The position numbers were made by a program, and so were the translations under genes. The notes under the pieces are model-generated. The model was not told the DNA's origin. It worked only from the letters and a program-made list of their open reading frames with translations, and did no database searches. Positions 1 to 64,000 of a stretch of DNA of 64,000 nucleotides are shown here, in pieces; position 1 is the first letter of the stretch, and each line of letters starts with the position of its first letter. The stretch is from Puniceicoccaceae bacterium (lineage in GTDB: Bacteria; Verrucomicrobiota; Verrucomicrobiia; Opitutales; JAFGAQ01): NCBI GenBank assembly GCA_028285755.1, contig JANQOQ010000004.1:322720-386719 (forward strand). The letters run 5' to 3'.

Positions 1-567
1 GGGCGGATCAAACTTCATGTAGAGCACGAAGTCATGCCAGATACCTTTGGTAACCGTTCCCAAAGAAGAGGATGTATATACCCGGCTTGAGGATGTGTGA
101 GGATTTACAGTCGAACCCCCATGGGTAATCGTAAACTCATTATTGCGGATATGCATTTTAATGGGATATCCCTTGGGCGATTCCCCGAGATTAAAATCCG
201 CCTGATGCAAAATCTGGAAAAAAATGGAATCATGACTGTATTGATCGAAGATCCAATCCTCAGTCCCGCCATCCACGATGTAGACACTGAAACCCACCCA
301 GTATTCACCGAAATCATCCAGATCGGTTACCCTCCAGGACTCATTCTTGAAGCCTGCCTGAACACCCACCTGACCAATAAGCGTGTGCTTGCCCGCATAA
401 TTTCCTGATCGAACATAATTAGTCACTACACTGCGTGGGCCATTGGTGAGCAACCAGTCATTGAGGTTTTGATCCTCAAAGGTTTCGCTCTTGATGATAG
501 CAGCCTGGACATGGCAAAACGCCATGGATACGAATAATATCGGGATAACGATTTTTTTGTGTAACAT
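1..567 (-). CDS. Secreted polysaccharide lyase, 3' end beyond window
   Basis: The minus strand is open from an ATG at 567 to the window edge (189 codons, no stop). It begins with a signal peptide (MLHKKIVIPILFVSMAFCHV, cleavage near Ala-22/23). The mature part has the jelly-roll pattern of the heparin-lyase-I-like family (Pfam Polysacc_lyase, PF14099): YWVGFSVYIVDGG near residue 90, FFQILHQADFN near residue 115, and KGIWHDFVLYMKF at the edge. Members include alginate and glucuronan lyases and are extracellular or periplasmic. The catalytic end lies outside the window, so substrate is not decided. A PL6 alginate lyase 12 kb away makes uronic-acid polymers plausible. It lies 98 bp downstream of the zinc dehydrogenase on the same strand and could be co-transcribed. 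The family call is from recognition of the pattern, not a search. Confidence 0.72.
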   Translation of the reverse strand, partial: MLHKKIVIPILFVSMAFCHVQAAIIKSETFEDQNLNDWLLTNGPRSVVTNYVRSGNYAGKHTLIGQVGVQAGFKNESWRVTDLDDFGEYWVGFSVYIVDGGTEDWIFDQYSHDSIFFQILHQADFNLGESPKGYPIKMHIRNNEFTITHGGSTVNPHTSSSRVYTSSSLGTVTKGIWHDFVLYMKFDPP

Positions 568-665
568 ATTTATAGGTATATATTTAGATAAAGCAGTAGC
601 TACGTTGCGCAGATGATAGCGCAATCATTGAGACCTTAGTTTGGCGAAATGGGTTTTGCCTAATC

Positions 666-1694
666 TTAGGCTTCGCAGTCGATTAGTATGTGGAGAGCGT
701 CATTATTGGGATCTGAGCGTAATTCAAAGGCTTCCTGTATATTCCCTAATGGCAGTGTGTGGGTAACCATTTCCCGTGTATTCACGAGACCGTCCAGGGT
801 CATTTGGATTCCCTCATTAAAGAAACGTCGCATCTCCATGTCGCTGCGAGGTTCTGTGGAATAAATATTCAGGCGCTTACGATGAACTTTAAAAAAATCA
901 AACGGACGATTGCAGGTGCCAATACATCCGTACATCACCACCTTACCGCCAAACGCAGCAGCATCTACTGCATCCATCATTCCATCCCCTTCCAATAAGC
1001 AGGGTATCACCACATCAAACCCATCCGGGAAGTCTTTGCCAACGACATCCATCGTAGAATCCGTCGTGTTGGGTATTTGATAGGTGTGCGTCGCTCCATA
1101 TTTACGGGCAAGGATAAGGTTCTTCTCATTTAGGTCGGTAACTGCCAATACTTTGGGGGAAAATAGGCTGATCACCTGAGTAATGACTAAGCCACTGACA
1201 CCTTGGCCGGTTATAAGGACACTTGAATGAGGTTTAATTTCTGAAAGCTCTGCAGTGTGAATTACACCTGGAAGCACTTCCAGGAGACTGGTTTCAATGA
1301 GTGGAAAGTTTTCCGGCACCACCTTAACATTAAATGCACTACAAACTATATATTCAGCAAAAGCACCCCATACATAACGGCAGGTCACCTGATCCCCCAC
1401 CTTTAGGCCTAAAATATTTCCGCCAACCTTATCGATAACTCCTGCAACTTCATGTCCCAAACGACTGGGGGTCGATAAAAACTCAGGTGCCCTGGCTCCC
1501 CGAAAAGCTTCCACATCGGAACCACATATGCCAACCCATTTGATTTTGACTCTAATTTCATCCGAACCAGGTTCAGGAATTTCGGCATAGGAAAGCTCAA
1601 TTTTACCGGTTTCTGCTAAAATCGCAATCCTTTGGGAGTCTGCACTGCCCTTGCGAACTGTATTGAGCTTAGGTTGAGACATCATTGTTGCCAT
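666..1694 (-). CDS. Zinc-dependent medium-chain alcohol/polyol dehydrogenase
   Basis: A 342-residue MDR-family NAD(P)-dependent dehydrogenase. The GroES-like catalytic domain carries the zinc ligands in ICGSDVEAFRG (Cys about 57) and RLGHEVAG (His-Glu about 80). The Rossmann domain starts with SVLITGQGVSGLVITQV (about 156-175). The loop that normally holds four cysteines for the structural zinc is missing: the sequence runs straight from GDQVTCRYVWGAF to EYIVC. That resembles shorter family members acting on sugars, polyols or threonine-like substrates. Start is the ATG at 1694; no better one is visible. It is divergent from the AraC regulator at 1768 with a 73-bp AT-rich gap, suggesting that regulator controls it. 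Exact substrate unknown; oxidation of a monosaccharide or uronate product is an inference from context. Confidence 0.8.
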   Translation of the reverse strand: MATMMSQPKLNTVRKGSADSQRIAILAETGKIELSYAEIPEPGSDEIRVKIKWVGICGSDVEAFRGARAPEFLSTPSRLGHEVAGVIDKVGGNILGLKVGDQVTCRYVWGAFAEYIVCSAFNVKVVPENFPLIETSLLEVLPGVIHTAELSEIKPHSSVLITGQGVSGLVITQVISLFSPKVLAVTDLNEKNLILARKYGATHTYQIPNTTDSTMDVVGKDFPDGFDVVIPCLLEGDGMMDAVDAAAFGGKVVMYGCIGTCNRPFDFFKVHRKRLNIYSTEPRSDMEMRRFFNEGIQMTLDGLVNTREMVTHTLPLGNIQEAFELRSDPNNDALHILIDCEA

Positions 1695-1767
1695 ATTTGT
1701 ATTATACCCTAAAATAATATAAAAAAAATGGCATAATCTGCTATAAATTTAACAATTCCTTAGATTT

Positions 1768-2550
1768 GTGACTCAGACCGAAGCCTCTTTCCAAAAGCCT
1801 CTACTGCCCGAGGTATTGTATCATCGTAAGGATAAAGCCACACAAGGTTATCGGGTAGGCAACCATGACCACGCTTTTTGGCAAATTGAGTATATCAAAT
1901 CAGGAAACACGGACTTTCGATTATCCAACCAGACCGTAAAAATTCAGAGTGGTGAATGGTTACTCATCCCTCCTAAAATCGTGCATAGCATCAGATATAA
2001 GAGCCCGACCCAATATGTTTCGATTAAGTTTGAGCTATCCGATCCTGATATCCATAAGCTTAAAGGGAAATGGAAAGCCGGTCCAGTGCTTAGCGGTTTC
2101 GGAGAAATTTTCACCCGATTAATACCTAGAGGAGAACACTTTCCAGCGAATAATAAGCAAGTGTCACTAACGTTAGCCGCCGTCATAGAATATCAAAGCC
2201 ATTTCGAACCTGACACCCTACAGGATGAATCCAGGCTTCTGCATGAAAGGGCTCTGGTGTTATTAAGGGAGGCCGATGGGACTATTGCATCTGTAAAAGA
2301 TCTGGCAATTCAATTAAATTGTTCGCCAGACTATCTTAGTGCTCAGTTTAAAGCGAAGCATAAACGCAACCTCAAAGGATACATTGATTTCTTACGCATA
2401 AGAAAGGCAAAATCGATGATTACTTACTCGGAAGGTCAAATCGGCGAAATCGCAGACAGTTTGGGCTTTAACGATATTTACTCATTTTCGAGATACTTTA
2501 AAGCGCATACGAACAAGAGCCCTAGGCAGTTCCGTAAAGATACTACTTAA
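1768..2550 (+). CDS. AraC-family transcriptional regulator with N-terminal cupin domain
   Basis: A 260-residue regulator. Residues about 15-110 form a cupin-type sensing domain (GNHDHAFWQIEYIKSG, then LLIPPKIVHSI), typical of AraC proteins that bind small sugars. The C-terminal ~100 residues hold the double helix-turn-helix: IASVKDLAIQLNCSPDYLSA for the first and IGEIADSLGFNDIYSFSRYF for the second, ending in the usual SPRQFRK. The start is a GTG at 1768; no in-frame ATG lies near it. It is cytoplasmic and probably controls the divergent zinc dehydrogenase and the lyase behind it. Its 3' end overlaps the end of a decayed minus-strand gene by four bases. Confidence 0.88.
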   Translation: MTQTEASFQKPLLPEVLYHRKDKATQGYRVGNHDHAFWQIEYIKSGNTDFRLSNQTVKIQSGEWLLIPPKIVHSIRYKSPTQYVSIKFELSDPDIHKLKGKWKAGPVLSGFGEIFTRLIPRGEHFPANNKQVSLTLAAVIEYQSHFEPDTLQDESRLLHERALVLLREADGTIASVKDLAIQLNCSPDYLSAQFKAKHKRNLKGYIDFLRIRKAKSMITYSEGQIGEIADSLGFNDIYSFSRYFKAHTNKSPRQFRKDTT

Positions 2551-2732
2551 TCGAAAGATGCAGAATCTACAATTACGAACCCTGTAAAACCCTTCGCATG
2601 GATTTCAACCCACCCCGAGTTTCCTCCGGCAAATTCAAAGACCCCAATCTCCCGTGTCTCTGAAGTATCTCTAAGTTTTTTGCAATTTTCTAATGGTAAA
2701 CCATGAAAACTAAACTTGTGCTCGCTGAGCAC
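2547..2732 (-). pseudogene. Remnant: C-terminal beta-sandwich (golvesin-like) tail of a lost secreted protein
   Basis: About 60 codons remain, ending in EFAGGNSGWVEIHAKG, FTGFVIVDSASFD and a stop. The spacing 'GNSG-V-I---G--GFVIVD---F' matches the final strands of golvesin-C-terminal-like domains. In planctomycetes and verrucomicrobia these often end secreted FAD-dependent oxidoreductases and xanthan-lyase-type proteins. No upstream catalytic part, signal peptide or credible ribosome site is present. I therefore read it as the surviving 3' end of a deleted gene rather than a 61-residue protein. It is first of three remnants in 750 bp. An independent small protein cannot be excluded. Confidence 0.5.
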
Positions 2733-2742
2733 AGGTTTAGGT

Positions 2743-2774
2743 AATTACCTAATATGTTCTAATATTAGGTAATT
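2743..2774. repeat. Perfect 13-bp inverted repeat with 6-nt loop
   Basis: AATTACCTAATAT (2743-2755) is followed by six bases and its exact reverse complement ATATTAGGTAATT (2762-2774). It lies between two gene remnants. The arms are AT-rich and no T-run follows, so a standard intrinsic terminator is not favoured. It could be a regulator site, the end of a small non-autonomous element, or a hairpin left from the lost gene. Confidence 0.6.
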
Positions 2775-2791
2775 CAGCTACACTTGTATGT

Positions 2792-3060
2792 TTATTGTAT
2801 ATTAAAATCGTCAAAGTAGCCGTGGGAGCCCGAAACACTGTTCGAATCGCAGGCCGTGATTTTAGCAGAGGTATTACTACCACCGGTCGTGAATGTAATA
2901 CTGATCTGTGTATAAGTTCCAGCGTATTGATTACTGGATACAACGGTTGTAGTACCGCGTAGACCAATTGTTAAGATTTCCTGTTTCAAAATCAGGATTA
3001 TTTACAGGATTGGTAGGTGGAGATGTACCCCAGCTCCCGCATTATTGACAACCGACTAGG
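2792..3060 (-). pseudogene. Remnant: frameshifted carbohydrate-binding domain of a lost secreted enzyme
   Basis: Two minus-strand frames together spell one domain. The upstream frame (about 3045-2960) reads SWGTSPPTNPVNNPDFETG then NLNNWS, the usual opening of a CBM-like module after a proline-rich linker. It soon hits a stop. The other frame then carries SNQYAGTYTQISITFTTG and ends SGSHGYFDDFNIQ-stop, the usual last strands of such a module. The two halves are out of phase and the middle is shorter than a normal ~140-residue domain, so a deletion plus frameshift is the simplest reading. No catalytic domain survives. This is decay of a glycan-active gene beside a live xylanase operon. Confidence 0.65.
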
Positions 3061-3075
3061 CACCCGATCGTTACC

Positions 3076-3294
3076 TTAACACTGTTGGAGATTGTATTCG
3101 ATGAATGCGGGGTATTTCCCTGCAAGTGTGAATTCCGAACCACTACTTTCCACTGCACCGGACAACTCAAAGAAACTCTCCTGCACCAAATCATCTACGT
3201 CTTCAATATCGGGAAAACGATTCAACTGCCATGCCCTCAGCATATCGATGTGCTCCTCATACCATCGGTCGGTATTGGGCTTCTTAGGGTTCAT
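3076..3294 (-). pseudogene. Truncated ECF-type RNA polymerase sigma factor
   Basis: The 72 residues correspond to sigma-70 region 2 only: MLRAWQLNRFPDIEDVDDLV then QESFFEL is the core-binding helix pattern of ECF sigma factors of the Rhodopirellula/Verrucomicrobium type. Full proteins are about 180 residues and continue into region 4 (DNA binding), which is absent; the frame closes after YNLQQC. The ATG start with MNPKKPNTDRWYEEHIDML looks authentic, so the 5' end is intact and the 3' two-thirds were lost. With no region 4 it should not act as a sigma factor. Confidence 0.65.
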
Positions 3295-3601
3295 ACGGAA
3301 GGGAACACAAAATTTAGTATCTGCAAAATATTCTCATCATTTTGGCAAAGTAAAAAAAGTGAGCCAGATGCTCCAATACACCATATTACTTGATAAAAGC
3401 ACTTGTTACAACTCGCCAACGAAGTTGCAGTGCTGTGCCTTCTTCGAAGAAATGTATTAAAAGCAGGGCTGAAGTATCCAAGAACTCACGTTTTATGGAC
3501 TCAAATAATTAAAAGAACATTGCTGGTAAAGTCACACGACCGAATTAAGTCGAAACAGTTGTTGCTTAATTGAGGCTCGTGAGAATGTTATTGTTTTCTA
3601 A
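3295..3601. other. Intergenic stretch, nothing recognised
   Basis: About 307 bases between the sigma-factor remnant and the agarase-like gene. I see no conserved frame, RNA or terminator. Open frames on the plus strand here run opposite to the sigma remnant and have no protein-like features. Confidence 0.5.
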
Positions 3602-5023
3602 CTATCGCCTCATTGTAGAATATACATCTTGGTGCTTTCCAGCTTCCCTATGCCAATCCAGGGCCATCTCGTTTGCAGCTTTTGCATGTACCAAAGCTTC
3701 AAGGATAGGTTGACCATAGGGATCAAAGTAACCGGTCTGTGATTTACCCGTTGCATCACTGGTTCCGGAGCACGTTTCAAGATACCCACACGCCTGCCAC
3801 CCCAGCATAAAGGGCAAATTCATTATGCCCCTGAGATAAACGGCATATTGCTTACCCTTATCTTCCATCGTTTCGACTTCGATTCCCTTAACGGTGTGCA
3901 TGCATGGACGCAGGGCTCCATACGCGTGGTCGCCATTGATTATGGGCTTACCGGTTAACTCATGGATATGGCGCAATTTCTTTTCATGGGCAGGGGTGAA
4001 GAAGTCGTAATCCTGGATCAAGATCACATCCACATATTTCTTAACGATTTCCCAAACCCAGTCCGGTTGTGGCCTGGCATTCTGGATCTTATCACCCAAT
4101 ATGAGATGATGGGGATCATGTTTACGGATCGCATCATGGTGAGCTTTAAGGTATGCCTCTACGATTTTGGCATTCATGAGTGCCTGGTCCGCAAAGCCCG
4201 CTTTTTCCTCTTTGGGCATTCCATATTCCTGAACTGCGTAGAACTCATCCCAGGCATTGATTTTCACCCCATACATTTTTCCTGCTTCTTTTGCAGAGTT
4301 GTATTGGCCTTTGAGAACTTCGATCCAGACCTTTTTACCCTTCGTTTTACCGGGCTTCGACAATATGTCCATGATCCAGGGATGGTGCTCAAATCCTCGA
4401 ATGGGCTTTTCGATGTTATAGATCGTGTAAGCTGGCAAATCGTCGTAGCTGTAACCTAAGAGAAATTTTGAGTCCACATGCTTCGAGGTATAGCTTTCCA
4501 CAAAAGCATCCAATTTTTGAATCCACTCCGAATCAAAAACATCGGGAAAGCGTTTGTCTGGCGACCACCTCTTCACCCGCTTTGCATGCACATTGCTCAT
4601 TCGCAGTTTCCCGAAATAATATAAACCGAGCTCATTACAATATTCCGTAGGCATGGCATGGGGATGATGAAATGCCAGTGTATTAAATCCGTAGTCCTTG
4701 TGGTCCTCCGCAATGATCTCCAGCCAGGTTTTTGCGCCTTCAGACTGCCAGTCCACTGAGTTCCCCTTAAAGATACCCCCGCCGATCCTTTCCACCCAAA
4801 AGTCCTTATTGTAGGGAGCAAATCTGGACATTGGCCCCACGTGATTCATGCCGAGGGGGATGAAAGACTCACCCTCGGCATTCACCAATGTCCAGATGCC
4901 GTTTTCCTGAACTACATGTACAAAATCTATATTTCCGATGATCTTGGTGTCAGAATCTACTGCAAAGGATCGATTTAGAGAAAACAATAAGGCCAGAATC
5001 AGTAGAATACTTTGAGCTTTCAT
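3602..5023 (-). CDS. Secreted agarase-like glycoside hydrolase (clan A barrel), catalytic Glu not evident
   Basis: A 473-residue protein with a signal peptide (MKAQSILLILALLFSLNRSF, cut near Ala-Val-Asp). It shares its layout with the next gene upstream: WTLVNAEGESFIPLGMNHVG near residue 43, then HHLILGDKIQNARPQP, YVDVILIQDYDFF and GKPIINGDHAYGALRP. This resembles clan GH-A barrels often labelled 'agarase' in planctomycetes and verrucomicrobia. Where clan members carry Asn-Glu before a proline on strand 4, it reads SYDDLPAY; at strand 7 it has Asp in INGDHAYG instead of Glu. So the catalytic pair may be aspartates, or the alignment may be off. It is last in an operon with its paralogue (15-bp gap) and a GH10 xylanase. 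Probable role: processing an algal polysaccharide outside the cytoplasm; substrate unknown. Confidence 0.62.
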   Translation of the reverse strand: MKAQSILLILALLFSLNRSFAVDSDTKIIGNIDFVHVVQENGIWTLVNAEGESFIPLGMNHVGPMSRFAPYNKDFWVERIGGGIFKGNSVDWQSEGAKTWLEIIAEDHKDYGFNTLAFHHPHAMPTEYCNELGLYYFGKLRMSNVHAKRVKRWSPDKRFPDVFDSEWIQKLDAFVESYTSKHVDSKFLLGYSYDDLPAYTIYNIEKPIRGFEHHPWIMDILSKPGKTKGKKVWIEVLKGQYNSAKEAGKMYGVKINAWDEFYAVQEYGMPKEEKAGFADQALMNAKIVEAYLKAHHDAIRKHDPHHLILGDKIQNARPQPDWVWEIVKKYVDVILIQDYDFFTPAHEKKLRHIHELTGKPIINGDHAYGALRPCMHTVKGIEVETMEDKGKQYAVYLRGIMNLPFMLGWQACGYLETCSGTSDATGKSQTGYFDPYGQPILEALVHAKAANEMALDWHREAGKHQDVYSTMRR

Positions 5024-5038
5024 TGTGGAATTCGTAAG

Positions 5039-6205
5039 TCAAAATTGCTCGCTCATCCACTGAGCGATCTTCTTATTGGCCTGCGCCATAACACTTACAT
5101 GCACGTCATCAGGATTTTCCATCTCGTCCAGTAATCCCCGACGACGCGCCTTGTTTCGCTGATAAGCCCCACATAGATGGAAGCCAATACAGCCCGGGTT
5201 TTTGTGAAGAGCTTCCAAAGTTTCAACATACCATGCGCTATTATTGGGTTTGTAAAACTCATCGCTGTGAAACCTCACTCCAGCCGCATCGGCAAGTAAG
5301 ACAGGTTTGCCCGTCTTTTTATGCCATTCATCCATATGTTTGACGGGATCATTAAAATCCTGAAATGACAAAACGTCGACATAAGGCATGGCAGCTTCTA
5401 CAACCTCCATCGGAACCGGCGCATTCGCCTCGTATCGATCACCCAGTATCAAATGATGCTTATCATATCGGCGAATCGCATCATGGGTTGTTTTATAGTA
5501 TTGATGAGCCAGCTCTCTCAATTCCTTTCGCCCGGCATCGGATTCCAGTCGATCTGGATCAAAAATCGGACCACGCCACTCATTTTGAGGTCGTTCATGC
5601 ACCCAACACGGACAATCACTATAGAAATATCCAATTAAGTTAGGGTCCTGGCTCAAAGCCGCACAGTGCGATCTGGCTACGTAGTCGCACCACTCCTCCC
5701 AATCGTTACTATTAAAGTCGTAATGGACGGTGTGCTTTTCCCATTGATGGGATTCCATAAACGGCAACAAATGGCAGTAAGGCATATCCAGCGCCCTGTA
5801 TTCATCTACGGTAAATGCCCGTGAGTGTTGCCATTGCATTACAGTGACTTCCTGCACCCAGCCAACGGTGTTGAAGCCCCACTTTTGTAGATTGGGAGCT
5901 ACCGATTCTTTAATCCATCGCAGCGTGCTTCCCCCATATTTTTCCTGCCAGATCTCAATATTTTCCGGGTAGCGCAGACTCGCCGGGTCTATATGGTTCA
6001 GACCAATCGTGAAAAACGGTTTTCCTTCGGGAGTAATGAGCCACCAATGTCCTTTGGCTTTTCCGAGAGTGAAAAACCCAGTGGTGTCAATTTGGGTGGT
6101 TTTTACGGTTTTAGCAGCGGGTCCTGCAAACAATGGAGTTGCCAATAATCCTGTCCCCGCAGCCAAACCACCTTTTAGAAATTGTCTTCGATTTAAAGTA
6201 TTCAT
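5039..6205 (-). CDS. Tat-exported agarase-like glycoside hydrolase paralogue
   Basis: A 388-residue protein starting with a Tat signal: the Arg-Arg motif NRRQFLKGG, then AAGTGLLATPLFAGPA. The mature part parallels the 3602-5023 product: WWLITPEGKPFFTIGLNHID, LIGYFYSDCPCW, HHLILGDRYEANAPVP, YVDVLSFQDFND and KPVLLADAAGV. The residue before the strand-4 proline is Cys, not the usual acid/base Glu, and strand 7 has Asp. Both paralogues depart from the clan-A consensus in the same places, which argues for a distinct family rather than random damage. It overlaps the GH10 gene by four bases (ATGA), so translation is coupled. The Tat route implies folding before export, unlike its Sec-type partner. 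Confidence 0.62.
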   Translation of the reverse strand: MNTLNRRQFLKGGLAAGTGLLATPLFAGPAAKTVKTTQIDTTGFFTLGKAKGHWWLITPEGKPFFTIGLNHIDPASLRYPENIEIWQEKYGGSTLRWIKESVAPNLQKWGFNTVGWVQEVTVMQWQHSRAFTVDEYRALDMPYCHLLPFMESHQWEKHTVHYDFNSNDWEEWCDYVARSHCAALSQDPNLIGYFYSDCPCWVHERPQNEWRGPIFDPDRLESDAGRKELRELAHQYYKTTHDAIRRYDKHHLILGDRYEANAPVPMEVVEAAMPYVDVLSFQDFNDPVKHMDEWHKKTGKPVLLADAAGVRFHSDEFYKPNNSAWYVETLEALHKNPGCIGFHLCGAYQRNKARRRGLLDEMENPDDVHVSVMAQANKKIAQWMSEQF

Positions 6206-7644
6206 AAAGCCTCCGATTCACTGGGTTGATATATTAATCTTTGGTGGGTTTCATCCTGAACATGGGAACGATAAGTCTGCGCCTGAGCGCCTTCACCCAC
6301 TGTGACTTTGTATATTCCTTTGAAGGCACGTAAATGAATTTTTCCATCGGCTGATGTAGTAAGCACTTCGTCCGTATTAAAATCCTCCTCCATCATCTTA
6401 ATCCATTGCTCCGCCTCCGGCCTCAATTCACCTGTATAAGAGAACAAAGCCCAGGGATGTGATCCCGAAGCTCTATCCACAAAGGTCCAGTGCCATAAAC
6501 CCGTTGAATTCGGATGACTGAAAAAGATCGTCAATAATTCAGCCGTCATTTTTTTCCTTTCATACACACTGAAGGACTCGGCATCATTCATCGGCTTGAC
6601 CTCAAATTCTGTAGCTTGAAACGGAAGATTGAATTCTTCGTAATCGCGAAGTCGCTGATACACCGTTTCCGGATCTACGTATCTTCTAAAGCGATATTGG
6701 AACCCGATCCCGTCTATGGGCACATCCGCATCGATAATTTCCTGTATACGCCCCTTATACACATCCTTGTAGTCATCATAGTTGTTCCAATAGTGAACAA
6801 ACGAGGCTACCTGATTCTCATTATAGAATAGCATCGGCGGGTTACAAAGGCCCTCTCGGGTCTCAGCAGCCTTCCTAAAGGTTTCCACAAATGTATTAAC
6901 ATCGGGAAGCAGATCATTGATTAAGTGATTCACCCGGGGCTCATTGACCACATCCCAACAAAAAACATCCCAGGCGTTCATGGAATGAACCAGATGCTCA
7001 AACTGAAGTTCAAGCATCTTCTCCCCCTTCTGGAAGTCTGAGAGCGCAGAGTCCTGATAAACGTCTTGCAGATCCCTCGCGATAAAATTTTCACCTTCCC
7101 AGGAAAGCGCATGCCCTCGGGTAGGAATATCATGCGCCCTAAACCACTCAAATTGTTCAACAGCAGTGTAATAGGCTGCCGTATTCTGTGTAGGATAAGC
7201 TTCTAAAGGACGTTGCTTAGGCTTTAATCCATTTTCCGATCCGGAACTGTTGAAGTATTTAAGGAAATAATCCTGAAGCTTTGCAGTAGCGGGGCTCGTT
7301 AAGAACTCTCTGCCCATGACACCTCCCCAATGAAAGGAGTGTTTTAATAATTCCACACGAACGGGTATTCCTTCAAGCGCATCTCCATCTGTATCTACGA
7401 TCGTTAGCGACAAACCCGCTTTCCGATAGGTATTGATACGCTCATCCGCCTCGATTTTCCACGGAACCTGGGGAATTTCATAATTATCTCCATGGATATT
7501 TGTTTCCGGATTGTAAGGGATTGGATCCACCTCCGGATCCCAAACAAACTCATCACTTAAATGCCTTTCAATATTATCCCACTGGTGTGCAAAAAGGAAG
7601 CCAGAGAGAAAGACTACAAACAGTAAATAGGGGGTAATCTTCAT
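6202..7644 (-). CDS. GH10 endo-beta-1,4-xylanase-like glycoside hydrolase, secreted
   Basis: Counting from the ATG at 7644 (480 residues), the signal peptide is MKITPYLLFVVFLSGFLFAH. A frame open further upstream adds about 31 residues without signal features, so the internal ATG is preferred. Residues about 75-110 form a small beta-domain (LSLTIVDTDGDALEGIPVRV) common before verrucomicrobial GH10 barrels. The barrel has acid/base Glu-235 in CWDVVNEPRVNH and nucleophile Glu-346 in PFQATEFEV, plus HALSWEG on strand 3 and LWHWTFVDR near the end. GH10 enzymes cut beta-1,4-xylan or mixed xylans by a retaining mechanism. It is first in a three-gene operon with two agarase-like proteins, suggesting a mixed red- or green-algal xylan target. 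Divergent from a histidine kinase that probably controls it. Confidence 0.87.
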   Translation of the reverse strand: MKITPYLLFVVFLSGFLFAHQWDNIERHLSDEFVWDPEVDPIPYNPETNIHGDNYEIPQVPWKIEADERINTYRKAGLSLTIVDTDGDALEGIPVRVELLKHSFHWGGVMGREFLTSPATAKLQDYFLKYFNSSGSENGLKPKQRPLEAYPTQNTAAYYTAVEQFEWFRAHDIPTRGHALSWEGENFIARDLQDVYQDSALSDFQKGEKMLELQFEHLVHSMNAWDVFCWDVVNEPRVNHLINDLLPDVNTFVETFRKAAETREGLCNPPMLFYNENQVASFVHYWNNYDDYKDVYKGRIQEIIDADVPIDGIGFQYRFRRYVDPETVYQRLRDYEEFNLPFQATEFEVKPMNDAESFSVYERKKMTAELLTIFFSHPNSTGLWHWTFVDRASGSHPWALFSYTGELRPEAEQWIKMMEEDFNTDEVLTTSADGKIHLRAFKGIYKVTVGEGAQAQTYRSHVQDETHQRLIYQPSESEAL

Positions 7645-7830
7645 GATAATAACTATGAAATCAGTGCACAGTAACCGCATCCAATTATAGAAAACTTTAA
7701 ACATTATAGGAGATCTTTGCCCAATCCTCAATGACATGATTATGTCTGTTTTTGAGAGCTCTATGTCATTGACAATTGGATCCGATCAAAGGGATGATTT
7801 AACATCAAGTTTCCACGAATATACATCCTA

Positions 7831-9822
7831 TTGGCTTGGATTATCGCACCATTGCCTCTCGTAATTTTGGGAGCCGAGGAAGCCAATGAATCGACGCTTT
7901 ATTACCAGGTTGCCCGCGCATTAAAAAGCTCGATTCGGGAATATGAGAAAACGCTCGAAACAATGTTAAACCGCCGGGATGAGCTCTCTCCTTTAGCTCC
8001 CGGCAGACATGGAGAAAGCCTGGGGTTCCACAGCCATTTTCAGGATAATATCGATGATCCGTTGGACATTCTGATAGATCTGGGAAGTATACAGACTATT
8101 GACCGTATCGCAATTTTTCCTGCGAGCACGGTTTTTCAGGGGGAGACCATAGCAGGATACGGATTTCCCCACCATTTCAGAATCGAAATATCGAAACAGG
8201 CAGACTTCAAAAATGCAATCTTAGTACACTCTTCGGAGGACCCGAAAGTCGAAACACGCCCAGAGTATCCGGAACAAATTAAGCTCGCAGACCTTTCCGC
8301 AAGATTTATTCGGCTTAGAGTTTTGAAACACTGGTTACGGGTGGATGATCGTATATTAACCGCATTTAGTGAAATCATGGTCTTATCAGGGGGGCGTAAC
8401 GTTGCTATTGGTGCAGAGGTTATTGCTCGATCATTTATCTCTCTGCCTGCATGGAGTAGTGACAACTTGGTAGATGGTCAGACCGATCTCGGTCTTCCGA
8501 TAAAACCTGAACCCAGTGAAAGCAATGGCTATTTATCGAGACCCTCAAAGCATCCGAACCAATCTCGCTGGATACAACTCGATCTTGAGAAACCCACCCA
8601 AATAGAAGAGATCAGACTGTATCCGACTCAACCTCTGGATGCTCCCAGCCAATACGGCCATGGATTTCCCAGGCGTTTCAGAGTCTTGGCGGCGATGAAT
8701 CCGGACTTATCAGATAGTCGGGTTATCGCCGATTTCTCGGACCCAGCATTCCCAAACCCAGGGGACAATCCCGTTTTTATTCCGGGCGACGGCCTACCCG
8801 CCAACCATGTACGCATTGAAGCCGATGAGCTCTGGCACATCGCGCAAAGAAATTTCGCAGTGGCCTTATCCGAAATGCAGGTTTTCGAAAATGGCAAAAA
8901 CGTAGCCGGTAATGCAAATGCCGTAAGTTCACATCCATGGGAGCTTAGCCTGCCCTACCGCAATGTTTGGAAACTGACATTTCTTACAGATGGTTATAGC
9001 AGTCAAAATAAGCTGATCGGTTTGGATGAATGGTTGGATAACCTTGAAGAAAGAAAAACGCTGGATCAACAAATCGCAGCCATCCGAAGTAGTATAAGGC
9101 AAACAACGGACTCAACCATTGCAGGTGTTCTTATATTGGGTGCTCTTTTTGTAGTGTCACTCCTAACTCTTATTCTAGTGAGTATTGTACGTCGACGAAA
9201 GTTAGTGCTCGATAATCAAAGAGCGCTTCGCAGTCGCATATCCAGGGACCTTCACGACGACCTCGGAAGCCGCCTGAGCGGTATGCGGCTTATCAGCGAG
9301 ACTCTGCTAAACGAGCCAAACCTGCCTAAAGAAGTGCGCGACGAAATCGAAATCATCTTTAGAGCCAGCGGTGAGGCAAATGATGCAATGCGGGATATCG
9401 TATGGTTATTGGATACCCGAGAATCTTCCCGCGTAAAACTGGTCAGGCATATGCGACAGATCGTACCCTCTGTATTGGTCCACATTAAACACCATTTTCA
9501 AACCAATGAAGTTCCTGAACAGAATCTGGATTTTGAGTTCCGCAGACAAATCCTCTTTTCGTTTAAGGAATGTCTGGGAAATATCGTAAAGCATGCAGAT
9601 GCTCACAACGTCTACTGCTATATCGGTGGAGACGAAAAGAGGTTCACTTTCGAAGTTCGGGACGATGGAAAAGGATTTGACCTTGAAGCAGTAAGCGCCG
9701 GGCACGGACTGCAAAATCTTCAAACACGCGCTTCCAGCATTGAAGGTCAGCTCCAAATACAAAGCGCTCCTGGTGAAGGCACACGGGTACTATTGGATAC
9801 ACCTATTCGTTTAAGTAAATAG
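7831..9822 (+). CDS. Sensor histidine kinase with two periplasmic discoidin-like (F5/8 type C) domains
   Basis: Numbered from a TTG at 7831 (663 residues). Two homologous discoidin-like repeats lie at about 60-187 and 195-355; each has a GYGFPHHFRIEI / GHGFPRRFRVLA strand and ends in an SE(I/M)-V(L/F)--G motif. A membrane helix follows at about 431-453 (AGVLILGALFVVSLLTLILV). Then comes a HisKA_3 domain with phospho-acceptor His-475 in SRDLHDDLGSRLSGMRL and a HATPase with VRDDGKGFD. Start is uncertain: the frame stays open back to 7798 and encodes KFPRIYILLAW, a better signal-peptide n-region. No ATG/GTG/TTG lies there; only an ATC at 7804, about 10 bases after AAGGG. Pairs with the response regulator 12 bp downstream. 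Likely senses a glycan fragment and controls the divergent xylanase operon. Confidence 0.85.
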   Translation: MAWIIAPLPLVILGAEEANESTLYYQVARALKSSIREYEKTLETMLNRRDELSPLAPGRHGESLGFHSHFQDNIDDPLDILIDLGSIQTIDRIAIFPASTVFQGETIAGYGFPHHFRIEISKQADFKNAILVHSSEDPKVETRPEYPEQIKLADLSARFIRLRVLKHWLRVDDRILTAFSEIMVLSGGRNVAIGAEVIARSFISLPAWSSDNLVDGQTDLGLPIKPEPSESNGYLSRPSKHPNQSRWIQLDLEKPTQIEEIRLYPTQPLDAPSQYGHGFPRRFRVLAAMNPDLSDSRVIADFSDPAFPNPGDNPVFIPGDGLPANHVRIEADELWHIAQRNFAVALSEMQVFENGKNVAGNANAVSSHPWELSLPYRNVWKLTFLTDGYSSQNKLIGLDEWLDNLEERKTLDQQIAAIRSSIRQTTDSTIAGVLILGALFVVSLLTLILVSIVRRRKLVLDNQRALRSRISRDLHDDLGSRLSGMRLISETLLNEPNLPKEVRDEIEIIFRASGEANDAMRDIVWLLDTRESSRVKLVRHMRQIVPSVLVHIKHHFQTNEVPEQNLDFEFRRQILFSFKECLGNIVKHADAHNVYCYIGGDEKRFTFEVRDDGKGFDLEAVSAGHGLQNLQTRASSIEGQLQIQSAPGEGTRVLLDTPIRLSK

Positions 9823-9834
9823 AGAGACATAAGA

Positions 9835-10485
9835 ATGAAAGCGATTCAGGTTTGGTTAATTGAAGATAATGAAATTTATCGTCGGGGTTTGGAAAAAATT
9901 CTGAATTCAGCCAATGACATCGTTTGCTCAGGTAAGTTTGATCGAGCTGAGACTGCACTTCAGGCGATTGAAACTCATCCCTCTCCGGAAGTCATCCTGT
10001 TGGATGTAGGACTTCCCGGGATGGATGGGATAACTGCGATTGAAGGGTTCCGCGAAAAAATCCCGAAGTGCAATGTGGTGATACTGACCGTATTCAACGA
10101 TCCCGACAAAATCTTCAAAGCAGTCTGCGCGGGCGCAAATGGATATCTCTTAAAATCGGATACATCTGAGTCGTTACTGAACTCAGTTCGTTACGCAGCG
10201 GATGGAGGAGCCCCCATGGATACTGCAGTTGCAGAGCGGGTTCTCAGCCTTTTTGATCGTTTCGAAACACCTCGTAATTCAAGTGAAGCTAACTACGGAT
10301 TAAGTAAAAGAGAAAAAGAAGTGCTTAAACAGATGTCCGATGGATTGGTTATCAAAGAAATCGCTGACGTTTTGAATATCAGCATCCACACAGCCACTAA
10401 CCATATGCGCCGAATCTACGAAAAACTGCACGTCAATACCAACACCGGCGCCGTAGCCAAAGCCATCCGCGAAGGCCTGGTGTGA
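9835..10485 (+). CDS. NarL/FixJ-family response regulator
   Basis: A 216-residue response regulator. The receiver domain (1-120) has the acidic pocket IEDNE (Glu-10, Asp-11), phospho-acceptor Asp-57 in ILLDVGLPGMDG and conserved Lys-108 in GYLLKSD. The C-terminal LuxR-type helix-turn-helix (about 148-210) reads LSKREKEVLKQMSDGLVIKE followed by ADVLNISIHTATNHMRRI. It starts 12 bp after its kinase, with AGAGAGA upstream as a weak ribosome site, so the two form one operon. Phosphorylated protein would bind DNA as a dimer; the divergent GH10 operon is the obvious target. Confidence 0.92.
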   Translation: MKAIQVWLIEDNEIYRRGLEKILNSANDIVCSGKFDRAETALQAIETHPSPEVILLDVGLPGMDGITAIEGFREKIPKCNVVILTVFNDPDKIFKAVCAGANGYLLKSDTSESLLNSVRYAADGGAPMDTAVAERVLSLFDRFETPRNSSEANYGLSKREKEVLKQMSDGLVIKEIADVLNISIHTATNHMRRIYEKLHVNTNTGAVAKAIREGLV

Positions 10486-10548
10486 TAATTTTTTCTATTG
10501 GCTGGATTCCTATAAAAATCCCCGGCTAAAATGAACTACACGTAACAG

Positions 10549-11952
10549 TTATTCGATTTTCTCAATAAAGCTATCCCCGGGGCACCATTGAGGCATGAGG
10601 GATATCCGCATGATCCGATCCGAATTTGAAAAATCGAGATGGCGGATTTTCAAATCCAAATGATACACACAGAGCTCTCCATAAGCAGCAAAATCCAGAT
10701 CGCATCCCGCAATCGCCATATCGTTATCGACCTTCTCCATACTGACAAACATGAAATCCTCCGGCATGTTATACCCGAGTTTTACTAAGTGATGATAGTT
10801 ATGGTCTCTGCCAATAATGACCTTTGGCTGATATTCGGAGATCCATTCTATCAATTGCGATTCAGTCATTTGATCGTTGAACACCGGAATATGATCACCC
10901 TTGTTCGGCAAATACTGGTTTTGCAGACTTAAAAACGTTCTTGCCGCTGGCGTATTAAAACGTCTTACCATTAAGGCCATACGTGGATACTGATTCTGCA
11001 GAATCTTCTTAAAACAGTAACTAACAAGATCTCCAGCATTGGGGCTGATGCGGGTTATGGACTCCATATGCCATATACCGGAGACGATCGGCAACTCATA
11101 CTCTTTAGCCAGTCGAATAATTTCTTCGATGATATCTGATTTCTGAAAATTAATAAAACCCACAACGACACCCACAACTCCCCGATTGATCAATACCCTG
11201 AATAATTGCGCAACAGACTCATAGTCCGATAGGTAATATTCAGACAATTGATAATTTAAACGCTCGGCATACCTGCGTGCACCTCTATGTATCAATCGAT
11301 TGGGATGCTGGCTGTAGTTATACGAAAAATTGATAATGGCGATATTCTGAAGCCTTGGATGAAAATCCCACCTCAATGCCGCGAGCCTTCGCCCGGAATA
11401 ATCCATTTCATAACCCAATTGCTTCGCGGTCGCTAACACGAGCTGCTCGGTAGCCGGGGAGACTCGCTTCGAACCTCTCAACGCCAGGGAGACTGCAGTC
11501 GGTGATAGACCCAATAACTCCGCGATTTTTTTCTGCGTAACCCGACCTGCATTATCATTCAAATGGGCCTCAATATCATCCAGCCGCTTGCGAGCAGGTT
11601 TCGATACTTCAATCGAGTGCTTTTTCCAGATCTTCCACACCGTGTCATGGGAGGTGTCGGCCTGCTTTGCAATACCACGGGTAGTTACTCTTTCACCCTC
11701 TTTCAACGCCCGGCGGGTAAGCTTCAGGACAAGCTTTTCATTCTTAAATAAGGATAATGATTTCGGGGTATTATTAATATTAATATCTAAAAATTCCAAG
11801 CCTCCCAAGTCCAGCAAAACTGACAAGTTTATCGCATCATTTGTAAGTCTCTTGTTTCTCAAACGCGATTTTCCGATTATAGGAGTTAACCCGATTATCC
11901 CCGATGCGCCCTCAATCGGGCCATCGTCATCCCACAATCCCTTTTGTAACAA
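10549..11952 (-). CDS. LacI-type regulator with an N-terminal extension carrying a second helix-turn-helix
   Basis: 467 residues, about 130 more than a normal LacI protein. The LacI DNA-binding domain is at about 137-185 (RVTQKKIAELLGLSPTAVSL then ALRGSKRVSP), followed by a periplasmic-binding-like ligand domain in the XylR/GntR style (QNIAIINFSYNYSQHPN). In front, residues 70-113 hold another helix-turn-helix-like segment: RRALKEGERVTTRGIAKQAD then TSHDTVWKIWKKH. Residues 1-68 are unlike any domain I recognise, and the first ATG at 11952 could be too early. It is divergent from the PL6 alginate lyase (72-bp gap) and probably regulates it. No clear palindrome is visible in that gap. Confidence 0.78.
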   Translation of the reverse strand: MLQKGLWDDDGPIEGASGIIGLTPIIGKSRLRNKRLTNDAINLSVLLDLGGLEFLDININNTPKSLSLFKNEKLVLKLTRRALKEGERVTTRGIAKQADTSHDTVWKIWKKHSIEVSKPARKRLDDIEAHLNDNAGRVTQKKIAELLGLSPTAVSLALRGSKRVSPATEQLVLATAKQLGYEMDYSGRRLAALRWDFHPRLQNIAIINFSYNYSQHPNRLIHRGARRYAERLNYQLSEYYLSDYESVAQLFRVLINRGVVGVVVGFINFQKSDIIEEIIRLAKEYELPIVSGIWHMESITRISPNAGDLVSYCFKKILQNQYPRMALMVRRFNTPAARTFLSLQNQYLPNKGDHIPVFNDQMTESQLIEWISEYQPKVIIGRDHNYHHLVKLGYNMPEDFMFVSMEKVDNDMAIAGCDLDFAAYGELCVYHLDLKIRHLDFSNSDRIMRISLMPQWCPGDSFIEKIE

Positions 11953-12024
11953 AAAAGCACATGCGTTGGCTGGCGATGCGATTATAGCTCATCTCAATTC
12001 TTAATCCCAAAAAAACAATAACTT

Positions 12025-14238
12025 ATGAATAAAATACTCTACGCAGTCTGCATCTGGCTGCTTACTTCCACGCTGCTCAGTGCGGCGACCATCAATGTCT
12101 CAAACAGCAATGAACTGCAAACCGCGGTAGCCAATGCAAATCCGGGAGATGTGATTCTCCTGGCAAACGGAGCCTACACCGCAAAAACGATTAACGGGAA
12201 CGGAAACGCTACCAACTATATCACGATAAAATCAGAAAACCACCTGGGCGCCCGATTTACCGGTAAGCTTACTTTAAAAGGCTCCTTCATGAAACTGGAA
12301 GGGATTAAGTTCACCGGAGGAGGGGCCATCTACACGGCAGCTCCCTGTACGGATATGATACTGACAAAGCTTCATTTTGATGGCGTTACCCAGCAGCACT
12401 ATATCTCGTTGCACACCAATACAAAACGCCTGGAGCTCTCTTACAGTCTCTTGGAAAACAAGAACAATAACGGCGCCATGATCCGCTTTGATAAAACGAC
12501 AGCGGATACCGTACCTTCTGAATTTTACTTTCACCACAACCACTTTCGGAATTTTTCCTCCCAGACACAAGGGGATGATGAAACCATTCAATTCGGCCTG
12601 GGACAGGGAGCACAGTTCAAAACCTTTAATGTGGTTGAGTACAATCTCTTTGAAAACCTGGATAGCGAAGTTGAGGTTATCGCATGTAAGTCTTCAGACA
12701 ACACAATCCGCTACAATGTTTTCAAGAATTGCTTCGGTGGACTCTCTTTCAGACAGGGACACCGCAACAAAGCCATAGGCAATTTTTTCATCGGCGATAA
12801 TAAGCCGGGCAGCCGGGGAATGCTGGTCACCGGGGATAACCACGAAATAATCAATAACTATTTTGTGAATATCGATGGACCCGTTATTTCGTTGAGTAAC
12901 GGTAGTCAGGAAGGAGGCGTCGCAATTGGCTCTGCTCCCCGTGTGCGCTGGGCGAAAATCCTGTTTAATACCTTTGTAGGAAGTGATGAGCTTATCTGGG
13001 TCGGGTTTCGTTCGGATCGTGGCCCCCTGGTTCCCCGGGACTGTACGATTGCAAACAATGTCTTCAAAATACCATCGGGCATGGTGCTCAAATATGACTT
13101 AACTCCGGTCAACTGGACCTATGAGGGCAATATCGCCTGGGGCGGTCCCTTGGGAGCCACCATACCCTCTGGCGTCACTGAAATTGCCCCCAATCTGACA
13201 AATACGACAGTCAACGGATATAGCTTGCAGATCCCGAATACCGGCAGCCCGGCAATTAACGGTGCAGCAGGCACATACAATGACGTAACCGATGACGGGC
13301 TTGGAAATGCGCGCAGCGGCACCAAGGATGTCGGCTCATTTGAGTTTCCCGCCACCGGCAATCCACGTCCTCCGGTGACCGCATCTGACGTAGGCCCGGG
13401 AACGGCTCCCCCACCCCCACCCACCGGAGGACCCGTATATGAGGTAGAAAACCTCACCTACAGCTCAGGCGGGGCAAACACCGTTTTAGGGGGCACGGGC
13501 GACCGTATCAATCTCATAGCGGACAGCGTAGGTGATTGGGTGGAATTTACCCTCCCCAACGTAGCCGCAGGCACCTACGACATAGAGGTAGATATTATCA
13601 AATTCTTAAATGCCGGGCAGGCCCAGCTTACTGTGGACGGCACTAACCAGAGTACGATTAAAGACTGGTATACGAATTCTGCCACCACCGATCCATTCGA
13701 TGCCGGTAGCATTACTTTCGCGACCACGGGCAACAAAACCTTCCGCTTCACAGTCACCGGCAAGAATGCTGCCAGCACAGGGTTTAAGCTCGGTTTTGAT
13801 AAAATAACCCTAACCGCGGGTAGCGGGGGTGCTACACCCGGCGGCACGTTTGAAGCGGAAAACCTGAGCTATGTCGGTATTGGAGGTCCTCCTAACGTTA
13901 ATCCCGCAAATAATGCAGTCGGTATGGGCACCAATCAGGCAAATAGCATCAATGATATCATTGAATTTACGATTCCAAATATCGCAGCAGGCACTTACAC
14001 ACTGAAGGCTGATATCATCACATTTGGTAATGGCGGGCTTGGGCAGCCCAAGTACAATGGTGCGAATGTGGGCGCAGTCACGGATTGGTGGAACGGTGCC
14101 GGCACGCCGGATCCCTTCACAGCAGGCACGATCAATGTAGGCACTACCGGGGATGTCGTTATTCAGTTCCAGGTCACAGGGAAAAGTGCGGGTAGCACCG
14201 GATACAAAATAATGATCGATAAGATCATTCTGGAATAA
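12025..14238 (+). CDS. PL6 alginate lyase (chondroitinase-B fold) with two C-terminal CBM modules
   Basis: 737 residues. Signal peptide 1-20 (ICIWLLTSTLLSA-type core; sequence starts MNKILYAVCIWLL). A right-handed beta-helix catalytic domain spans about 22-440, opening with the PL6/chondroitinase-B signature NELQTAVANANPGDVILLAN. The catalytic Lys-222 lies in EVEVIACKSSDNTIRYN and Arg-243 in LSFRQGHRNKAIGN, matching the Lys/Arg pair of PL6 lyases that cleave by beta-elimination with calcium. A proline-rich linker (about 447-470, APPPPPTGG) leads to two CBM6-like repeats (about 471-600 and 612-737), each opening with E-ENL-Y and ending in GFDKITL / MIDKIILE. Secreted; acts on alginate or a related uronan. 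A strong hairpin terminator follows. Confidence 0.9.
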   Translation: MNKILYAVCIWLLTSTLLSAATINVSNSNELQTAVANANPGDVILLANGAYTAKTINGNGNATNYITIKSENHLGARFTGKLTLKGSFMKLEGIKFTGGGAIYTAAPCTDMILTKLHFDGVTQQHYISLHTNTKRLELSYSLLENKNNNGAMIRFDKTTADTVPSEFYFHHNHFRNFSSQTQGDDETIQFGLGQGAQFKTFNVVEYNLFENLDSEVEVIACKSSDNTIRYNVFKNCFGGLSFRQGHRNKAIGNFFIGDNKPGSRGMLVTGDNHEIINNYFVNIDGPVISLSNGSQEGGVAIGSAPRVRWAKILFNTFVGSDELIWVGFRSDRGPLVPRDCTIANNVFKIPSGMVLKYDLTPVNWTYEGNIAWGGPLGATIPSGVTEIAPNLTNTTVNGYSLQIPNTGSPAINGAAGTYNDVTDDGLGNARSGTKDVGSFEFPATGNPRPPVTASDVGPGTAPPPPPTGGPVYEVENLTYSSGGANTVLGGTGDRINLIADSVGDWVEFTLPNVAAGTYDIEVDIIKFLNAGQAQLTVDGTNQSTIKDWYTNSATTDPFDAGSITFATTGNKTFRFTVTGKNAASTGFKLGFDKITLTAGSGGATPGGTFEAENLSYVGIGGPPNVNPANNAVGMGTNQANSINDIIEFTIPNIAAGTYTLKADIITFGNGGLGQPKYNGANVGAVTDWWNGAGTPDPFTAGTINVGTTGDVVIQFQVTGKSAGSTGYKIMIDKIILE

Positions 14239-14260
14239 TCGGTAGTCATTCTAGAACACT

Positions 14261-14296
14261 AAAAAGGGGAAGACCTGCCTAGGTCTTCCCCTTTTT
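14261..14296. terminator. Strong bidirectional intrinsic terminator
   Basis: A 16-bp perfect stem: AAAAAGGGGAAGACCT (14261-14276), loop GCCT, then AGGTCTTCCCCTTTTT. The T-run on the right ends the alginate lyase transcript. The A-run on the left gives a T-run on the other strand, so it also ends the convergent sulfatase transcript. Confidence 0.93.
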
Positions 14297-14380
14297 CTAT
14301 ACGGTTTTGAATATCTCAGTCGCGTTAAGCCACCGGCTCAGACGTTTGACACCTGCAGCCCGATAGCCCGCCAAATGAGA

Positions 14381-16003
14381 TTACTCACGATGACCGGTTA
14401 TCGAGAAGAGTTGCTTTCTAAGATCCTTCTTAATCTCAGCATAATCTTCGTTGTAAGCTAAATTAGTCCATTCATTGGGGTCCGTTTCATGATCGTAAAG
14501 CTCTTCATCACCATTGGGGCAAAGGATGTAGCGGTAACGCTTTGAACGGGCGGTAAAAAACTGTTTCTCCAGCTCACCCCCCTCATATTTATCCAGGGAA
14601 TCGTTGGCTGCGACACTCGTTACAGCGATATCCGGCCCATCCCACTTGCCGGCTTTCGGATCCTTCAGCAGGGGCGTTAAATCATGCCCATCCAAGGGTT
14701 TTTGACTTCCCCAGCGATTGGGATTACCCGGCAAATCTGCCATGGATATAAGCGTGGGAAACATATCGATCAATGTTATGGGCGTCTCACAATCCTCCCC
14801 TTCAGGGATATCCGGCCCTTTTACTATAAACGGCACACGCGTACTCTCTTCCCAGGGAGAATTTTTAAACACATAGTTCTTTTCACCCATGTGATGCCCA
14901 TGGTCGCTGGTAAAGATCACATAGGTATTCTCCGCGTATTCACTGCCCTCAAGCGCGTCCAGCATTCTTCCAATCTGCACATCGATGTAGGAGATATTCG
15001 CCAGATAGGCCTGTAACCATTCCTTCAGGTAAGCTTCTCCGCCAGCATTGATGATATTATCATACTTTTCGTACCCGTAATCATTTGTGCTAAGCTTGGT
15101 GGGTGATTTCAGCTCCTCAGATACATCATCGAGGTCATTGGGATTAATCTCGGGTAGCTTCAGCGTATCGAGCGGATACATATCCATATATTCCTGCGGA
15201 GCAAACAGTGGTGTGTGCGGTCGGTTGATACCCACACACATAATAAAAGGCTTATCATGCTTCTGCTGGAGCTGTTCTTCCACCCACATCGCATTCAACT
15301 CATCAGGCATAGGGTCCCGGTCATCATCACTGACGTAACGATAGGGTTTGTTGTAAACCCTCCAGCCTTTGTAGCCAGGGATGCCCATCTCTGGATCTGC
15401 GGGCACGTTGGGCACATCATCCACCGAGCCAAATTGCTCATCAATGGTAAATCCCTCCGGCATACGGGGGTGGACGACCGAATTTCTAAATTCGCTTAAC
15501 GTATCCACATCGTATTCAACATCCGGGGTGCCATCCCAGGGCCAGGGGCCCCAGCTCTCCGCATAGCCAAAGACATCCCACACCTCTTCATCCTCCTGCT
15601 CATTGTGGAAGATCTTTCCGGTGCCCATGGCCTGATAACCATTGAGCTTTAGGTAATCGATAAAGGTGATCGAGTTTTGAAGCACGCGGTTAGTCCGCCA
15701 GTGATCCCACACAAACGCATACCCATAATAACCGGTGGTATGCGGGTATAGCCCGGTTAGCCAACTTGCCCGGGATGGGCCGCAGACCGGGGCATTGATC
15801 TGTGCATTGAGGAAATTCACACCTTCAGCGGCCATTTTGTCGAGATGGGGAGTGATCACCTGAGGGTGTCCCCCCAGCGGGCCCACCGCGTCGTTGAGAT
15901 CGTCCGCGATGATGATGATGAAATTCGGCTTTTCCGCAAAAGCGGTGATGAGCAGCGTAAAAATCATCAAACAGCTAGTTATTACAGCTCTGAATGCTTT
16001 CAT
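14381..16003 (-). CDS. Secreted type I sulfatase, iduronate-2-sulfatase-like
   Basis: From the ATG at 16003 the protein has 540 residues and a signal peptide (MKAFRAVITSCLMIFTLLIT, cut after AFA). An ATG 36 bases upstream only adds residues before this signal. The metal site begins IIIIADDLND. The formylglycine motif is CGPSR with Cys-74 in APVCGPSRASWLTG, so a maturase is needed. Later ligands appear in GINRPHTPLFAPQEY and FTSDHGHHMGEKN. The GPLGGHPQVITPHLDKMA opening and R-PHTP loop resemble iduronate-2-sulfatase and algal-polysaccharide exo-sulfatases (SulfAtlas S1_7 style). It would remove sulfate esters in the periplasm or outside. Divergent from a LacI regulator across a perfect palindromic operator. 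Confidence 0.9.
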   Translation of the reverse strand: MKAFRAVITSCLMIFTLLITAFAEKPNFIIIIADDLNDAVGPLGGHPQVITPHLDKMAAEGVNFLNAQINAPVCGPSRASWLTGLYPHTTGYYGYAFVWDHWRTNRVLQNSITFIDYLKLNGYQAMGTGKIFHNEQEDEEVWDVFGYAESWGPWPWDGTPDVEYDVDTLSEFRNSVVHPRMPEGFTIDEQFGSVDDVPNVPADPEMGIPGYKGWRVYNKPYRYVSDDDRDPMPDELNAMWVEEQLQQKHDKPFIMCVGINRPHTPLFAPQEYMDMYPLDTLKLPEINPNDLDDVSEELKSPTKLSTNDYGYEKYDNIINAGGEAYLKEWLQAYLANISYIDVQIGRMLDALEGSEYAENTYVIFTSDHGHHMGEKNYVFKNSPWEESTRVPFIVKGPDIPEGEDCETPITLIDMFPTLISMADLPGNPNRWGSQKPLDGHDLTPLLKDPKAGKWDGPDIAVTSVAANDSLDKYEGGELEKQFFTARSKRYRYILCPNGDEELYDHETDPNEWTNLAYNEDYAEIKKDLRKQLFSITGHRE

Positions 16004-16108
16004 AATTATTTGAGATAATGGGTTAAAAAGAAGCCGCAAAACGCGGTTATCCGTTAATTTTCACTGGCTAAAACAGTTTACAGAGCACCCTAAACTAAGC
16101 TAAACGTA

Positions 16109-16132
16109 TGTATTTAAACCCGTTTAAATACA
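16109..16132. promoter_or_regulatory. Perfect 24-bp palindromic operator for LacI-type regulator
   Basis: Arms TGTATTTAAAC and GTTTAAATACA flank a central CC and are exact reverse complements. It lies 14 bp before the LacI gene at 16146 and about 105 bp before the sulfatase start at 16003. Even-spaced palindromes with a central CG-like step between AT-rich arms are typical LacI-family operators. The position suggests autorepression plus control of the sulfatase. Confidence 0.8.
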
Positions 16133-16145
16133 CTAGATAACTGCG

Positions 16146-17159
16146 ATGCCGGTCACACTCGAAGAAATTGCTAGAATAAGTGGCTTTTCCAAGGCGACGG
16201 TCTCTCTCGCATTGCGAAACCAGCCTGCCATCCGGAAATCCACGCGGCAGAAGATCCACCGCATAGCTCAAGAGCTGGGCTACCGGCCCAATCCCCTGGT
16301 CGCTGCGCATATGGCCCACATTCAGAGGGGTTTTCAGCCTGAGAAGAAAACAACCCTCGCCTTTGTCTCCCGCTACAGGAACCTGTCTGAGCTCTACGAT
16401 AAAGGCCTTCTAGGGCTTTGTTATGAGGGTGCCAGGTCACGCAGTGATGCCCTCGGATTTAAACTCGACCGATTCTGGAGCGCCGAACCCGGGATGACCG
16501 GTAAACGAATGAGCGAGATATTGAGAAACCGAGGCATAAAGGGCGTGGTAATCTCCCCCACCGTGGAGCCCGAGAGCATCGTCGACCTCGACTGGCAGCA
16601 CCTCTCCGCGTCCACCATCGGCTACACGATCAAATCACCGGAAATGCACCGCGCCTGTCACAATAATTATCAAAGCATACAGAAAGTCCTCGCCATACTC
16701 ACCCAGCGAAAATACGGGCGCATCGGCTTCGTGGCACTCAAACGCAACCTCATTCGCGTCAACAATTTCTGGTCTGCAGGCTTTCTGGATTATCAGCGCA
16801 CTCGACCTGAAAATAATAGAATCCCGATGCTCCTGATGGATGAGTGGACATCTCCCCCATTTACCAAATGGCTCAACACGCATACTCCCGATGTGATATT
16901 GAGCACCGATGCAGAACCGTATCAATGGCTCAGAGAGCTAAATGTCCGCGTGCCTCAGGATATGGGCTTTGCGACCGTATTCTGGCTGCCGCAATGGAAG
17001 CACCTGTCCGGCATCGACCAGAATATCGAGCAACTCGGCTCAGCTGCGATCGACCTGGTCGTCTCTCAGCTCTACCGCAATGAGACCGGATTACCCGATC
17101 AACCGAAATCCCTATTAGTCCCGGGCACCTGGCATGAAGGCAACACACTACGATCCTAG
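16146..17159 (+). CDS. LacI-family transcriptional regulator
   Basis: 337 residues. The N-terminal LacI helix-turn-helix is VTLEEIARISGFSKATVSLA, with the hinge helix near HMAHIQRG. The ligand-binding domain follows (KTTLAFVSRY at about 65 and a final VPGTWHEGNTL). This is the Opitutales branch in which the binding domain is short and ends in a 'PG-W--G-T' motif, as in the 10549-11952 regulator. Start ATG at 16146. It sits beside the sulfatase and the operator at 16109-16132; an effector derived from a sulfated glycan is a reasonable guess. Confidence 0.9.
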   Translation: MPVTLEEIARISGFSKATVSLALRNQPAIRKSTRQKIHRIAQELGYRPNPLVAAHMAHIQRGFQPEKKTTLAFVSRYRNLSELYDKGLLGLCYEGARSRSDALGFKLDRFWSAEPGMTGKRMSEILRNRGIKGVVISPTVEPESIVDLDWQHLSASTIGYTIKSPEMHRACHNNYQSIQKVLAILTQRKYGRIGFVALKRNLIRVNNFWSAGFLDYQRTRPENNRIPMLLMDEWTSPPFTKWLNTHTPDVILSTDAEPYQWLRELNVRVPQDMGFATVFWLPQWKHLSGIDQNIEQLGSAAIDLVVSQLYRNETGLPDQPKSLLVPGTWHEGNTLRS

Positions 17160-17501
17160 AACTCTTTTATGAAATATAGAGAACAATTAGTGAGAAGTGC
17201 ACAAATCTTGCCGTTTTCATGGAATTTGAAATGATAAATAAAAGGCATTTTGGTCTGTTCTTCAAAGTTCTGCTATGCAAAACGTAACATAATGCTTAGT
17301 CAGACTTAGCTCCACTTCATCTTTGAAAAGGTATTATACGGGGTCAAAACCGGGGAGCCCACCAACGCGTAATCAACCTAAATACTCGACATAGTCCACC
17401 CTAGTTATTGGCTCGTAGGTTCTATTTACCACAACCTTGAGGCTTTATACGCCGCGTTATTTGACATGAGGTCCGAGTCGAATTGCTTCGTTGGGGTATT
17501 A
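17160..17501. other. Intergenic region between LacI and RND operon
   Basis: 342 bases without a convincing gene. It holds a diverged copy of the cassette-type repeat (17362-17427) and presumably the RND promoter. An ATG at 17466 is in frame with the outer-membrane factor but precedes the signal peptide and is not preferred. Confidence 0.5.
17362..17427 (-). repeat. Diverged copy of the attC-like dispersed repeat
   Basis: It opens CCAACGCGTAATCAACCT and closes TTGGCTCGTAGGTTCTATT. The copy near 36490 has CTAACGCGCAATAAACCC and TTGGCCCGTAGGTTCATT at the same places, with about the same length between. AACCTA and TAGGTT inside it can pair, and AACGCG can pair with CGCGTT at about 17454, giving nested inverted repeats. 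Strand is set by analogy with the 35-36 kb copies. Confidence 0.55.
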
Positions 17502-18917
17502 ATGCTAAATATTAATAAACAGGCTATAGAACAATCGGGCAGATCTATTAAAAATAGAGTTTGTTTGGCGGTAGCTTCTTTGCTGTTCCTATCCGGTTGC
17601 ACCAGTCTCCACAAAGTCGATGAGAACCCGCAACCATCGGTATTACCGGTCACCTATCCTTCTGGCACGACTCAATCCTCGCGCGTAGCAGGGAATTTTT
17701 GGTGGAAACAATTTGAAGATCCGACACTCGACCAATTGATGATTGCGGCTCTGAAGGAGAATCTCACAGTCGCTGCTTTCACAGCGCGTATACGTGCTTC
17801 ACAGGCATTGGCTCGGCAGGCTGGTGCACTTTCTCGCCCTCAGCTTGAGGGAAGTGCAAATACCGGATTGATTGAGGAAGATGCTCCCGGGCTGGCAGAG
17901 ACTCTTGATGACCTGGACTCTCAGACAAACGTAGGGCTCCTGGCGAGTTGGGAGATTGACTTATTCGGCAGGCTGGCATCCCGACGTGCGGCCGCACTCA
18001 GTGAGCTGGACGCCGCATCTGCGGATTTAGATGCAATCCGCCTAAGCTTAACCGCACAAGTCGCCACTGAATACTACAGAGCCGTCGAACAAATGCAGCT
18101 GTTAATTTTGCTCGAAGCACAGGTCGAATCCGATGAAGCATTTCTGGAGCTTACAGAATTGCGCTTTCGCATGGGAGTGACTGATCGGGTCGATGTCCTT
18201 CGACAGCAAGCTTTACTTGCAGAGACACGCTCACTCTTGCCACTGGCTCGTGCTTCTTTAAGAGAAGCTGAAAACCGTCTGGATGTCTTACTGGGATTAT
18301 CCGCAGATGGGATGAATCGTGTTAACAGCGATTTCCCGGCACTCATCGATATGCAATTGGTAGGTATTCCCGCTGATTTATTATTACACCGCCCCGATCT
18401 CAAAGCCCTCCAGGCACGCCTTGAGGCGATTGATTTCCAGACAGCTGAGGCGATTGCGGATCGTCTGCCCAGATTTGAGCTAAGCGCAAACTTAAACTAC
18501 AGAACCGGGGATGCAGGTACCAATGTTGCCACATCGTTGCTGGCGGGTCTATTTGCACCCTTGTTGGACGGGGGACGACGTTCCGCATTCGTAGAGCAAC
18601 GACGCGCAGAATATGATGCAGCTCTCGCAGAATATGAGGAATCCTTTTTGATCGCTGTCTCTGAGGTGGAAAATCTATTGTATCGGGCAGTACAGCAAGA
18701 CGAGCGCGTAAGCAACCTAAGTGAGCGCGAAAGCCTACTACGCGAAGCGCTTCTGCAATCACGCGACCGCTATGAGAATGGTCTTATTGATTTTCTGGCA
18801 GTATTAACTGCTTTGGAGAATTTACAGGAAACCGAACGGGAACTCATCGCTGCGCGTCGCGAACAAATACAACTACGCGTTGATCTGCAAAGAGCCATCG
18901 GAGGCAATCTTCCTTAA
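17502..18917 (+). CDS. RND efflux outer-membrane factor (TolC/NodT family lipoprotein)
   Basis: From the ATG at 17502 (471 residues), preceded by TTGGGG. The lipobox LFLSGC (Cys about 33) marks an outer-membrane lipoprotein. The rest matches NodT-type channel proteins: NFWWKQFEDPTLDQLMIAAL near the start, internally repeated OEP halves, VGLLASWEIDLFGRLASRR in the first, LHRPDLKALQARLEAI between them and LLAGLFAPLLDGGRR in the second. It forms the trimeric exit duct of a tripartite pump. It is first in an operon with the adaptor (45-bp gap) and the pump. Confidence 0.92.
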   Translation: MLNINKQAIEQSGRSIKNRVCLAVASLLFLSGCTSLHKVDENPQPSVLPVTYPSGTTQSSRVAGNFWWKQFEDPTLDQLMIAALKENLTVAAFTARIRASQALARQAGALSRPQLEGSANTGLIEEDAPGLAETLDDLDSQTNVGLLASWEIDLFGRLASRRAAALSELDAASADLDAIRLSLTAQVATEYYRAVEQMQLLILLEAQVESDEAFLELTELRFRMGVTDRVDVLRQQALLAETRSLLPLARASLREAENRLDVLLGLSADGMNRVNSDFPALIDMQLVGIPADLLLHRPDLKALQARLEAIDFQTAEAIADRLPRFELSANLNYRTGDAGTNVATSLLAGLFAPLLDGGRRSAFVEQRRAEYDAALAEYEESFLIAVSEVENLLYRAVQQDERVSNLSERESLLREALLQSRDRYENGLIDFLAVLTALENLQETERELIAARREQIQLRVDLQRAIGGNLP

Positions 18918-18962
18918 GGCAACATCGTTTATCAGTTTGAAAATCATAGTCATCCAACAATT

Positions 18963-20186
18963 ATGAAAAATGAACCTCTTCAGCAGACTCCGGCCAGAGA
19001 TGAAGCCGATACAAAAATTCACTCTCGTTCTGTACTTTCTCGTCTGCGCTCGATTTTACCGTTGGCAATCGTGATTCTAGGCGGAGTTCTCATATGGTGG
19101 TTATTAGCATCCGCACCGGAGCAGTCAACCCGTCCCACATTACCACCGGCTCCGGTTGTAGAGGTCATACCTGTCGAGATGAATGCTAATCCAGTAGAAA
19201 TCGTTGGTTTTGGTAATATAATACCAGCGCGAGAGGTACAGCTTGCTCCTGAGGTGAGTGGACGCGTTATTGAAGTCGGCGAATCAGTCCAGTTGGGTGG
19301 GTTTATCCCGGAAGAGACCATCCTGTTTCGCATCGATCCGCGAGATTATGAATTGGCACTTCAACAGGCTACTGCGTCTCTTGAGCGTGCACAGGCAGAC
19401 TTGGCATTGGAAGAAGGCAGGGGTCAGATTGCGCGCCTGGAATGGGAACGTTTCAACTCCTCAGGATCGACTCATCAGGCATCCCAGGCACCTTCTGCGC
19501 TAGCCCTGAGAGAGCCCCAGTTACAACAGGCTCGTTCCGCAGTAATAGCCGCACAGACTTCCCTGGATCAGGCTACGCTAAATCTTGAACGCACTACAAT
19601 ACGGGCTCCCTTTGATGCTACAATACTCAGTGAGAACCTTGAAGTAGGTCAGCGAGTTGGTCCGGGCTCAAACGTCATCCATATTGCCGGCACCGACACA
19701 TTCTGGGTGGAAATCACAGTGCCTGCATCTCAAATCGAAAGATTAAGAAATCTCGAGGCAGTTGAGGTAGATGTCTTTCTTTCAAGTGGCAGCAACGGAG
19801 CCTCAGAAAGGAAGGGACGTTTTGTGCGCATTTTGCCGGGGCTTAATCCGGAGGGCCGAATGGCCAGAGCCCTTATCGCGGTAGATGATCCGCTCGGCTT
19901 ACGAACTGGTCAATCGCTTTTACCGCTTAATGGTTATGCACGCGTAGAATTGAATGCCGGATTGCTGGAAAGTGTTATTGCCCCACGCGAAGCGCTACGC
20001 GAAAACAATCAGGTGTGGGTACGTAGCTCTGAAGGGACCCTACAGTTTCGTAACATTGAAGTCCTTTGGAGAGGTGACCGAAATGTGCTGCTAAAGGGTG
20101 ATTTTGAGTATGGTGACCAGCTCATCACCAGTTATTTAAACAACCCATTGCCCGGCCTCACCGTTGGCATTCCTGAAGTCCAATGA
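18963..20186 (+). CDS. RND efflux membrane-fusion protein (periplasmic adaptor)
   Basis: 407 residues. An N-terminal membrane anchor (about 30-50, ILPLAIVILGGVLIWWLLAS) is followed by the barrel-sandwich half EVQLAPEVSGRVIEVGESVQ and a helical hairpin (about 130-205, ALQQATASLERAQADLALEE). The second lipoyl half is TTIRAPFDATILSENLEVGQ and the beta-barrel ends in YARVELNAG. This is the HlyD/AcrA family layout. The adaptor links the inner-membrane pump to the outer-membrane factor. Its stop overlaps the pump start by four bases (ATGA). Confidence 0.93.
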   Translation: MKNEPLQQTPARDEADTKIHSRSVLSRLRSILPLAIVILGGVLIWWLLASAPEQSTRPTLPPAPVVEVIPVEMNANPVEIVGFGNIIPAREVQLAPEVSGRVIEVGESVQLGGFIPEETILFRIDPRDYELALQQATASLERAQADLALEEGRGQIARLEWERFNSSGSTHQASQAPSALALREPQLQQARSAVIAAQTSLDQATLNLERTTIRAPFDATILSENLEVGQRVGPGSNVIHIAGTDTFWVEITVPASQIERLRNLEAVEVDVFLSSGSNGASERKGRFVRILPGLNPEGRMARALIAVDDPLGLRTGQSLLPLNGYARVELNAGLLESVIAPREALRENNQVWVRSSEGTLQFRNIEVLWRGDRNVLLKGDFEYGDQLITSYLNNPLPGLTVGIPEVQ

Positions 20187-23100
20187 ATCCAACCGATCAA
20201 AACACACCCGGTACCCCCCAAGACCGGAATGACGTAATCACCTGGTTCACGCGGAATTCGGTAGCTGCAAATCTGCTGATGGTTGCGCTGTTGCTAGGCG
20301 GGGCATTTGCCGCACTCAACATACGCCAGGAGGTATTTCCAAGTTATCAACTCGACTTCGTAGATATAGAGATGGCATATCCCGGGGCAAGCCCTGAAGA
20401 AATTGAAGATGGTATCATCCTCCCAATCGAAGAACAACTGCGCGGTTTGGAAATTGCAGAGCGAGTCATCGCTACGGCAACAGAAGGCAATGCTGAAATT
20501 GCTATAGAGCTTGCCGAAGGTGCAGATTCCGGTCGTGCCGTGCAGGACGTTTCCAATGCGATATCCCAAATCAATTTTTTTCCGGAAGATGCCGAAGAAC
20601 CGATTATAGGACTGCGCACGGAGAACGATGATGTCCTCTGGTTGATTGTATACGGTCCCCTCGAACAACGCCAAATCTTCCAACTCTCTGAACGCATCCG
20701 CAGAGATATAATCGCACTTCCTGAGGTATCTCAGGTGGGGATCAACTTGGGCCAACGTCCTGAAATTAATCTGGAAATTTCCGAAGAACGCTTGCGAGCT
20801 CTCGGCCTATCTCTGGATCAAGTGACTGATATTGTGCGTGAGAATGCACTGGACCTACCCGGGGGGGGAGTCCGTACACCTGGAGGTAATGTGCTATTGC
20901 GATCCAGCGAACGGCGAAATGATGCGATCAGCTACGGAGATATCCCGCTGGTGAATAGCGCGGATGGCGTCAAAATCAGAATCGAGGATGTTGCTGTTAT
21001 CACAGATGGCTTCGAAGACAAGCCTTTCGAAAACTATTACAACGGAGGGCGTGGGGTATTCATGTGGATCTACCGAAATGGCGATGAGAAACCGCTTGAA
21101 ATCGCTGCGGCAGTAAATGCCTATCTGGAAGAGCTTAGGCCTACTTTGCCAGAGGGAGTTTATGTTGAAGCGCTTAGAGACCGTGCTCAACAATATGAAT
21201 CCCGCCTCAATCTACTTGCGAAAAACGGTCTTATCGGTCTCGCGCTAATTCTCATAGTTCTGGGGCTCTTTCTCGAATCTCGCTTGGCTTTCTGGGTGGC
21301 AGTGGGTATTCCCACGACGATCATAGGGGCATTGGTGCTACTCCCACTATTGGACGCGAGTATTAACATGATCACGCTATTTGCCTTTATTATAACGCTG
21401 GGAATAGTCGTGGATGACGCGGTGATCGTCGGGGAAAATGTGTTCCATAAAATCCAATCGGGAGTGCCGAGACTTCAGGCTGCAGTCGAAGGAACTCGCG
21501 AAATGACAGTCCCTGTCCTCTTTGCCGTCATCACCAACATTATTGCCTTTCTGCCGCTTCTGTTCGTTCCCGGCGAATCCGGGCGTTTCTTCGCCCCGCT
21601 TCCGGCAGTCGTCATTGCTGTATTCCTGGTCTCCATTCTTGAAGCGCTGTTTATCCTCCCGGCTCACTTGGGTCACGGAGGCGATAAGCGATCATCTTCA
21701 ACCATTCTGGAAACCCTCAAAAAGCGTCAGGCAAAATTCAGCGCAGGCTTTGAAGATGCAACCGATCGTTACTTCGTCCCCCTGTTAAACTGGACGCTGA
21801 CAAACCGGTACCTTACCGTATCTGCAGTGACCATAACCGTAGGTATCATACTTGCCTATGCAATATCTGGTCGAGTCAATTATAGCTTTAACCCTGTGAT
21901 CGCCGGACTACGGGTAGACGCGGAAGTGCAGACCGCACCCGGGGCTCCCTTTGAAGATACTGTGCGTATCGCAAACCACGTCGAAGCGGCGGGAATACGC
22001 GCGGCCAACAGATTGGGTGGCATTGATGAAGTTGTAAAGGGTCGCATGAAGGTCATCGGTCGTTTGAACGAAAACTGGGTCGATATGAATTTCATACTGG
22101 TTGAGCCCCAGGAACGCGACTTTGACCAGGCAGAATTCGCACAACTTTGGCGGGAAGAAATCGGCATATTAGCGGGCCTCGAATCACTGTATTTTGAGTG
22201 GGAGGAAGGCCCTTCGTCCGGTTCCGGATTAACTATTGAGCTAAGCCACCCCGATCGTCGTAGCCTTGAGCAAGCAGCCAGCACCCTCGCAACCCGTATG
22301 GCCGAATATAATGGTGTAACGGATGTGAGGGATGGTTTTGCCGAAGGCAAACCTCAGCTCGATATTGAACTTACACCGGAGGGTCGCGCGTTGGGATTGA
22401 GCAGTGAGCAGGTCGCCAGGCAGATACGCTCATCCTTCTTTGGCGCGGAAGCTTTGCGATTCCAGCGAGGGCGTCATGACGTGCGCGTGATGGTGCGTTT
22501 ACCGGAACAAGAAAGACGCAGCCTTGCAAATGTCGAAAACCTGATTATCCGCACACCCAGTGGTGGTGAGGTGCCGCTTTCACAGGTCGCCGATCTTATG
22601 CCGGGTCGTGCCTTTACAGAGATTAGCCGTATTGATGGTCGACGCATTCTTACGGTTTCTGGAAATGTGATAGCAGAGCTAGCCAACGTAAACGACATCC
22701 GTACAACGTTGCAAACCCAGGTTTTCCCACAGCTTCAGTCCAACTTCCCGGAACTGGAAATCGGATTCGGCGGACGACAACGGGAAGAAGCACGAGCAAT
22801 GGAACGCCTGCAATTAGGGCTCATTATTGCCGGTTTCGCTATTTTTGGCCTGCTGGCATCACTCTTTCGTAGTTATGGACAAGCCATGCTGGTTCTCGGC
22901 ATTATACCGGTAGCGATAGCAGCCACTATTGTAGGACACGTACTGCTCGGACATGACTTATCAATCATAAGTTTATTCGGTATAATAGCCCTAAGCGGCC
23001 TATCCATTAATGGAGGACTGGTATTCACTCAGGAAATGAACCGTAGACTTCGATTCGAGGGGCACGCCCCTATGGAAGCAGCATTGGGTGCAGCAAGGCG

Positions 23101-23350
23101 CCGCTTTCGTCCCATACTACTCACGTCACTGACCACATTCGTCGGGCTCTCACCCATGATATTTGAAACAGATCCGCAAGCACTTTTCCTCGTACCGATG
23201 GCAATAGCACTCGGTTTGGGCAGTCTGATCAGCGGACTGACTTTACTTTTCACACTACCCGCTGCCATGCTCATTTATACAGACTTTCAATCACTCTTGA
23301 AACAGGATGACAAAGCATTCGATCCTACACCTACTATTCGCGAGCGATAA
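20183..23350 (+). CDS. RND efflux pump, AcrB/MMPL-type permease
   Basis: 1055 residues, the usual RND length. The first membrane helix at about 20-40 (SVAANLLMVALLLGGAFAAL) is followed by the porter domain opening YPGASPEEIEDGIILPIEEQ. The central helices include GIVVDDAVIVGENVFHKI on TM4, where the proton-relay aspartates lie, and FLPLLFVPGESGRFFAPLP. A second homologous half ends in helices such as LIIAGFAIFGLLASLFRSYG. It exports substrates by proton antiport together with the two preceding gene products. Substrate unknown; this subgroup (HAE/unknown-specificity, common in marine bacteria) often exports hydrophobic compounds. Confidence 0.93.
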   Translation: MNPTDQNTPGTPQDRNDVITWFTRNSVAANLLMVALLLGGAFAALNIRQEVFPSYQLDFVDIEMAYPGASPEEIEDGIILPIEEQLRGLEIAERVIATATEGNAEIAIELAEGADSGRAVQDVSNAISQINFFPEDAEEPIIGLRTENDDVLWLIVYGPLEQRQIFQLSERIRRDIIALPEVSQVGINLGQRPEINLEISEERLRALGLSLDQVTDIVRENALDLPGGGVRTPGGNVLLRSSERRNDAISYGDIPLVNSADGVKIRIEDVAVITDGFEDKPFENYYNGGRGVFMWIYRNGDEKPLEIAAAVNAYLEELRPTLPEGVYVEALRDRAQQYESRLNLLAKNGLIGLALILIVLGLFLESRLAFWVAVGIPTTIIGALVLLPLLDASINMITLFAFIITLGIVVDDAVIVGENVFHKIQSGVPRLQAAVEGTREMTVPVLFAVITNIIAFLPLLFVPGESGRFFAPLPAVVIAVFLVSILEALFILPAHLGHGGDKRSSSTILETLKKRQAKFSAGFEDATDRYFVPLLNWTLTNRYLTVSAVTITVGIILAYAISGRVNYSFNPVIAGLRVDAEVQTAPGAPFEDTVRIANHVEAAGIRAANRLGGIDEVVKGRMKVIGRLNENWVDMNFILVEPQERDFDQAEFAQLWREEIGILAGLESLYFEWEEGPSSGSGLTIELSHPDRRSLEQAASTLATRMAEYNGVTDVRDGFAEGKPQLDIELTPEGRALGLSSEQVARQIRSSFFGAEALRFQRGRHDVRVMVRLPEQERRSLANVENLIIRTPSGGEVPLSQVADLMPGRAFTEISRIDGRRILTVSGNVIAELANVNDIRTTLQTQVFPQLQSNFPELEIGFGGRQREEARAMERLQLGLIIAGFAIFGLLASLFRSYGQAMLVLGIIPVAIAATIVGHVLLGHDLSIISLFGIIALSGLSINGGLVFTQEMNRRLRFEGHAPMEAALGAARRRFRPILLTSLTTFVGLSPMIFETDPQALFLVPMAIALGLGSLISGLTLLFTLPAAMLIYTDFQSLLKQDDKAFDPTPTIRER

Positions 23351-23679
23351 AACGGTAAACCAAGGCATCTACTTGTATTCTTGTTTAACAAAAGGATTGA
23401 ATGTATAGGTCATCTTGAAGCCAGATCCCAAAAAACATATTGTGTAGGATAGTCGTATAACAGCTTTCAATAGGCAAATCAGGAAAAATTCCACTGACGA
23501 AGGCGTAACTGTACCTTCGTCGGTCAAATGTCACACAAACATGGCTGGAGTGTCCAACAATACTAACTAAGACACATTTTGAAATCTATGATCCTGGACT
23601 AACGGGAATTTTATGTGCTCAAGTTTTCGCGGGTTCTATAGTTGAATGTTTATCGCATTTCATCTACTCAGTTACATTT
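23351..23679. other. Intergenic region before the PqqD operon, with one hairpin
   Basis: 329 bases. GACGAAGG (23496-23503) and CCTTCGTC (23514-23521) form an 8-bp stem with a 10-nt loop but no T-run. It may help end the RND transcript or be a regulatory hairpin. I searched for a precursor-peptide gene for the PqqD protein. The only small frames are 9-12 codons (for example MSHKHGWSVQQY) and are not convincing. Confidence 0.45.
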
Positions 23680-24147
23680 ATGCAAAATCAGGTGGTAATA
23701 AGCATCAATCATTCGCAAATCGTGCATGAAACGATCGATGGGGAGACCATCATTCTCAATATGGACTCAGGAAGCTACTTTAGCCTAAATAACAGCGGTA
23801 CTGCGGTATGGGAATCTATTTCGTCTGGAGTGAGTTTAAACGAAATCGATAAAGAGCTGCAAAGAATCTATCCAAATACAGAAACCGTAAAAAATGATCT
23901 GGATGACTTTATTGAAAAACTGCTGGCTGAAGCACTACTCTCAAAAAATGCTAATACTGAAGAAAACGGCTCTGATTTCTCCAAAAAGCCAGAATCACTT
24001 CTTCACAATCTATCTCGCGATTCATACGAAAAACCCGCTTTTGAAAAATATACAGACATGCAGGATATTCTGCAGCTAGATCCTATTCACGAAGTTGATG
24101 AAGCAGCAGGTTGGCCGGTAGCAAAAATCCAGCCTGAGCATGCATGA
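23680..24147 (+). CDS. PqqD-family protein with conserved C-terminal tail
   Basis: 155 residues. Residues 1-90 are a PqqD-like winged-helix fold: ETIILNMDSGSYFSLNNSGT then AVWESI, and an acidic helical half. PqqD proteins bind a precursor peptide and deliver it to a modifying enzyme. The last 45 residues add KPAFEKYTDMQDILQLDPIH and EVDEAAGWP, a motif I recall from PqqD-like proteins encoded beside HprK-like kinases and family-5 nucleotidyltransferases. It overlaps the next gene by eight bases, so the operon is translationally tight. No radical-SAM enzyme, cyclase or precursor peptide is near, so its partner is unclear. Confidence 0.82.
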   Translation: MQNQVVISINHSQIVHETIDGETIILNMDSGSYFSLNNSGTAVWESISSGVSLNEIDKELQRIYPNTETVKNDLDDFIEKLLAEALLSKNANTEENGSDFSKKPESLLHNLSRDSYEKPAFEKYTDMQDILQLDPIHEVDEAAGWPVAKIQPEHA

Positions 24148-25282
24148 GGCCCACGCTCAATTAAGTTCTGCGTTTACCAACCCCAGTGAAGAACTCCTTC
24201 TAACGGCAGCCCTTATAGAGGGTCCACTTGGTTTAGCAGCCTGGGATAAATGGAAAAGGGAGGTAGATTTTGAATCCCACATGGATTATTCCTCATTTCG
24301 AATTCTACCTATACTCTATAAAAATCTGGCGAACCAAAGTGTAAGTGACCCGCTCATTGGCAGATTAAAGGGTATCTATAAGCACAGCTGGTTTAAGAAT
24401 CAGCAATTATTCTTAAAAACTGCTAAGGTTCTTCAATTTCTCAAAAACCAAAACATCCGATGTATGTTGCTGAAAGGGGCTGCGCTCAGCATCCAGGCTT
24501 ATGAGGACAATGCTATTCGCAGTATGGCGGATGTCGACTTCATGATTCATGTTTCTGATTTCAAAAAAGCGAATCAACATCTGCTGCAGCAGGGATGGAA
24601 GAGCCCCTATAAACAACCATTGAAGGAAATTATAAAATATCGAAAATCCATTCAATACATCAACTCAATCGGGGAAGAAATCGATATACACTGGAGTCCG
24701 TACAACGAATATAATCGTGATTACCTCGATGATATTTGGCAGAATGCTGAAAAGATACGATTTGCTAATATGGAAACATGGGCACCGAGTCTAACCGATT
24801 CACTCATTCATGTGATCATCCATGGCAGTTGCTGGAACGAGGAACGCACTTTCCGCTGGATCACAGATGCATCGGTTATTCTCAATAAAAAGGCAGATCA
24901 AATAGACTGGGATCGATTCATCGAAATCGCACAAAGAAACACCATTGGCAGTCGGGTTAATGATGCCATCAAGTATTTGAACAATCAAAATTTTGCGACA
25001 GTTCCGTCTGAAGTGATAGAGCAATTGGAGCAAGTCAAACCCAGGCAAAAGGAAAGAATTATTCGTAAATATGCGTTGGTAGACCCCGCATTATTTACCG
25101 CCAAGTTTGGATATATCCCGTTTTATTTATTGGATTGGTTCACTCTGAGCAACCAACAAAATATTTTCATGCTAATCTACCGTTTTCCGGGTTACCTTAA
25201 ATTTGTAAAATCGATGGACAGTATTCTAGAGGTCTATACTTATCTAGCAAAATCTGTAATCAAGAAGCTCTTCTGTCGTTAA
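24140..25282 (+). CDS. Family-5 nucleotidyltransferase-like protein (NTP_transf_5)
   Basis: 380 residues of the uncharacterised nucleotidyltransferase family PF14907. The pol-beta-like core shows MLLKGAALSIQAYEDNAIRS followed by MADVDFMIHV, where Asp-x-Asp would bind metal, and EIDIHWSPYNEY as the third acidic strand. Family members occur in lasso-peptide-like and glycan clusters. Substrates are mostly unproven; a nucleotidyl transfer onto a peptide or sugar is assumed from the fold. It overlaps the PqqD gene and is followed after 39 bp by the ABC exporter. Confidence 0.82.
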   Translation: MHEAHAQLSSAFTNPSEELLLTAALIEGPLGLAAWDKWKREVDFESHMDYSSFRILPILYKNLANQSVSDPLIGRLKGIYKHSWFKNQQLFLKTAKVLQFLKNQNIRCMLLKGAALSIQAYEDNAIRSMADVDFMIHVSDFKKANQHLLQQGWKSPYKQPLKEIIKYRKSIQYINSIGEEIDIHWSPYNEYNRDYLDDIWQNAEKIRFANMETWAPSLTDSLIHVIIHGSCWNEERTFRWITDASVILNKKADQIDWDRFIEIAQRNTIGSRVNDAIKYLNNQNFATVPSEVIEQLEQVKPRQKERIIRKYALVDPALFTAKFGYIPFYLLDWFTLSNQQNIFMLIYRFPGYLKFVKSMDSILEVYTYLAKSVIKKLFCR

Positions 25283-25321
25283 GCGAAATCCTTATCTCAT
25301 TTTCTATTAAAGACTTATAAC

Positions 25322-27010
25322 ATGCCTCAATCAAGTTTATCCCGGAAATTGCAGTTTGATCGCAGTGCATGGAAATACTACACGGGGTATTTCTCGTCTT
25401 TCAAAAAATCAATTTTGGGCACGAGTATTGTATCAGCGCTTCAGGGATTAATTATCATACCCCAACTGTTGATAATTAAGTATGCCTTCGATGTAGCTAT
25501 CCCGGAAAAATCAATAAGCATGTTGATGTGGATAGGTGTTGGCATACTTCTCATTCAAATCATTGATTCTCTGATTTCAATTGGTCTAAAATCAGTGCAC
25601 ATACGCATAATTCACGAGGCAATTTTCAATATTCGTAAGGATCTGGTCATGAAGTTATTTTCATTATCGCGTAGTTTCCACACCAATAGCGATCAGGGGC
25701 TCATTCACACCCGTGTAGTTCAAGATACTGAGAGACTGAGTAATATGAGCAACTCAATCGTCTCCAATTTGCTCCCGGCAATTTTTTCCAGCACTGCACT
25801 GTGTTTCGTTTTACTTTGGGTAAACTGGAGTCTCTTCCTGATCCTCATTGCTCTCTTCCCTCTCATCTATTTGTCCAACAAATTCATGGGGAAACGTATA
25901 AAGTCGCACGTTTATAAATTTCAGCGCGATTTTGAAGATTTTAACTCAGGGATTCGGTTTATTCTGCGTAATATTGATTTATCCAGGACTCAATCGGCCG
26001 AACCATTCGAGCAGGAAAGGCAATTTACGGTCTTGAAGCGCTTGAAAAAAGCGACGGTCAGAATGTTCCTGATCAATTCTGTGAATGGTAATCTGCAAAC
26101 AATAATCCGACGATTATCGGCAGTTTTAATCATTATTGTTGGAGGCTCTGCTGCAGCAAACGGTTCGATAACAATAGGTGCCCTTATCTCTTTCTTTATC
26201 GCTTCCACTCAGCTTAATAGCCGCATCGCAAATATCACCCAATCCTTTTCGGATATAGTTACCGGAAATGAATCGGTAAACACTTTGCATACCCTCATGC
26301 TTACTGATGATCCCGAGCCATACAGCGGTACTCGTAAGATTGATATAGCGGGTAATTTTAAGCTAAATAGAGTGACATTTTCCTATGACTCGAGAACCGT
26401 GCTTGAGGATATCAATCTGGAACTCAATAGCGGAACGTGCACCGCAATCATTGGTGATAATGGCACCGGAAAAACAACGCTTACCAACCTCATTCTGGGT
26501 TTCTATAAACCGAATACGGGATCAATTACCGTAGAGGGCCAGCCTTATGAGGCGCTTGATATCTCTCACATTCGGAAGTCGATAGGCCTTGTCCCACAGG
26601 AGCCCCAATTATTTTCAGGAACCATAAGGGAAAACATCACATACGGAAGCATAGATAGTCTAAGTGATGAATACCTAAAAATAATTGCTTCAATTTCAAC
26701 AGCAGATTCTTTTATATACACATTGGAGCATGCGCTTGATACGCAAATCGGAGACGGGGGGGTGCTTGTTTCCGGAGGGGAACGCCAGAAAATTGCTATA
26801 ATGAGAGCACTAATAGGAAACCCTAAATTACTGATACTCGATGAGCCTACGAATCACCTCGACATCCATTCGATCCACGCAATTACACAAAACATATCCA
26901 CTCTGGAATTTAAACCCGCTATACTGCTAATCAGCCATGACGATAAGGTCACCCAAATGGCTGACACCGTATACTCACTCAAGGATGGGTTTCTCGAACA
27001 GATTCAATGA
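25322..27010 (+). CDS. ABC exporter, fused membrane and ATPase domains
   Basis: 562 residues. The N-terminal half (about 25-300) has six predicted membrane helices of the type I exporter fold. The ATPase half begins near 330: Walker A GDNGTGKTT, Q-loop GLVPQEPQLFSGT, signature VSGGERQKIA and Walker B LLILDEPTNHLD. It would act as a homodimer in the inner membrane. No C39 peptidase domain is present, so it is not a leader-cleaving peptide exporter. The context (PqqD, nucleotidyltransferase, kinase, glycosyltransferases) suggests it exports the product of this operon. Confidence 0.9.
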   Translation: MPQSSLSRKLQFDRSAWKYYTGYFSSFKKSILGTSIVSALQGLIIIPQLLIIKYAFDVAIPEKSISMLMWIGVGILLIQIIDSLISIGLKSVHIRIIHEAIFNIRKDLVMKLFSLSRSFHTNSDQGLIHTRVVQDTERLSNMSNSIVSNLLPAIFSSTALCFVLLWVNWSLFLILIALFPLIYLSNKFMGKRIKSHVYKFQRDFEDFNSGIRFILRNIDLSRTQSAEPFEQERQFTVLKRLKKATVRMFLINSVNGNLQTIIRRLSAVLIIIVGGSAAANGSITIGALISFFIASTQLNSRIANITQSFSDIVTGNESVNTLHTLMLTDDPEPYSGTRKIDIAGNFKLNRVTFSYDSRTVLEDINLELNSGTCTAIIGDNGTGKTTLTNLILGFYKPNTGSITVEGQPYEALDISHIRKSIGLVPQEPQLFSGTIRENITYGSIDSLSDEYLKIIASISTADSFIYTLEHALDTQIGDGGVLVSGGERQKIAIMRALIGNPKLLILDEPTNHLDIHSIHAITQNISTLEFKPAILLISHDDKVTQMADTVYSLKDGFLEQIQ

Positions 27011-27028
27011 AAAGCTACCGATTGAAGG

Positions 27029-28822
27029 ATGCGTAACGCCAATTTCACAGAAACAGAACAGCTCGATTTTTTTAATCAGTGCCAAGAGCAATTTGTTCAG
27101 GCAGGGCAAACCACAGGATTGAGCAAATTCCATTATGATATTGCCGGCACCCATGTATGTCTGGAGTTTGCGGGCGAAGCCCTCATTCAAACGATCACAA
27201 GGGCGCTTGTACATCTACAAGTTGATACTAAGGAAACACCTGAGATTACAATCGGTGTCTGGGACTCTGCATCAACCTCCGTAAACATGACTCCTCCACC
27301 CTGCCATATAGATCATTTTACAGACCGGGGAGATATTTGGGGATTTAACAGCAATCGCATTAAAACGGCTTTTCACTGGAGCGATTATTCGGTTAATCTT
27401 TTAGACACTCATCAAAAAAGAGGTATTTATTGGGTCAATGATGCCAAGGCACTTCCCTATTGGGTACAATCTTCGCCCTTGAGGACCCTTTTTCACTGGT
27501 GGATGGAACTCCAGGGCAATCAACTCCTACATGCTGCGGCAGTCGGCAACAGCGAAGCCTGCGTCCTTATTCCCGCGAAGGGAGGTTCCGGGAAATCCAC
27601 TACATCCCTACTATGCCTGGATTATGGCCTGCAATACCTAGCAGATGATTATTTGATCCTCCAAAACAAGCCGAATCCGAAGGTATACAGCCTATATAGC
27701 ACCGCTAAAATTTTAAAAAGTAACCTGACTACTTTTTGCGAAACTAGTCTTCCGGTTGACCTCATACCCAATAATCAGAGCGAGAAAGAGGTCATTTACC
27801 TTTACCCCCAGTTATCTGGGAAAATCGTAAAAGCATTACCATTAATAGGTATTCTAGTACCCGAAATCACCCTTCAGCCAGAGACGAGTATTCATCCAAT
27901 ATCAGCCGACGAAGTCCATCGTGCAATGGCATTTACGACCCTCTCTCAATTACCCGGTGCCGGCAGCCATACCTATAACTTTATCCAAAATACAGTCTCG
28001 AAAACAGATTGCTACAAACTCAAGCTCGGTACCCGCTTTCAAGAAGTAGCTCCGGCAATCTCTCACTTTTTGGATAATCCCCAACACAGTCAGTACAGAA
28101 TCAATATACAAAAAAGTAAAATCCAGACTCAGGACTACCCGATGATTTCGATCATTCTCCCCATATTCAATGGCGCCAGGTTCATTGAGGTAGCGATTGA
28201 CAACATACTTTCACAAAACTACCCCGATATTGAAATAATTGCAGTTGACGATGGCTCTACTGATCAAAGCCTGGATATACTCAACCGCCTGAAGGCTGAG
28301 ATCCGCATACTCTCTCAGGATAATAAGGGACCTGCCGCCGCCCGCAACCGCGGAATTAAGGAGGCATCGGGTAAATACATCACATTTTTGGATGTTGATG
28401 ATCTCTGGCCGAAAAACAACCTCCTTAGATTAGCCCGGTTTATGGATGAAAACCAGGGGGTTGGTGTAGTCAAGGGACATGGGCAGGAGCTAACTATAAT
28501 GGAAGATGGATCCCATGATTTCATGGGTTCACCGGGTGCTTTATTCGACACGTACATTGGTAGTGCACTGTATCGCACCGAAGTTTTTCAAAAAGTCGGC
28601 CTATTTAACGAGCACTTAATCTATGGGGAAGATGGAGATTGGTTTGACAGGGCAAAGCAAAAGGACACCCAAATCATTGAGTTGGATGAAGTTACTCTAT
28701 TTGTAAGGAGGCACGGGAACAATCACACCGTGAAAGACAACTTTGAAGCAATCAACAACATATACATCGTCAAAAGCTACCTCGACAACAAGCGCAAACA
28801 AGATAGAAATACTTCACGATGA
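27029..28822 (+). CDS. HPr-kinase-like protein fused to a GT2 glycosyltransferase
   Basis: 597 residues with two clear parts. Residues 1-350 resemble HprK-like kinases: Walker A GGSGKST (185-191) in VLIPAKGGSGKSTTS and the double-Asp strand YLADDYLIL (Asp-206/207). From residue 371 a full GT-A domain begins, PMISIILPIFNGARFIEVAI, with IAVDDGSTDQS, the metal-binding TFLDVDDLW and a C-terminal LYGEDGDWFDRAKQ. HprK-like kinases in this setting phosphorylate or recognise a carrier peptide in some lasso clusters; GT2 enzymes transfer sugars from nucleotide donors. A fusion joining both is unusual. Start ATG at 27029 has GAAGG just upstream. It overlaps the next glycosyltransferase by four bases. 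Confidence 0.85.
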   Translation: MRNANFTETEQLDFFNQCQEQFVQAGQTTGLSKFHYDIAGTHVCLEFAGEALIQTITRALVHLQVDTKETPEITIGVWDSASTSVNMTPPPCHIDHFTDRGDIWGFNSNRIKTAFHWSDYSVNLLDTHQKRGIYWVNDAKALPYWVQSSPLRTLFHWWMELQGNQLLHAAAVGNSEACVLIPAKGGSGKSTTSLLCLDYGLQYLADDYLILQNKPNPKVYSLYSTAKILKSNLTTFCETSLPVDLIPNNQSEKEVIYLYPQLSGKIVKALPLIGILVPEITLQPETSIHPISADEVHRAMAFTTLSQLPGAGSHTYNFIQNTVSKTDCYKLKLGTRFQEVAPAISHFLDNPQHSQYRINIQKSKIQTQDYPMISIILPIFNGARFIEVAIDNILSQNYPDIEIIAVDDGSTDQSLDILNRLKAEIRILSQDNKGPAAARNRGIKEASGKYITFLDVDDLWPKNNLLRLARFMDENQGVGVVKGHGQELTIMEDGSHDFMGSPGALFDTYIGSALYRTEVFQKVGLFNEHLIYGEDGDWFDRAKQKDTQIIELDEVTLFVRRHGNNHTVKDNFEAINNIYIVKSYLDNKRKQDRNTSR

Positions 28823-29520
28823 GCAGACCCCGAATCAGTGTAATTGTAATCGTTAGAAATGGTGAAAGATTCATACATGAAGCCCTCGATAGCATACTTT
28901 TACAAGGAGATAGGATCGGCGAAATCGTAATCATCGATGGAAACTCCACAGACAGGACTGTAGAAATAGCACAATCATACGATAAGGTTGTTATTTACCC
29001 CCAAACCGGAAAGGGCTTTTCCCAGGCCTACAATCAAGGCATCCAAATTGCGAAACATGACCTGATCGCCTTCCTCTCCCACGATGATATCTGGACTGCA
29101 GACAAGCTGGAAATCCAGCTGCCGCACATGGAAAAAGATCCCAACCTGTTATTCACCATTAGCCATTTTAAGTTTTTTATGGAACCCGGCACTGAATCAC
29201 TTTCCGGTTATAAAAAGTCAGTAATGGAGGGACCGAAAATCGGTTTCTTACCGGAGACATTGATCGCGCGAAAATCTGTATTTACGCAAATAGGGCTATT
29301 CGACACAGCAATAGGAATGGGGCACGATATAGACTGGTTTTCAAGGGCTATAGATGCCGATATTCCCTACAAAGTGCTACCGGATGTTTTGCTTCACAAA
29401 CGCATTCACGGTGATAACTCATCACTGAAAGTCCAATCCCAGATCAAAGATATATTTGAGGTAGTTGTGAAATCGGTGCGTCGCAAAAAACAAATATCTG
29501 CAGCTACAAAAGGACAGTAA
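28819..29520 (+). CDS. GT2-family glycosyltransferase
   Basis: 233 residues, a single GT-A domain. PRISVIVIVRNGERFIHEAL opens the nucleotide-binding half; EIVIIDGNSTDRT carries the first acidic site and AFLSHDDIW the DxD-like metal site. The C-terminal half has MGHDIDWFSRAIDADIPYKV and LLHKRIHGDNSS, the same pattern as its two neighbours, so the three arose by duplication. Cytoplasmic, no membrane helices. Overlaps both neighbours (four bases upstream, one base downstream). Confidence 0.9.
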   Translation: MSRPRISVIVIVRNGERFIHEALDSILLQGDRIGEIVIIDGNSTDRTVEIAQSYDKVVIYPQTGKGFSQAYNQGIQIAKHDLIAFLSHDDIWTADKLEIQLPHMEKDPNLLFTISHFKFFMEPGTESLSGYKKSVMEGPKIGFLPETLIARKSVFTQIGLFDTAIGMGHDIDWFSRAIDADIPYKVLPDVLLHKRIHGDNSSLKVQSQIKDIFEVVVKSVRRKKQISAATKGQ

Positions 29521-30212
29521 TGGCATCACCTTTAATCAGCGTCATAATCCCCGCATATAATGCCGAACGCTTTATTGGTGAAGCACTCAAGAGTGTATTT
29601 GAGCAAAGTTATAGTAATATAGAGGTCATTGTAATCGATGACGGCTCTTCCGATAATACTGCAGGGACTGTTCAGGCCTTTTCAGCAGACATTCTATATA
29701 TCCGACAGGCCAACCAGGGCATAGGCGGAGCGCGGAACACCGGAATCCGCAAATCCAGTGGAGATTACCTAACGTTTCTCGACTCAGACGATCTTTGGCA
29801 TCCTGATAAGCTGAGCAAGCAAATCGCTTTCTTAACCAGTACTGACGATCTGGATATGTCGTTGGCCTTTGTAGAGCAATTCATCGATGATAGCGTCAAA
29901 GATTCGCCGGATGCACCTACACTGAAAGAAGCAAATCGTGTCATGCCCGGCTATGTTGCAGGCACCATGATGATATCCCGAAATGCTTTTGAAAAGGTCG
30001 GTTACTTTAACACGGAGTTGAAAGTCGCCGAGTTTGTAGACTGGATTGATCGTTTCAAATCAACGGATATGCAGTATGCGGTAATGCAGGAAGTGTTGCT
30101 ACGCAGGCGAATCCACAGCACCAATCAGGGGATCACCCAAAAAGCCCACATGGCAGACTACCTCAAAGTGCTCAGACGATCCATACACATGAAGAAAAAA
30201 GCCTCTCTGTAA
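29520..30212 (+). CDS. GT2-family glycosyltransferase
   Basis: 230 residues and the third tandem glycosyltransferase. The GT-A core is SVIIPAYNAERFIGEALKSV, VIVIDDGSSDNT and TFLDSDDLWHPDKL. The end holds LKVAEFVDWIDRFKSTD and LLRRRIHSTNQG, aligned with the motifs of the two preceding proteins. Its start (29520) overlaps the stop of the preceding gene by one base (TAATG). It is last in the plus-strand operon, which converges with the aminoethylphosphonate operon 170 bp on. Acceptor and donor are unknown. Confidence 0.9.
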   Translation: MASPLISVIIPAYNAERFIGEALKSVFEQSYSNIEVIVIDDGSSDNTAGTVQAFSADILYIRQANQGIGGARNTGIRKSSGDYLTFLDSDDLWHPDKLSKQIAFLTSTDDLDMSLAFVEQFIDDSVKDSPDAPTLKEANRVMPGYVAGTMMISRNAFEKVGYFNTELKVAEFVDWIDRFKSTDMQYAVMQEVLLRRRIHSTNQGITQKAHMADYLKVLRRSIHMKKKASL

Positions 30213-30226
30213 ACCCATCCTAGCAC

Positions 30227-30251
30227 TTCAGTTTTCAGGGGTTTTGAAATG
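30227..30251 (+). repeat. Left member of imperfect direct repeat flanking the phosphonate operon
   Basis: TTCAGTTTTCAGGGGTTTTG then AAATG matches 35013-35037 (TTCAGTTTCCAAAGGGTTTG then AAATG) at 21 of 25 positions without gaps, same orientation. The pair brackets 30382-34782. This copy also folds weakly (TGAAAT with ATTTCA). Confidence 0.4.
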
Positions 30252-30381
30252 GCATTGCAAAACTATTTCAGACCCTTGGAATTACTGGTGAAATAGCTTG
30301 TAGATCGCATCGACACCTATTTCGAGAAAAATGCCAAACCATATGAGCAGAGCATCCGGTTCACAAGATCATCTCCCCTAA

Positions 30382-31485
30382 TCACGCATGAGTCAGATAC
30401 TTGCATCTGCTCATTTCAGTAACGAGTCTGTCAATATCATCTTTAGTGAGCTGCCCAATGGTTCCAATTCGAAAACTTTTCATGTTTGCGAGCTTACCCG
30501 GATAAATGTGCAATCGTTTTTCCGCCAGATAAGAGTAGAGTGATTCAAAACTGGATATGCGATCACCCGGAAAAGCCGTTATGACGGGACCCTGCAAGGA
30601 TCGATCCAGTAGCGGCCTCAAGTTCAAGGTTTCCATTCGTTGAACCAAATGCTCTTGAAGTTTGGAATAACGAAGTGCCCGAGCTGCTGTGCCCCCTTCT
30701 TCCAGAAACAGATTGAGTGCTTCTCTGAAGGCGAGCACTGCGTGCGTAGGTGGAGTGAAGCGAAACTGACCATGAGCCTCCAAATACCTCCACTGCGAAT
30801 AAAGATCGAGACTAAGGCTCGGTGAGTTATCGGCAGATTGTTGAAGCAATGCCTCGGTAGCAATTGCGAATGCAAATCCCGGAACACCCTCGAGACACTT
30901 GTTGGCCGAAGACACCACACAATCTATCGAGTTCTTAATATTAAGAGGGATTGCTCCAAAGCTGCTCATGGCGTCCACGACTACTGTAAGCTTATAGGCC
31001 TTTGCCAGTTTTGTTATCGAATCAACCGGATTCACAATACCCGTAGTGGTTTCACAATGCACCAAGGCTATTGCATTGATGTTCGCATTCTCCTCTAGCG
31101 CCTTTTGCACCATTTGAGGATGCAGCGGCATCAAAGGGTCGCACGAAATTGACACGACGGAACGTCCCGCTTGCCGAACGATATTGCCTAAGCGTTTTCC
31201 ATACTCACCATTCTCGAGAACCAGCAGGCTATCTTCGGGCCCCAAAAGGCTCAAAAGAACACTCTCCAGGGCATAAGTACCGCTTCCTTGTATAGGAACT
31301 ACGGTATAACCATCTTCCGGGCGAAGATCTGCGGCGTGTATTAGATCTTTGCGAATGGAATCGAGAATTTCGATAAACTCAGGGCTGCGCGAGCCGAGAT
31401 CTCTTTGCATCGCTGATAGCACGGACGGCGCACAGTTCGCAGGTCCTGGCGTGAAAAGGATGTGGTTTTCGTTAGATTCAGTCAA
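30382..31485 (-). CDS. phnW: 2-aminoethylphosphonate-pyruvate transaminase-like, biosynthetic direction
   Basis: 367 residues, class V PLP-dependent aminotransferase. FTPGPANCAPSVLSAMQRDL at the start and GSGTYALESVLLSLLGPEDS near 70 are typical of PhnW/AEP transaminases. The PLP site shows HCETTTGIVNPV, VVDAMSSFGAIPL and the Schiff-base lysine in SSANKCLEGVPGFAF. In degraders it turns AEP into phosphonoacetaldehyde. Here, behind PEP mutase and phosphonopyruvate decarboxylase, it would run the other way and make AEP. Overlaps the decarboxylase gene by four bases. Last gene of the operon. Confidence 0.9.
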   Translation of the reverse strand: MTESNENHILFTPGPANCAPSVLSAMQRDLGSRSPEFIEILDSIRKDLIHAADLRPEDGYTVVPIQGSGTYALESVLLSLLGPEDSLLVLENGEYGKRLGNIVRQAGRSVVSISCDPLMPLHPQMVQKALEENANINAIALVHCETTTGIVNPVDSITKLAKAYKLTVVVDAMSSFGAIPLNIKNSIDCVVSSANKCLEGVPGFAFAIATEALLQQSADNSPSLSLDLYSQWRYLEAHGQFRFTPPTHAVLAFREALNLFLEEGGTAARALRYSKLQEHLVQRMETLNLRPLLDRSLQGPVITAFPGDRISSFESLYSYLAEKRLHIYPGKLANMKSFRIGTIGQLTKDDIDRLVTEMSRCKYLTHA

Positions 31486-32639
31486 AATTCTTCTTTAAGG
31501 AAGGACATAAACCGTTCCTTCACTTCTACCGGGGATAGTTTGGGGCGACCCAGGTTGCGCATCGAACCGGAGCGTATCTTCATGTGGATGAGGTTGGGGC
31601 CTTCAAGTTCAATCATATTGGCAATGGATTCCCTTAATTCACTCAGGGTATTTGCAACGGCTACATGACGGTAATTGGTTGCGGCTGCAAAACTGGCAAA
31701 ATCAACTGTAGCCGATGATGTGCTTTGGCCCCCTGTCGAATCATGAACTTCGTTATCAAGGATCAGGTGTATTAAATTACTGGGGCAGGCCGCACCTACG
31801 CTGGCCATCGCGCCGAGTTTCATGAGCGCGGCTCCATCTCCGTCGATTACCATCACAGGTCTGTTAATATTCACGGCAACCCCCAGGCCAATGGCTGAGG
31901 CAGTACCCATTCCACCGACAACGTAAAAATGCTGCTTACGGTCACTCAATGTATACAGTTCGCGACTCGTTTTTCCCGTTGTCGAAACAACTGCTGCATG
32001 CTCTGGAATTGTTTCGAGAAGGGTTTCAAGGGCGGCCAACCGAGTGGGTCGATCATTCTTAGGAAGCGATACGTCAGAGTATTTCTGAAGCCACTTGGTT
32101 TTGATACGCTTAACCTTTTGATCGCTCAGCGTCTCTACAGGTGAGATGTCCCCCTTTCGCATCACAAAGGCGTAAGGGCGCGATGACTGCTGCATCCACA
32201 TCACGGCATCATTTACCACTGAGTCGATAATTTCAGTAGATTGCGGAAAGGCGTGATGAGGTATTTGCATCAAATCCAACAGCTGTTGCGTAATTTGCCC
32301 CATCAGCTCATGTTGCGGTTCATCAGACCTGCCCGGTTCACCACGCCAGCTCGTAATAACCAAAGTAGGTATTTTAAACGGATAGTTTAATGAGGTCAGA
32401 GGATTTACCATGTTGCCCAATCCTGAGTTTTGGCAAATGGAAATCGTTTTTCGACCCGCGAGATACGCGCCTAGTGTGATACCGACAGCTTCTCCCTCGC
32501 TGGATGCTGGAATATAATCAAGATCCGGTGAATCTATGACCTGATTAATGAATGGCTTAAGAAACGAGCAGGGCACCCCACTTACAAAGGTATGTTTGTG
32601 TTGTTTAAGTGCTTGAATAAATGCAGATGCTTCAATCAT
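31482..32639 (-). CDS. ppd: Phosphonopyruvate decarboxylase
   Basis: 385 residues, thiamine-diphosphate enzyme. The N-terminal PYR domain has FVSGVPCSFLKPFINQVI and the binding-face glutamate in PASSEGEAVGI. The C-terminal PP domain has the metal/ThDP motif VIDGDGAALMKLGAMAS through HLILDNEVHDSTGGQ, characteristic of Ppd over sulfopyruvate decarboxylase. It removes CO2 from phosphonopyruvate to give phosphonoacetaldehyde, pulling the unfavourable mutase step forward. It overlaps both neighbours by four bases, so all genes of the operon are translationally coupled. Confidence 0.93.
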   Translation of the reverse strand: MIEASAFIQALKQHKHTFVSGVPCSFLKPFINQVIDSPDLDYIPASSEGEAVGITLGAYLAGRKTISICQNSGLGNMVNPLTSLNYPFKIPTLVITSWRGEPGRSDEPQHELMGQITQQLLDLMQIPHHAFPQSTEIIDSVVNDAVMWMQQSSRPYAFVMRKGDISPVETLSDQKVKRIKTKWLQKYSDVSLPKNDRPTRLAALETLLETIPEHAAVVSTTGKTSRELYTLSDRKQHFYVVGGMGTASAIGLGVAVNINRPVMVIDGDGAALMKLGAMASVGAACPSNLIHLILDNEVHDSTGGQSTSSATVDFASFAAATNYRHVAVANTLSELRESIANMIELEGPNLIHMKIRSGSMRNLGRPKLSPVEVKERFMSFLKEEF

Positions 32640-33544
32640 CCTTCATTGTTGGAGTGCACATTCTCAGGAGTATATAATTGTTCGTCCCTATTCAATTCAT
32701 CTACCTTTTGCAGCCTGAAAACCTCATCAATCGGTGCGATATGTTCCTCAATATGTTTGATCGACTTCTGCTCGTAGATCATTCGCGCTGCATCTTGCAT
32801 CGCAGAAATGGAAGCACGTACCAAGTGGTTTGCCCAAACAACCATACTAATACCCGCATCTATATAGACTTGGTTGGGTGTATCTCCGTAAGTAGTCGGT
32901 ATAATGACAAGCGGGCAAGGACGATCCCATGCTTCCGCAAACGCAAGGACTTCATCAGGAGTATTTTGCTTACTGTGTACCAAAATCGCATCCGCTCCAG
33001 CTGCGTAGTATCTATCCGCACGATCCAGATTATCATGCAGTGGTATACCTGCTATAAAGCCCTCCAGCCTTGCAATGACCGTAAAGTTACCACTGTTCTG
33101 GCAATCCTTAGCTGCGCGAATTTTTCCCGCAAACTCTTCCGGGTCTTCCAGTATTTGCACCCCACTCGTAAATGAGTTACGCTTCGGGAATTTTTTGTCT
33201 TCTAGACATACGCCTTCGAGTCCTCGTTGCTCCAGCTTGCGGACTAGCCTGCGAACATTGTTAAAATTTCCAAATCCTGTATCACCATCAACAAGGATAG
33301 GTGTTTGAGGGGCAGCATCACGCATAAATTCGACCACCTCCAATACCTGCGTCCAACTGGCCTCATTGCAGTCGCGAACACCTAATCCGGCACTAATGGA
33401 AAGGCTGCTGGCCCAGATACCACGGAAACCGGTTTCTTCAACGATTCTTGCGCTCAATCCATTATGAGCTTCCATCAGAAACTCTAATTGATCGGACCTC
33501 AGAAGCTCCAACAGTGTAGGTCTCTTGTTCATTTCCTGTTTCAT
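32636..33544 (-). CDS. pepM: Phosphoenolpyruvate phosphomutase
   Basis: 302 residues, isocitrate-lyase superfamily barrel. The diagnostic PEP-mutase motif EDK-x5-NS is present: LEDKKFPKRNSF (Glu-115, Asp-116, Lys-117, Asn-123, Ser-124). Metal-binding Asp-86/Asp-88 lie in ILVDGDTGFGN. It rearranges phosphoenolpyruvate to phosphonopyruvate, the entry step of nearly all phosphonate natural products. Residues 280-302 extend slightly past the usual end (RDEQLYTPENVHSNNEG). The gene sits between the TTL-like gene and the decarboxylase with four-base overlaps. Confidence 0.95.
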   Translation of the reverse strand: MKQEMNKRPTLLELLRSDQLEFLMEAHNGLSARIVEETGFRGIWASSLSISAGLGVRDCNEASWTQVLEVVEFMRDAAPQTPILVDGDTGFGNFNNVRRLVRKLEQRGLEGVCLEDKKFPKRNSFTSGVQILEDPEEFAGKIRAAKDCQNSGNFTVIARLEGFIAGIPLHDNLDRADRYYAAGADAILVHSKQNTPDEVLAFAEAWDRPCPLVIIPTTYGDTPNQVYIDAGISMVVWANHLVRASISAMQDAARMIYEQKSIKHIEEHIAPIDEVFRLQKVDELNRDEQLYTPENVHSNNEG

Positions 33545-34782
33545 ACGGCTGGATCTTTACTCACTCCTTCTCTCCCACGAAAATAGTTTTCAGTAGGTTG
33601 ATTTACCAGTTCCGGCTGCAGTTCATTGATCACCCAGTCATAGTTCTTCACTGACTTCAGGTTGTCCAGTGGTTTCGACTTGGTTCTGCGCCGTCTCACT
33701 TCCAATACGATACGGGCGGCTTCACCCAGCATGGGAGGTATCACCTCCTTTTTAACCGGATCGTCAAAACTAAGGCCCGGTCCTATTTGAACTTCTGACA
33801 GCCAGGGTGTGAGCTGGTCATCGAGAATCATATCCGCTCCGAAGAGTGCAAAGCAGTCTCCCAGTTTGGGGTACCCCCTCTCCAGCTGGTCTCTGGCTGC
33901 ATAAGTAACCGTAGCCAGAATTTGCCGAATACGTGGCCTCAGTTGCTCTTTGATAAAATTCGGATCGGTGTAGCCTAAAGTTTCGTGCAGGTATTTGCCT
34001 AAAGTTTGAAAGGGCCACTTCAATACTACACTGGGATCGTAGTCCGGGTGGTTTTTTTGCTGATAAACATTTGTAACATGAATGAGTTGATTATCGAAAT
34101 CATCCAGTGTGAAAGGGAGACTGTTCAGGCGAACGGTGCACTCAGGATAGACCAGCACCTGAAGCGGGTTCAGATTCAGCACTAGCCAATAAACCCGAAT
34201 CTCTGATTTGCGCCCTTCAAGAAGGAGTGGGTTCTGAATGTATCGTTGGATAATTCCTTGTTGCTTCTTATCAGTGATCGGGCGATCCCCCCACTTTCTG
34301 TATTTCTTCTTCAGGTTATTGAAACGCCACATGATTTCAATCCCTCGGCCCCGGGATTGGTCGCCCGGTTTATAGATCCAAATATTCTTTCGATCATCGA
34401 CGATCGGGACGGAGTCCAGGAAGTATTTACGTTCAGCAGGATCGAAAAGCCTGTAGGTCTCGGGATAAAACTGGTCTATCGAAAGAAGCTCATCCGGGCT
34501 TACCGGCTCAAAATTTTTAAGCGTACTGGTCAAATTGCCTTTATTGATCAGAGAGGACTCTCCCGGAAAATGATTCAACAGTTGGAATGGACGTAACAAA
34601 CGAAACTTATCACGATAGTTTTTCCGCAGCCACAACAGCTCAGAATGTTCCGGGAAAAGAGCCATCGTATGCCCTTCCATTATAAATGCCTTCCGAGCTG
34701 ATCTTGAAGCCTCGTCGCAGAATATGCGCGAAGTTGGGGTAAAGATATTTGAAAGAAATGACATCAACCTTTTAGTCAGCAA
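33541..34782 (-). CDS. Tubulin-tyrosine-ligase-like ATP-grasp ligase in a phosphonate operon
   Basis: 413 residues of the TTL branch of the ATP-grasp fold. Nucleotide-binding parts are WIYKPGDQSRGRGIEIM (Lys and glycine-rich loop), IIQRYIQNPLLLEGRKSEIR then VYWLV, and the metal site FALFGADMILDDQL followed by SEVQIGPGLS (TTL-type E-x-N-like position here Glu-Val-Gln). TTL enzymes join an amino acid to a carboxylate through an acyl-phosphate. It overlaps pepM by four bases and is first in the operon, so it should act with AEP synthesis. An obvious guess is amide bonding of AEP, or of a carrier, to a carboxylate. Bacterial TTL proteins are uncommon and mostly uncharacterised. N-terminal ~35 residues are poorly conserved. 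Confidence 0.75.
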   Translation of the reverse strand: MLTKRLMSFLSNIFTPTSRIFCDEASRSARKAFIMEGHTMALFPEHSELLWLRKNYRDKFRLLRPFQLLNHFPGESSLINKGNLTSTLKNFEPVSPDELLSIDQFYPETYRLFDPAERKYFLDSVPIVDDRKNIWIYKPGDQSRGRGIEIMWRFNNLKKKYRKWGDRPITDKKQQGIIQRYIQNPLLLEGRKSEIRVYWLVLNLNPLQVLVYPECTVRLNSLPFTLDDFDNQLIHVTNVYQQKNHPDYDPSVVLKWPFQTLGKYLHETLGYTDPNFIKEQLRPRIRQILATVTYAARDQLERGYPKLGDCFALFGADMILDDQLTPWLSEVQIGPGLSFDDPVKKEVIPPMLGEAARIVLEVRRRRTKSKPLDNLKSVKNYDWVINELQPELVNQPTENYFRGREGVSKDPAV

Positions 34783-35298
34783 CTATTTACAGTTTTGATT
34801 TGTTCAATAAAAATGTAATGGCAATAAGTCTATTAATCGGAAGCAACCGCTCGATGTCTATTCGAAAGATTAAAAACTCAGCCTTATTCTTCTGCACTTA
34901 TTAATTCACTGTCACTAGATAAATAGCTCCAGGGGATACTCAAAACCTAAAGATTTATGGTTCTGACGGGACACCCAATTCGTAAAAAAATCTGCCGAAG
35001 TTTCTCAAATCTTTCAGTTTCCAAAGGGTTTGAAATGCTAGACAAAATAACAGATTGAGTCGCGTTTCTAACCCGCTTTCACGCTACTGGTATAAGCAGA
35101 TCCTTATTTTAGTCAACCCGGCCTGCCCCTGCTTGTCAGAGTTGGCGAAGTGGACAGTCCATTGAGGGATGGGGCCTTTGGATTGAAGCGTTCGGATGAA
35201 TAAAACGGGAGTCTCCCCCGAGGTCCGTACCGCATAAGAAGCTCATCCCTGCGCTTATTCTAAATGCTTGGCATCTTTCATGCCTTGGTTGCCGCTAT
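34783..35298. other. 516-bp intergenic region, probable promoter of the phosphonate operon
   Basis: No coding frame is convincing. It contains the right member of the flanking direct repeat (35013-35037) and a stretch at 35113-35146 (CAACCC, CCCTGCTT, GTTGGC in order) that may be a decayed copy of the cassette repeat. There is also a short hairpin GGCAT/ATGCC at 35270-35284 just past the first small cassette gene. The AT-rich 34790-34930 part is the likely promoter region. Confidence 0.45.
35013..35037 (+). repeat. Right member of imperfect direct repeat flanking the phosphonate operon
   Basis: Pairs with 30227-30251, 21 of 25 bases identical and in the same orientation. About 4.8 kb apart, the two enclose the four phosphonate genes. 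Confidence 0.4.
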
Positions 35299-35484
35299 TC
35301 ACCAACCTAAAAAAATGTCTTTAAACATTTTTTTAATAGAATGCCAAATGTTCTGATACCTCGATAATGCTATAGAAACTGATAGCAATACAAATAATAA
35401 TCCAGCTATTATTGGAGAATAGAATACCAACAAAAAGGCAACTAAAAGCACCAACAAACTAATAAATAAAACAAAATTATTCAT
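35299..35484 (-). CDS. Small membrane protein of unknown function (cassette gene 1)
   Basis: 61 residues from the ATG at 35484, which lies just inside the repeat boundary; a longer frame from 35514 runs through the repeat and is not favoured. Two hydrophobic segments cover about 3-25 (FVLFISLLVLLVAFLLVFYS) and 26-42 (IIAGLLFVLLSVSIAL). A basic amphipathic tail follows (NIWHSIKKMFKDIF). No family recognised. AT-rich like its neighbours. Confidence 0.55.
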   Translation of the reverse strand: MNNFVLFISLLVLLVAFLLVFYSPIIAGLLFVLLSVSIALSRYQNIWHSIKKMFKDIFLGW

Positions 35485-35491
35485 TAGAAAA

Positions 35492-35548
35492 CAATAAACC
35501 CAATGAGCCGACATCCGCCCTGCTTATGATTGGCCCGTAGGTTCATTC
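35492..35548 (-). repeat. attC-like repeat, copy A (57 bp)
   Basis: Fifty-seven bases, differing from 36490-36546 at only four positions, all transitions. The ends AATAAACC and GGTTCATT can pair (one G-T wobble), so it folds back on itself. It lies between cassette genes 2 and 1, and its right end abuts the stop codon of gene 2. It lacks the classical integron R'/R'' consensus. Confidence 0.7.
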
Positions 35549-35553
35549 TTCAT

Positions 35554-35802
35554 TCAGAATCGAATAATTTGCGTAGCCCGATCATATCTTTCAGGATCTT
35601 CTAAAATATTTCTTACAATTTTCGAAGCTTGATGCTCGGATATTTCTACTTTGCACAAAATATCTACCATTTCCTGTTCATTACGCTTTTTTGCACTTTC
35701 ATACCAGGAATCAAATAATCCTGTCTCAAACAAACGTTCATTTACAGTCATTCCTGAGAGATTTTGTTGATAGATCTTCTTAACTCTACGCAATTTCCTC
35801 AT
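35554..35802 (-). CDS. Small soluble protein of unknown function (cassette gene 2)
   Basis: 82 residues from the ATG at 35802; a GTG one codon earlier (35805) is an alternative inside the repeat edge. Basic at the start (MRKLRRVKKIYQQNLSG), then two helical, mostly charged segments (LFDSWYESAKKRNEQEMVDI and SEHQASKIVRNILEDPERYD). This resembles small integron-cassette proteins in size and style but no family is recognised. Stop codon lies at the edge of repeat A. Confidence 0.6.
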   Translation of the reverse strand: MRKLRRVKKIYQQNLSGMTVNERLFETGLFDSWYESAKKRNEQEMVDILCKVEISEHQASKIVRNILEDPERYDRATQIIRF

Positions 35803-35872
35803 CACTAAGGTTTAGCTATGTCAATAGGAGGGGGCAAGGCGTTTCGATGTTCAGTCAGACGTAGGTTCATTC
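35803..35872 (-). repeat. attC-like repeat, copy C, ends conserved and centre diverged
   Basis: It starts CACTAA like the copy near 36483 and ends CGTAGGTTCATTC, identical over 13 bases to both other copies. The centre is unrelated. Conserved ends with a variable middle is the way attC sites vary. It lies between cassette genes 3 and 2 and overlaps the stop codon of gene 3. Confidence 0.55.
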
Positions 35873-36395
35873 ACAAACCTATAAGCATTAAACTAGATGG
35901 CCAAGGATATATAAACTTTACTAATTTGCTGTTTTTAAGTTTCCATGGAATATCACGATCCTCAGCTAATAAACTGGTTATCCAAACCTTGCGTCCATCC
36001 TTTAGTTGAAAACACATGTAACAATAGTCTTCCCAAGGGAGTAATTGTAATCCTTTCACAGCTTTCGAGGCAGTTTTTTGAATAATCACTCTTTCAACTT
36101 CATCATTAGTAAATCGAATACTTTTTTTGCCAGAAATATATTCAATTTGCTTTTCCTTGGATTTTAGAATCAATTTCGCATTACCATTTAATAAGGTATA
36201 TTTAATATGCAGGGGTATTTGTATAACACTTAGTATGATAACTAAACCCCAGAGTGATGAGTACAATCCTCCAAAATTGTATTCATCATAATTATTCACT
36301 ACATAATAATAAGCAAATATACATCCTAGACAATACAATGGCAGTGTCCAAAATAAATAAATATGCCGCACCAAACTAGGCGTTAGGGTTTTCAT
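35871..36395 (-). CDS. Two-helix membrane protein of unknown function (cassette gene 3)
   Basis: 174 residues. Two membrane segments lie near the start: about 12-32 (FWTLPLYCLGCIFAYYYVV) and 44-64 (LYSSLWGLVIILSVIQIPLH). A cytoplasmic beta-rich part follows, LILKSKEKQIEYISGKKSIR then FTNDEVERVIIQ, with a DGRKVWITSLL hairpin. This resembles small PH-like or bPH-type membrane proteins, but that is only a shape impression. Its stop codon is in repeat C and 94 bases separate its start from repeat B. Confidence 0.6.
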   Translation of the reverse strand: MKTLTPSLVRHIYLFWTLPLYCLGCIFAYYYVVNNYDEYNFGGLYSSLWGLVIILSVIQIPLHIKYTLLNGNAKLILKSKEKQIEYISGKKSIRFTNDEVERVIIQKTASKAVKGLQLLPWEDYCYMCFQLKDGRKVWITSLLAEDRDIPWKLKNSKLVKFIYPWPSSLMLIGL

Positions 36396-36489
36396 CTTTA
36401 TGGTGAAAAATAATCATCATTAGAATCACAGTAATAAAGGTCAATTGCAGGATCAAAATAGTTATCAGCACGAAAAGCTCACTAACGCG

Positions 36490-36546
36490 CAATAAACCCA
36501 GTAAGCCGGCATCCGCCCTGCTTATGGTTGGCCCGTAGGTTCATTC
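36490..36546 (-). repeat. attC-like repeat, copy B (57 bp)
   Basis: Near-identical to copy A (53 of 57). The left context CACTAACGCG (36480-36489) is shared in part with copy C and with the 17362 copy. Its right end contains the stop codon of the FAD oxidoreductase gene (36541-36543), so the boundary of the cassette row coincides with that gene's 3' end. Confidence 0.7.
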
Positions 36547-37977
36547 CTCAGAATTAAGTGTAGCACCCTGACTGGTTAATTTTTCCCTTAGTTGAGTTAC
36601 GTCGATATCTCGTACATCTGAATTATCCCTTGCAGCCAATGCAATACCCAGGCCTGCCGCGTGGCCCAGATCCATCATGGTGCGGCTTAAACGGCAACTC
36701 GAAGCAGCCACATGAGAAAAGCTCGCACCTCTGCAAGCTACCAATAAATTGCTAAATCCTTTGGGAATCAGGCAACGATAAGGAATACCATACGGAGCCT
36801 CTAATTCTATTGCTCCGCGAGAGTCTTCACCGTGGGAGTCCATGGAGTGATCCGCAATAGCGATGATATCTTCATGGGTTTGACTAGATAAGCCTGCAAG
36901 CAAATCGTGCTCAGTTAGGATATAATCCCCTACAACGCGTTGTGTCTCACGAACACCCAAAGAAGGGGCTATCCAGCTGATCTTGAAGGGCCGGAATTCA
37001 TCATAACGTGCACGAAGATACTCCCAGTGTGCAGATGCCCTTTTTTTGCATTCCTCATAGGCTTCCTTGTAGCCGTTTGTACCATCTTCAAGATACCGCA
37101 TAAGTTCACGCCCCTCCATAGTCGGCAACATATTAATATTTTTGTCCCCGTTCGGATAGTTAAAGATCACAGCAATAGGCCATTTGCTTGCAAACCAGCA
37201 ATCCGGGGGTGAACCCGAAATTTTTGATAGCGTACCTTCCTGGCTTACCCGATAAATCAGCGAAACCGCATTCACCGAATGACTCTTAGCATATTTGGGC
37301 GCGTGCTGCTCCTCAAAGGCGGAATAAGGTTCCTTGCCCTGCATTATTTCACATCCGAGATCCTTGCAAAGGTGCACTCCTGCTGATGAATCCACAAAGT
37401 AATTGGCCACCAGTTCAATTTCACCCAAGTCCGACTCCAGATATATTGAATGTACTTTACCGCTATCGTGCTTAACCCCCGTGTATGTTGTATTAAAAAA
37501 GCATTCACAATTCCCGGATTCCTGTAGTAGGTCATATTGAATTTTTGCCATCGCATCGGGCTCAAAAGTCATTGAATTCCAGAGCTCTTTTACCTTTTCA
37601 GCATCCTTTATGATACCCTTTGTGCCATGCCTGATTAGCGTGTCCTCATAGCTGCGATCCGGATCCAGAGTGAGTTCACCGCCGGGAAAATTCTGATTTT
37701 CGGGACCATCCCAACAGAGGTGGCGGCTCTGTTTACTGATTCCTACCGCAAGTGGTATTTGCTTAAGTCGCTTATAAATCTCATAGGGAAATGCGGTGCC
37801 TCCTATTCCAGATTCCCAGTTGTTAACACCCCCATGGACCGCATTACCGCCAAGCATATTCATCTTTTCAATTAAGGCGACCTTCAGACCACTTCTTGCT
37901 GCGGCTAAGGCGGCGCCAAATCCTCCGCTGCCTCCACCAATTACACAAAGATCGAATTTTCTAAGACTTGACTCCAT
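36541..37977 (-). CDS. FAD-dependent oxidoreductase (FAD_oxidored family)
   Basis: 478 residues. The Rossmann FAD site is LCVIGGGSGGFGAALAAARS then GLKVALIEK; the glycine-rich MLGGNAVHGGVNNWESG follows. The C-terminal signature ADHSMDSHGED, PYRCLIPKGFSNLLVACRG and SSCRLSRTMMDLGHAAGLGI is typical of PF12831 proteins, frequent in glycan loci of Verrucomicrobiota and Planctomycetota. No signal peptide, so it acts in the cytoplasm; the reaction is not established. It is a paralogue of 49281-50726, with the same motifs in order. Upstream lies an operator also found before the TonB receptor gene. Divergent from the aldo/keto reductase. Confidence 0.85.
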   Translation of the reverse strand: MESSLRKFDLCVIGGGSGGFGAALAAARSGLKVALIEKMNMLGGNAVHGGVNNWESGIGGTAFPYEIYKRLKQIPLAVGISKQSRHLCWDGPENQNFPGGELTLDPDRSYEDTLIRHGTKGIIKDAEKVKELWNSMTFEPDAMAKIQYDLLQESGNCECFFNTTYTGVKHDSGKVHSIYLESDLGEIELVANYFVDSSAGVHLCKDLGCEIMQGKEPYSAFEEQHAPKYAKSHSVNAVSLIYRVSQEGTLSKISGSPPDCWFASKWPIAVIFNYPNGDKNINMLPTMEGRELMRYLEDGTNGYKEAYEECKKRASAHWEYLRARYDEFRPFKISWIAPSLGVRETQRVVGDYILTEHDLLAGLSSQTHEDIIAIADHSMDSHGEDSRGAIELEAPYGIPYRCLIPKGFSNLLVACRGASFSHVAASSCRLSRTMMDLGHAAGLGIALAARDNSDVRDIDVTQLREKLTSQGATLNSEE

Positions 37978-37982
37978 AAATA

Positions 37983-37998
37983 GATTAATGCTTTAATC
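37983..37998. promoter_or_regulatory. Operator GATTAATGCTTTAATC before the FAD oxidoreductase
   Basis: An inverted repeat GATTAA-N4-TTAATC directly upstream (6 bp) of the FAD gene start. The same 16-mer, with one change, is at 56534-56549 before the TonB receptor. The likely binder is the LacI regulator at 56629-57621. It lies in the 109-bp gap shared with the plus-strand catabolic operon, which also contains the palindrome GTTAATCATTAAC at 38045-38057. Confidence 0.65.
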
Positions 37999-38086
37999 AA
38001 TTTAATCTCTGAACGTCAAATTATTTATCTATCTTTATTTTATAGTTAATCATTAACAAAATAATATTTACAATTTAAACATCAAT

Positions 38087-39052
38087 ATGGAATATCGAAA
38101 ACTTGGAAATACAGACTTGAATGTATCCGTCATTGGCATGGGCACCTGGGCTACCGGGAAGCTTTCCTGGGGTGATGATGTAAACGACGATGAGTCGATA
38201 CGCTATATACAGGCCGCCCTGGACAATGGCATAAATCTGATCGATACCGCAGATGCTTACGGAGATGGGCATGCTGAAAAAATTGTAGGTGAAGCTATAA
38301 AAGGCCGCCGGGAAGAAACGCTCATAGCCACAAAGGGGGGCGTTATCATCGACTCCGACAACAACTACCGCTTTGTAGCGACTACTGAGCATATTTTAAA
38401 AGCCATAGATGAATCATTGCGCAGGCTCAAAACCGACTATGTTGATTTATATCAGATACACTGGCCCGACGGAATCACTCCAGAAGAAGAAACCTACCAA
38501 GCTATGGAGGAGATCAAACAATCCGGAAAAGCCCGTTGGATAGGCTGCTGTAACTACGGAGTGGACCTACTCGAAAAAATTGCTGACGTAGGTGGGCATT
38601 ACTCAAGTATTCAACCAAACTACAACCTGCTTCAGCGCGAAATTGAAGGCGAAATCCTTCCCTATGCCAATAAACACAACCTTGGTGTCCTTGCATACGG
38701 GAGTTTGTGCACCGGCCTGTTAACCGGGAAGTTCGACAAAAACAGCACATTCCCAAAGACCGACTACCGCAGCTCGGATTACCCTGAATTTCAGCATCCG
38801 GAGTTCCAGGGTGAACGTTACCTCAAAAACCTTGAGGCAATTGAACGCATGTGCCCCATCGCTCAAAAGTACGGTAAAACTTTAGCTCAAGTTGCCATAC
38901 GCTGGTGTATCCAGCAACCGGGAGTGAGCAGCGCCCTCGTAGGCGCGAAACGAGTGGATCAGATAATGGATAACCTGGGTGCAGTGGGCTGGGAATTGAG
39001 CCAAGAGGACCTATCTCAACTCACTCAAATTTCTGACGATCGCACTAAATAA
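38087..39052 (+). CDS. Aldo/keto reductase
   Basis: 321 residues, a TIM-barrel NADPH-dependent reductase. The tetrad is visible: Asp and Tyr in NLIDTADAYGDGHAE, Lys in LIATKGGV and His in DLYQIHWPD. NADPH-binding parts are ARWIGCCNYG and SSALVGAKRVDQIMDN. It belongs to the Tas/YghZ-like branch that reduces sugar aldehydes or ketones. First gene of a six-gene plus-strand operon; eight bases separate it from the GlpD-like gene. Exact substrate unknown. Confidence 0.9.
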   Translation: MEYRKLGNTDLNVSVIGMGTWATGKLSWGDDVNDDESIRYIQAALDNGINLIDTADAYGDGHAEKIVGEAIKGRREETLIATKGGVIIDSDNNYRFVATTEHILKAIDESLRRLKTDYVDLYQIHWPDGITPEEETYQAMEEIKQSGKARWIGCCNYGVDLLEKIADVGGHYSSIQPNYNLLQREIEGEILPYANKHNLGVLAYGSLCTGLLTGKFDKNSTFPKTDYRSSDYPEFQHPEFQGERYLKNLEAIERMCPIAQKYGKTLAQVAIRWCIQQPGVSSALVGAKRVDQIMDNLGAVGWELSQEDLSQLTQISDDRTK

Positions 39053-39060
39053 GCGACAAA

Positions 39061-40749
39061 GTGCAAGCATCTGCGGACAGGCAAACACTTAAAGACATCC
39101 ATGAGTGCGAAGTACTTATTGTAGGCGGTGGTATCAATGGCTGTGGTCTCTTAAGAGAACTCAGTCTACAGGATATTGAATGTGTGTTAGTGACCAAGGA
39201 GGATTTTGGCTGTGGAGCAACAAGCGCACCTTCCCGAATGATACACGGCGGGCTTAGATACCTGGAGCAGGCGGAATTCCGGCTTGTCAAAGAATCCTTA
39301 AAAGAACGTAACTACCTACTCAAGCATGCCCACCATTACGTGTATCCACTACCGACCACGATTCCGATCTTCGGATGGACCTCTGGCCTGCTAGAAGCGC
39401 TTAAAAAGCTTTTTCGCATCTCCAGTAAAACCGGTAAACGAGGCGCTTTATGGGTAAAAATCGGATTGAGCCTATATGACTTTTACACACGCAAACAGCG
39501 GCTGATGCCCGCACACTTTTTCACCAGCCGGAAAAAGTCTCTCGAGAAGTTTGAATACCTAACGGACAACATCGTATCCACTGCCACTTATTACGATGCG
39601 TGGGTTACTTTGCCCGAGCGCTTATGCTACGAACTGGTTACGGATGCGCGCAAATTCAGCCCTTCTGCAAAGGCTTTTAATTATGTATCACTCGAAGGGT
39701 TCGAAGGGTATACGGTAACACTCAAATGTGAACTAACCGGTGAAACTCACCCAGTCAGGCCAAGAGTATTGGTCAACGCCACCGGTGCCTGGATAGACCA
39801 GACGAACTCCCACCTAAACCACCCTACCTCATACATCGGTGGTACCAAAGGTTCTCACATTGTCATTAACCACCCGGCATTACATGATTCACTCAAAGGG
39901 GAAATGATTCTCTATGAAAACCCGGACGGGCGGGTATGCCTGGTATTTCCTTTCCACGGGAAAGTGCTGGCAGGTTCGACTGACATCCCTATCCAATCGC
40001 CTGATGACGGGATATGCACTGACGATGAAGTCGATTACATTCTGGAATCCATCCGAAATATTCTCCCGGATGTCGCGATAGACAAGTCAGATATCATCTA
40101 CCGATTTTGTGGGGTAAGGCCTCTGCCCAGGAGTAACGTAAGTACTCCCGGGCAGGTGAGCCGCGACCACAGTTGCATACTTGATCCGGAGACGCCCGAA
40201 AGGCATTTCCCCATTTACTCGCTGGTTGGAGGTAAATGGACGACCTTCCGGGCATTTGCCGAACAGGTGTGCGACAAAATACTTCCCCGGCTTCCTGCCG
40301 ATCGCAAGGAACATACCCCAGACATCCCCATTGGCGGAGCTGAAAATCTTCCTGCAAACCGGGTAGCTAGAGCTCATTGGGCAGAAGAACAATATGCGCT
40401 AAAGCATTTCACACGAACACGCCAAACCGCACTGATCGAACGCTATGGCAGTAAGGCTGAAAGCGTTGCGAACTTCATACTGCATGAAAAAGATCAGCCT
40501 CTGCTAAATTGTCCGGACTACACGCGCCGCGAGATTCTATACCTGATTACGCATGAAGATGTCGTTCGCCTTGCAGACATTTTGGATAGGCGCACCTCTA
40601 TCGCGATCCTGGGAGGGCTTAACAAAGCCTTGATCGAGGAAGTCGCTGACCTCTGCGCTGACGCGCTTCGTTGGGATTCAGCCCGCAAACAAACGGAAAT
40701 CCAGATCTATTTAACACAATTGCGAACCCACAACGGGATCACCTTTTAA
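39061..40749 (+). CDS. Glycerol-3-phosphate dehydrogenase-like FAD enzyme (GlpD family)
   Basis: 562 residues from a GTG start. The FAD-binding start EVLIVGGGINGCGLLRELSL and the DAO-family motif GATSAPSRMIHGGLRYLEQA are those of GlpD/EryB proteins. The C-terminal DAO_C domain (about 420-560) includes YALKHFTRTRQTALIERYG. GlpD oxidises glycerol-3-phosphate to DHAP and passes electrons to quinone. Given the FGGY kinase and aldolase behind it, oxidation of another polyol phosphate is at least as likely. Overall length agrees with GlpD. It sits at the inner membrane surface in known members. Confidence 0.85.
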   Translation: MQASADRQTLKDIHECEVLIVGGGINGCGLLRELSLQDIECVLVTKEDFGCGATSAPSRMIHGGLRYLEQAEFRLVKESLKERNYLLKHAHHYVYPLPTTIPIFGWTSGLLEALKKLFRISSKTGKRGALWVKIGLSLYDFYTRKQRLMPAHFFTSRKKSLEKFEYLTDNIVSTATYYDAWVTLPERLCYELVTDARKFSPSAKAFNYVSLEGFEGYTVTLKCELTGETHPVRPRVLVNATGAWIDQTNSHLNHPTSYIGGTKGSHIVINHPALHDSLKGEMILYENPDGRVCLVFPFHGKVLAGSTDIPIQSPDDGICTDDEVDYILESIRNILPDVAIDKSDIIYRFCGVRPLPRSNVSTPGQVSRDHSCILDPETPERHFPIYSLVGGKWTTFRAFAEQVCDKILPRLPADRKEHTPDIPIGGAENLPANRVARAHWAEEQYALKHFTRTRQTALIERYGSKAESVANFILHEKDQPLLNCPDYTRREILYLITHEDVVRLADILDRRTSIAILGGLNKALIEEVADLCADALRWDSARKQTEIQIYLTQLRTHNGITF

Positions 40750-40770
40750 ACCTTATTAAGAAAACTGAAG

Positions 40771-41619
40771 ATGTACAACGCAAACAAAGTAAGAATCAAT
40801 CGCATGTTCAACGCCTCAGGCAAGTGCCTGGATGTTGCTATCGACCATGGTGTATTCAACGAATACAGCTTTCTCGACGGCTTGGAAAACATGGACCATG
40901 TTGTCAAGACGCTCGTAGAAGCGGGGACCGACGCCATCCAGATGAATTACGGGCAGGCAGATGTGCTCCAGAAGATCCCCGGAAAACATAAACCGGCACT
41001 CGTCATGCGTACGGATGCGGGCAATCCCTACAATGCTCAGACCCACCGCCACATGTTTAACATACCGGCCCACATGGAAGACCCGGTGCTGGCTGCCGTG
41101 CAGGTAGACGCCGCTTGTGTAGTCGTAAATCTGCTCTTATTGCCGGATGAACCGGAGCTCCATATGCAAACCGTGCGAAATATATCTAAAATCCGCGAGC
41201 TTTGCACCCAATACGGAATGCCCCTGATGATCGAACCGCTCGTTATGGCCCCCAACAGCGAAAAAGGCGGCTATCAGGTAAATGGGGATAAAAGCCTGAT
41301 CGTCCCGCTCGTCAGGCAGGCTCGAGAGCTCGGTGCCGACATTATCAAGGCGGACCCTACAGATAATCCTGAAGACTATCATGAAGTCATTGAAGCGGCC
41401 CGCTGCCCGGTGCTGGTGAGAGGAGGCGGCAAAAAACCGATCGATGTCGTATTTGCAGAGGCGCATGCCTTTCTCTCACAGGGAGCCCACGGACTCGTAT
41501 ATGGGCGAAATATCTACCAGCACCCCAACCCGCGCAAAATCGTTAAGGCATTTATGGCCATGATCCATGAAGGAGCAAATGCTGATGAGGCAGTCGCTAT
41601 CTACAACGATCCGGAATAA
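40771..41619 (+). CDS. Class I aldolase of the DhnA/LsrF (DeoC-FbaB) family
   Basis: 282 residues, a TIM barrel. CLDVAIDHGVFNEYSFLDGL at the first strand is typical of DhnA/FbaB/LsrF proteins. The Schiff-base lysine is in LGADIIKADPTDNPE and the phosphate-binding glycines in CPVLVRGGGKKP and GLVYGRNIYQHPNP. Family members cleave phosphorylated ketoses (fructose-1,6-bisphosphate) or, in LsrF, act as a thiolase. Next to an FGGY kinase and a semialdehyde dehydrogenase it would cut a phosphorylated keto-sugar into DHAP and an aldehyde. Confidence 0.86.
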   Translation: MYNANKVRINRMFNASGKCLDVAIDHGVFNEYSFLDGLENMDHVVKTLVEAGTDAIQMNYGQADVLQKIPGKHKPALVMRTDAGNPYNAQTHRHMFNIPAHMEDPVLAAVQVDAACVVVNLLLLPDEPELHMQTVRNISKIRELCTQYGMPLMIEPLVMAPNSEKGGYQVNGDKSLIVPLVRQARELGADIIKADPTDNPEDYHEVIEAARCPVLVRGGGKKPIDVVFAEAHAFLSQGAHGLVYGRNIYQHPNPRKIVKAFMAMIHEGANADEAVAIYNDPE

Positions 41620-41663
41620 GTGTCCATCGCTGCAATACCCCTTATCCCAACCATAAACAGTCT

Positions 41664-43157
41664 GTGCTCTTAGGAATTGATATAGGATCGAGCAGTGTAA
41701 AAGCCTCACTGCTTTATCCGGATGGAAGCACCTATCACGGTGTATCCAGGCGACTGCCGCTGATTACTCGTTCAGGCACTATCGAATGTGAGGAGGAAGG
41801 CATGCTCTCCACCGTTCGCTCAGCCATTCAGGGTTTGCTTACCCACATCCGGGAATTTGATTCGCCCTTGAAAGGTGTTGGGATCTGCGGGTTCGGCAAC
41901 GGGCTCATCATAATCAATCGCGAGGGGCAGTTAATACGCCCTATTATACTCTCGGGAGACCAGAGAGCCGGAGAGGTCGTTGAGAAACTCAATGCAAGCG
42001 ATGAATCGTCGGTTATCAGAGCTATTGCCTGTCAGCAATTGTATGCCGGGCAATTAGCCCCCTTGTTGATTTGGTTGAAGGAAAACGAGCCTGAGCATTT
42101 TAAGCGAATTCACCGGGTGATGCTTATCAAAGACTTCATCCGCTGGAAACTGACCGGCGATTTCGCCACGGACCCAACCGATATCGGAGCGACGGCCCTT
42201 TGCAATGCAGAAACCGGTGAATACAGCCAAAATCTACTTAAGATTTATGGTCTTGAATCCATCGAACCTTGCTTACCCCGGATCCTCAGTAGCAGTCATA
42301 GCAATGCTACCGTTACAGCTCCTTCTGCTAAAACATGGGGATTGCCGACTGATACTCCCGTTACCATTGGCTGCATTGACTGTGAAGCTGCTTCAATCGG
42401 CAGTGGGATACGATCTCCTAACCAGCTTTCCATGATTGCGGGCACCTGGGCCATTAATCAATCCATCAGTCGACAAATCCCAAAATACACAAACGACCTG
42501 TTTTTGTGTTCCCGGTCAGCACGCAAAGGCTATTACTGGCTACTGGAAGGCAGCCCCACATCCGCCAATAATTACGAGTGGTTTGTGGATCACGTGTTCA
42601 CGCAGGAATCGCTGGAAGCCAGGAAAAAAAACATCAATCCCTATTCCTATTGCAGCCAAATAGCCAGTCGCACTGAGATCAAAGACGACCACCTGCTTTT
42701 TCTACCCTTTTTGTTCGGAACCGTGGGCAATGGCTCCGCGCATACCGGAGCTATCTTCCACGGCATAGAGAGCCACCACACTCGCGCAGACCTTATACGA
42801 ACGGTTATTGAGGGTATCGCATTTTGCCATCGCTATCACGTGGAAAAGCTTATGGCTGCCAGCATCGCTTTTGACGATGGGACGCTATCCGGTGGGCTCG
42901 CCAAGGACGACATCGTTTCTGCAATCTTTACAGATATCCTGGGTTTTCCGGTGAACACTTTGATGGATCAAAATATAGGCGCAGTCGGAGCAGCCATTCT
43001 GGCCGGAGTTGGCAATGGGGTTTGGGCAACCATCGAAGAAGCGCAAACCACCGTTTGCAAAATTGATCAAACCTATGAGCCAGACCCAACTCGCAATGAA
43101 ATTTACGAAAACAAATTCAACAAATTCAAACAGTTAATCGGGCAAGGCTCAGAGTAA
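41664..43157 (+). CDS. FGGY-family carbohydrate kinase
   Basis: 497 residues from a GTG start. LLGIDIGSSSVKASLLYPDG is the phosphate-1 motif. The FGGY N-domain includes VGICGFGNGLIIIN and the Asp base region LKTGDFATDPTDIGATALC-like segment (LTGDFATDPTDIGATALCN). The C-domain has IAGTWAINQSI and LSGGLAKDDIVSAIFTDILG. It phosphorylates a pentose, hexose or polyol with ATP. Neighbours resemble LsrK-LsrF in family pairing, but autoinducer-2 transport genes are absent, so I do not assign that role. 44 bp after the aldolase gene. Confidence 0.9.
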   Translation: MLLGIDIGSSSVKASLLYPDGSTYHGVSRRLPLITRSGTIECEEEGMLSTVRSAIQGLLTHIREFDSPLKGVGICGFGNGLIIINREGQLIRPIILSGDQRAGEVVEKLNASDESSVIRAIACQQLYAGQLAPLLIWLKENEPEHFKRIHRVMLIKDFIRWKLTGDFATDPTDIGATALCNAETGEYSQNLLKIYGLESIEPCLPRILSSSHSNATVTAPSAKTWGLPTDTPVTIGCIDCEAASIGSGIRSPNQLSMIAGTWAINQSISRQIPKYTNDLFLCSRSARKGYYWLLEGSPTSANNYEWFVDHVFTQESLEARKKNINPYSYCSQIASRTEIKDDHLLFLPFLFGTVGNGSAHTGAIFHGIESHHTRADLIRTVIEGIAFCHRYHVEKLMAASIAFDDGTLSGGLAKDDIVSAIFTDILGFPVNTLMDQNIGAVGAAILAGVGNGVWATIEEAQTTVCKIDQTYEPDPTRNEIYENKFNKFKQLIGQGSE

Positions 43158-43187
43158 GTTCGTAACCCTTCCCGCAATCAAACCAAT

Positions 43188-44672
43188 ATGAACATCACAG
43201 TAAAACAGCCTCTCAATTTCATTGGGGGAGAATGGGTAGAATCCACCGCTACCGAGAGCCAAAACGTCTACAACCCCAATACGGGGGAAGTCATTGCCCA
43301 AACTCCGCTTGGGAATGAGACGGACGTCAATAATGCTACGGAAGCTGCCGCTGCCGCCTTCCCTGCCTGGGCGGAGATGCCCAGCCCCAAACGGGCTACT
43401 ATCCTCTTTAAATACAAAGCCAAGCTGGAAGCAGAGTTTGAAAGCCTCGCACAGCTGCTCACACTGGAAAACGGTAAAACGTTGGATGAGGCGCGGGGCG
43501 ACCTCAGGCGAGGCATTGAGGTCGTTGAGTTTGCTTGCGGAATTTCTCATTTGACGAAGGGGGACACCTTACCTCAAATCGCACCCCATATCGACGGGAT
43601 AACCCTACGCGAACCTCTTGGGGTGTGCGCAGGTATAACTCCCTTTAACTTTCCGGCGATGATCCCGCTGTGGATGTTTCCGCTATCCATCGCTTGTGGA
43701 AATACCTTTATCCTGAAACCGAGTGAAAAAGTCCCACTCACTGCAATGCGCCTGCTTGAACTTCTCGCAGAATCGGGGCTACCGCCGGGCGTTATCAATC
43801 TGGTGCAGGGAGGCACCGAAGCCGTCACATCTTTGTGCACGCACCCAAAGATCAGTGCAGTCAGCTTCGTGGGCTCATCCAAAGTTGCAGAGCATGTATA
43901 CAAGCTGGGAACCTCTCATGGTAAACGGGTGCAGGCTGCAGGAGGAGCTAAAAATGTATTGCTGGTAATGCCTGATGCCGAAGAAGACTCAACCCTAAGG
44001 GCGATCATGGGCTCTGCCTACGGCTGCGCAGGGCAGCGCTGCATGGCGGGTTCACTACTGATGTGCATCGGAGATAGTGCGGATAAATGGCGCGAAAAAG
44101 TATCCGGCGAGCTGGCGTCCTTCAAAATCGCGAACACAAACACCGTAAAAGATGCGGACATGGGTCCTGTGATCGATGGCATCGCCCAAAACCGATTATT
44201 GCAGACTCTTGACGAAGCCACTCAAAAAGGAGCAGATCTCGCCTTTGACGGTCGCTATAAAGTCCCTCAGGGTGACGGGTTCTTCGTCGGACCGATGCTT
44301 ATCGATCATATTAACCAGCAGGACGACTTCTTTCAAAACGAACTATTTGGACCCGTATTATCGCTCTCTCGCCCTGAAAGTCTGGATGAGGCCATCGCCA
44401 GCATGAATACACTACCCTTTGGTAACGGAGCCACCATATTTACCAGCAGCGGCTCCGCAGCCAGGCAATTTTACCGCGAGATGCAGTGTGGTATGATCGG
44501 TATAAATGTAGGAGTACCCGCACCCATGGCGCAATTCTCATTCTCCGGGTGGAATCACTCCTTTTTCGGCGACCTACACCTTCAGGGAACAGAGGGAATC
44601 ATGTTCTATACCCGGCAAAAGACAGTGCTTTCGCGCTGGGATAAAGGCTATGTCAGGCAACAAGGATGGTAA
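43188..44672 (+). CDS. mmsA: CoA-acylating (methyl)malonate-semialdehyde dehydrogenase
   Basis: 494 residues. The MmsA/IolA branch of the aldehyde dehydrogenases is indicated by catalytic Cys-285 in YGCAGQRCMAGS and by AAGGAKNVLLVMPDA, where ordinary aldehyde dehydrogenases carry the general-base Glu; MmsA enzymes lack it and use CoA. The NAD site ITPFNFPAMIPLWMFP and VSFVGSSKVAEHVY fit. It converts malonate- or methylmalonate-semialdehyde to acetyl- or propionyl-CoA with CO2 release. With a kinase and aldolase ahead, it would consume the three-carbon aldehyde half, as IolA does in inositol breakdown. Confidence 0.88.
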   Translation: MNITVKQPLNFIGGEWVESTATESQNVYNPNTGEVIAQTPLGNETDVNNATEAAAAAFPAWAEMPSPKRATILFKYKAKLEAEFESLAQLLTLENGKTLDEARGDLRRGIEVVEFACGISHLTKGDTLPQIAPHIDGITLREPLGVCAGITPFNFPAMIPLWMFPLSIACGNTFILKPSEKVPLTAMRLLELLAESGLPPGVINLVQGGTEAVTSLCTHPKISAVSFVGSSKVAEHVYKLGTSHGKRVQAAGGAKNVLLVMPDAEEDSTLRAIMGSAYGCAGQRCMAGSLLMCIGDSADKWREKVSGELASFKIANTNTVKDADMGPVIDGIAQNRLLQTLDEATQKGADLAFDGRYKVPQGDGFFVGPMLIDHINQQDDFFQNELFGPVLSLSRPESLDEAIASMNTLPFGNGATIFTSSGSAARQFYREMQCGMIGINVGVPAPMAQFSFSGWNHSFFGDLHLQGTEGIMFYTRQKTVLSRWDKGYVRQQGW

Positions 44673-44673
44673 C

Positions 44674-45849
44674 ATGAATCACACACCCATAGCAGCTACC
44701 TTTAACTGCCCGCCTATCCTACTTAGCGGAGGAGGCTCAAGCAACGAATTAGGCAACCTGGCTAAGCGCCTGCGTGGCAGCAGGATACTCCTGATTACGG
44801 ACAAATTCCTGGTCAATAAGGGGATCGCTTCCCGCTTTGTTGATTTATTAAGGTCTGCTGATGTAGATGCAGAGATATTCAGCGACATTCAACCGGACCC
44901 AACCGACGCGAATGTACGTGCAGGCGTTGAAGCATGTCGAAACCTGAATGCAGATGCAATCGTCAGCCTCGGGGGCGGCAGCCCTATAGATGCAGGCAAA
45001 GTGGTCGCTGTCTCGGCGGCCCACGAAGGCCCCATCCGTCAATTTCAGGGTTATCATCAAGTTCCGAAGAAAGGCCTTCCCTTTATCGCGATCCCCACAA
45101 CTGCCGGTACTGGCAGTGAGGTAACCAAGGTAGCGGTAATCACCGATACCGAACGCAACATAAAGATGATGATGCTCGACGAATATCTCATGCCCGATGC
45201 AGCAATTGTCGACTATGAGTTAAGCATGTCGATGCCCCCGGCGCTCACCGCTAACGTAGGAGTGGATACGCTCACACATGGCATCGAGGCCTTTGTTTCA
45301 CATAAAGCGAATTTAATGACCGACCCTCTCGCGCTCTCTTGCATCCGTTTGTCAGCGAGCAATCTTGAAAGCGCTTATCATAAGCCTAATAGTCGTGAGG
45401 CTCGTGAAGCTATGGCTATGGCTGCCTGTCACGGTGGCCTGGCATTTGCCAACAGCAGTGTCTGCCTGGTTCATGGAATGAGCCGACCCATCGGAGCTGT
45501 TTATCATCTTCCGCACGGACTGTCAAACGCAGTGCTGCTACCCGAAGTTACCCGATTCTCCATTCACGGCGCCCGTGCACGCTACGCACAAATTTCACGC
45601 ACGATGGGTTTAAGCACTGAATACCATTCTGATGAAGAAGCTTCAGAACTACTGATTAAGGGATTAGAATCTCAGAATAATACACTCAAAATACCAAAAC
45701 TGGGTGAATGCCTAAATATTACAAAAAAAGAATTTCTTAAAGGCCTAGATAAAATGGCAACGGATGCTTTAGATTCGGGCAGTCCGGCGAATAACCCGGT
45801 AGTTCCTACGAAAGCTGAAATTATAGAGATCTATAAAAGAGCCTTTTAA
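44674..45849 (+). CDS. Iron-containing (group III) alcohol dehydrogenase
   Basis: 391 residues from the ATG at 44674, which has AAGGATGG just before it and begins two bases after the mmsA stop; an ATG at 44650 would overlap mmsA and adds an unlikely eight residues. NAD site: VSLGGGSPIDAGKVVAV. Metal ligands: Asp in GVDTLTHGIEAFVS, and His in LVHGMSRPIGAVYHLPHGLS. It interconverts an alcohol and an aldehyde or ketone. From about 45600 to the stop the base composition turns clearly AT-rich, unlike the first three-quarters of the gene. Last gene of the operon. Confidence 0.9.
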   Translation: MNHTPIAATFNCPPILLSGGGSSNELGNLAKRLRGSRILLITDKFLVNKGIASRFVDLLRSADVDAEIFSDIQPDPTDANVRAGVEACRNLNADAIVSLGGGSPIDAGKVVAVSAAHEGPIRQFQGYHQVPKKGLPFIAIPTTAGTGSEVTKVAVITDTERNIKMMMLDEYLMPDAAIVDYELSMSMPPALTANVGVDTLTHGIEAFVSHKANLMTDPLALSCIRLSASNLESAYHKPNSREAREAMAMAACHGGLAFANSSVCLVHGMSRPIGAVYHLPHGLSNAVLLPEVTRFSIHGARARYAQISRTMGLSTEYHSDEEASELLIKGLESQNNTLKIPKLGECLNITKKEFLKGLDKMATDALDSGSPANNPVVPTKAEIIEIYKRAF

Positions 45850-45917
45850 GCATTCAGATCAAAATTGTATGTTGGTATACAAATGATGGTTTGTAATTTC
45901 TATAAACCAAAGATTTA

Positions 45918-47699
45918 CTAAGGCTGTCTGCCATATAAACTTCTATCAACAGTCAGGATGTCTTCAAAATCTGCATATTGCAACCTATCACTTTTAACCA
46001 CGAGAGTGTTATCTCCATTCACTTGGTTATTGCCGATTATCTGCATCGTCCCCCTGTTATTCTGATGAGCATAGTAGTCGTGCCCTTTTGATGCATTGAT
46101 TATATTATTGTATACTTTGATAGCAGCACTGCCTTCATCAGTATAAATACCAAATGCCAATTTTTCGCAGCCACCGGTCTCCTCTATCAGGTTATTGGAT
46201 ATAACAGTCCCCGGCTGAAAGCCTACAGTATATATACCTGCTCCATCTGAAACATATTGAAGGCATTTATATACGTAATTTCTATTCACCAAATTGTTAT
46301 GAGTATTGCTCGGTATCTGATCCCACCTCCAACCTAAACTAATACCCGTGTAAGGCATACTTCGGATTGTATTGTGTTCAATCACTACATGATTTGCATA
46401 AGCAACCAGTATCCCTACACCCCCAAGATCCGTAGTAGCACAATTCGTAATTAAGTTATTTTTAATCTTAATATCACTTGGCGCATCAACTGGATTTGAA
46501 AAGTCATAATAGAGCGGATGTCCCTCTCCAACATAGTCAGAAGGCGCTCCAACCTGAATAACATTTGAGCCTACATCAAAGAAAATATTGTTTGTGATTT
46601 CTATATTTCTGCTTCCCGCATTGAGTGCAATAGCACCTTCTCCCAATTGAGAAAAGGCGCTGTTCTGGATAGAGATGTTGCGTGCATGCTCAATCTCAAT
46701 GATCGCGGGGGGTGCAAATACGGGTTTACCAATTTCGGTTCCCCAATAGCCCGCTTGAATACCCTTACGTTCTACTTCACCCATTTTCCAGTTGGAATAT
46801 TGGAAGTGAATGCCATCGATGATTATGTTGCTTACTGGGTTGCCCTCTACACCTTTTATAGATATCGTCGATGCAGTAACGGGATAATAATATTCAGCGT
46901 TATTTGGATCTACATCTGAGTATAGATAGCAATAACCATTTACTTTGTCGAGATACCATTCATCCTGTTTATCTACGAATATCAGGTGATTCTCGAAGTG
47001 TATTCGGTCGCTAACCCCCACCTTAGTGCTGCTGCATTCGGGCCCGACTTCCGTAACTGTTTCAATGATGCTTCCATCCCCGTTTGTATCAACCATTTCC
47101 AAATACTGACGCACATAGTGCCATTGCCCTGTTGCATGCAGCTCAATTTCACTAATACGATCTTCAACTGGGAATTTGTTCTCAATGCTTAGCGTTCGTC
47201 CTTCCGCATTAACTCTAGTTGGGTACACCCAACTATTAGGCCAGCGCGATCTTAATAGCCTCTTATCGCCCTTGAATAATTGATTAAAACGATCACTTAG
47301 CTCTGTTTTCCATAAATTTCTCTCTACTTGCTGCCAGGTTGAGCTGATTTTCCTACCTCCTGAAAATACCACCTTTTCGCCATCTTTAGATTTCAGGGTT
47401 AGTGCATCAATATTCGAAAGTCTCTCCTTATAAATCTCTATAGGACGGTCTACAAAATACAAACCTCCTTGAATGACTATTTCAATTTTAACATCCCCTC
47501 TAGTATGTTCATTAGACAGTTCATAACACTCTTCAATCGCCTCATGGATAGAGGAAAAATAGAAGTCATTTTTTTTATCATCTAACTCCACAATTTTATC
47601 CTCAGGCATTACCCTCAAAAGATAATCTGCTGGCTCTTTTCCAAAAATCGAGCAACTACTTACCAATAGAATAAATAATAAATATATTTTTAATTTCAT
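45918..47699 (-). CDS. Secreted right-handed beta-helix protein, GH141-like
   Basis: 593 residues. Signal peptide MKLKIYLLFILLVSSCSIFG with a possible lipobox Cys (LVSSC). Residues 40-100 hold the EAIEECYEL and KIEIVIQGGLYFVDRPIEIY start common to GH141 and related helices. Middle parts LLRSRWPNSW and YLDKVNGYCYLYSD are typical of that family; residues 330-560 form the coils (NISIQNSAFSQLGEGAIALN, IEITNNIFFDVGSNVIQ, NHVVIEHNTIRSMPYTGIS). GH141 includes fucosidase and xylanase activities, but other pectin- or sulfated-glycan-acting proteins share the fold. Outside or periplasmic. 19 bp after the symporter gene, same operon. Confidence 0.75.
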   Translation of the reverse strand: MKLKIYLLFILLVSSCSIFGKEPADYLLRVMPEDKIVELDDKKNDFYFSSIHEAIEECYELSNEHTRGDVKIEIVIQGGLYFVDRPIEIYKERLSNIDALTLKSKDGEKVVFSGGRKISSTWQQVERNLWKTELSDRFNQLFKGDKRLLRSRWPNSWVYPTRVNAEGRTLSIENKFPVEDRISEIELHATGQWHYVRQYLEMVDTNGDGSIIETVTEVGPECSSTKVGVSDRIHFENHLIFVDKQDEWYLDKVNGYCYLYSDVDPNNAEYYYPVTASTISIKGVEGNPVSNIIIDGIHFQYSNWKMGEVERKGIQAGYWGTEIGKPVFAPPAIIEIEHARNISIQNSAFSQLGEGAIALNAGSRNIEITNNIFFDVGSNVIQVGAPSDYVGEGHPLYYDFSNPVDAPSDIKIKNNLITNCATTDLGGVGILVAYANHVVIEHNTIRSMPYTGISLGWRWDQIPSNTHNNLVNRNYVYKCLQYVSDGAGIYTVGFQPGTVISNNLIEETGGCEKLAFGIYTDEGSAAIKVYNNIINASKGHDYYAHQNNRGTMQIIGNNQVNGDNTLVVKSDRLQYADFEDILTVDRSLYGRQP

Positions 47700-47718
47700 A
47701 TGCTAGAATTTCTATAAT

Positions 47719-49272
47719 TTAAATAAAATACGCATAGATCGCTGCCATTATGACCGCTAGGACTAACCACAAAATCAGGATATACTTAGATTGATTTTCA
47801 TATCCTTCTTTAAAGCTTGGCATACTCAAAGAGCTTTCTTGAGGCCTTGGAAATAGCCACGAGAATATAGCCATAAAAACAGAAAGACCTACAAATAAGT
47901 AGAAAGTAATGAGTAAAAAGTGGGGCCAGGTAAAAGTGCTTGGCCATTTGGCGAGATACATCACTCCAATTGCTATGCTGGGTATGTTGCCGATCAGTAG
48001 TGTGTAATAGGCTGCTCTTGGGCTTGCCCATGAGAAAAATGCTCCGAATAGGAATATGACAACCAATGAGGGTGAAAGGAACGAAAAGATCGAATTAATA
48101 AGGTCAAATAGCTGCATGCCTTCAACATTGCTTAAGCCATAGGCGATTATTATGCCCAATAAAGTAATGGCGAAAGTTGACCATTTGCCCAGCGTGGCCG
48201 CCTGGTTAGGCTCCAGCCTCTTGTTCGTAAATTGTTGCCAAATATCCAGAGTAAAAATGGTGCTACCCGAATTCAACATCGAGTTTATTGTGCTGATTAA
48301 AGCTGCAACTAATACCGCGACGATAAGCCCAATCATACCATGTGGCAGATAGCCGGTTACCATAGTCATAAATGCTTCATCAGGATTATCTAAATCTGGG
48401 TAAAGCCCACGGCAAATAAGACCCGGAAGAAAGAAGATCACTGGTATCAGCAGCTTCAAATAGGAAGTAAAGACTATGCCTAATCGAGCATGATTTAAGT
48501 CGTTGGCAGCAAGTGAGCGCTGCACTATAGTTTGATTCGTACACCAAAACCAAGTAGCCATAACCGGGTAGCCAAGTATTATAGCATGCCAGGGATAGAC
48601 CGGGTCATTAGATGCACGAAATAATTTCCAATGATCATCGGGAGTTGAATCACGTAAAGTTTGCCAACCGCCTAGAGCATCCAGCCCAATCCAGACGAGT
48701 ACTGCACATGCCACGATCATAAAAATGGACTGGAATGAGTCGGTGATTACAACGGCTTCGAGACCCCCGGTAATTGTAAAGCTCGCGGAAATAGCCGCCA
48801 TAAACAGTATGGATACAAGCAATGGCCATCCCAATATTTGACTGAGCAATAAACTACCTGCAAAGAGCACGGAACCCACACCTATTGTGATCTGAAGAAC
48901 TATGATCCAAGAAAGCAAATCACGTGTTCTTTCATCATACCTTAATCTTATAAACTGAGGCAGGGTTACAATACCTGACTTCATGTAAAATGGCAGGAAT
49001 ACACTTGCGTAAAGGAGAAGGAATATCCACGCGAGCCATTCGAAATTATTAGCTACCATACCATAAGCATAAGCCACACCGGCAGAGCTAATAAGCATCA
49101 TAGGACTAACATTTGTACCAAAAATTGATAAACCAATCGTATACCACTTGAGTTTCCGCCCCGCTAAAAAATAATCTTCACTGTGCTTTCTGCGAAAAGA
49201 TATAAAAAAGCCTAAACCAACAAGGATAACTAAATAAATCGCAACGACTGCAAAATCCAGAGTATTTAACAT
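47719..49272 (-). CDS. Sodium/solute symporter (SSS family), sugar-type
   Basis: 517 residues from the ATG at 49272 (MLNTLDFAVVAIYLVILVGL); an ATG at 49323 would add a hydrophilic leader overlapping the preceding gene. About 13-14 membrane helices are visible. SSS hallmarks: SEDYFLAGRKLKWYTIGLSI then FGTNVSPMM near TM1-2, and a central ALISTINSMLNSGSTIFTLD. Distinct sugar/uronate carriers of this family are common in Opitutales glycan loci. Probably imports the sugar released by the neighbouring secreted enzymes. Confidence 0.9.
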   Translation of the reverse strand: MLNTLDFAVVAIYLVILVGLGFFISFRRKHSEDYFLAGRKLKWYTIGLSIFGTNVSPMMLISSAGVAYAYGMVANNFEWLAWIFLLLYASVFLPFYMKSGIVTLPQFIRLRYDERTRDLLSWIIVLQITIGVGSVLFAGSLLLSQILGWPLLVSILFMAAISASFTITGGLEAVVITDSFQSIFMIVACAVLVWIGLDALGGWQTLRDSTPDDHWKLFRASNDPVYPWHAIILGYPVMATWFWCTNQTIVQRSLAANDLNHARLGIVFTSYLKLLIPVIFFLPGLICRGLYPDLDNPDEAFMTMVTGYLPHGMIGLIVAVLVAALISTINSMLNSGSTIFTLDIWQQFTNKRLEPNQAATLGKWSTFAITLLGIIIAYGLSNVEGMQLFDLINSIFSFLSPSLVVIFLFGAFFSWASPRAAYYTLLIGNIPSIAIGVMYLAKWPSTFTWPHFLLITFYLFVGLSVFMAIFSWLFPRPQESSLSMPSFKEGYENQSKYILILWLVLAVIMAAIYAYFI

Positions 49273-49280
49273 TTGCTTAA

Positions 49281-50726
49281 TTAATCGGTTAAATGATCTT
49301 TCAGTTCTTTGCTCCGCGGCCAATCAAGCTCTACATACTGTTTTCTCAATTCATTTTGCAGCTCTCCTGCGCCCAACTTTATATAAGGCATGTTTTGAGG
49401 ACTATTAGCTGCCAATACAGTCGCGACTCCCGCAGCTTGCCCCAGTTGCATCATCGTACGGGATAAGCGACAGCTCGATGCAGCTATATTGCTGAATGAT
49501 GCTGCACGTGAAGCAATGAGCAAATTCTCTGAGTTTTTTGGAATAAGGCATCGGAAAGGTACACCGTAAGGCTCTCTAATTTCCTTACAGAATGAATCTT
49601 CGACTCCATGAGGATCCATGGAATGATCCGCAATAGTAATGATATCATCATGACTTTGCCTACTTAAACCACTGGTTAGATCATGCTCAGTAAGTATATA
49701 CTCTCCGGTTACCCTGTAGGTTTCCCTGACACCGGGTGATAATGCAAAATTCGAAATTCTATAACTCCGAAATTCCTGATAATTAGTCTGCAAATAATGC
49801 CAGTGCGCTAGGGCGCGCTTCTTACATTCCAGATAAGCATCTTTATGACTTAGCTTCATGTAATCCACGCCCGACATAGCCGGAAGCATGTTTATATTGA
49901 AGTCTCCATTGGGGTATTGCACAATACTTGCCAATGGGAAGTCTTTATCCCACCAGCAATTATTTGGCAGATTGTATGACAGATTCTCAATACCTGCTTC
50001 CTCCGTGGGTGTTATTCTGTATATGAGCGATACCCCATTAATTTCATTTACGGGTATATCAGGCGCATTTGGTTCTCCGAAGACCTCTTTGGATTCGCGA
50101 CCAAACATCATTTTCGCTCCAAATAGCTTACATATGAAGCCACTATCCGTAGAATCGATGAAGTAACGGGCTGATACGGTATCTCCGGTTTTCAGAAACA
50201 AATGACTTATCCTATTGCTATTTTTTTCGACTCCAACTACCTGGGTGTTCTTTAAAATTTTGCAGCCATAGTCTTGTAGTATCTTTTCTACTGTATTGCT
50301 GTATATTTGTGGTTCAAATACGACCCCATGCCAGTATTTTTTAACAAAATCCTTATCTTCTTTTAGAGACCTGGCACCATGTCTACGTAATGTGTCTATG
50401 TATTTCTTGGAGGGATCGATACGAATATCTGCACCCGGCGGGAATTCACTATTCCCTCGATTATCGAGCCAGCTGCAATGTCGTGCAAAAGAATAGATAC
50501 CGACGGCACCCTCTATATCTTTGAGGTATTCGTAAATATCGTAGGGAATACCTGTTCCCCCCACTCCCATTTCCCATATCGATACGCCTCCATGACTGGC
50601 ATTGCCACCGATTAGCTCATTCTTTTCAATGAGTAATACCTCTAAACCCAAGCGTGATGCTGCAATCGCAGCTCCTATCCCCCCGCTACCTGCACCTACA
50701 ACTACCAAATCATATTGGTTGCTCAT
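49281..50726 (-). CDS. FAD-dependent oxidoreductase (FAD_oxidored family), paralogue
   Basis: 481 residues from the ATG at 50726 (MSNQYDLVVVGAGSGGIGAA); upstream ATGs add 16 residues without pattern. FAD motif VVVGAGSGGIGAAIAASRLG, then LIGGNASHGGVSIWEMGVGG. The C-terminal part (ADHSMDPHGVED, PFRCLIPKNSENLLIASRAA, SSCRLSRTMMQLGQAAGVA) parallels 36541-37977 motif for motif. Both lack a signal peptide. It lies upstream of the symporter gene (9-bp gap) and downstream of the SDR remnant. Reaction unknown; oxidation of a sugar or sugar acid is often assumed for this family in such loci. Confidence 0.85.
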   Translation of the reverse strand: MSNQYDLVVVGAGSGGIGAAIAASRLGLEVLLIEKNELIGGNASHGGVSIWEMGVGGTGIPYDIYEYLKDIEGAVGIYSFARHCSWLDNRGNSEFPPGADIRIDPSKKYIDTLRRHGARSLKEDKDFVKKYWHGVVFEPQIYSNTVEKILQDYGCKILKNTQVVGVEKNSNRISHLFLKTGDTVSARYFIDSTDSGFICKLFGAKMMFGRESKEVFGEPNAPDIPVNEINGVSLIYRITPTEEAGIENLSYNLPNNCWWDKDFPLASIVQYPNGDFNINMLPAMSGVDYMKLSHKDAYLECKKRALAHWHYLQTNYQEFRSYRISNFALSPGVRETYRVTGEYILTEHDLTSGLSRQSHDDIITIADHSMDPHGVEDSFCKEIREPYGVPFRCLIPKNSENLLIASRAASFSNIAASSCRLSRTMMQLGQAAGVATVLAANSPQNMPYIKLGAGELQNELRKQYVELDWPRSKELKDHLTD

Positions 50727-50785
50727 TGTGGATTTATGCGGGGTCATTTCGGGGTTCAGCATCATTATTAACAAGGCAGTATTTT

Positions 50786-51130
50786 CTAAACCAAAGGTAA
50801 TAAGGTAATTTCAGGTATTACCCAATGTTCTGGTAACGAACATATATCTACGCAGAGATTTCCAATATCAGCAGGTTGAATCATTCTATCGCCTAGATCT
50901 TTTTCCACATCGGGTAAATTCGACGAGTTCGCAAAATCGGTAGTTCCCCAGGAAGGAGTAATGCAAACGGCACGAACATCGTGAGGCCCCATTTCCAAAT
51001 ATAAGCCGCCGCCAGTGTTTCTAGACCTGCTTTGGCAATCCCCTTCACCGAATCCGTCAGAAGCTCCTATGACTATAGCGACTTTGCCGCTTAAGCGTTT
51101 ATTACTTTCACTCATAGCATAATAACCCAT
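50786..51130 (-). pseudogene. Short-chain dehydrogenase gene with internal deletion
   Basis: The remaining 114 residues join an SDR N-terminus (SGKVAIVIGASDGFGEG, the cofactor loop) to an SDR C-terminus (MGPHDVRAVCITPSWGTTDF ... IQPADIGNLCVDIC and PEITLLPLV). Between them about 140 residues are missing, including the Tyr-x3-Lys active site. Near the junction a second frame reads KAGLETLAAAYI, the residues normally right after the catalytic Tyr-x3-Lys, so a frameshift accompanies the deletion. Normal SDRs have about 250 residues. It is non-functional and sits between the sulfatase and the FAD gene. Confidence 0.72.
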
Positions 51131-52591
51131 TTACTCTTCGGTTGGCCAAGGATATGTGTTTTGACCTGCACTCTCAGAATATGGACCCGGCGGAATTGTC
51201 GAAAACCAGCTTAGCAACTCTTCTTTCATAGGCTTCAATACCGAGGGATTCTGAGTTGCCTGATTATTTAATTCGCTAGGGTTTTCGATGAGATTATACA
51301 GCTCAATGCGGCTTTGATCAGGATTCATCAATAATTTCCAGTCACCTTGCATCATTGCAAGTGAAGGACTGCGATCAATGTATTCCCCAAAAATTTCATA
51401 GCGCCATTCCCAGAATTTCGGTTTGCTACGCTTGAAGTCTTTCCCAAGCCATCCGCTTGAAACATCTTCTCCATCAATTTCAGAAAGAACATAACCTATT
51501 GGGTAATTGAGACCGCAAAGTTTTACCAAGGTAGGAATCAAATCAACTCCTGAAAAAACAGTTTCGTTATCCACGGTGGACTCCTCAATTACATCGGGTA
51601 ATTTTGCAATGAATGGCACGCGAATCCCTCCCTCATACAAACTCCTTTTAAACCCCCTAAAAGGGCCTGTACTTCCCGCTGCACTATGAGAAGCTGTGGT
51701 TATATCCACTACTTCAGGACCATTATCACTGGTAAAAATAATTAGGGTATTATCCTCAAGTCCCATCGCTTCTAGTTCTTTCAGGAAATCGCCGATTTGC
51801 TGATCCATGGCAGTCATAGCTGCATAGTAAACCTGCGTGCTCCCATAAAAAGGGACTTCTTCATTGTAATGCTTTCTAGAATAGGGATTCGCTGAAAATC
51901 TCTCAAATTCAGCTAATTGCTCTTTGGACGGTGCTAACACTGTATGTGGATCCACAATCCATGCGCTGACATAAAACGGTGTTGATCTATGTCTCTTAAT
52001 AAAATCCAGGGTTTCATCTAATACCATCTTCGTAGCCACGGGACGGTTAGAGGGCTTCCAAAGATCGAAACCTGAAGTATCATTACTGGTGTTTGAACGA
52101 TGTTCATCAAAGCCATAGGCATCGGGTAACGGAGCATCAGGGGTATGCCCCAAGTGCCACTTGCCAAAGTGAGCAGTCGCATAATCGTTTGCTTTAAAAA
52201 TATCTGCCAGGGTAGTAATATCCGGATCCAGGAAATCAGCCATGCCTCGTCTTGAGTTGATTTCATGAGTCGAAAGATGACCGTGTATGCCTAATCTTGC
52301 AGGGTATTTTCCGGTTAAAAATGCAGCACGAGTCGGAGAACATACGGTTGAATTAGTGTAAAATCGCGTAAACAGCCTTCCCTCTGAAGCGAGTCTATCG
52401 AGATAAGGAGTTTTAAAATGCTCGTTTCCATAGCTGCTAAGATCACCCCACCCCAGATCATCTGCTAGTATAAATATAACATTTGGTTTTTGATCCTGAT
52501 GATCCGAAGCAAGTGCAACCATTTTATAGCCCCAACAAACAATGGAGGATAATAAGATTAATTTTAATCCTTGGTTATAATTCGTTTTCAT
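51131..52591 (-). CDS. Secreted type I sulfatase, arylsulfatase A-like
   Basis: 486 residues from the ATG at 52591 (MKTNYNQGLKLILLSSIVCW, signal peptide to about 29); an ATG 24 bases earlier overlaps the isomerase remnant. Metal site IFILADDLGWGD. Formylglycine motif CSPTR with Cys-84 in NSTVCSPTRAAFLTGKYPAR. Later ligands: GKWHLGHTP and FTSDNGPEV. This is the common S1 arylsulfatase pattern (for example S1_16-like), different from the CGPSR enzyme at 14381. It would desulfate an extracellular glycan. It lies between two broken genes in the same direction. Confidence 0.9.
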   Translation of the reverse strand: MKTNYNQGLKLILLSSIVCWGYKMVALASDHQDQKPNVIFILADDLGWGDLSSYGNEHFKTPYLDRLASEGRLFTRFYTNSTVCSPTRAAFLTGKYPARLGIHGHLSTHEINSRRGMADFLDPDITTLADIFKANDYATAHFGKWHLGHTPDAPLPDAYGFDEHRSNTSNDTSGFDLWKPSNRPVATKMVLDETLDFIKRHRSTPFYVSAWIVDPHTVLAPSKEQLAEFERFSANPYSRKHYNEEVPFYGSTQVYYAAMTAMDQQIGDFLKELEAMGLEDNTLIIFTSDNGPEVVDITTASHSAAGSTGPFRGFKRSLYEGGIRVPFIAKLPDVIEESTVDNETVFSGVDLIPTLVKLCGLNYPIGYVLSEIDGEDVSSGWLGKDFKRSKPKFWEWRYEIFGEYIDRSPSLAMMQGDWKLLMNPDQSRIELYNLIENPSELNNQATQNPSVLKPMKEELLSWFSTIPPGPYSESAGQNTYPWPTEE

Positions 52592-52598
52592 ATATTTT

Positions 52599-52856
52599 TT
52601 AACAAAAGTGCTCAATTTTCAGATTTAGAGCAAAGTATTGCTCACATAGGTCTTCAAGCTGCCTTATACCTGCATCATCAATATGAGGACTAACCGTTGA
52701 AATCAATTCATCGCCAATACAAATTTCCAACGTCTTAAATCCAAAATCATTCGCGATTTTGAAGTGTTGCTTAATTGGCAGTTCGCGAAAACCCCACCAA
52801 CCGCAGCCTACTTTAATATGTTTTTCTAGTGACACAAAATATATAAAAGGCCTCAC
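52599..52856 (-). pseudogene. Truncated sugar isomerase/epimerase (xylose-isomerase-like barrel)
   Basis: Only the first ~75 residues of a TIM-barrel isomerase remain: VGCGWWGFRELPIKQHF, ANDFGFKTLEICIGDEL and DDAGIRQLEDLCEQY, then the frame ends (LKIEHFC). Full members have about 270-300 residues, as the intact one at 60890. The only start codon, a GTG at 52856, lies inside the TonB-receptor terminator hairpin, so the 5' end is also damaged or unexpressed. Confidence 0.65.
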
Positions 52857-52876
52857 CCCTTTAAGATGAGGCCTTT
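52846..52876 (-). terminator. Intrinsic terminator after the TonB receptor gene
   Basis: On the minus strand AAAGGCCTCA pairs with TGAGGCCTTT (10-bp stem, 11-nt loop), followed by TTATATATTTT. It lies 40 bp past the receptor stop codon. Confidence 0.85.
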
Positions 52877-52915
52877 ACTGAACTGTAGATGCTTGAGGTA
52901 ATATCTACCTTTAGA

Positions 52916-55900
52916 TTAGAAGCTGAAGGTGTTACGGAGTTCCCAAACGAGAGGGCTTGGGATGCGGTAAGCAGCTACTCTCCCATCAGGATTTGCAGCT
53001 ACTGGAATCAAATCATCATCATTAAGCAAATTACGAACATTCAACTGTATGTTCCAATCAACTTTGCCGTCCAATAGAGCCCTGCGATAACCTACCCATG
53101 CATCAACCAATAAGGTATCTTCCCCCAAGATCGGCTTACTCAAATCAGAAATGGATGCACCGGTTAGCGGATTTTGGCCTAATTCATAGCCAATTGGTGC
53201 CGCTTCTTCCCAACGAACACTGCCTCCGAAGTTGTATCCGGCTAGCGGCCCTTCAGTGAAAGCATAATTGCTCACTAAGTTCCAACGCCACTCCCGAACT
53301 TCAGGAGTTGGAGTCCCTTCAAATACGGTAAGACGAGATAGTGACGGAGCCCAAAAATTATTCCACATCTCGGCATGAGTAATTCCTGTTGGATCGCCGC
53401 CCTGATCTGCAGTGATATTGGCATATTGTCCAGTATAGGCTTCACTTATGGAGGTATCTGGAGTACCATCTCCATTTAGGTCATAGAGTGGCCTAACCGT
53501 TAAGAACTCGGTCAAATCAATACCCAGGCCTGTTTGAACAGCTTCCTGCCTTGAGGCATTAAACAAGATGCGCCAGTTTTCAGTAGGATTGAATACAATT
53601 TCTAATTCCATTCCTTCTGATGTAACGTCATTGATCGACGCAAAGGTAGTCACTGCATTATAAGTGGCGACTCCTGCAGAATTTATACTGAATCCTTGCA
53701 GATCGAGCAATTCCTGAGCAGGTGCCCCTAAAGTAGCATCTGAAACACCATCACCATTGGTATCGGCAAGTATATTGAGACCATCAACTCCAGTGAATGC
53801 GTCTCCAGAACCAGAAACGGCAACATTATATAGGGCGACATATCGATCAACTACCTCTGCCGCCAAAAAGTTTGGGGCCCCACTTGAGCTTACATTAACT
53901 TGTGAAGTTTCATACCATGTAACGCGAACGTAGAGTTTATTCTCCATCAACCCCAATGTGAAACCGTAGTCAGTAGTTTCTCCCCCAGGATTATCAATAA
54001 TTTCACCGGAAGTATTAGTCCTCAAGCCACTAGGTTGAAAATTAGAAGACTCCCCATAGTGAAAGTTGAGTGTCGAAACGGCTCCTATGTTCTCAAGCCA
54101 AGCTTGCGGGACCTTAGCCACTATTCCCCAAGTAGTAGTTTCTTCTTCACCAATAAGCGCATCAGAATCAGGTATGAGACCCGTATTATACCTTAGAGGA
54201 TCTACATCGAAATCACCAAAGGGAGTTCTCTCTGGATTTCCCCGGGTTCGTGTATCAAACTCATCTTTTCTCCAGGAGAATGTCCCCACAATATTATCGT
54301 TAAGCAAGTAACTCTGAAGGACTAATGCTTGAGTTTCGAAAATACTCTCGCTAATGGATGCACTACCCACCGGATAATCTGTTTGCGTCAAAGCAACGTC
54401 TCTGAAACCGGGTGCTGTAAATACATCCGTACCATTCACATTTACAGTCCCATCTCTCTCGTTGGTATGAACTCTAAACAACCCTCCCGGGATATTCTTG
54501 TCCGACATGGGCAACTGATTTACCCGAGTCTGAGGGATATTGGAACCTGCAGCTTCTGTTCTGTCCGCTAAAGAAGGTCCTAGATAATGAATAGATGAAA
54601 CCACTCTGCCTTCATCAGAAGCTAAGAAATTATTGAAATTTCGTTCTCTGCCGTAGATGCCGCTAAAAGGGTCCCAACCCGACAGCGGACCTCCAATAGA
54701 TCGCGAATTTTGCTTAAATTCAGAAGTAAGCCCGGTAATCAAATGCCGGCCTAACCATTTTGTAATACCATCATTTTCTCGGAAATCGAGATCTACAAAT
54801 CCTGTAAAGCGACTGACTTCAGTATCAACAGTGGTACGGTTGTATCTTGGATTACTTGCATAAAAGGGCCTACCATAATTCTTATTGGGAGTTCCGTCCA
54901 TCAGATTAACATTCAGGTCAATCATTAGACCTCTACGGCGATTATTCTCCACTAATCGATCATAACCGCTATCTACCGTTTCATTTGCCCATGCAAACTC
55001 TATACCCGCTTTGTCATTCCAAAAGAGCTGCTCAATATTAATGTTGGCTACTTCGAAATCAATATATTCTCTTTTATTCGGCCCATCTAAGGACTGATTT
55101 CTGTAATCAAAGATAGAACGATCCTCCACTACAGGATTGAAAAAGAATGTGGAATAATCGATAGATCCTGGATTATCCGTAGTACCGCGCCATTGGCCCA
55201 GTGAGGTCTGTAAATTGGTAGGCACCATCATAGCAGCGTGTCCCCATCCACGAAATGGTGTTGTGCCTACCCTGTCTCGCAGAATAAACAGAACATTGCC
55301 CTGACGGCCTAACAAAGATTCACCAGCAGCATCACCGGGTAATAAATGATCCTCACCTTCAAAAACCATACCCGGGGTGAAACGAAAACCATCTACAACG
55401 AAAAATCCGAGACGACCATTATCAAGTAATGGGTCACTGGGGTCGGTAACCGTTCTAACATTCCATGAGTCAGTGCGCCCCGATCCCGCCTGACCTCCTA
55501 ATACAGCATCCCATGAACGCTTGGCGGGAACATCCACAGTACCTAAAACGTCATCAGTGTAAGGTGTAAACCAGGGAGTAACGAGATCAACCGGAGGTAT
55601 TATGCGCGGGTTATTGGACTCATTTTCACCACTTTCAAAATTTGCTCGAATCGTAGTATTACCCACCATCTTATCATCTTCACCGATCAAGTCTTTTGAA
55701 AATTTGGCCGCGACATAGACACGTTCCCAATCGGAAAATGCATAGTCCTGCTCGAAACCCTCATAATCCTTCAAAGAGGCCACACGAACTGCGAGCTCAT
55801 TTTCAATCAATTCTTGGTTGAAATTGAAAGAAGCACGATAGGAATCAAAACTACCAATATGTAAATCAATGCGCCTTGAATCACCAAAATCAGCATCCTG

Positions 55901-56467
55901 GGTAGCATTATTAATAATGCCTGCAGGGCTTCCTAAACCAAACAAAACCGCATTGGAGCCCCGATTAATTTCAACTCGCGAAGTATTGTATGAGTCAAAT
56001 CGCACAAGTGAATTGAAATAATTACGAGCAATATCAGCACTGGCTAAACCTCTAACGCGATTACTTTGATTAGTAATAACGGTAGTATCATCCGTAACAT
56101 TATTGTTCCTAAGGGTAAAATTAGTGAAGTTACCCCCCATACCTGCTACTTCTGTGCCGGTAGTATAAATTAAAAGGTCTCGCAAATTCGTCGAACCGGT
56201 ATCCTGCAAAAACTCAGGTGTAACAACAGATATCGACGTGGCAATGTCATCCAAATCGGTTCTTATGCGCGTCCCTGCTAGAGTTGAAGATGCAAGATAC
56301 CCTATATTTTCAGTAGTCTCGACAACGAATGGACTCATTAAGAAGATGTCATCCTCTTCATCATCCTGTGCAGATATAGAACTATTGAGTAACAACGAAC
56401 CAGTAAACAATAATGATAAAAGATTCCATTTAGGAATCCTGCAGGGTAGATATACCTTGGATTTCAT
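52916..56467 (-). CDS. TonB-dependent outer-membrane receptor, Opitutales type
   Basis: 1183 residues. Signal peptide ends near SSISAQ; the mature start DDEEDDIFLMSPFVVETTEN is followed by GYLASSTLAGTRIRTDLDDI, the start of the plug with ISVVTPEFLQDTGSTNLRDL. The barrel extends to the last residues VWELRNTFSF, an aromatic outer-membrane insertion end. This is the large receptor family expanded in Opitutales, not paired with a SusD. It imports an oligosaccharide across the outer membrane with TonB/ExbBD energy. Two operator-like sites lie 41-82 bp upstream, before a LacI gene. No partner lipoprotein is adjacent. Confidence 0.93.
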   Translation of the reverse strand: MKSKVYLPCRIPKWNLLSLLFTGSLLLNSSISAQDDEEDDIFLMSPFVVETTENIGYLASSTLAGTRIRTDLDDIATSISVVTPEFLQDTGSTNLRDLLIYTTGTEVAGMGGNFTNFTLRNNNVTDDTTVITNQSNRVRGLASADIARNYFNSLVRFDSYNTSRVEINRGSNAVLFGLGSPAGIINNATQDADFGDSRRIDLHIGSFDSYRASFNFNQELIENELAVRVASLKDYEGFEQDYAFSDWERVYVAAKFSKDLIGEDDKMVGNTTIRANFESGENESNNPRIIPPVDLVTPWFTPYTDDVLGTVDVPAKRSWDAVLGGQAGSGRTDSWNVRTVTDPSDPLLDNGRLGFFVVDGFRFTPGMVFEGEDHLLPGDAAGESLLGRQGNVLFILRDRVGTTPFRGWGHAAMMVPTNLQTSLGQWRGTTDNPGSIDYSTFFFNPVVEDRSIFDYRNQSLDGPNKREYIDFEVANINIEQLFWNDKAGIEFAWANETVDSGYDRLVENNRRRGLMIDLNVNLMDGTPNKNYGRPFYASNPRYNRTTVDTEVSRFTGFVDLDFRENDGITKWLGRHLITGLTSEFKQNSRSIGGPLSGWDPFSGIYGRERNFNNFLASDEGRVVSSIHYLGPSLADRTEAAGSNIPQTRVNQLPMSDKNIPGGLFRVHTNERDGTVNVNGTDVFTAPGFRDVALTQTDYPVGSASISESIFETQALVLQSYLLNDNIVGTFSWRKDEFDTRTRGNPERTPFGDFDVDPLRYNTGLIPDSDALIGEEETTTWGIVAKVPQAWLENIGAVSTLNFHYGESSNFQPSGLRTNTSGEIIDNPGGETTDYGFTLGLMENKLYVRVTWYETSQVNVSSSGAPNFLAAEVVDRYVALYNVAVSGSGDAFTGVDGLNILADTNGDGVSDATLGAPAQELLDLQGFSINSAGVATYNAVTTFASINDVTSEGMELEIVFNPTENWRILFNASRQEAVQTGLGIDLTEFLTVRPLYDLNGDGTPDTSISEAYTGQYANITADQGGDPTGITHAEMWNNFWAPSLSRLTVFEGTPTPEVREWRWNLVSNYAFTEGPLAGYNFGGSVRWEEAAPIGYELGQNPLTGASISDLSKPILGEDTLLVDAWVGYRRALLDGKVDWNIQLNVRNLLNDDDLIPVAANPDGRVAAYRIPSPLVWELRNTFSF

Positions 56468-56507
56468 TTTAATTTGATAGTTTGGGTTAACTATTGATAA
56501 AAACGTT

Positions 56508-56549
56508 GATTAAAGCTTTTACCATTCGTAATTAATTAATGCTTTAATC
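56508..56549. promoter_or_regulatory. Two operator-like sites before the TonB receptor
   Basis: AATTAATGCTTTAATC at 56534-56549 matches the site at 37983-37998 in 15 of 16 bases. GATTAAAGC at 56508-56516 is one half of the same palindrome. The spacing suggests repression by the adjacent LacI protein. A looser version (TTAATGC twice, 57649-57663) lies before the LacI gene itself. Confidence 0.65.
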
Positions 56550-56628
56550 AAAGTCTTTCTGTCAAGCGTATAAATAGAAATTTTAAATAAAATTAGAAAA
56601 AATAGTTTATTCGATGGGGTTGAATCGA

Positions 56629-57621
56629 CTAAGATTTTGTGCTTTGGCGCACTACTAAATCAGTATTCAATTCATACAAGACATCACTCTCACTATCTCC
56701 TGCTGGCTCTTGATAGCCGTTTTCTATACGATCAATAAGCTGATTCGTGGAATCAGCACCTAAACGGTTAAACGGGACCCTTACTGTGGTCAGTGATGGA
56801 TCGCATACGGATGCGAGCTTACTATCCCGGTAGCCGACAACACCCGCCTCCTGAGGTATTTTTAGGCCTGCGCTTTTTAATATCTTGAGCGTCTTGATTG
56901 CAATATTATCTGAGTCACATGCAAACCCTCTAAAATCCTGATCTATTAACTCCTTAATATTCATGAGTTTAGCTGCGACGACGCTTCCATCCGCACGCTT
57001 TACCAATGACTCGACTGATTCCATGGTCATTCCTATATCTGAATGCTCAAATTGACCCTCATGTATTAGGGCGATCTTGCGATGACCAATATCCAACAGG
57101 TGATTAACCGCTTGAGTATAGCCTTTCAGATGATTAATAAACAAACCTCGAGATTTCTCAATGCCCGCCCTGCGATATAACACCGATAATGGTAATTCTA
57201 ACTGATCACATAATTCTACAATAGCAGAGGCTTCCTGCGGATGAGTAGGCAGATGTAAAACCCCGGCAATCTTCAACTTTTCGTATTGCTCTACAGCAAG
57301 CAGAGATTTATTTGTCTCGCCCCGAGTTGTGGAAACAATGAGATGATAGCCCCTTTTGGAAGCAGCTGTTTCCGCACCATTCAAAATATCCTGCCCGACG
57401 CCATCACCCATGTCAGAAATAATCAATCCGAGGATGTTAAGACGGTGCCCATGAAGCACTCTCGCATGAATACTGGGGCTGTAACCATATTGATTAGCCA
57501 ATTCCAAAATTTGAAGCTTTAGTTTTTCGCCTACGCGTCCCTTACCATTTAGTGCATTTGAGACCGTAGCTTGCGATATTCCCAACACCTCCGCAATAGA
57601 CTTTAGGCTAGCTTTACTCAT
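56629..57621 (-). CDS. LacI-family transcriptional regulator
   Basis: 330 residues. Helix-turn-helix and hinge: SLKSIAEVLGISQATVSNAL, then NGKGRVGEKLKLQILELANQ. The ligand domain starts NILGLIISDMGDGVGQDILN and ends near ADSTNQLIDRIENGY, with TTVRVPFNRLG as the usual effector-domain strand. It is a canonical full-length LacI protein. Located upstream of the TonB receptor on the same strand, it probably binds the GATTAATGCTTTAATC-type sites at 56534 and 37983 and releases them on binding a sugar from this locus. Confidence 0.92.
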   Translation of the reverse strand: MSKASLKSIAEVLGISQATVSNALNGKGRVGEKLKLQILELANQYGYSPSIHARVLHGHRLNILGLIISDMGDGVGQDILNGAETAASKRGYHLIVSTTRGETNKSLLAVEQYEKLKIAGVLHLPTHPQEASAIVELCDQLELPLSVLYRRAGIEKSRGLFINHLKGYTQAVNHLLDIGHRKIALIHEGQFEHSDIGMTMESVESLVKRADGSVVAAKLMNIKELIDQDFRGFACDSDNIAIKTLKILKSAGLKIPQEAGVVGYRDSKLASVCDPSLTTVRVPFNRLGADSTNQLIDRIENGYQEPAGDSESDVLYELNTDLVVRQSTKS

Positions 57622-57787
57622 AATATTGCTGAATCATAAAATATGTGCTTAATGCTTTTAATGCAAAAGTCTTATGGCAATATTATAATCTTTGGAATTA
57701 GATCAAAATTAGACTTTATCTGTCTATAATCTAAGCCTGAATTTGCGATTGGCAAAATAAAGTTATTTAAGCGCTCAACTATGTTAG

Positions 57788-58510
57788 ATGTTAGATGATA
57801 ACTTTTACAGTCAATTGAAGAGTGGGCAACTTCAGCAGCTTTTCGAATACCTTCCAGATGTTTATTTTGTAGTGAAAGATCGGTCTGGCAAAGTGATCAT
57901 GGCGAATAAAGTGGCTGCTCGGCTTTGTGGTGTGGAATCTCCACAAAAGATGATAGGTAAAACAGATTATGATCTGCTACCTCGAGAAAAAGCGCTAGCT
58001 TACGTGCGCGATGACAACTATATTTTTGATACTGCTGAATCAATAATTGATCGGGTAGAGATGGCTCCGGATCCGAACGATCAAATTAATTGGTTTCTCA
58101 CAACTAAGATACCTCTATTTTCTAAGAAGGGAGATGTCATAGGGTTGGCCTGTATTGCTAAAAACATGACCCATGCTCATGAAAAGCTAAGGCCCTATGT
58201 TGAGATGAATGAGGCCCTCGAGTATATACGCCTCAATTACAATAAAGCTATCTCGGTCGCTGAATTAGCATCCTTATGCAATCTATCAGCAAGCCAGTTT
58301 CAACGACGTTTTAGATCTGCATTTCATATAACACCCCTGCAACACCTTTTAAATGTCAGGGTAGAGGCAGCCTGCCATCTGCTCAAAACTACTCATGATA
58401 CGATCGCATCTATTGCTCAAGACACAGGCTTCTTCGACCACAGTCATATGACGAGGACATTCAAGAAGATTACCGGAGTCAGTCCGATTGCCTATCGAAA
58501 GTCAGCTTAA
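57788..58510 (+). CDS. PAS-AraC transcriptional regulator
   Basis: 240 residues. Residues 14-125 are a PAS domain: LQQLFEYLPDVYFVVKDRSG then KVIMANKVAARLCG and GLACIAKNM. Residues 135-238 are an AraC DNA-binding domain with ISVAELASLCNLSASQFQRR and IASIAQDTGFFDHSHMTRTF, ending SPIAYRK. This PAS-AraC pairing is frequent in Opitutales and Planctomycetota beside oxidoreductase genes. The start ATG at 57788 lies after two overlapping out-of-frame ATGTTAG repeats. It probably controls the Gfo/Idh/MocA operon 107 bp downstream. Confidence 0.9.
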   Translation: MLDDNFYSQLKSGQLQQLFEYLPDVYFVVKDRSGKVIMANKVAARLCGVESPQKMIGKTDYDLLPREKALAYVRDDNYIFDTAESIIDRVEMAPDPNDQINWFLTTKIPLFSKKGDVIGLACIAKNMTHAHEKLRPYVEMNEALEYIRLNYNKAISVAELASLCNLSASQFQRRFRSAFHITPLQHLLNVRVEAACHLLKTTHDTIASIAQDTGFFDHSHMTRTFKKITGVSPIAYRKSA

Positions 58511-58617
58511 GGGTAGATAAGTCCTCAACAATAAAATCATACAACATCGTGCGCGTATTATACAAGCTGACGGATGGCATAAAATGTTAATATTATTTTT
58601 TACTTAATAATAGAAAT

Positions 58618-59937
58618 ATGAATAGGCGTGCTTTTATAAGACAATCGACACTGCTGGCCTCTGGGTTGCCGCTGTTTCACATTGGTAGATCCTGGGGCGT
58701 CTCGCCTTCATCTAAGATAAAGCACGCAAGCATTGGAGTAGCCAACATGGGGTTGAATGATATCCAGGCATTCTCAAGACATCCATCTTTTGAGCTGACT
58801 GCAGTTGCAGATGTTGATTCTAATGCCCTACAACCTATTCGGGAAATGTTTCCCCAAGTCAGAGTTTACAGAGACTGGCGTGAACTCTTATCCAGCGAAG
58901 AAGACCTGGATACACTGAATGTAGCAACTCCGGACCATACACATGCCGCCATAAGTGTCACTGCGATGAACAAAGGTTTGCATGTATATTGTCAAAAACC
59001 CTTAGCCCAAAACTTATACGAAACGCGGAGAATGTCAGAAATTGCCGCTGAAAAGGGGATTAAAACTCAAATGGGCATTCAATTTGCATCCAGTTTTTAT
59101 GAACGTTTAGCCGTTAACTTCCTGCGCGATGGCCATATTGGCGCTATCAAAGAAATACACGTATTCAGTCATAAACAGTATGGAGATGCAGAGATAATCC
59201 CCAAAAGGGGAGATCCGATCCCGGCAAATTTGGACTGGGACCTATGGTGCGGGAATATTGAGCCTGTCGCGTATCTCGATGGCTATTACCACCCTTTCGA
59301 ATGGAGAAAACGCCTTAAATTTGGGACTGGATGTCTCGGTGATATGGGTTGCCATTTACTAAGCACAGCATTCAGAAGCCTAAACCTTAATTCCCCCATA
59401 TCCATTACTTCCAGCGGTTTGGCTCCCAACAAAGACAATTTTGCTGTCAATGAAAGTTACCAATTTGTATACAAAGGTAATCATTTAACGGAGGGTAATA
59501 AGCTACCATTGTATTGGACGAATGGGCTTTATCTTCCACCCAAGGAACTCGCTTCATTGGTTGGAGGGGAATTGCCGGATCAAGGAAGTATATTTGTCGG
59601 TACAGAGGGGGTGTTGCTCGTTCCACATATGGCATTGCCCGTGGCATATCCAAGAGAAAAATTTGCCAGTTATCGTTTTCCCAGGCTGGAGCCTAGAAAT
59701 CATTATTTCGAATTTCTCGATGCGGTAATTGATAATGAGCAAAATCCCGTAGCAGATTTCGCGAGTTATGCAGGTAATCTCACTGAATCTGTCTTGCTTG
59801 GAGGAATCGCATCCCGTTTTCCTAATACACGATTAGATTGGGACGGATTAGCCTTAAAATTTACAAACAATCCCGAAGCGAACTCCTACATTCGACGCAT
59901 TTATCGACCAGGATGGGAAGTTGAGGGCTTATCATGA
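58618..59937 (+). CDS. Tat-exported Gfo/Idh/MocA-family oxidoreductase
   Basis: 439 residues. A Tat signal (NRRAFIRQSTLLASGLPLF) precedes the NAD(P) Rossmann domain IKHASIGVANMGLNDIQAFS, with NVATPDHTHAAISV and HVYCQKPLAQNLYE (the Lys of the EKP/QKP motif). The C-terminal domain includes GDMGCHLLSTAF. Periplasmic members of this family act on sugars bound to their cofactor, for example redox-neutral glycosidases. Gln instead of Glu before Lys-Pro is common in the exported branch. It overlaps the next gene by four bases. Confidence 0.9.
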   Translation: MNRRAFIRQSTLLASGLPLFHIGRSWGVSPSSKIKHASIGVANMGLNDIQAFSRHPSFELTAVADVDSNALQPIREMFPQVRVYRDWRELLSSEEDLDTLNVATPDHTHAAISVTAMNKGLHVYCQKPLAQNLYETRRMSEIAAEKGIKTQMGIQFASSFYERLAVNFLRDGHIGAIKEIHVFSHKQYGDAEIIPKRGDPIPANLDWDLWCGNIEPVAYLDGYYHPFEWRKRLKFGTGCLGDMGCHLLSTAFRSLNLNSPISITSSGLAPNKDNFAVNESYQFVYKGNHLTEGNKLPLYWTNGLYLPPKELASLVGGELPDQGSIFVGTEGVLLVPHMALPVAYPREKFASYRFPRLEPRNHYFEFLDAVIDNEQNPVADFASYAGNLTESVLLGGIASRFPNTRLDWDGLALKFTNNPEANSYIRRIYRPGWEVEGLS

Positions 59938-60908
59938 TTCGCGTCGGTATTTTAGGATTTGGTTTCATGGGAAAAGTTCATTTCAAGAACTGGAACCAGC
60001 TAGAAGATGCAAGCGTGGTATCTATTTGTGATTTATCGCCTATAAAAGATCTCAACGTCTCCGGTAATATCGATGTAGGAGGAGATCCAATCGATTTGGA
60101 TGCAGTTCAAATATATAATGATTTGGACAGTATGTTAGCTAATGAGAAGCTGGATGTTTTATCGGTCACCCTACCCTCCCATCTTCATTGTGAAGCGAGT
60201 ATTAAAGCGCTTGAAGCGGGGATTCATGTGGTGTGTGAAAAACCAATGGCCTTAGATCTTAATGATTGTGATAAGATGATTGAGGCAGCCCAGGAGACTG
60301 GAAAACACTTGTTTGTAGCGCACTGTATTCGCTATTGGCCGGCATATCGCTGGCTCAAGCGTAATCATACAAGCGGCAGCTTTGGCAATTTATTGAGCGC
60401 CCGATTTGAGCGCTTGTCAGTAATGCCACAATGGGGAGCCGGTAGCTGGATGACGGACACCTCAAAAAGCGGAGGTATCGCTCTGGATCTGCACATTCAT
60501 GATTTAGATTTCATATTACACCTATTAGGTAAAACCGATACAGTTGAATCATACGGCTTGGCACAGGGTGCTGTAAATCCAGCACACATCATGACTCAAT
60601 TATACTACCCGGGGAAGATTGTGACCGCTACTTCGAGCTGGATGATGCCAGAGAGTTTTGGCTTTGAAATGCGATACGAGGTCATTTTTGAGGATGCAAC
60701 TGTCATTTACAGGTCAAAGCAAGATGCTCCTTTAGTGGTATACCCAAATAATAGTGAAGCTTTTTCTCCGGAAGGTCTCGCAGGGGATGGATATGTGGCT
60801 GAAATCAGAGCTTTTGCAGACATAATTAAAGGCGAATCGACTGAATTACTCATTACACCTCAAGAAGCAAAAGCCTCAGTAGAATTGGCATGGAAAAGCA
60901 TACATTAG
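59934..60908 (+). CDS. Gfo/Idh/MocA-family oxidoreductase, cytoplasmic
   Basis: 324 residues. Nucleotide fold IRVGILGFGFMGKVHFKNW, SVTLPSHLHCEASIKALEAG and the EKP motif in HVVCEKPMALDLND. The C-terminal part has KSGGIALDLHIHDLDFILHL, where the His-x3-Asp binds substrate in inositol dehydrogenase-like proteins. It oxidises or reduces a sugar or inositol derivative with NAD(P). Unlike its upstream neighbour it has no export signal. It overlaps the isomerase gene by 19 bases, an operon arrangement. Confidence 0.9.
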   Translation: MIRVGILGFGFMGKVHFKNWNQLEDASVVSICDLSPIKDLNVSGNIDVGGDPIDLDAVQIYNDLDSMLANEKLDVLSVTLPSHLHCEASIKALEAGIHVVCEKPMALDLNDCDKMIEAAQETGKHLFVAHCIRYWPAYRWLKRNHTSGSFGNLLSARFERLSVMPQWGAGSWMTDTSKSGGIALDLHIHDLDFILHLLGKTDTVESYGLAQGAVNPAHIMTQLYYPGKIVTATSSWMMPESFGFEMRYEVIFEDATVIYRSKQDAPLVVYPNNSEAFSPEGLAGDGYVAEIRAFADIIKGESTELLITPQEAKASVELAWKSIH

Positions 60909-61693
60909 CAAAGAACAGGCTGGGTATCTGTTCCTGGTCTTTGGGTGATGATTTGCAACGAGTAAAAAAAACACTCATAGAAAATGATTTGAAGTGTATC
61001 CATCTCAACTATGCATATGCTGCACAATACAGGGATATGTTGAAGAGACTCGGCGTGAAGGCCTCCGCAATGATGCTAAGTTTTCCTCAAGAAGACTATT
61101 CTAGCCTCGAGAGCATACGTAAAACAGGGGGAATAATGCCTACAGAGCATTGGGCAAATAATCAATTATTAGCCCAAAAAGCTATAGAGATAACTGCAGA
61201 ATGGAATGTTCCCTATTTATCTATGCATGCAGGTTTTATCGATACAACTGACACCCAGGCATTTGAATTGTTCACTTCGCGCATCCTTTGCATTGCCAAT
61301 ATGGCTGCTGAAAAAGGGATTCTCTTGCTACTGGAGACAGGACAAGAAACTGCCGAAGAACTGAAAGAATGCCTGAAGCTACTAGAGCACCCTAGCATTG
61401 GCGTTAATTTTGATCCAGCAAACATGTTGCTCTATGGCAAGGACGACCCCATCAACGCCATCGAAATACTAGCTCCATGGATATATCATATCCATATTAA
61501 GGACGCCATAAAATCCCCTAATAATAATGAATGGGGAACAGAGGTAGCATGGGGCGACGGTCAGGTAGACTCAGCCGCATTCATAAATACGCTAGATAAA
61601 ATTCAGTATACCGGCTATTTAACGATTGAAAGAGAATCTGGAGACAAAAGGGAACTTGATATCTCAAAGGCCGTAAAATCCTTAGCGCTTTAA
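60890..61693 (+). CDS. Sugar phosphate isomerase/epimerase-like TIM barrel
   Basis: 267 residues, xylose-isomerase-like barrel (AP_endonuc_2, PF01261). LGICSWSLGDDLQRVKKTLI is the first strand; metal ligands are suggested by LLLLETGQETAEEL (Glu), GVNFDPANMLLYGKDDP (Asp), HIHIKDAIKSP (His/Asp) and LTIERESGDKRELD (Glu). It isomerises or epimerises a keto- or aldo-sugar. With the two oxidoreductases it forms a typical keto-sugar modification module. The start overlaps the preceding gene. Confidence 0.88.
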   Translation: MEKHTLAKNRLGICSWSLGDDLQRVKKTLIENDLKCIHLNYAYAAQYRDMLKRLGVKASAMMLSFPQEDYSSLESIRKTGGIMPTEHWANNQLLAQKAIEITAEWNVPYLSMHAGFIDTTDTQAFELFTSRILCIANMAAEKGILLLLETGQETAEELKECLKLLEHPSIGVNFDPANMLLYGKDDPINAIEILAPWIYHIHIKDAIKSPNNNEWGTEVAWGDGQVDSAAFINTLDKIQYTGYLTIERESGDKRELDISKAVKSLAL

Positions 61694-61811
61694 GATTAGT
61701 CGAATGTTTAATCAATATATAGCTTAAGCGGGCTCTCAGATTTAATATTCATCCAACATTTTATCCATAAACTAAATACTTTCACAGTAAAATTAAAGGA
61801 GAAGCATAAAA

Positions 61812-63710
61812 GTGAAGCATGTTACTAATAGTTTTGAACGAATACCTACAGAAGTATATAAAAACTCGCTAGAAGCAATTACGAGCATAGCCAAAGTGAT
61901 AGTGGATTTGATTCGTGAAAGACAATCAAATGGCAAAAATGTTGTACTTGGGCTGGCAACTGGCTCAACTCCCGTGCCTCTTTACAAGGAGCTGATTCGT
62001 TACCATAGCGAAGAAGACCTATCTTTTCATAATGTTATTACGTTTAATCTCGATGAGTATTATGGCCTTTCTAAGGAGCACCCTGAGAGCTATCACCGTT
62101 TTATGCAAGATCAGCTGTTTGATCATGTGGATATCCCTGATGATCAGATTCACATACCGAATGGTATGTCACAAAAGCAAACCGTCTTCCAGGATTGTAA
62201 AGATTATGAAGATGCCATTGTTGAAGCAGGCGGAATCGATATACAGATTTTGGGGATTGGTCGAACGGGGCATATCGGGTTCAATGAGCCTGGCTCAACT
62301 ATAAACTCCCGCACTCGAAGGGTAACCTTAGACAGTTTAACGATTAAGGATGCAGCTCGCGATTTTCTCGGGGAAATGAATGTTCCTAAATATGCAATTA
62401 CTATGGGTATTGGTACTATCATGGATGCGCGCAAAGTCTTTCTTATGGCTTGGGGCCAATCCAAAGCAGAGGTAGTCAAAAAAGCAGTCGAAGAAGAATT
62501 AAGTGACACTATTCCCGCCAGTTTCTTGCAACAGCATGATAATGTAACTTTCATTTTAGATAATGCAGCTGCATCGGAATTAACCTATCTAAAATTCCCA
62601 TGGTTAGCGGGCTTCCCAGAATGGACGCCTGAACTTGTTTGTAAAGCAGTAAGCAATTTGTCGCTCTTGACCGGAAAGCCTATTTTAAAGTTAATTGATA
62701 AAGATTACTTAGAAAATGGATTATCTGATTTAGTGACAGAGCTTGGACCCTCCTACCAACTGAATATTCGCATTTTTAATGAAATACAACATACGATAAC
62801 TGGTTGGCCCGGAGGCAAACCGAATGTAGATGATAGTCATCGACCAGAGAGAGCTGAACCTGCACTAAAAAGAGTATTAGTGCTTTCACCTGAACCCTTG
62901 GAAGATGTTAGCGCAATGGGTGGTACACTTAGCCGATTGGTATCGCAAGGCCATGATGTATCTGTCATTTACATGACTTCAGGAAACCTTGCGGTTCCTG
63001 ATATCGAAGCCCGCTGGACTCTAAATTTATTAGGGCAATTAAAAGTAGAGCCAGTTAATTCCTTCATAGAAGACGCAAACGCTTTTCTAATAGAGAAATG
63101 TGAATTTGATGAAGATATTCAGGCCCTAAGGGAACTTAAGGCTTTGATTCGCAGAAACGAAGCACTCGCATCCCTAGAAATTTGTGGCATAGGCAAGGGT
63201 AAAGTTAAGTTTCTGCATTTACCCTTCTATGAAAAAGGCCGTTATCGCCGTTTCAACATAACCCAGGAAGATTTATCACTGCTCGCACCTGAAATTAAGA
63301 AAATACAACCCCATCAGATATTTGTTACCGGCTATAAATCTGAGCCTAGTAGCGTGGAGGGAAAAGCATTCAGTGTTTTTGAAAAAGCAATTGAGAGCCT
63401 ATTGGATGAATCTTGGATGAAAGACTGTTGGGTGTGGCTCTACAGAGGCGGAGATAACGAATGGAATATCAGCGAAATCGACATGGCAGTTCCGTGCAGC
63501 CCAGATGAGTTAAGCCGCAAAAATCACGCTGTATATCAGCACCGCTCTCAACGTAGTCAAACGCCTAATATTGAACAAAATCATTTGGAAGCCTGGGGCC
63601 AGGCTATGGTGAGAAATCGGAAAACCGCCAAACTATACGATGAATTAGGCTTAGCCGAATATGAGTCAATAGAGTGTTTCGCTCGCTGGCAACCCGGGCA
63701 AGCGAAGTGA
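61812..63710 (+). CDS. nagB: Glucosamine-6-phosphate deaminase fused to a degenerate PIG-L domain
   Basis: 632 residues. Residues 1-280 are NagB: LATGSTPVPLYKELI, active-site NLDEYYGL (Asp-81) and GIGRTGHIGFNEPGS (148-162) are intact, so it should turn glucosamine-6-phosphate into fructose-6-phosphate and ammonia. Residues 350-630 are the C-terminal PIG-L (LmbE-like) domain found in long NagB proteins of Bacteroidota and Verrucomicrobiota. Its zinc motif, normally SPHPDDD, reads SPEPLED at 359-365, losing the His and first Asp. The domain probably cannot bind zinc. The next gene, overlapping by four bases, encodes an intact PIG-L enzyme. Confidence 0.9.
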   Translation: MKHVTNSFERIPTEVYKNSLEAITSIAKVIVDLIRERQSNGKNVVLGLATGSTPVPLYKELIRYHSEEDLSFHNVITFNLDEYYGLSKEHPESYHRFMQDQLFDHVDIPDDQIHIPNGMSQKQTVFQDCKDYEDAIVEAGGIDIQILGIGRTGHIGFNEPGSTINSRTRRVTLDSLTIKDAARDFLGEMNVPKYAITMGIGTIMDARKVFLMAWGQSKAEVVKKAVEEELSDTIPASFLQQHDNVTFILDNAAASELTYLKFPWLAGFPEWTPELVCKAVSNLSLLTGKPILKLIDKDYLENGLSDLVTELGPSYQLNIRIFNEIQHTITGWPGGKPNVDDSHRPERAEPALKRVLVLSPEPLEDVSAMGGTLSRLVSQGHDVSVIYMTSGNLAVPDIEARWTLNLLGQLKVEPVNSFIEDANAFLIEKCEFDEDIQALRELKALIRRNEALASLEICGIGKGKVKFLHLPFYEKGRYRRFNITQEDLSLLAPEIKKIQPHQIFVTGYKSEPSSVEGKAFSVFEKAIESLLDESWMKDCWVWLYRGGDNEWNISEIDMAVPCSPDELSRKNHAVYQHRSQRSQTPNIEQNHLEAWGQAMVRNRKTAKLYDELGLAEYESIECFARWQPGQAK

Positions 63711-64000
63711 GTCAATGGAAAAACAGTATTTTCGTTCCTGATAAAACTTCGAACGAAGCGGCTTTTGCAAGAACTACACATCTTGCGATTGGGGCTCATC
63801 ATGATGATTTGGAAATCTTTGCAATTCATGGGATATTAGCAGGTTACAAACAACCAGATTATAATTTTGCCGGGGTAACTGTAACAGACGGTTCAGGAAG
63901 TCCGAGAACTGGAGAATACACATCCGTAAAAGAACAGGAAATGATTTTGATACGCCACCATGAGCAAGTCGAAGCGAGTCAGATTGGGCGTTATTCTTTT
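63707..64000 (+). CDS. PIG-L (LmbE-like) zinc deacetylase, 3' end beyond window
   Basis: 98 codons from a GTG at 63707, overlapping the nagB stop (GTGA), run open to the window edge. HLAIGAHHDDLEIFAIHG carries the intact metal motif (His-Asp-Asp-x-Glu pattern), followed by FAGVTVTDGSGSPRTG and EQEMILIRHHEQVEAS, typical of PIG-L N-acetylglucosamine deacetylases. It would supply the deacetylation lost in the NagB fusion: GlcNAc or its phosphate to glucosamine. Too short to name the exact substrate. Confidence 0.85.
   Translation, partial: MSQWKNSIFVPDKTSNEAAFARTTHLAIGAHHDDLEIFAIHGILAGYKQPDYNFAGVTVTDGSGSPRTGEYTSVKEQEMILIRHHEQVEASQIGRYSF

Follow-up and report, generated by a model that had tools for sequence, protein, structure and literature searches.

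A PqqD-like recognition domain with a conserved leader-like tail in a cassette convergent with a phosphonate operon

Within the window, the whole 64,000-nucleotide stretch of DNA that we analysed, two operons lie tail to tail with 169 bp between them. We favour, with a probability of roughly 0.55, the reading that these are two functionally separate cassettes which converge by chance, the plus-strand one being built on a PqqD-like RiPP recognition element (RRE) whose leader-like tail acts in cis. All ten ORFs were found at the positions given in the preliminary description (23680..34782), and its family identifications for both operons were borne out by the ORF list and the profile matches. 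The plus strand encodes the tailed RRE (155 aa, 23680..24147; PF05402, 49.2 bits, E 6.6e-13), an MNT-like nucleotidyltransferase of the NTP_transf_5 family (24140..25282; PF14907, 148.3 bits, 3.9e-43; alignment of 15), an MsbA-like ABC exporter with TMD and NBD (25322..27010; PF00664 and PF00005), a fusion of an HprK-like kinase (residues 1-363) with a GT2 glycosyltransferase (about residues 372-590; 27029..28822) and two further GT2 glycosyltransferases (28819..29520 and 29520..30212; PF00535, 95 and 130 bits). Their junctions are mixed, being in order an 8-bp overlap, gaps of 39 and 18 bp, and overlaps of 4 and 1 bp. The minus strand encodes a PhnW-type 2-aminoethylphosphonate (AEP) transaminase (30382..31485; TIGR03301, 379 bits, cut-off 361), the phosphonopyruvate decarboxylase Ppd (31482..32639; TIGR03297, 427 bits, cut-off 312), a stand-alone PEP mutase PepM (32636..33544; TIGR02320, 348 bits, cut-off 320) and a TTL-like ATP-grasp ligase (33541..34782; PF03133, 168 bits against a cut-off of 20.1, 4e-49), and all three junctions are 4-bp overlaps, as had been described. 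GC3 did not distinguish the two operons, and a promoter and terminator scan of the locus stayed at chance level.

The evidence for the plus cassette starts with the PqqD-like protein, in which an RRE domain (about residues 14-87) is followed by a variable linker (88-115) and a conserved C-terminal tail (116-147; YEKPAFEKYTDMQDILQLDPIHEVDEAAGWPV), whose codons span 24025..24120 on the plus strand as delimited by conservation among 15 homologues. The tail pointed out earlier as YTDMQ...DPIHEVDE is real: it is conserved among homologues as [Y/F]xxP...DMQxLLLxDPIHEVDxxGWP, on a C-terminal extension of 51-72 residues. With an HMM of the PqqD domain only, the PqqD proteins fell into two discrete classes. 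First, the long class comprises 15 proteins, all with the 51-72 extra residues and all carrying D-P-[IL]-H; a sixteenth tailed protein turned up later. Second, the short class has ends of 0-11 residues, with the motif in 0 of 27. Among the 15 homologues, D134, P135 and H137 of the tail are invariant and D126, I136 and W145 are at least 90% conserved, and the mean frequency of the top residue is higher in the tail (0.62) than in the RRE domain (0.45) or the linker (0.23). The most conserved tail residues sit at the core-like end, while xxxP is retained at the start in 13 of 15 tails; judged by its sequence, the extension begins like a lasso or LPP leader. No Ser or Thr is conserved across the tails, and the tail of one homologue has none at all. 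The window protein scored below the cut-off of the PQQ-biosynthesis PqqD model (TIGR03859, 28.4 bits against 46), no relatives of the tailed protein were found in the viral contigs searched, and we found no description of the tail motif in the literature searched.

The nearest solved relatives of the window RRE are TbiB1 (5v1u/5v1v) and LppB (9x8z), which its profile matches at E 4e-17 and 1.8e-5, respectively. In LppB the leader Tyr is bound by D70; 24 of 27 untailed RREs have Asp at this position versus 3 of 15 tailed ones, and both D70 and V35, another leader-binding residue, are lost in most tailed RREs. The window RRE retains equivalents of N33 and D70 (N37 and D73). All three tailed RREs with Asp at the D70 place have a Tyr in the tail. 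More broadly, D or E stands at that place in 5 of 6 proteins with a tail Tyr and in 2 of 10 with other residues, a pairing that would be expected if the tail lay in its own cleft; the association is marginal (Fisher p 0.035, 16 sequences, by a statistic that ignores phylogeny). A single-sequence AlphaFold model of the PqqD-like protein was unusable (mean pLDDT 37.6) and so gave cis docking no support.

The fused kinase carries the catalytic His-Lys-Asp-Asp set as H168, K189, D206 and D207; across the aligned kinases D206 is at least 90% conserved and the other three never vary. This motif has been proven for lasso kinases (PMC9266682). The HprK half alone gave no match to the Pfam model, being too diverged, and the model for HprK-related kinase A was matched below its cut-off (TIGR04352, 22.9 bits against 200). 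We assign it to HprK because it shares 36% identity over 93% with a free-standing HPr kinase of Crinalium and because the family profile matches the solved HprK 1jb1 (E 2e-4). The fusion to GT2 was seen in the window only, the kinase being separate in other tailed loci. As for the nucleotidyltransferase, its relative PsmN in lasso clusters adds a hexose to phospho-Ser (PMC9266682), and an LPP relative had no effect in a heterologous host (PMC13381572). The exporter scored 276 bits with the MsbA model, below the equivalog cut-off of 602, and its cluster occurs in 3 of 15 sister loci; it is an accessory, missing from most of them.

The PqqD/HprK/NTP_transf_5/GT2 cassette is shared by 15 other loci, on a cyanobacterial plasmid and in Pseudomonadota-type genomes. 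NTP_transf_5 is present in 15 of 15 further tailed-PqqD loci, seven of which were found or recovered via PqqD alone, independently of the NTP_transf_5 search, and HprK in 14 of 15, the exception being a locus with no kinase detected within 20 kb (G701/L157); one or more GT2 genes also accompany nearly all of the cassettes. The only recurrent neighbours are glycosyltransferases (GT2, GT4). The preliminary description had noted both the likeness of the plus operon to lasso-type gene sets and the absence of a cyclase, protease, asparagine synthetase and precursor, and both observations stand: the operon and its flanks yielded neither an asparagine synthetase nor a B2 protease, nor any free gene for a YxxP precursor. 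Likewise, asparagine synthetase, B2, PepM, Ppd, PhnW and TTL are absent from all 15 sister loci (about 20 kb), where small YxxP ORFs yielded scattered, unconserved candidates only and no conserved precursor. Genes for asparagine-synthetase-like cyclases and B2 do adjoin several untailed PqqDs. We rejected a lasso cluster after gene loss, as the tailed class is discrete and found in 16 loci, not a decayed one-off. The plus cassette is widespread, over cyanobacteria and several proteobacterial lineages, and apparently undescribed. Lacking a precursor gene, it would probably escape RiPP mining that starts from precursors, and the tail motif offers a simple handle for finding it.

How the tail might work can be proposed as follows. 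Its [Y/F]xxP start would dock in the RRE cleft in cis, where a lasso or LPP leader docks in trans, and the docked tail would show the LLxDPIHEVDxxGWP block to the kinase, the nucleotidyltransferase and the glycosyltransferases, which may add phosphate and sugars to an acceptor, either a peptide or a glycan. It is conceivable, though less likely than not, that an RRE fused to its own leader or substrate peptide builds, with HprK, NTP_transf_5 and GT2, a phospho-glycan on or next to the tail. If the tail does act in cis, a recognition domain would here bear the very sequence that it recognises, which would be unusual, and the role of NTP_transf_5 (PF14907) would become easier to define. Alternatively, the tail may do no more than dock or assemble HprK or NTP_transf_5, with the cassette acting on a sugar or on a peptide encoded elsewhere and the RiPP-type logic gone. 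The loss of D70 and V35 and the presence of glycosyltransferases alone as recurrent neighbours agree with this, but the retention of xxxP in most tails and of N37 and D73 in the window RRE does not, and we regard it as doubtful. Somewhat unlikely, too, is a reading in which the tail serves as the substrate: a precursor fused to the RRE, glycosylated, perhaps phosphorylated, on DPIHEVDxxGWP and then exported or released. The leader-like YxxP start, the peak of conservation at the core-like end, the absence of a free precursor from 15 loci and the modification of peptides by the same enzymes in LPP and pseudomycoidin speak for it; yet the kinase would have no conserved Ser/Thr to act on, which led us to reject the tail as a Ser/Thr phospho-acceptor, there is no peptidase to release a core, and RiPP cores are usually more variable than leaders.

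The minus operon holds a complete AEP-biosynthesis set, as initially proposed: PepM has the EDKxxxxxNS motif (EDKKFPKRNS), and all three enzymes score above their cut-offs. By the well-established chemistry of their families, PepM, Ppd and PhnW together convert PEP to 2-aminoethylphosphonate. The TTL-like gene leads the operon, with a TTG as listed start and an ATG alternative at residue 7. A Verrucomicrobiia contig (L011) repeats this arrangement, TTL-pepM-ppd-phnW, with the four genes at 58%, 71%, 62% and 49% identity, respectively, so we rejected the idea that the TTL gene never accompanies PepM. The TTL-like enzyme has five homologues (57-61% identity), its gene stands beside PepM in 2 of 6 intact cases, and no relatives were found in the viral contigs searched. 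A structure prediction from six sequences was unusable. The ATP-grasp enzyme may join a carboxylate to an amine, for which AEP is plausible, and the conserved gene order hints at an enzyme that might ligate AEP by a route other than the usual cytidylyl one. Homologues also occur in genomes without a true PepM, which weakens AEP as its substrate.

The preliminary description had joined the two operons into one locus for an AEP-decorated glycan or glycopeptide, with synthesis and export falling to the plus operon and the AEP decoration to the minus one. The operons do directly adjoin, the plus operon has GT2s and an exporter, and AEP occurs on surface glycans of other bacteria (PMC6697681). However, the 15 other loci have a complete PqqD cassette and no phosphonate genes, so that the joint reading falls to the refutation test that came with it, and no second locus or other sampled genome has both: in the sample of genomes searched for tailed cassettes and PepM, a tailed PqqD occurs in 9 other genomes and PepM in 12 others, with zero overlap (384 class genomes). 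The L011 contig, only 5.2 kb long, has no PqqD gene; the two operons are convergent and not co-transcribed; and no PntC cytidylyltransferase is fused to PepM, in the operon or among the window ORFs from 17.4 kb on, unlike the usual surface-tailoring Pnt route. An empty site was sought in family members, where the flanking genes have no orthologous neighbourhood. Because the cassettes do not co-occur elsewhere in the genomes sampled, we reject a joint system as very improbable. The PqqD tail itself is a candidate for the postulated carrier recognised by the PqqD protein.

Compared with known systems, the minus operon shares PepM, Ppd and the AEP transaminase with phosphonyl-tailoring (Pnt) clusters (PMC6697681), but its PepM is stand-alone, it has no cytidylyltransferase and a TTL-like ATP-grasp gene comes first. 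The nearest solved relatives of that ligase, TTLL3 and TTLL6, have the same PF03133 ATP-grasp domain with KPG..SRGRGI, QRYI..PLL..GRK and PWL.E.Q motifs, whereas the window ligase is bacterial and putative. For the plus cassette, the paeninodin and pseudomycoidin lasso clusters (PadeK, PsmK, PsmN; PMC9266682) likewise combine an RRE, a His-Lys-Asp-Asp HprK-like kinase, an NTP_transf_5-type enzyme and an ABC exporter, but tailed cassettes lack their asparagine-synthetase-like cyclase, B2 protease and precursor gene. RRE-glycosyltransferase fusions and orphan RREs from RRE-Finder (PMC7470986, PMC12710340) also place an RRE alongside PF00535 glycosyltransferases; the window RRE is instead fused to a short conserved peptide and not to an enzyme. 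LPP clusters (LppA/B/K/N/S/D; Popov et al. 2026, PMC13381572) contain a discrete RRE, an HprK kinase, an NTP transferase and an MsbA-like exporter, as the window cassette does. Both have a YxxP-type recognition sequence and neither lasso cyclase nor B2, and genes for glycosyltransferases often surround LPP clusters, as they do tailed cassettes. In contrast, the window operon has no SipW-like/archaeal-type signal peptidase SpI, all its ORFs fitting other families, and tailed cassettes have no separate LppA precursor with YxxPxVLxHQxIxFETxxS; their RRE bears its own conserved C-terminal tail, GT2 is regular and the Tyr-binding Asp is mostly lost. The plus cassette is best read as a variant of the RiPP-type machinery with RRE and HprK, one whose leader-like tail is borne by the RRE itself.

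By scanning the window for open reading frames and domains, we found all ten genes at the positions named in the preliminary description, each with its stated domain. The four-base junctions likewise described were confirmed in the minus-strand TTL-pepM-ppd-phnW operon (30382-34782), which has three 4-bp overlaps, while the junctions of the plus-strand operon (23680-30212) are mixed (8-bp overlap, 39-bp gap, 18-bp gap, 4-bp overlap and 1-bp overlap). PepM carries the diagnostic EDKxxxxxNS motif, and PepM, Ppd and PhnW all passed curated cut-offs. No cytidylyltransferase, usual in surface-tailoring clusters (PMC6697681), was found within this phosphonate operon. In the plus-strand operon, Pfam alone missed the kinase half of the kinase-GT2 fusion (27029-28822). 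This half shares 36% identity, over 93%, with an HPr kinase that stands free on a Crinalium plasmid, and a 15-member profile of its family matched solved HPr kinases.

The genes immediately upstream of the plus-strand operon (17466-23350) encode a full RND efflux system with OEP, membrane fusion protein and pump, the last being one of four of its kind in the genome. Upstream of the TTL-like gene, an unassigned 174-aa ORF with hydrophobic stretches (35871-36395) has a GC content of 0.32, much below that of its neighbours. Further on, a catabolic block (36541-50774) encodes two paralogous FAD_oxidored proteins (50% identical), an aldo-keto reductase, a glycerol-3-phosphate-dehydrogenase-like DAO, an aldolase, an FGGY kinase, an ALDH, an Fe-ADH, a beta-helix protein and an SSF symporter, and looks like a block for the use of polyols or sulfated sugars. 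A sulfatase and a TonB receptor lie beyond it.

The two operons had been proposed to form one system making a glycan or glycopeptide decorated with 2-aminoethylphosphonate (AEP). Among the 52 nearest genomes, neither a homologue of the TTL-like protein nor a close homologue of the NTP_transf_5 protein was found, so these relatives offer no empty site. The Crinalium epipsammum plasmid NC_019735.1 encodes a PqqD with the same C-terminal tail, NTP_transf_5, an HPr kinase, an FkbM methyltransferase and a GT2, followed by more GT, TPR, NTP_transf_5 and ABC genes, and this cassette has no phosphonate genes. Thirteen more tailed-PqqD loci were collected from the neighbourhoods of PF14907 and PqqD matches and one was added later, giving 15 besides the window; PepM, Ppd, PhnW and TTL were absent from the fetched neighbourhoods of all 15. 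Among 384 sampled genomes of the class, window's genome counted, 13 have a true PepM and at least 10 a tailed PqqD, the latter being a lower bound since it was counted via PF14907 neighbourhoods. Only the window's genome has both (p by Fisher's test, 0.29 if the window is counted and 1.0 if it is left out). Thus, the joint-system interpretation is not supported.

Because the search used an HMM of the PqqD domain only, the tail could not drive detection. The PqqDs collected fell into a tailed group (n = 15), which runs on for 51-72 residues and has D-P-[IL]-H in 15/15, and an untailed group (n = 27), ending 0-11 residues past the domain and with this motif in 0/27. Tail residues D134, P135 and H137 (numbered as in the window) are invariant in the 15 tailed proteins, and D126, I136 and W145 are conserved in at least 90%. 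Conservation is higher in the tail than in the RRE domain, and far higher than in the linker. NTP_transf_5 accompanies the tailed PqqD in 16/16 loci, HprK in 15/16 and at least one clear GT2 in 14/16, locus L157 having a weak GT2 match only and L110 none. GT4 enzymes are the sole other recurrent neighbours, the rest being unrelated; the ABC exporter is only occasional, and the kinase-GT2 fusion was seen in the window only. Together these data support a widespread tailed-RRE/HprK/NTP_transf_5/GT cassette. Its tail motif was absent from the open literature searched, outside which most subscription papers fall. In one locus (L046:12040-14811), the gene directly behind that of the tailed PqqD encodes four GT2 domains within one protein of 924 aa. 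The first Crinalium NTP_transf_5 (L044:6367-7428) has lost the DxD acidic residues (SNFHLLV versus ADVDFMI in the window); its plasmid also carries a second NTP_transf_5 copy.

What could the tail do? The Pro of its [Y/F]xxP motif is kept in 13/15 proteins, as in leaders lying in the RRE cleft. In LppB, the RRE of linear polyphosphorylated peptide (LPP) clusters, the leader Tyr is bound by D70 and the kink at the leader Pro is held by N33. The D70 position is Asp in 24/27 untailed RREs versus 3/15 tailed ones, and these three, window included, all have the tail Tyr. An acidic residue occupies this position in 5/6 proteins with the tail Tyr versus 2/10 with other residues (p 0.035, from a small sample and ignoring kinship). 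This pairing fits a tail that would occupy the cleft of its own RRE, in which case a strong pocket for binding in trans would be unneeded. The tail might have a docking or presenting role, or be modified at a residue other than Ser/Thr, possibly the His, which is invariant, or the Trp, which is nearly so. That it serves as the general Ser/Thr acceptor of the kinase seems unlikely from the alignment, since no Ser/Thr is conserved among the tails and the one at locus L111 has none whatever.

The phosphonate operon has its own distribution. One scan of genome contigs returned five homologues of the TTL-like protein (57-61% identity), four of them without adjoining phosphonate genes and from genomes with no PepM above cut-off. 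Two stand-alone copies are in a topA-xerC-TTL-gltX setting and two are in Rhodobacteraceae, one of which (L012) adjoins phenylacetate genes; the TTL-like gene thus also moves alone. The fifth homologue is on a 5.2-kb Verrucomicrobiia contig (L011:452-4986), which has TTL-pepM-ppd-phnW in the same order as the window (identities of 58%, 71%, 62% and 49%, respectively) and no further gene that points to a product. This shared order supports the four genes being a real TTL-AEP cassette that crosses phyla. Among its solved relatives, the TTL-like protein is nearest to two tubulin ligases, TTLL3 and TTLL6, and a natural proposal is that the enzyme would couple AEP, via its amine, to a carboxylate. 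Two large genomes from a single family, neither of which has a true PepM, also contain broken remnants of the TTL-like gene (L006/L008 in G141, L007 in G306). Separately, CAMAWP010000002.1, titled Akkermansia muciniphila, matches a contig of a Lake Baikal Pedosphaera MAG almost exactly in both its proteins and the order of its genes (L009/L010), and its organism name looks wrong.

Finally, we compared the tailed-PqqD cassette with known systems. The RREs closest to that of the window are lasso RREs (TbiB1, 5v1u), and LppB (9x8z) was also matched. In LPP clusters, the precursor carries a YxxP leader and the kinase adds several phosphates to one Ser (PMC13381572). In pseudomycoidin, a kinase phosphorylates the C-terminal Ser, and hexose addition requires a nucleotidyltransferase homologue (PMC9266682). 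The His-Lys-Asp-Asp kinase residues proven in the latter system are all four present in the window kinase, judging their equivalence from order and place. The cassette lacks the signal peptidase and free precursor of LPP clusters as well as the cyclase and B2 protease of lasso clusters, which places it outside both: it is a member of neither, yet it uses the same parts.
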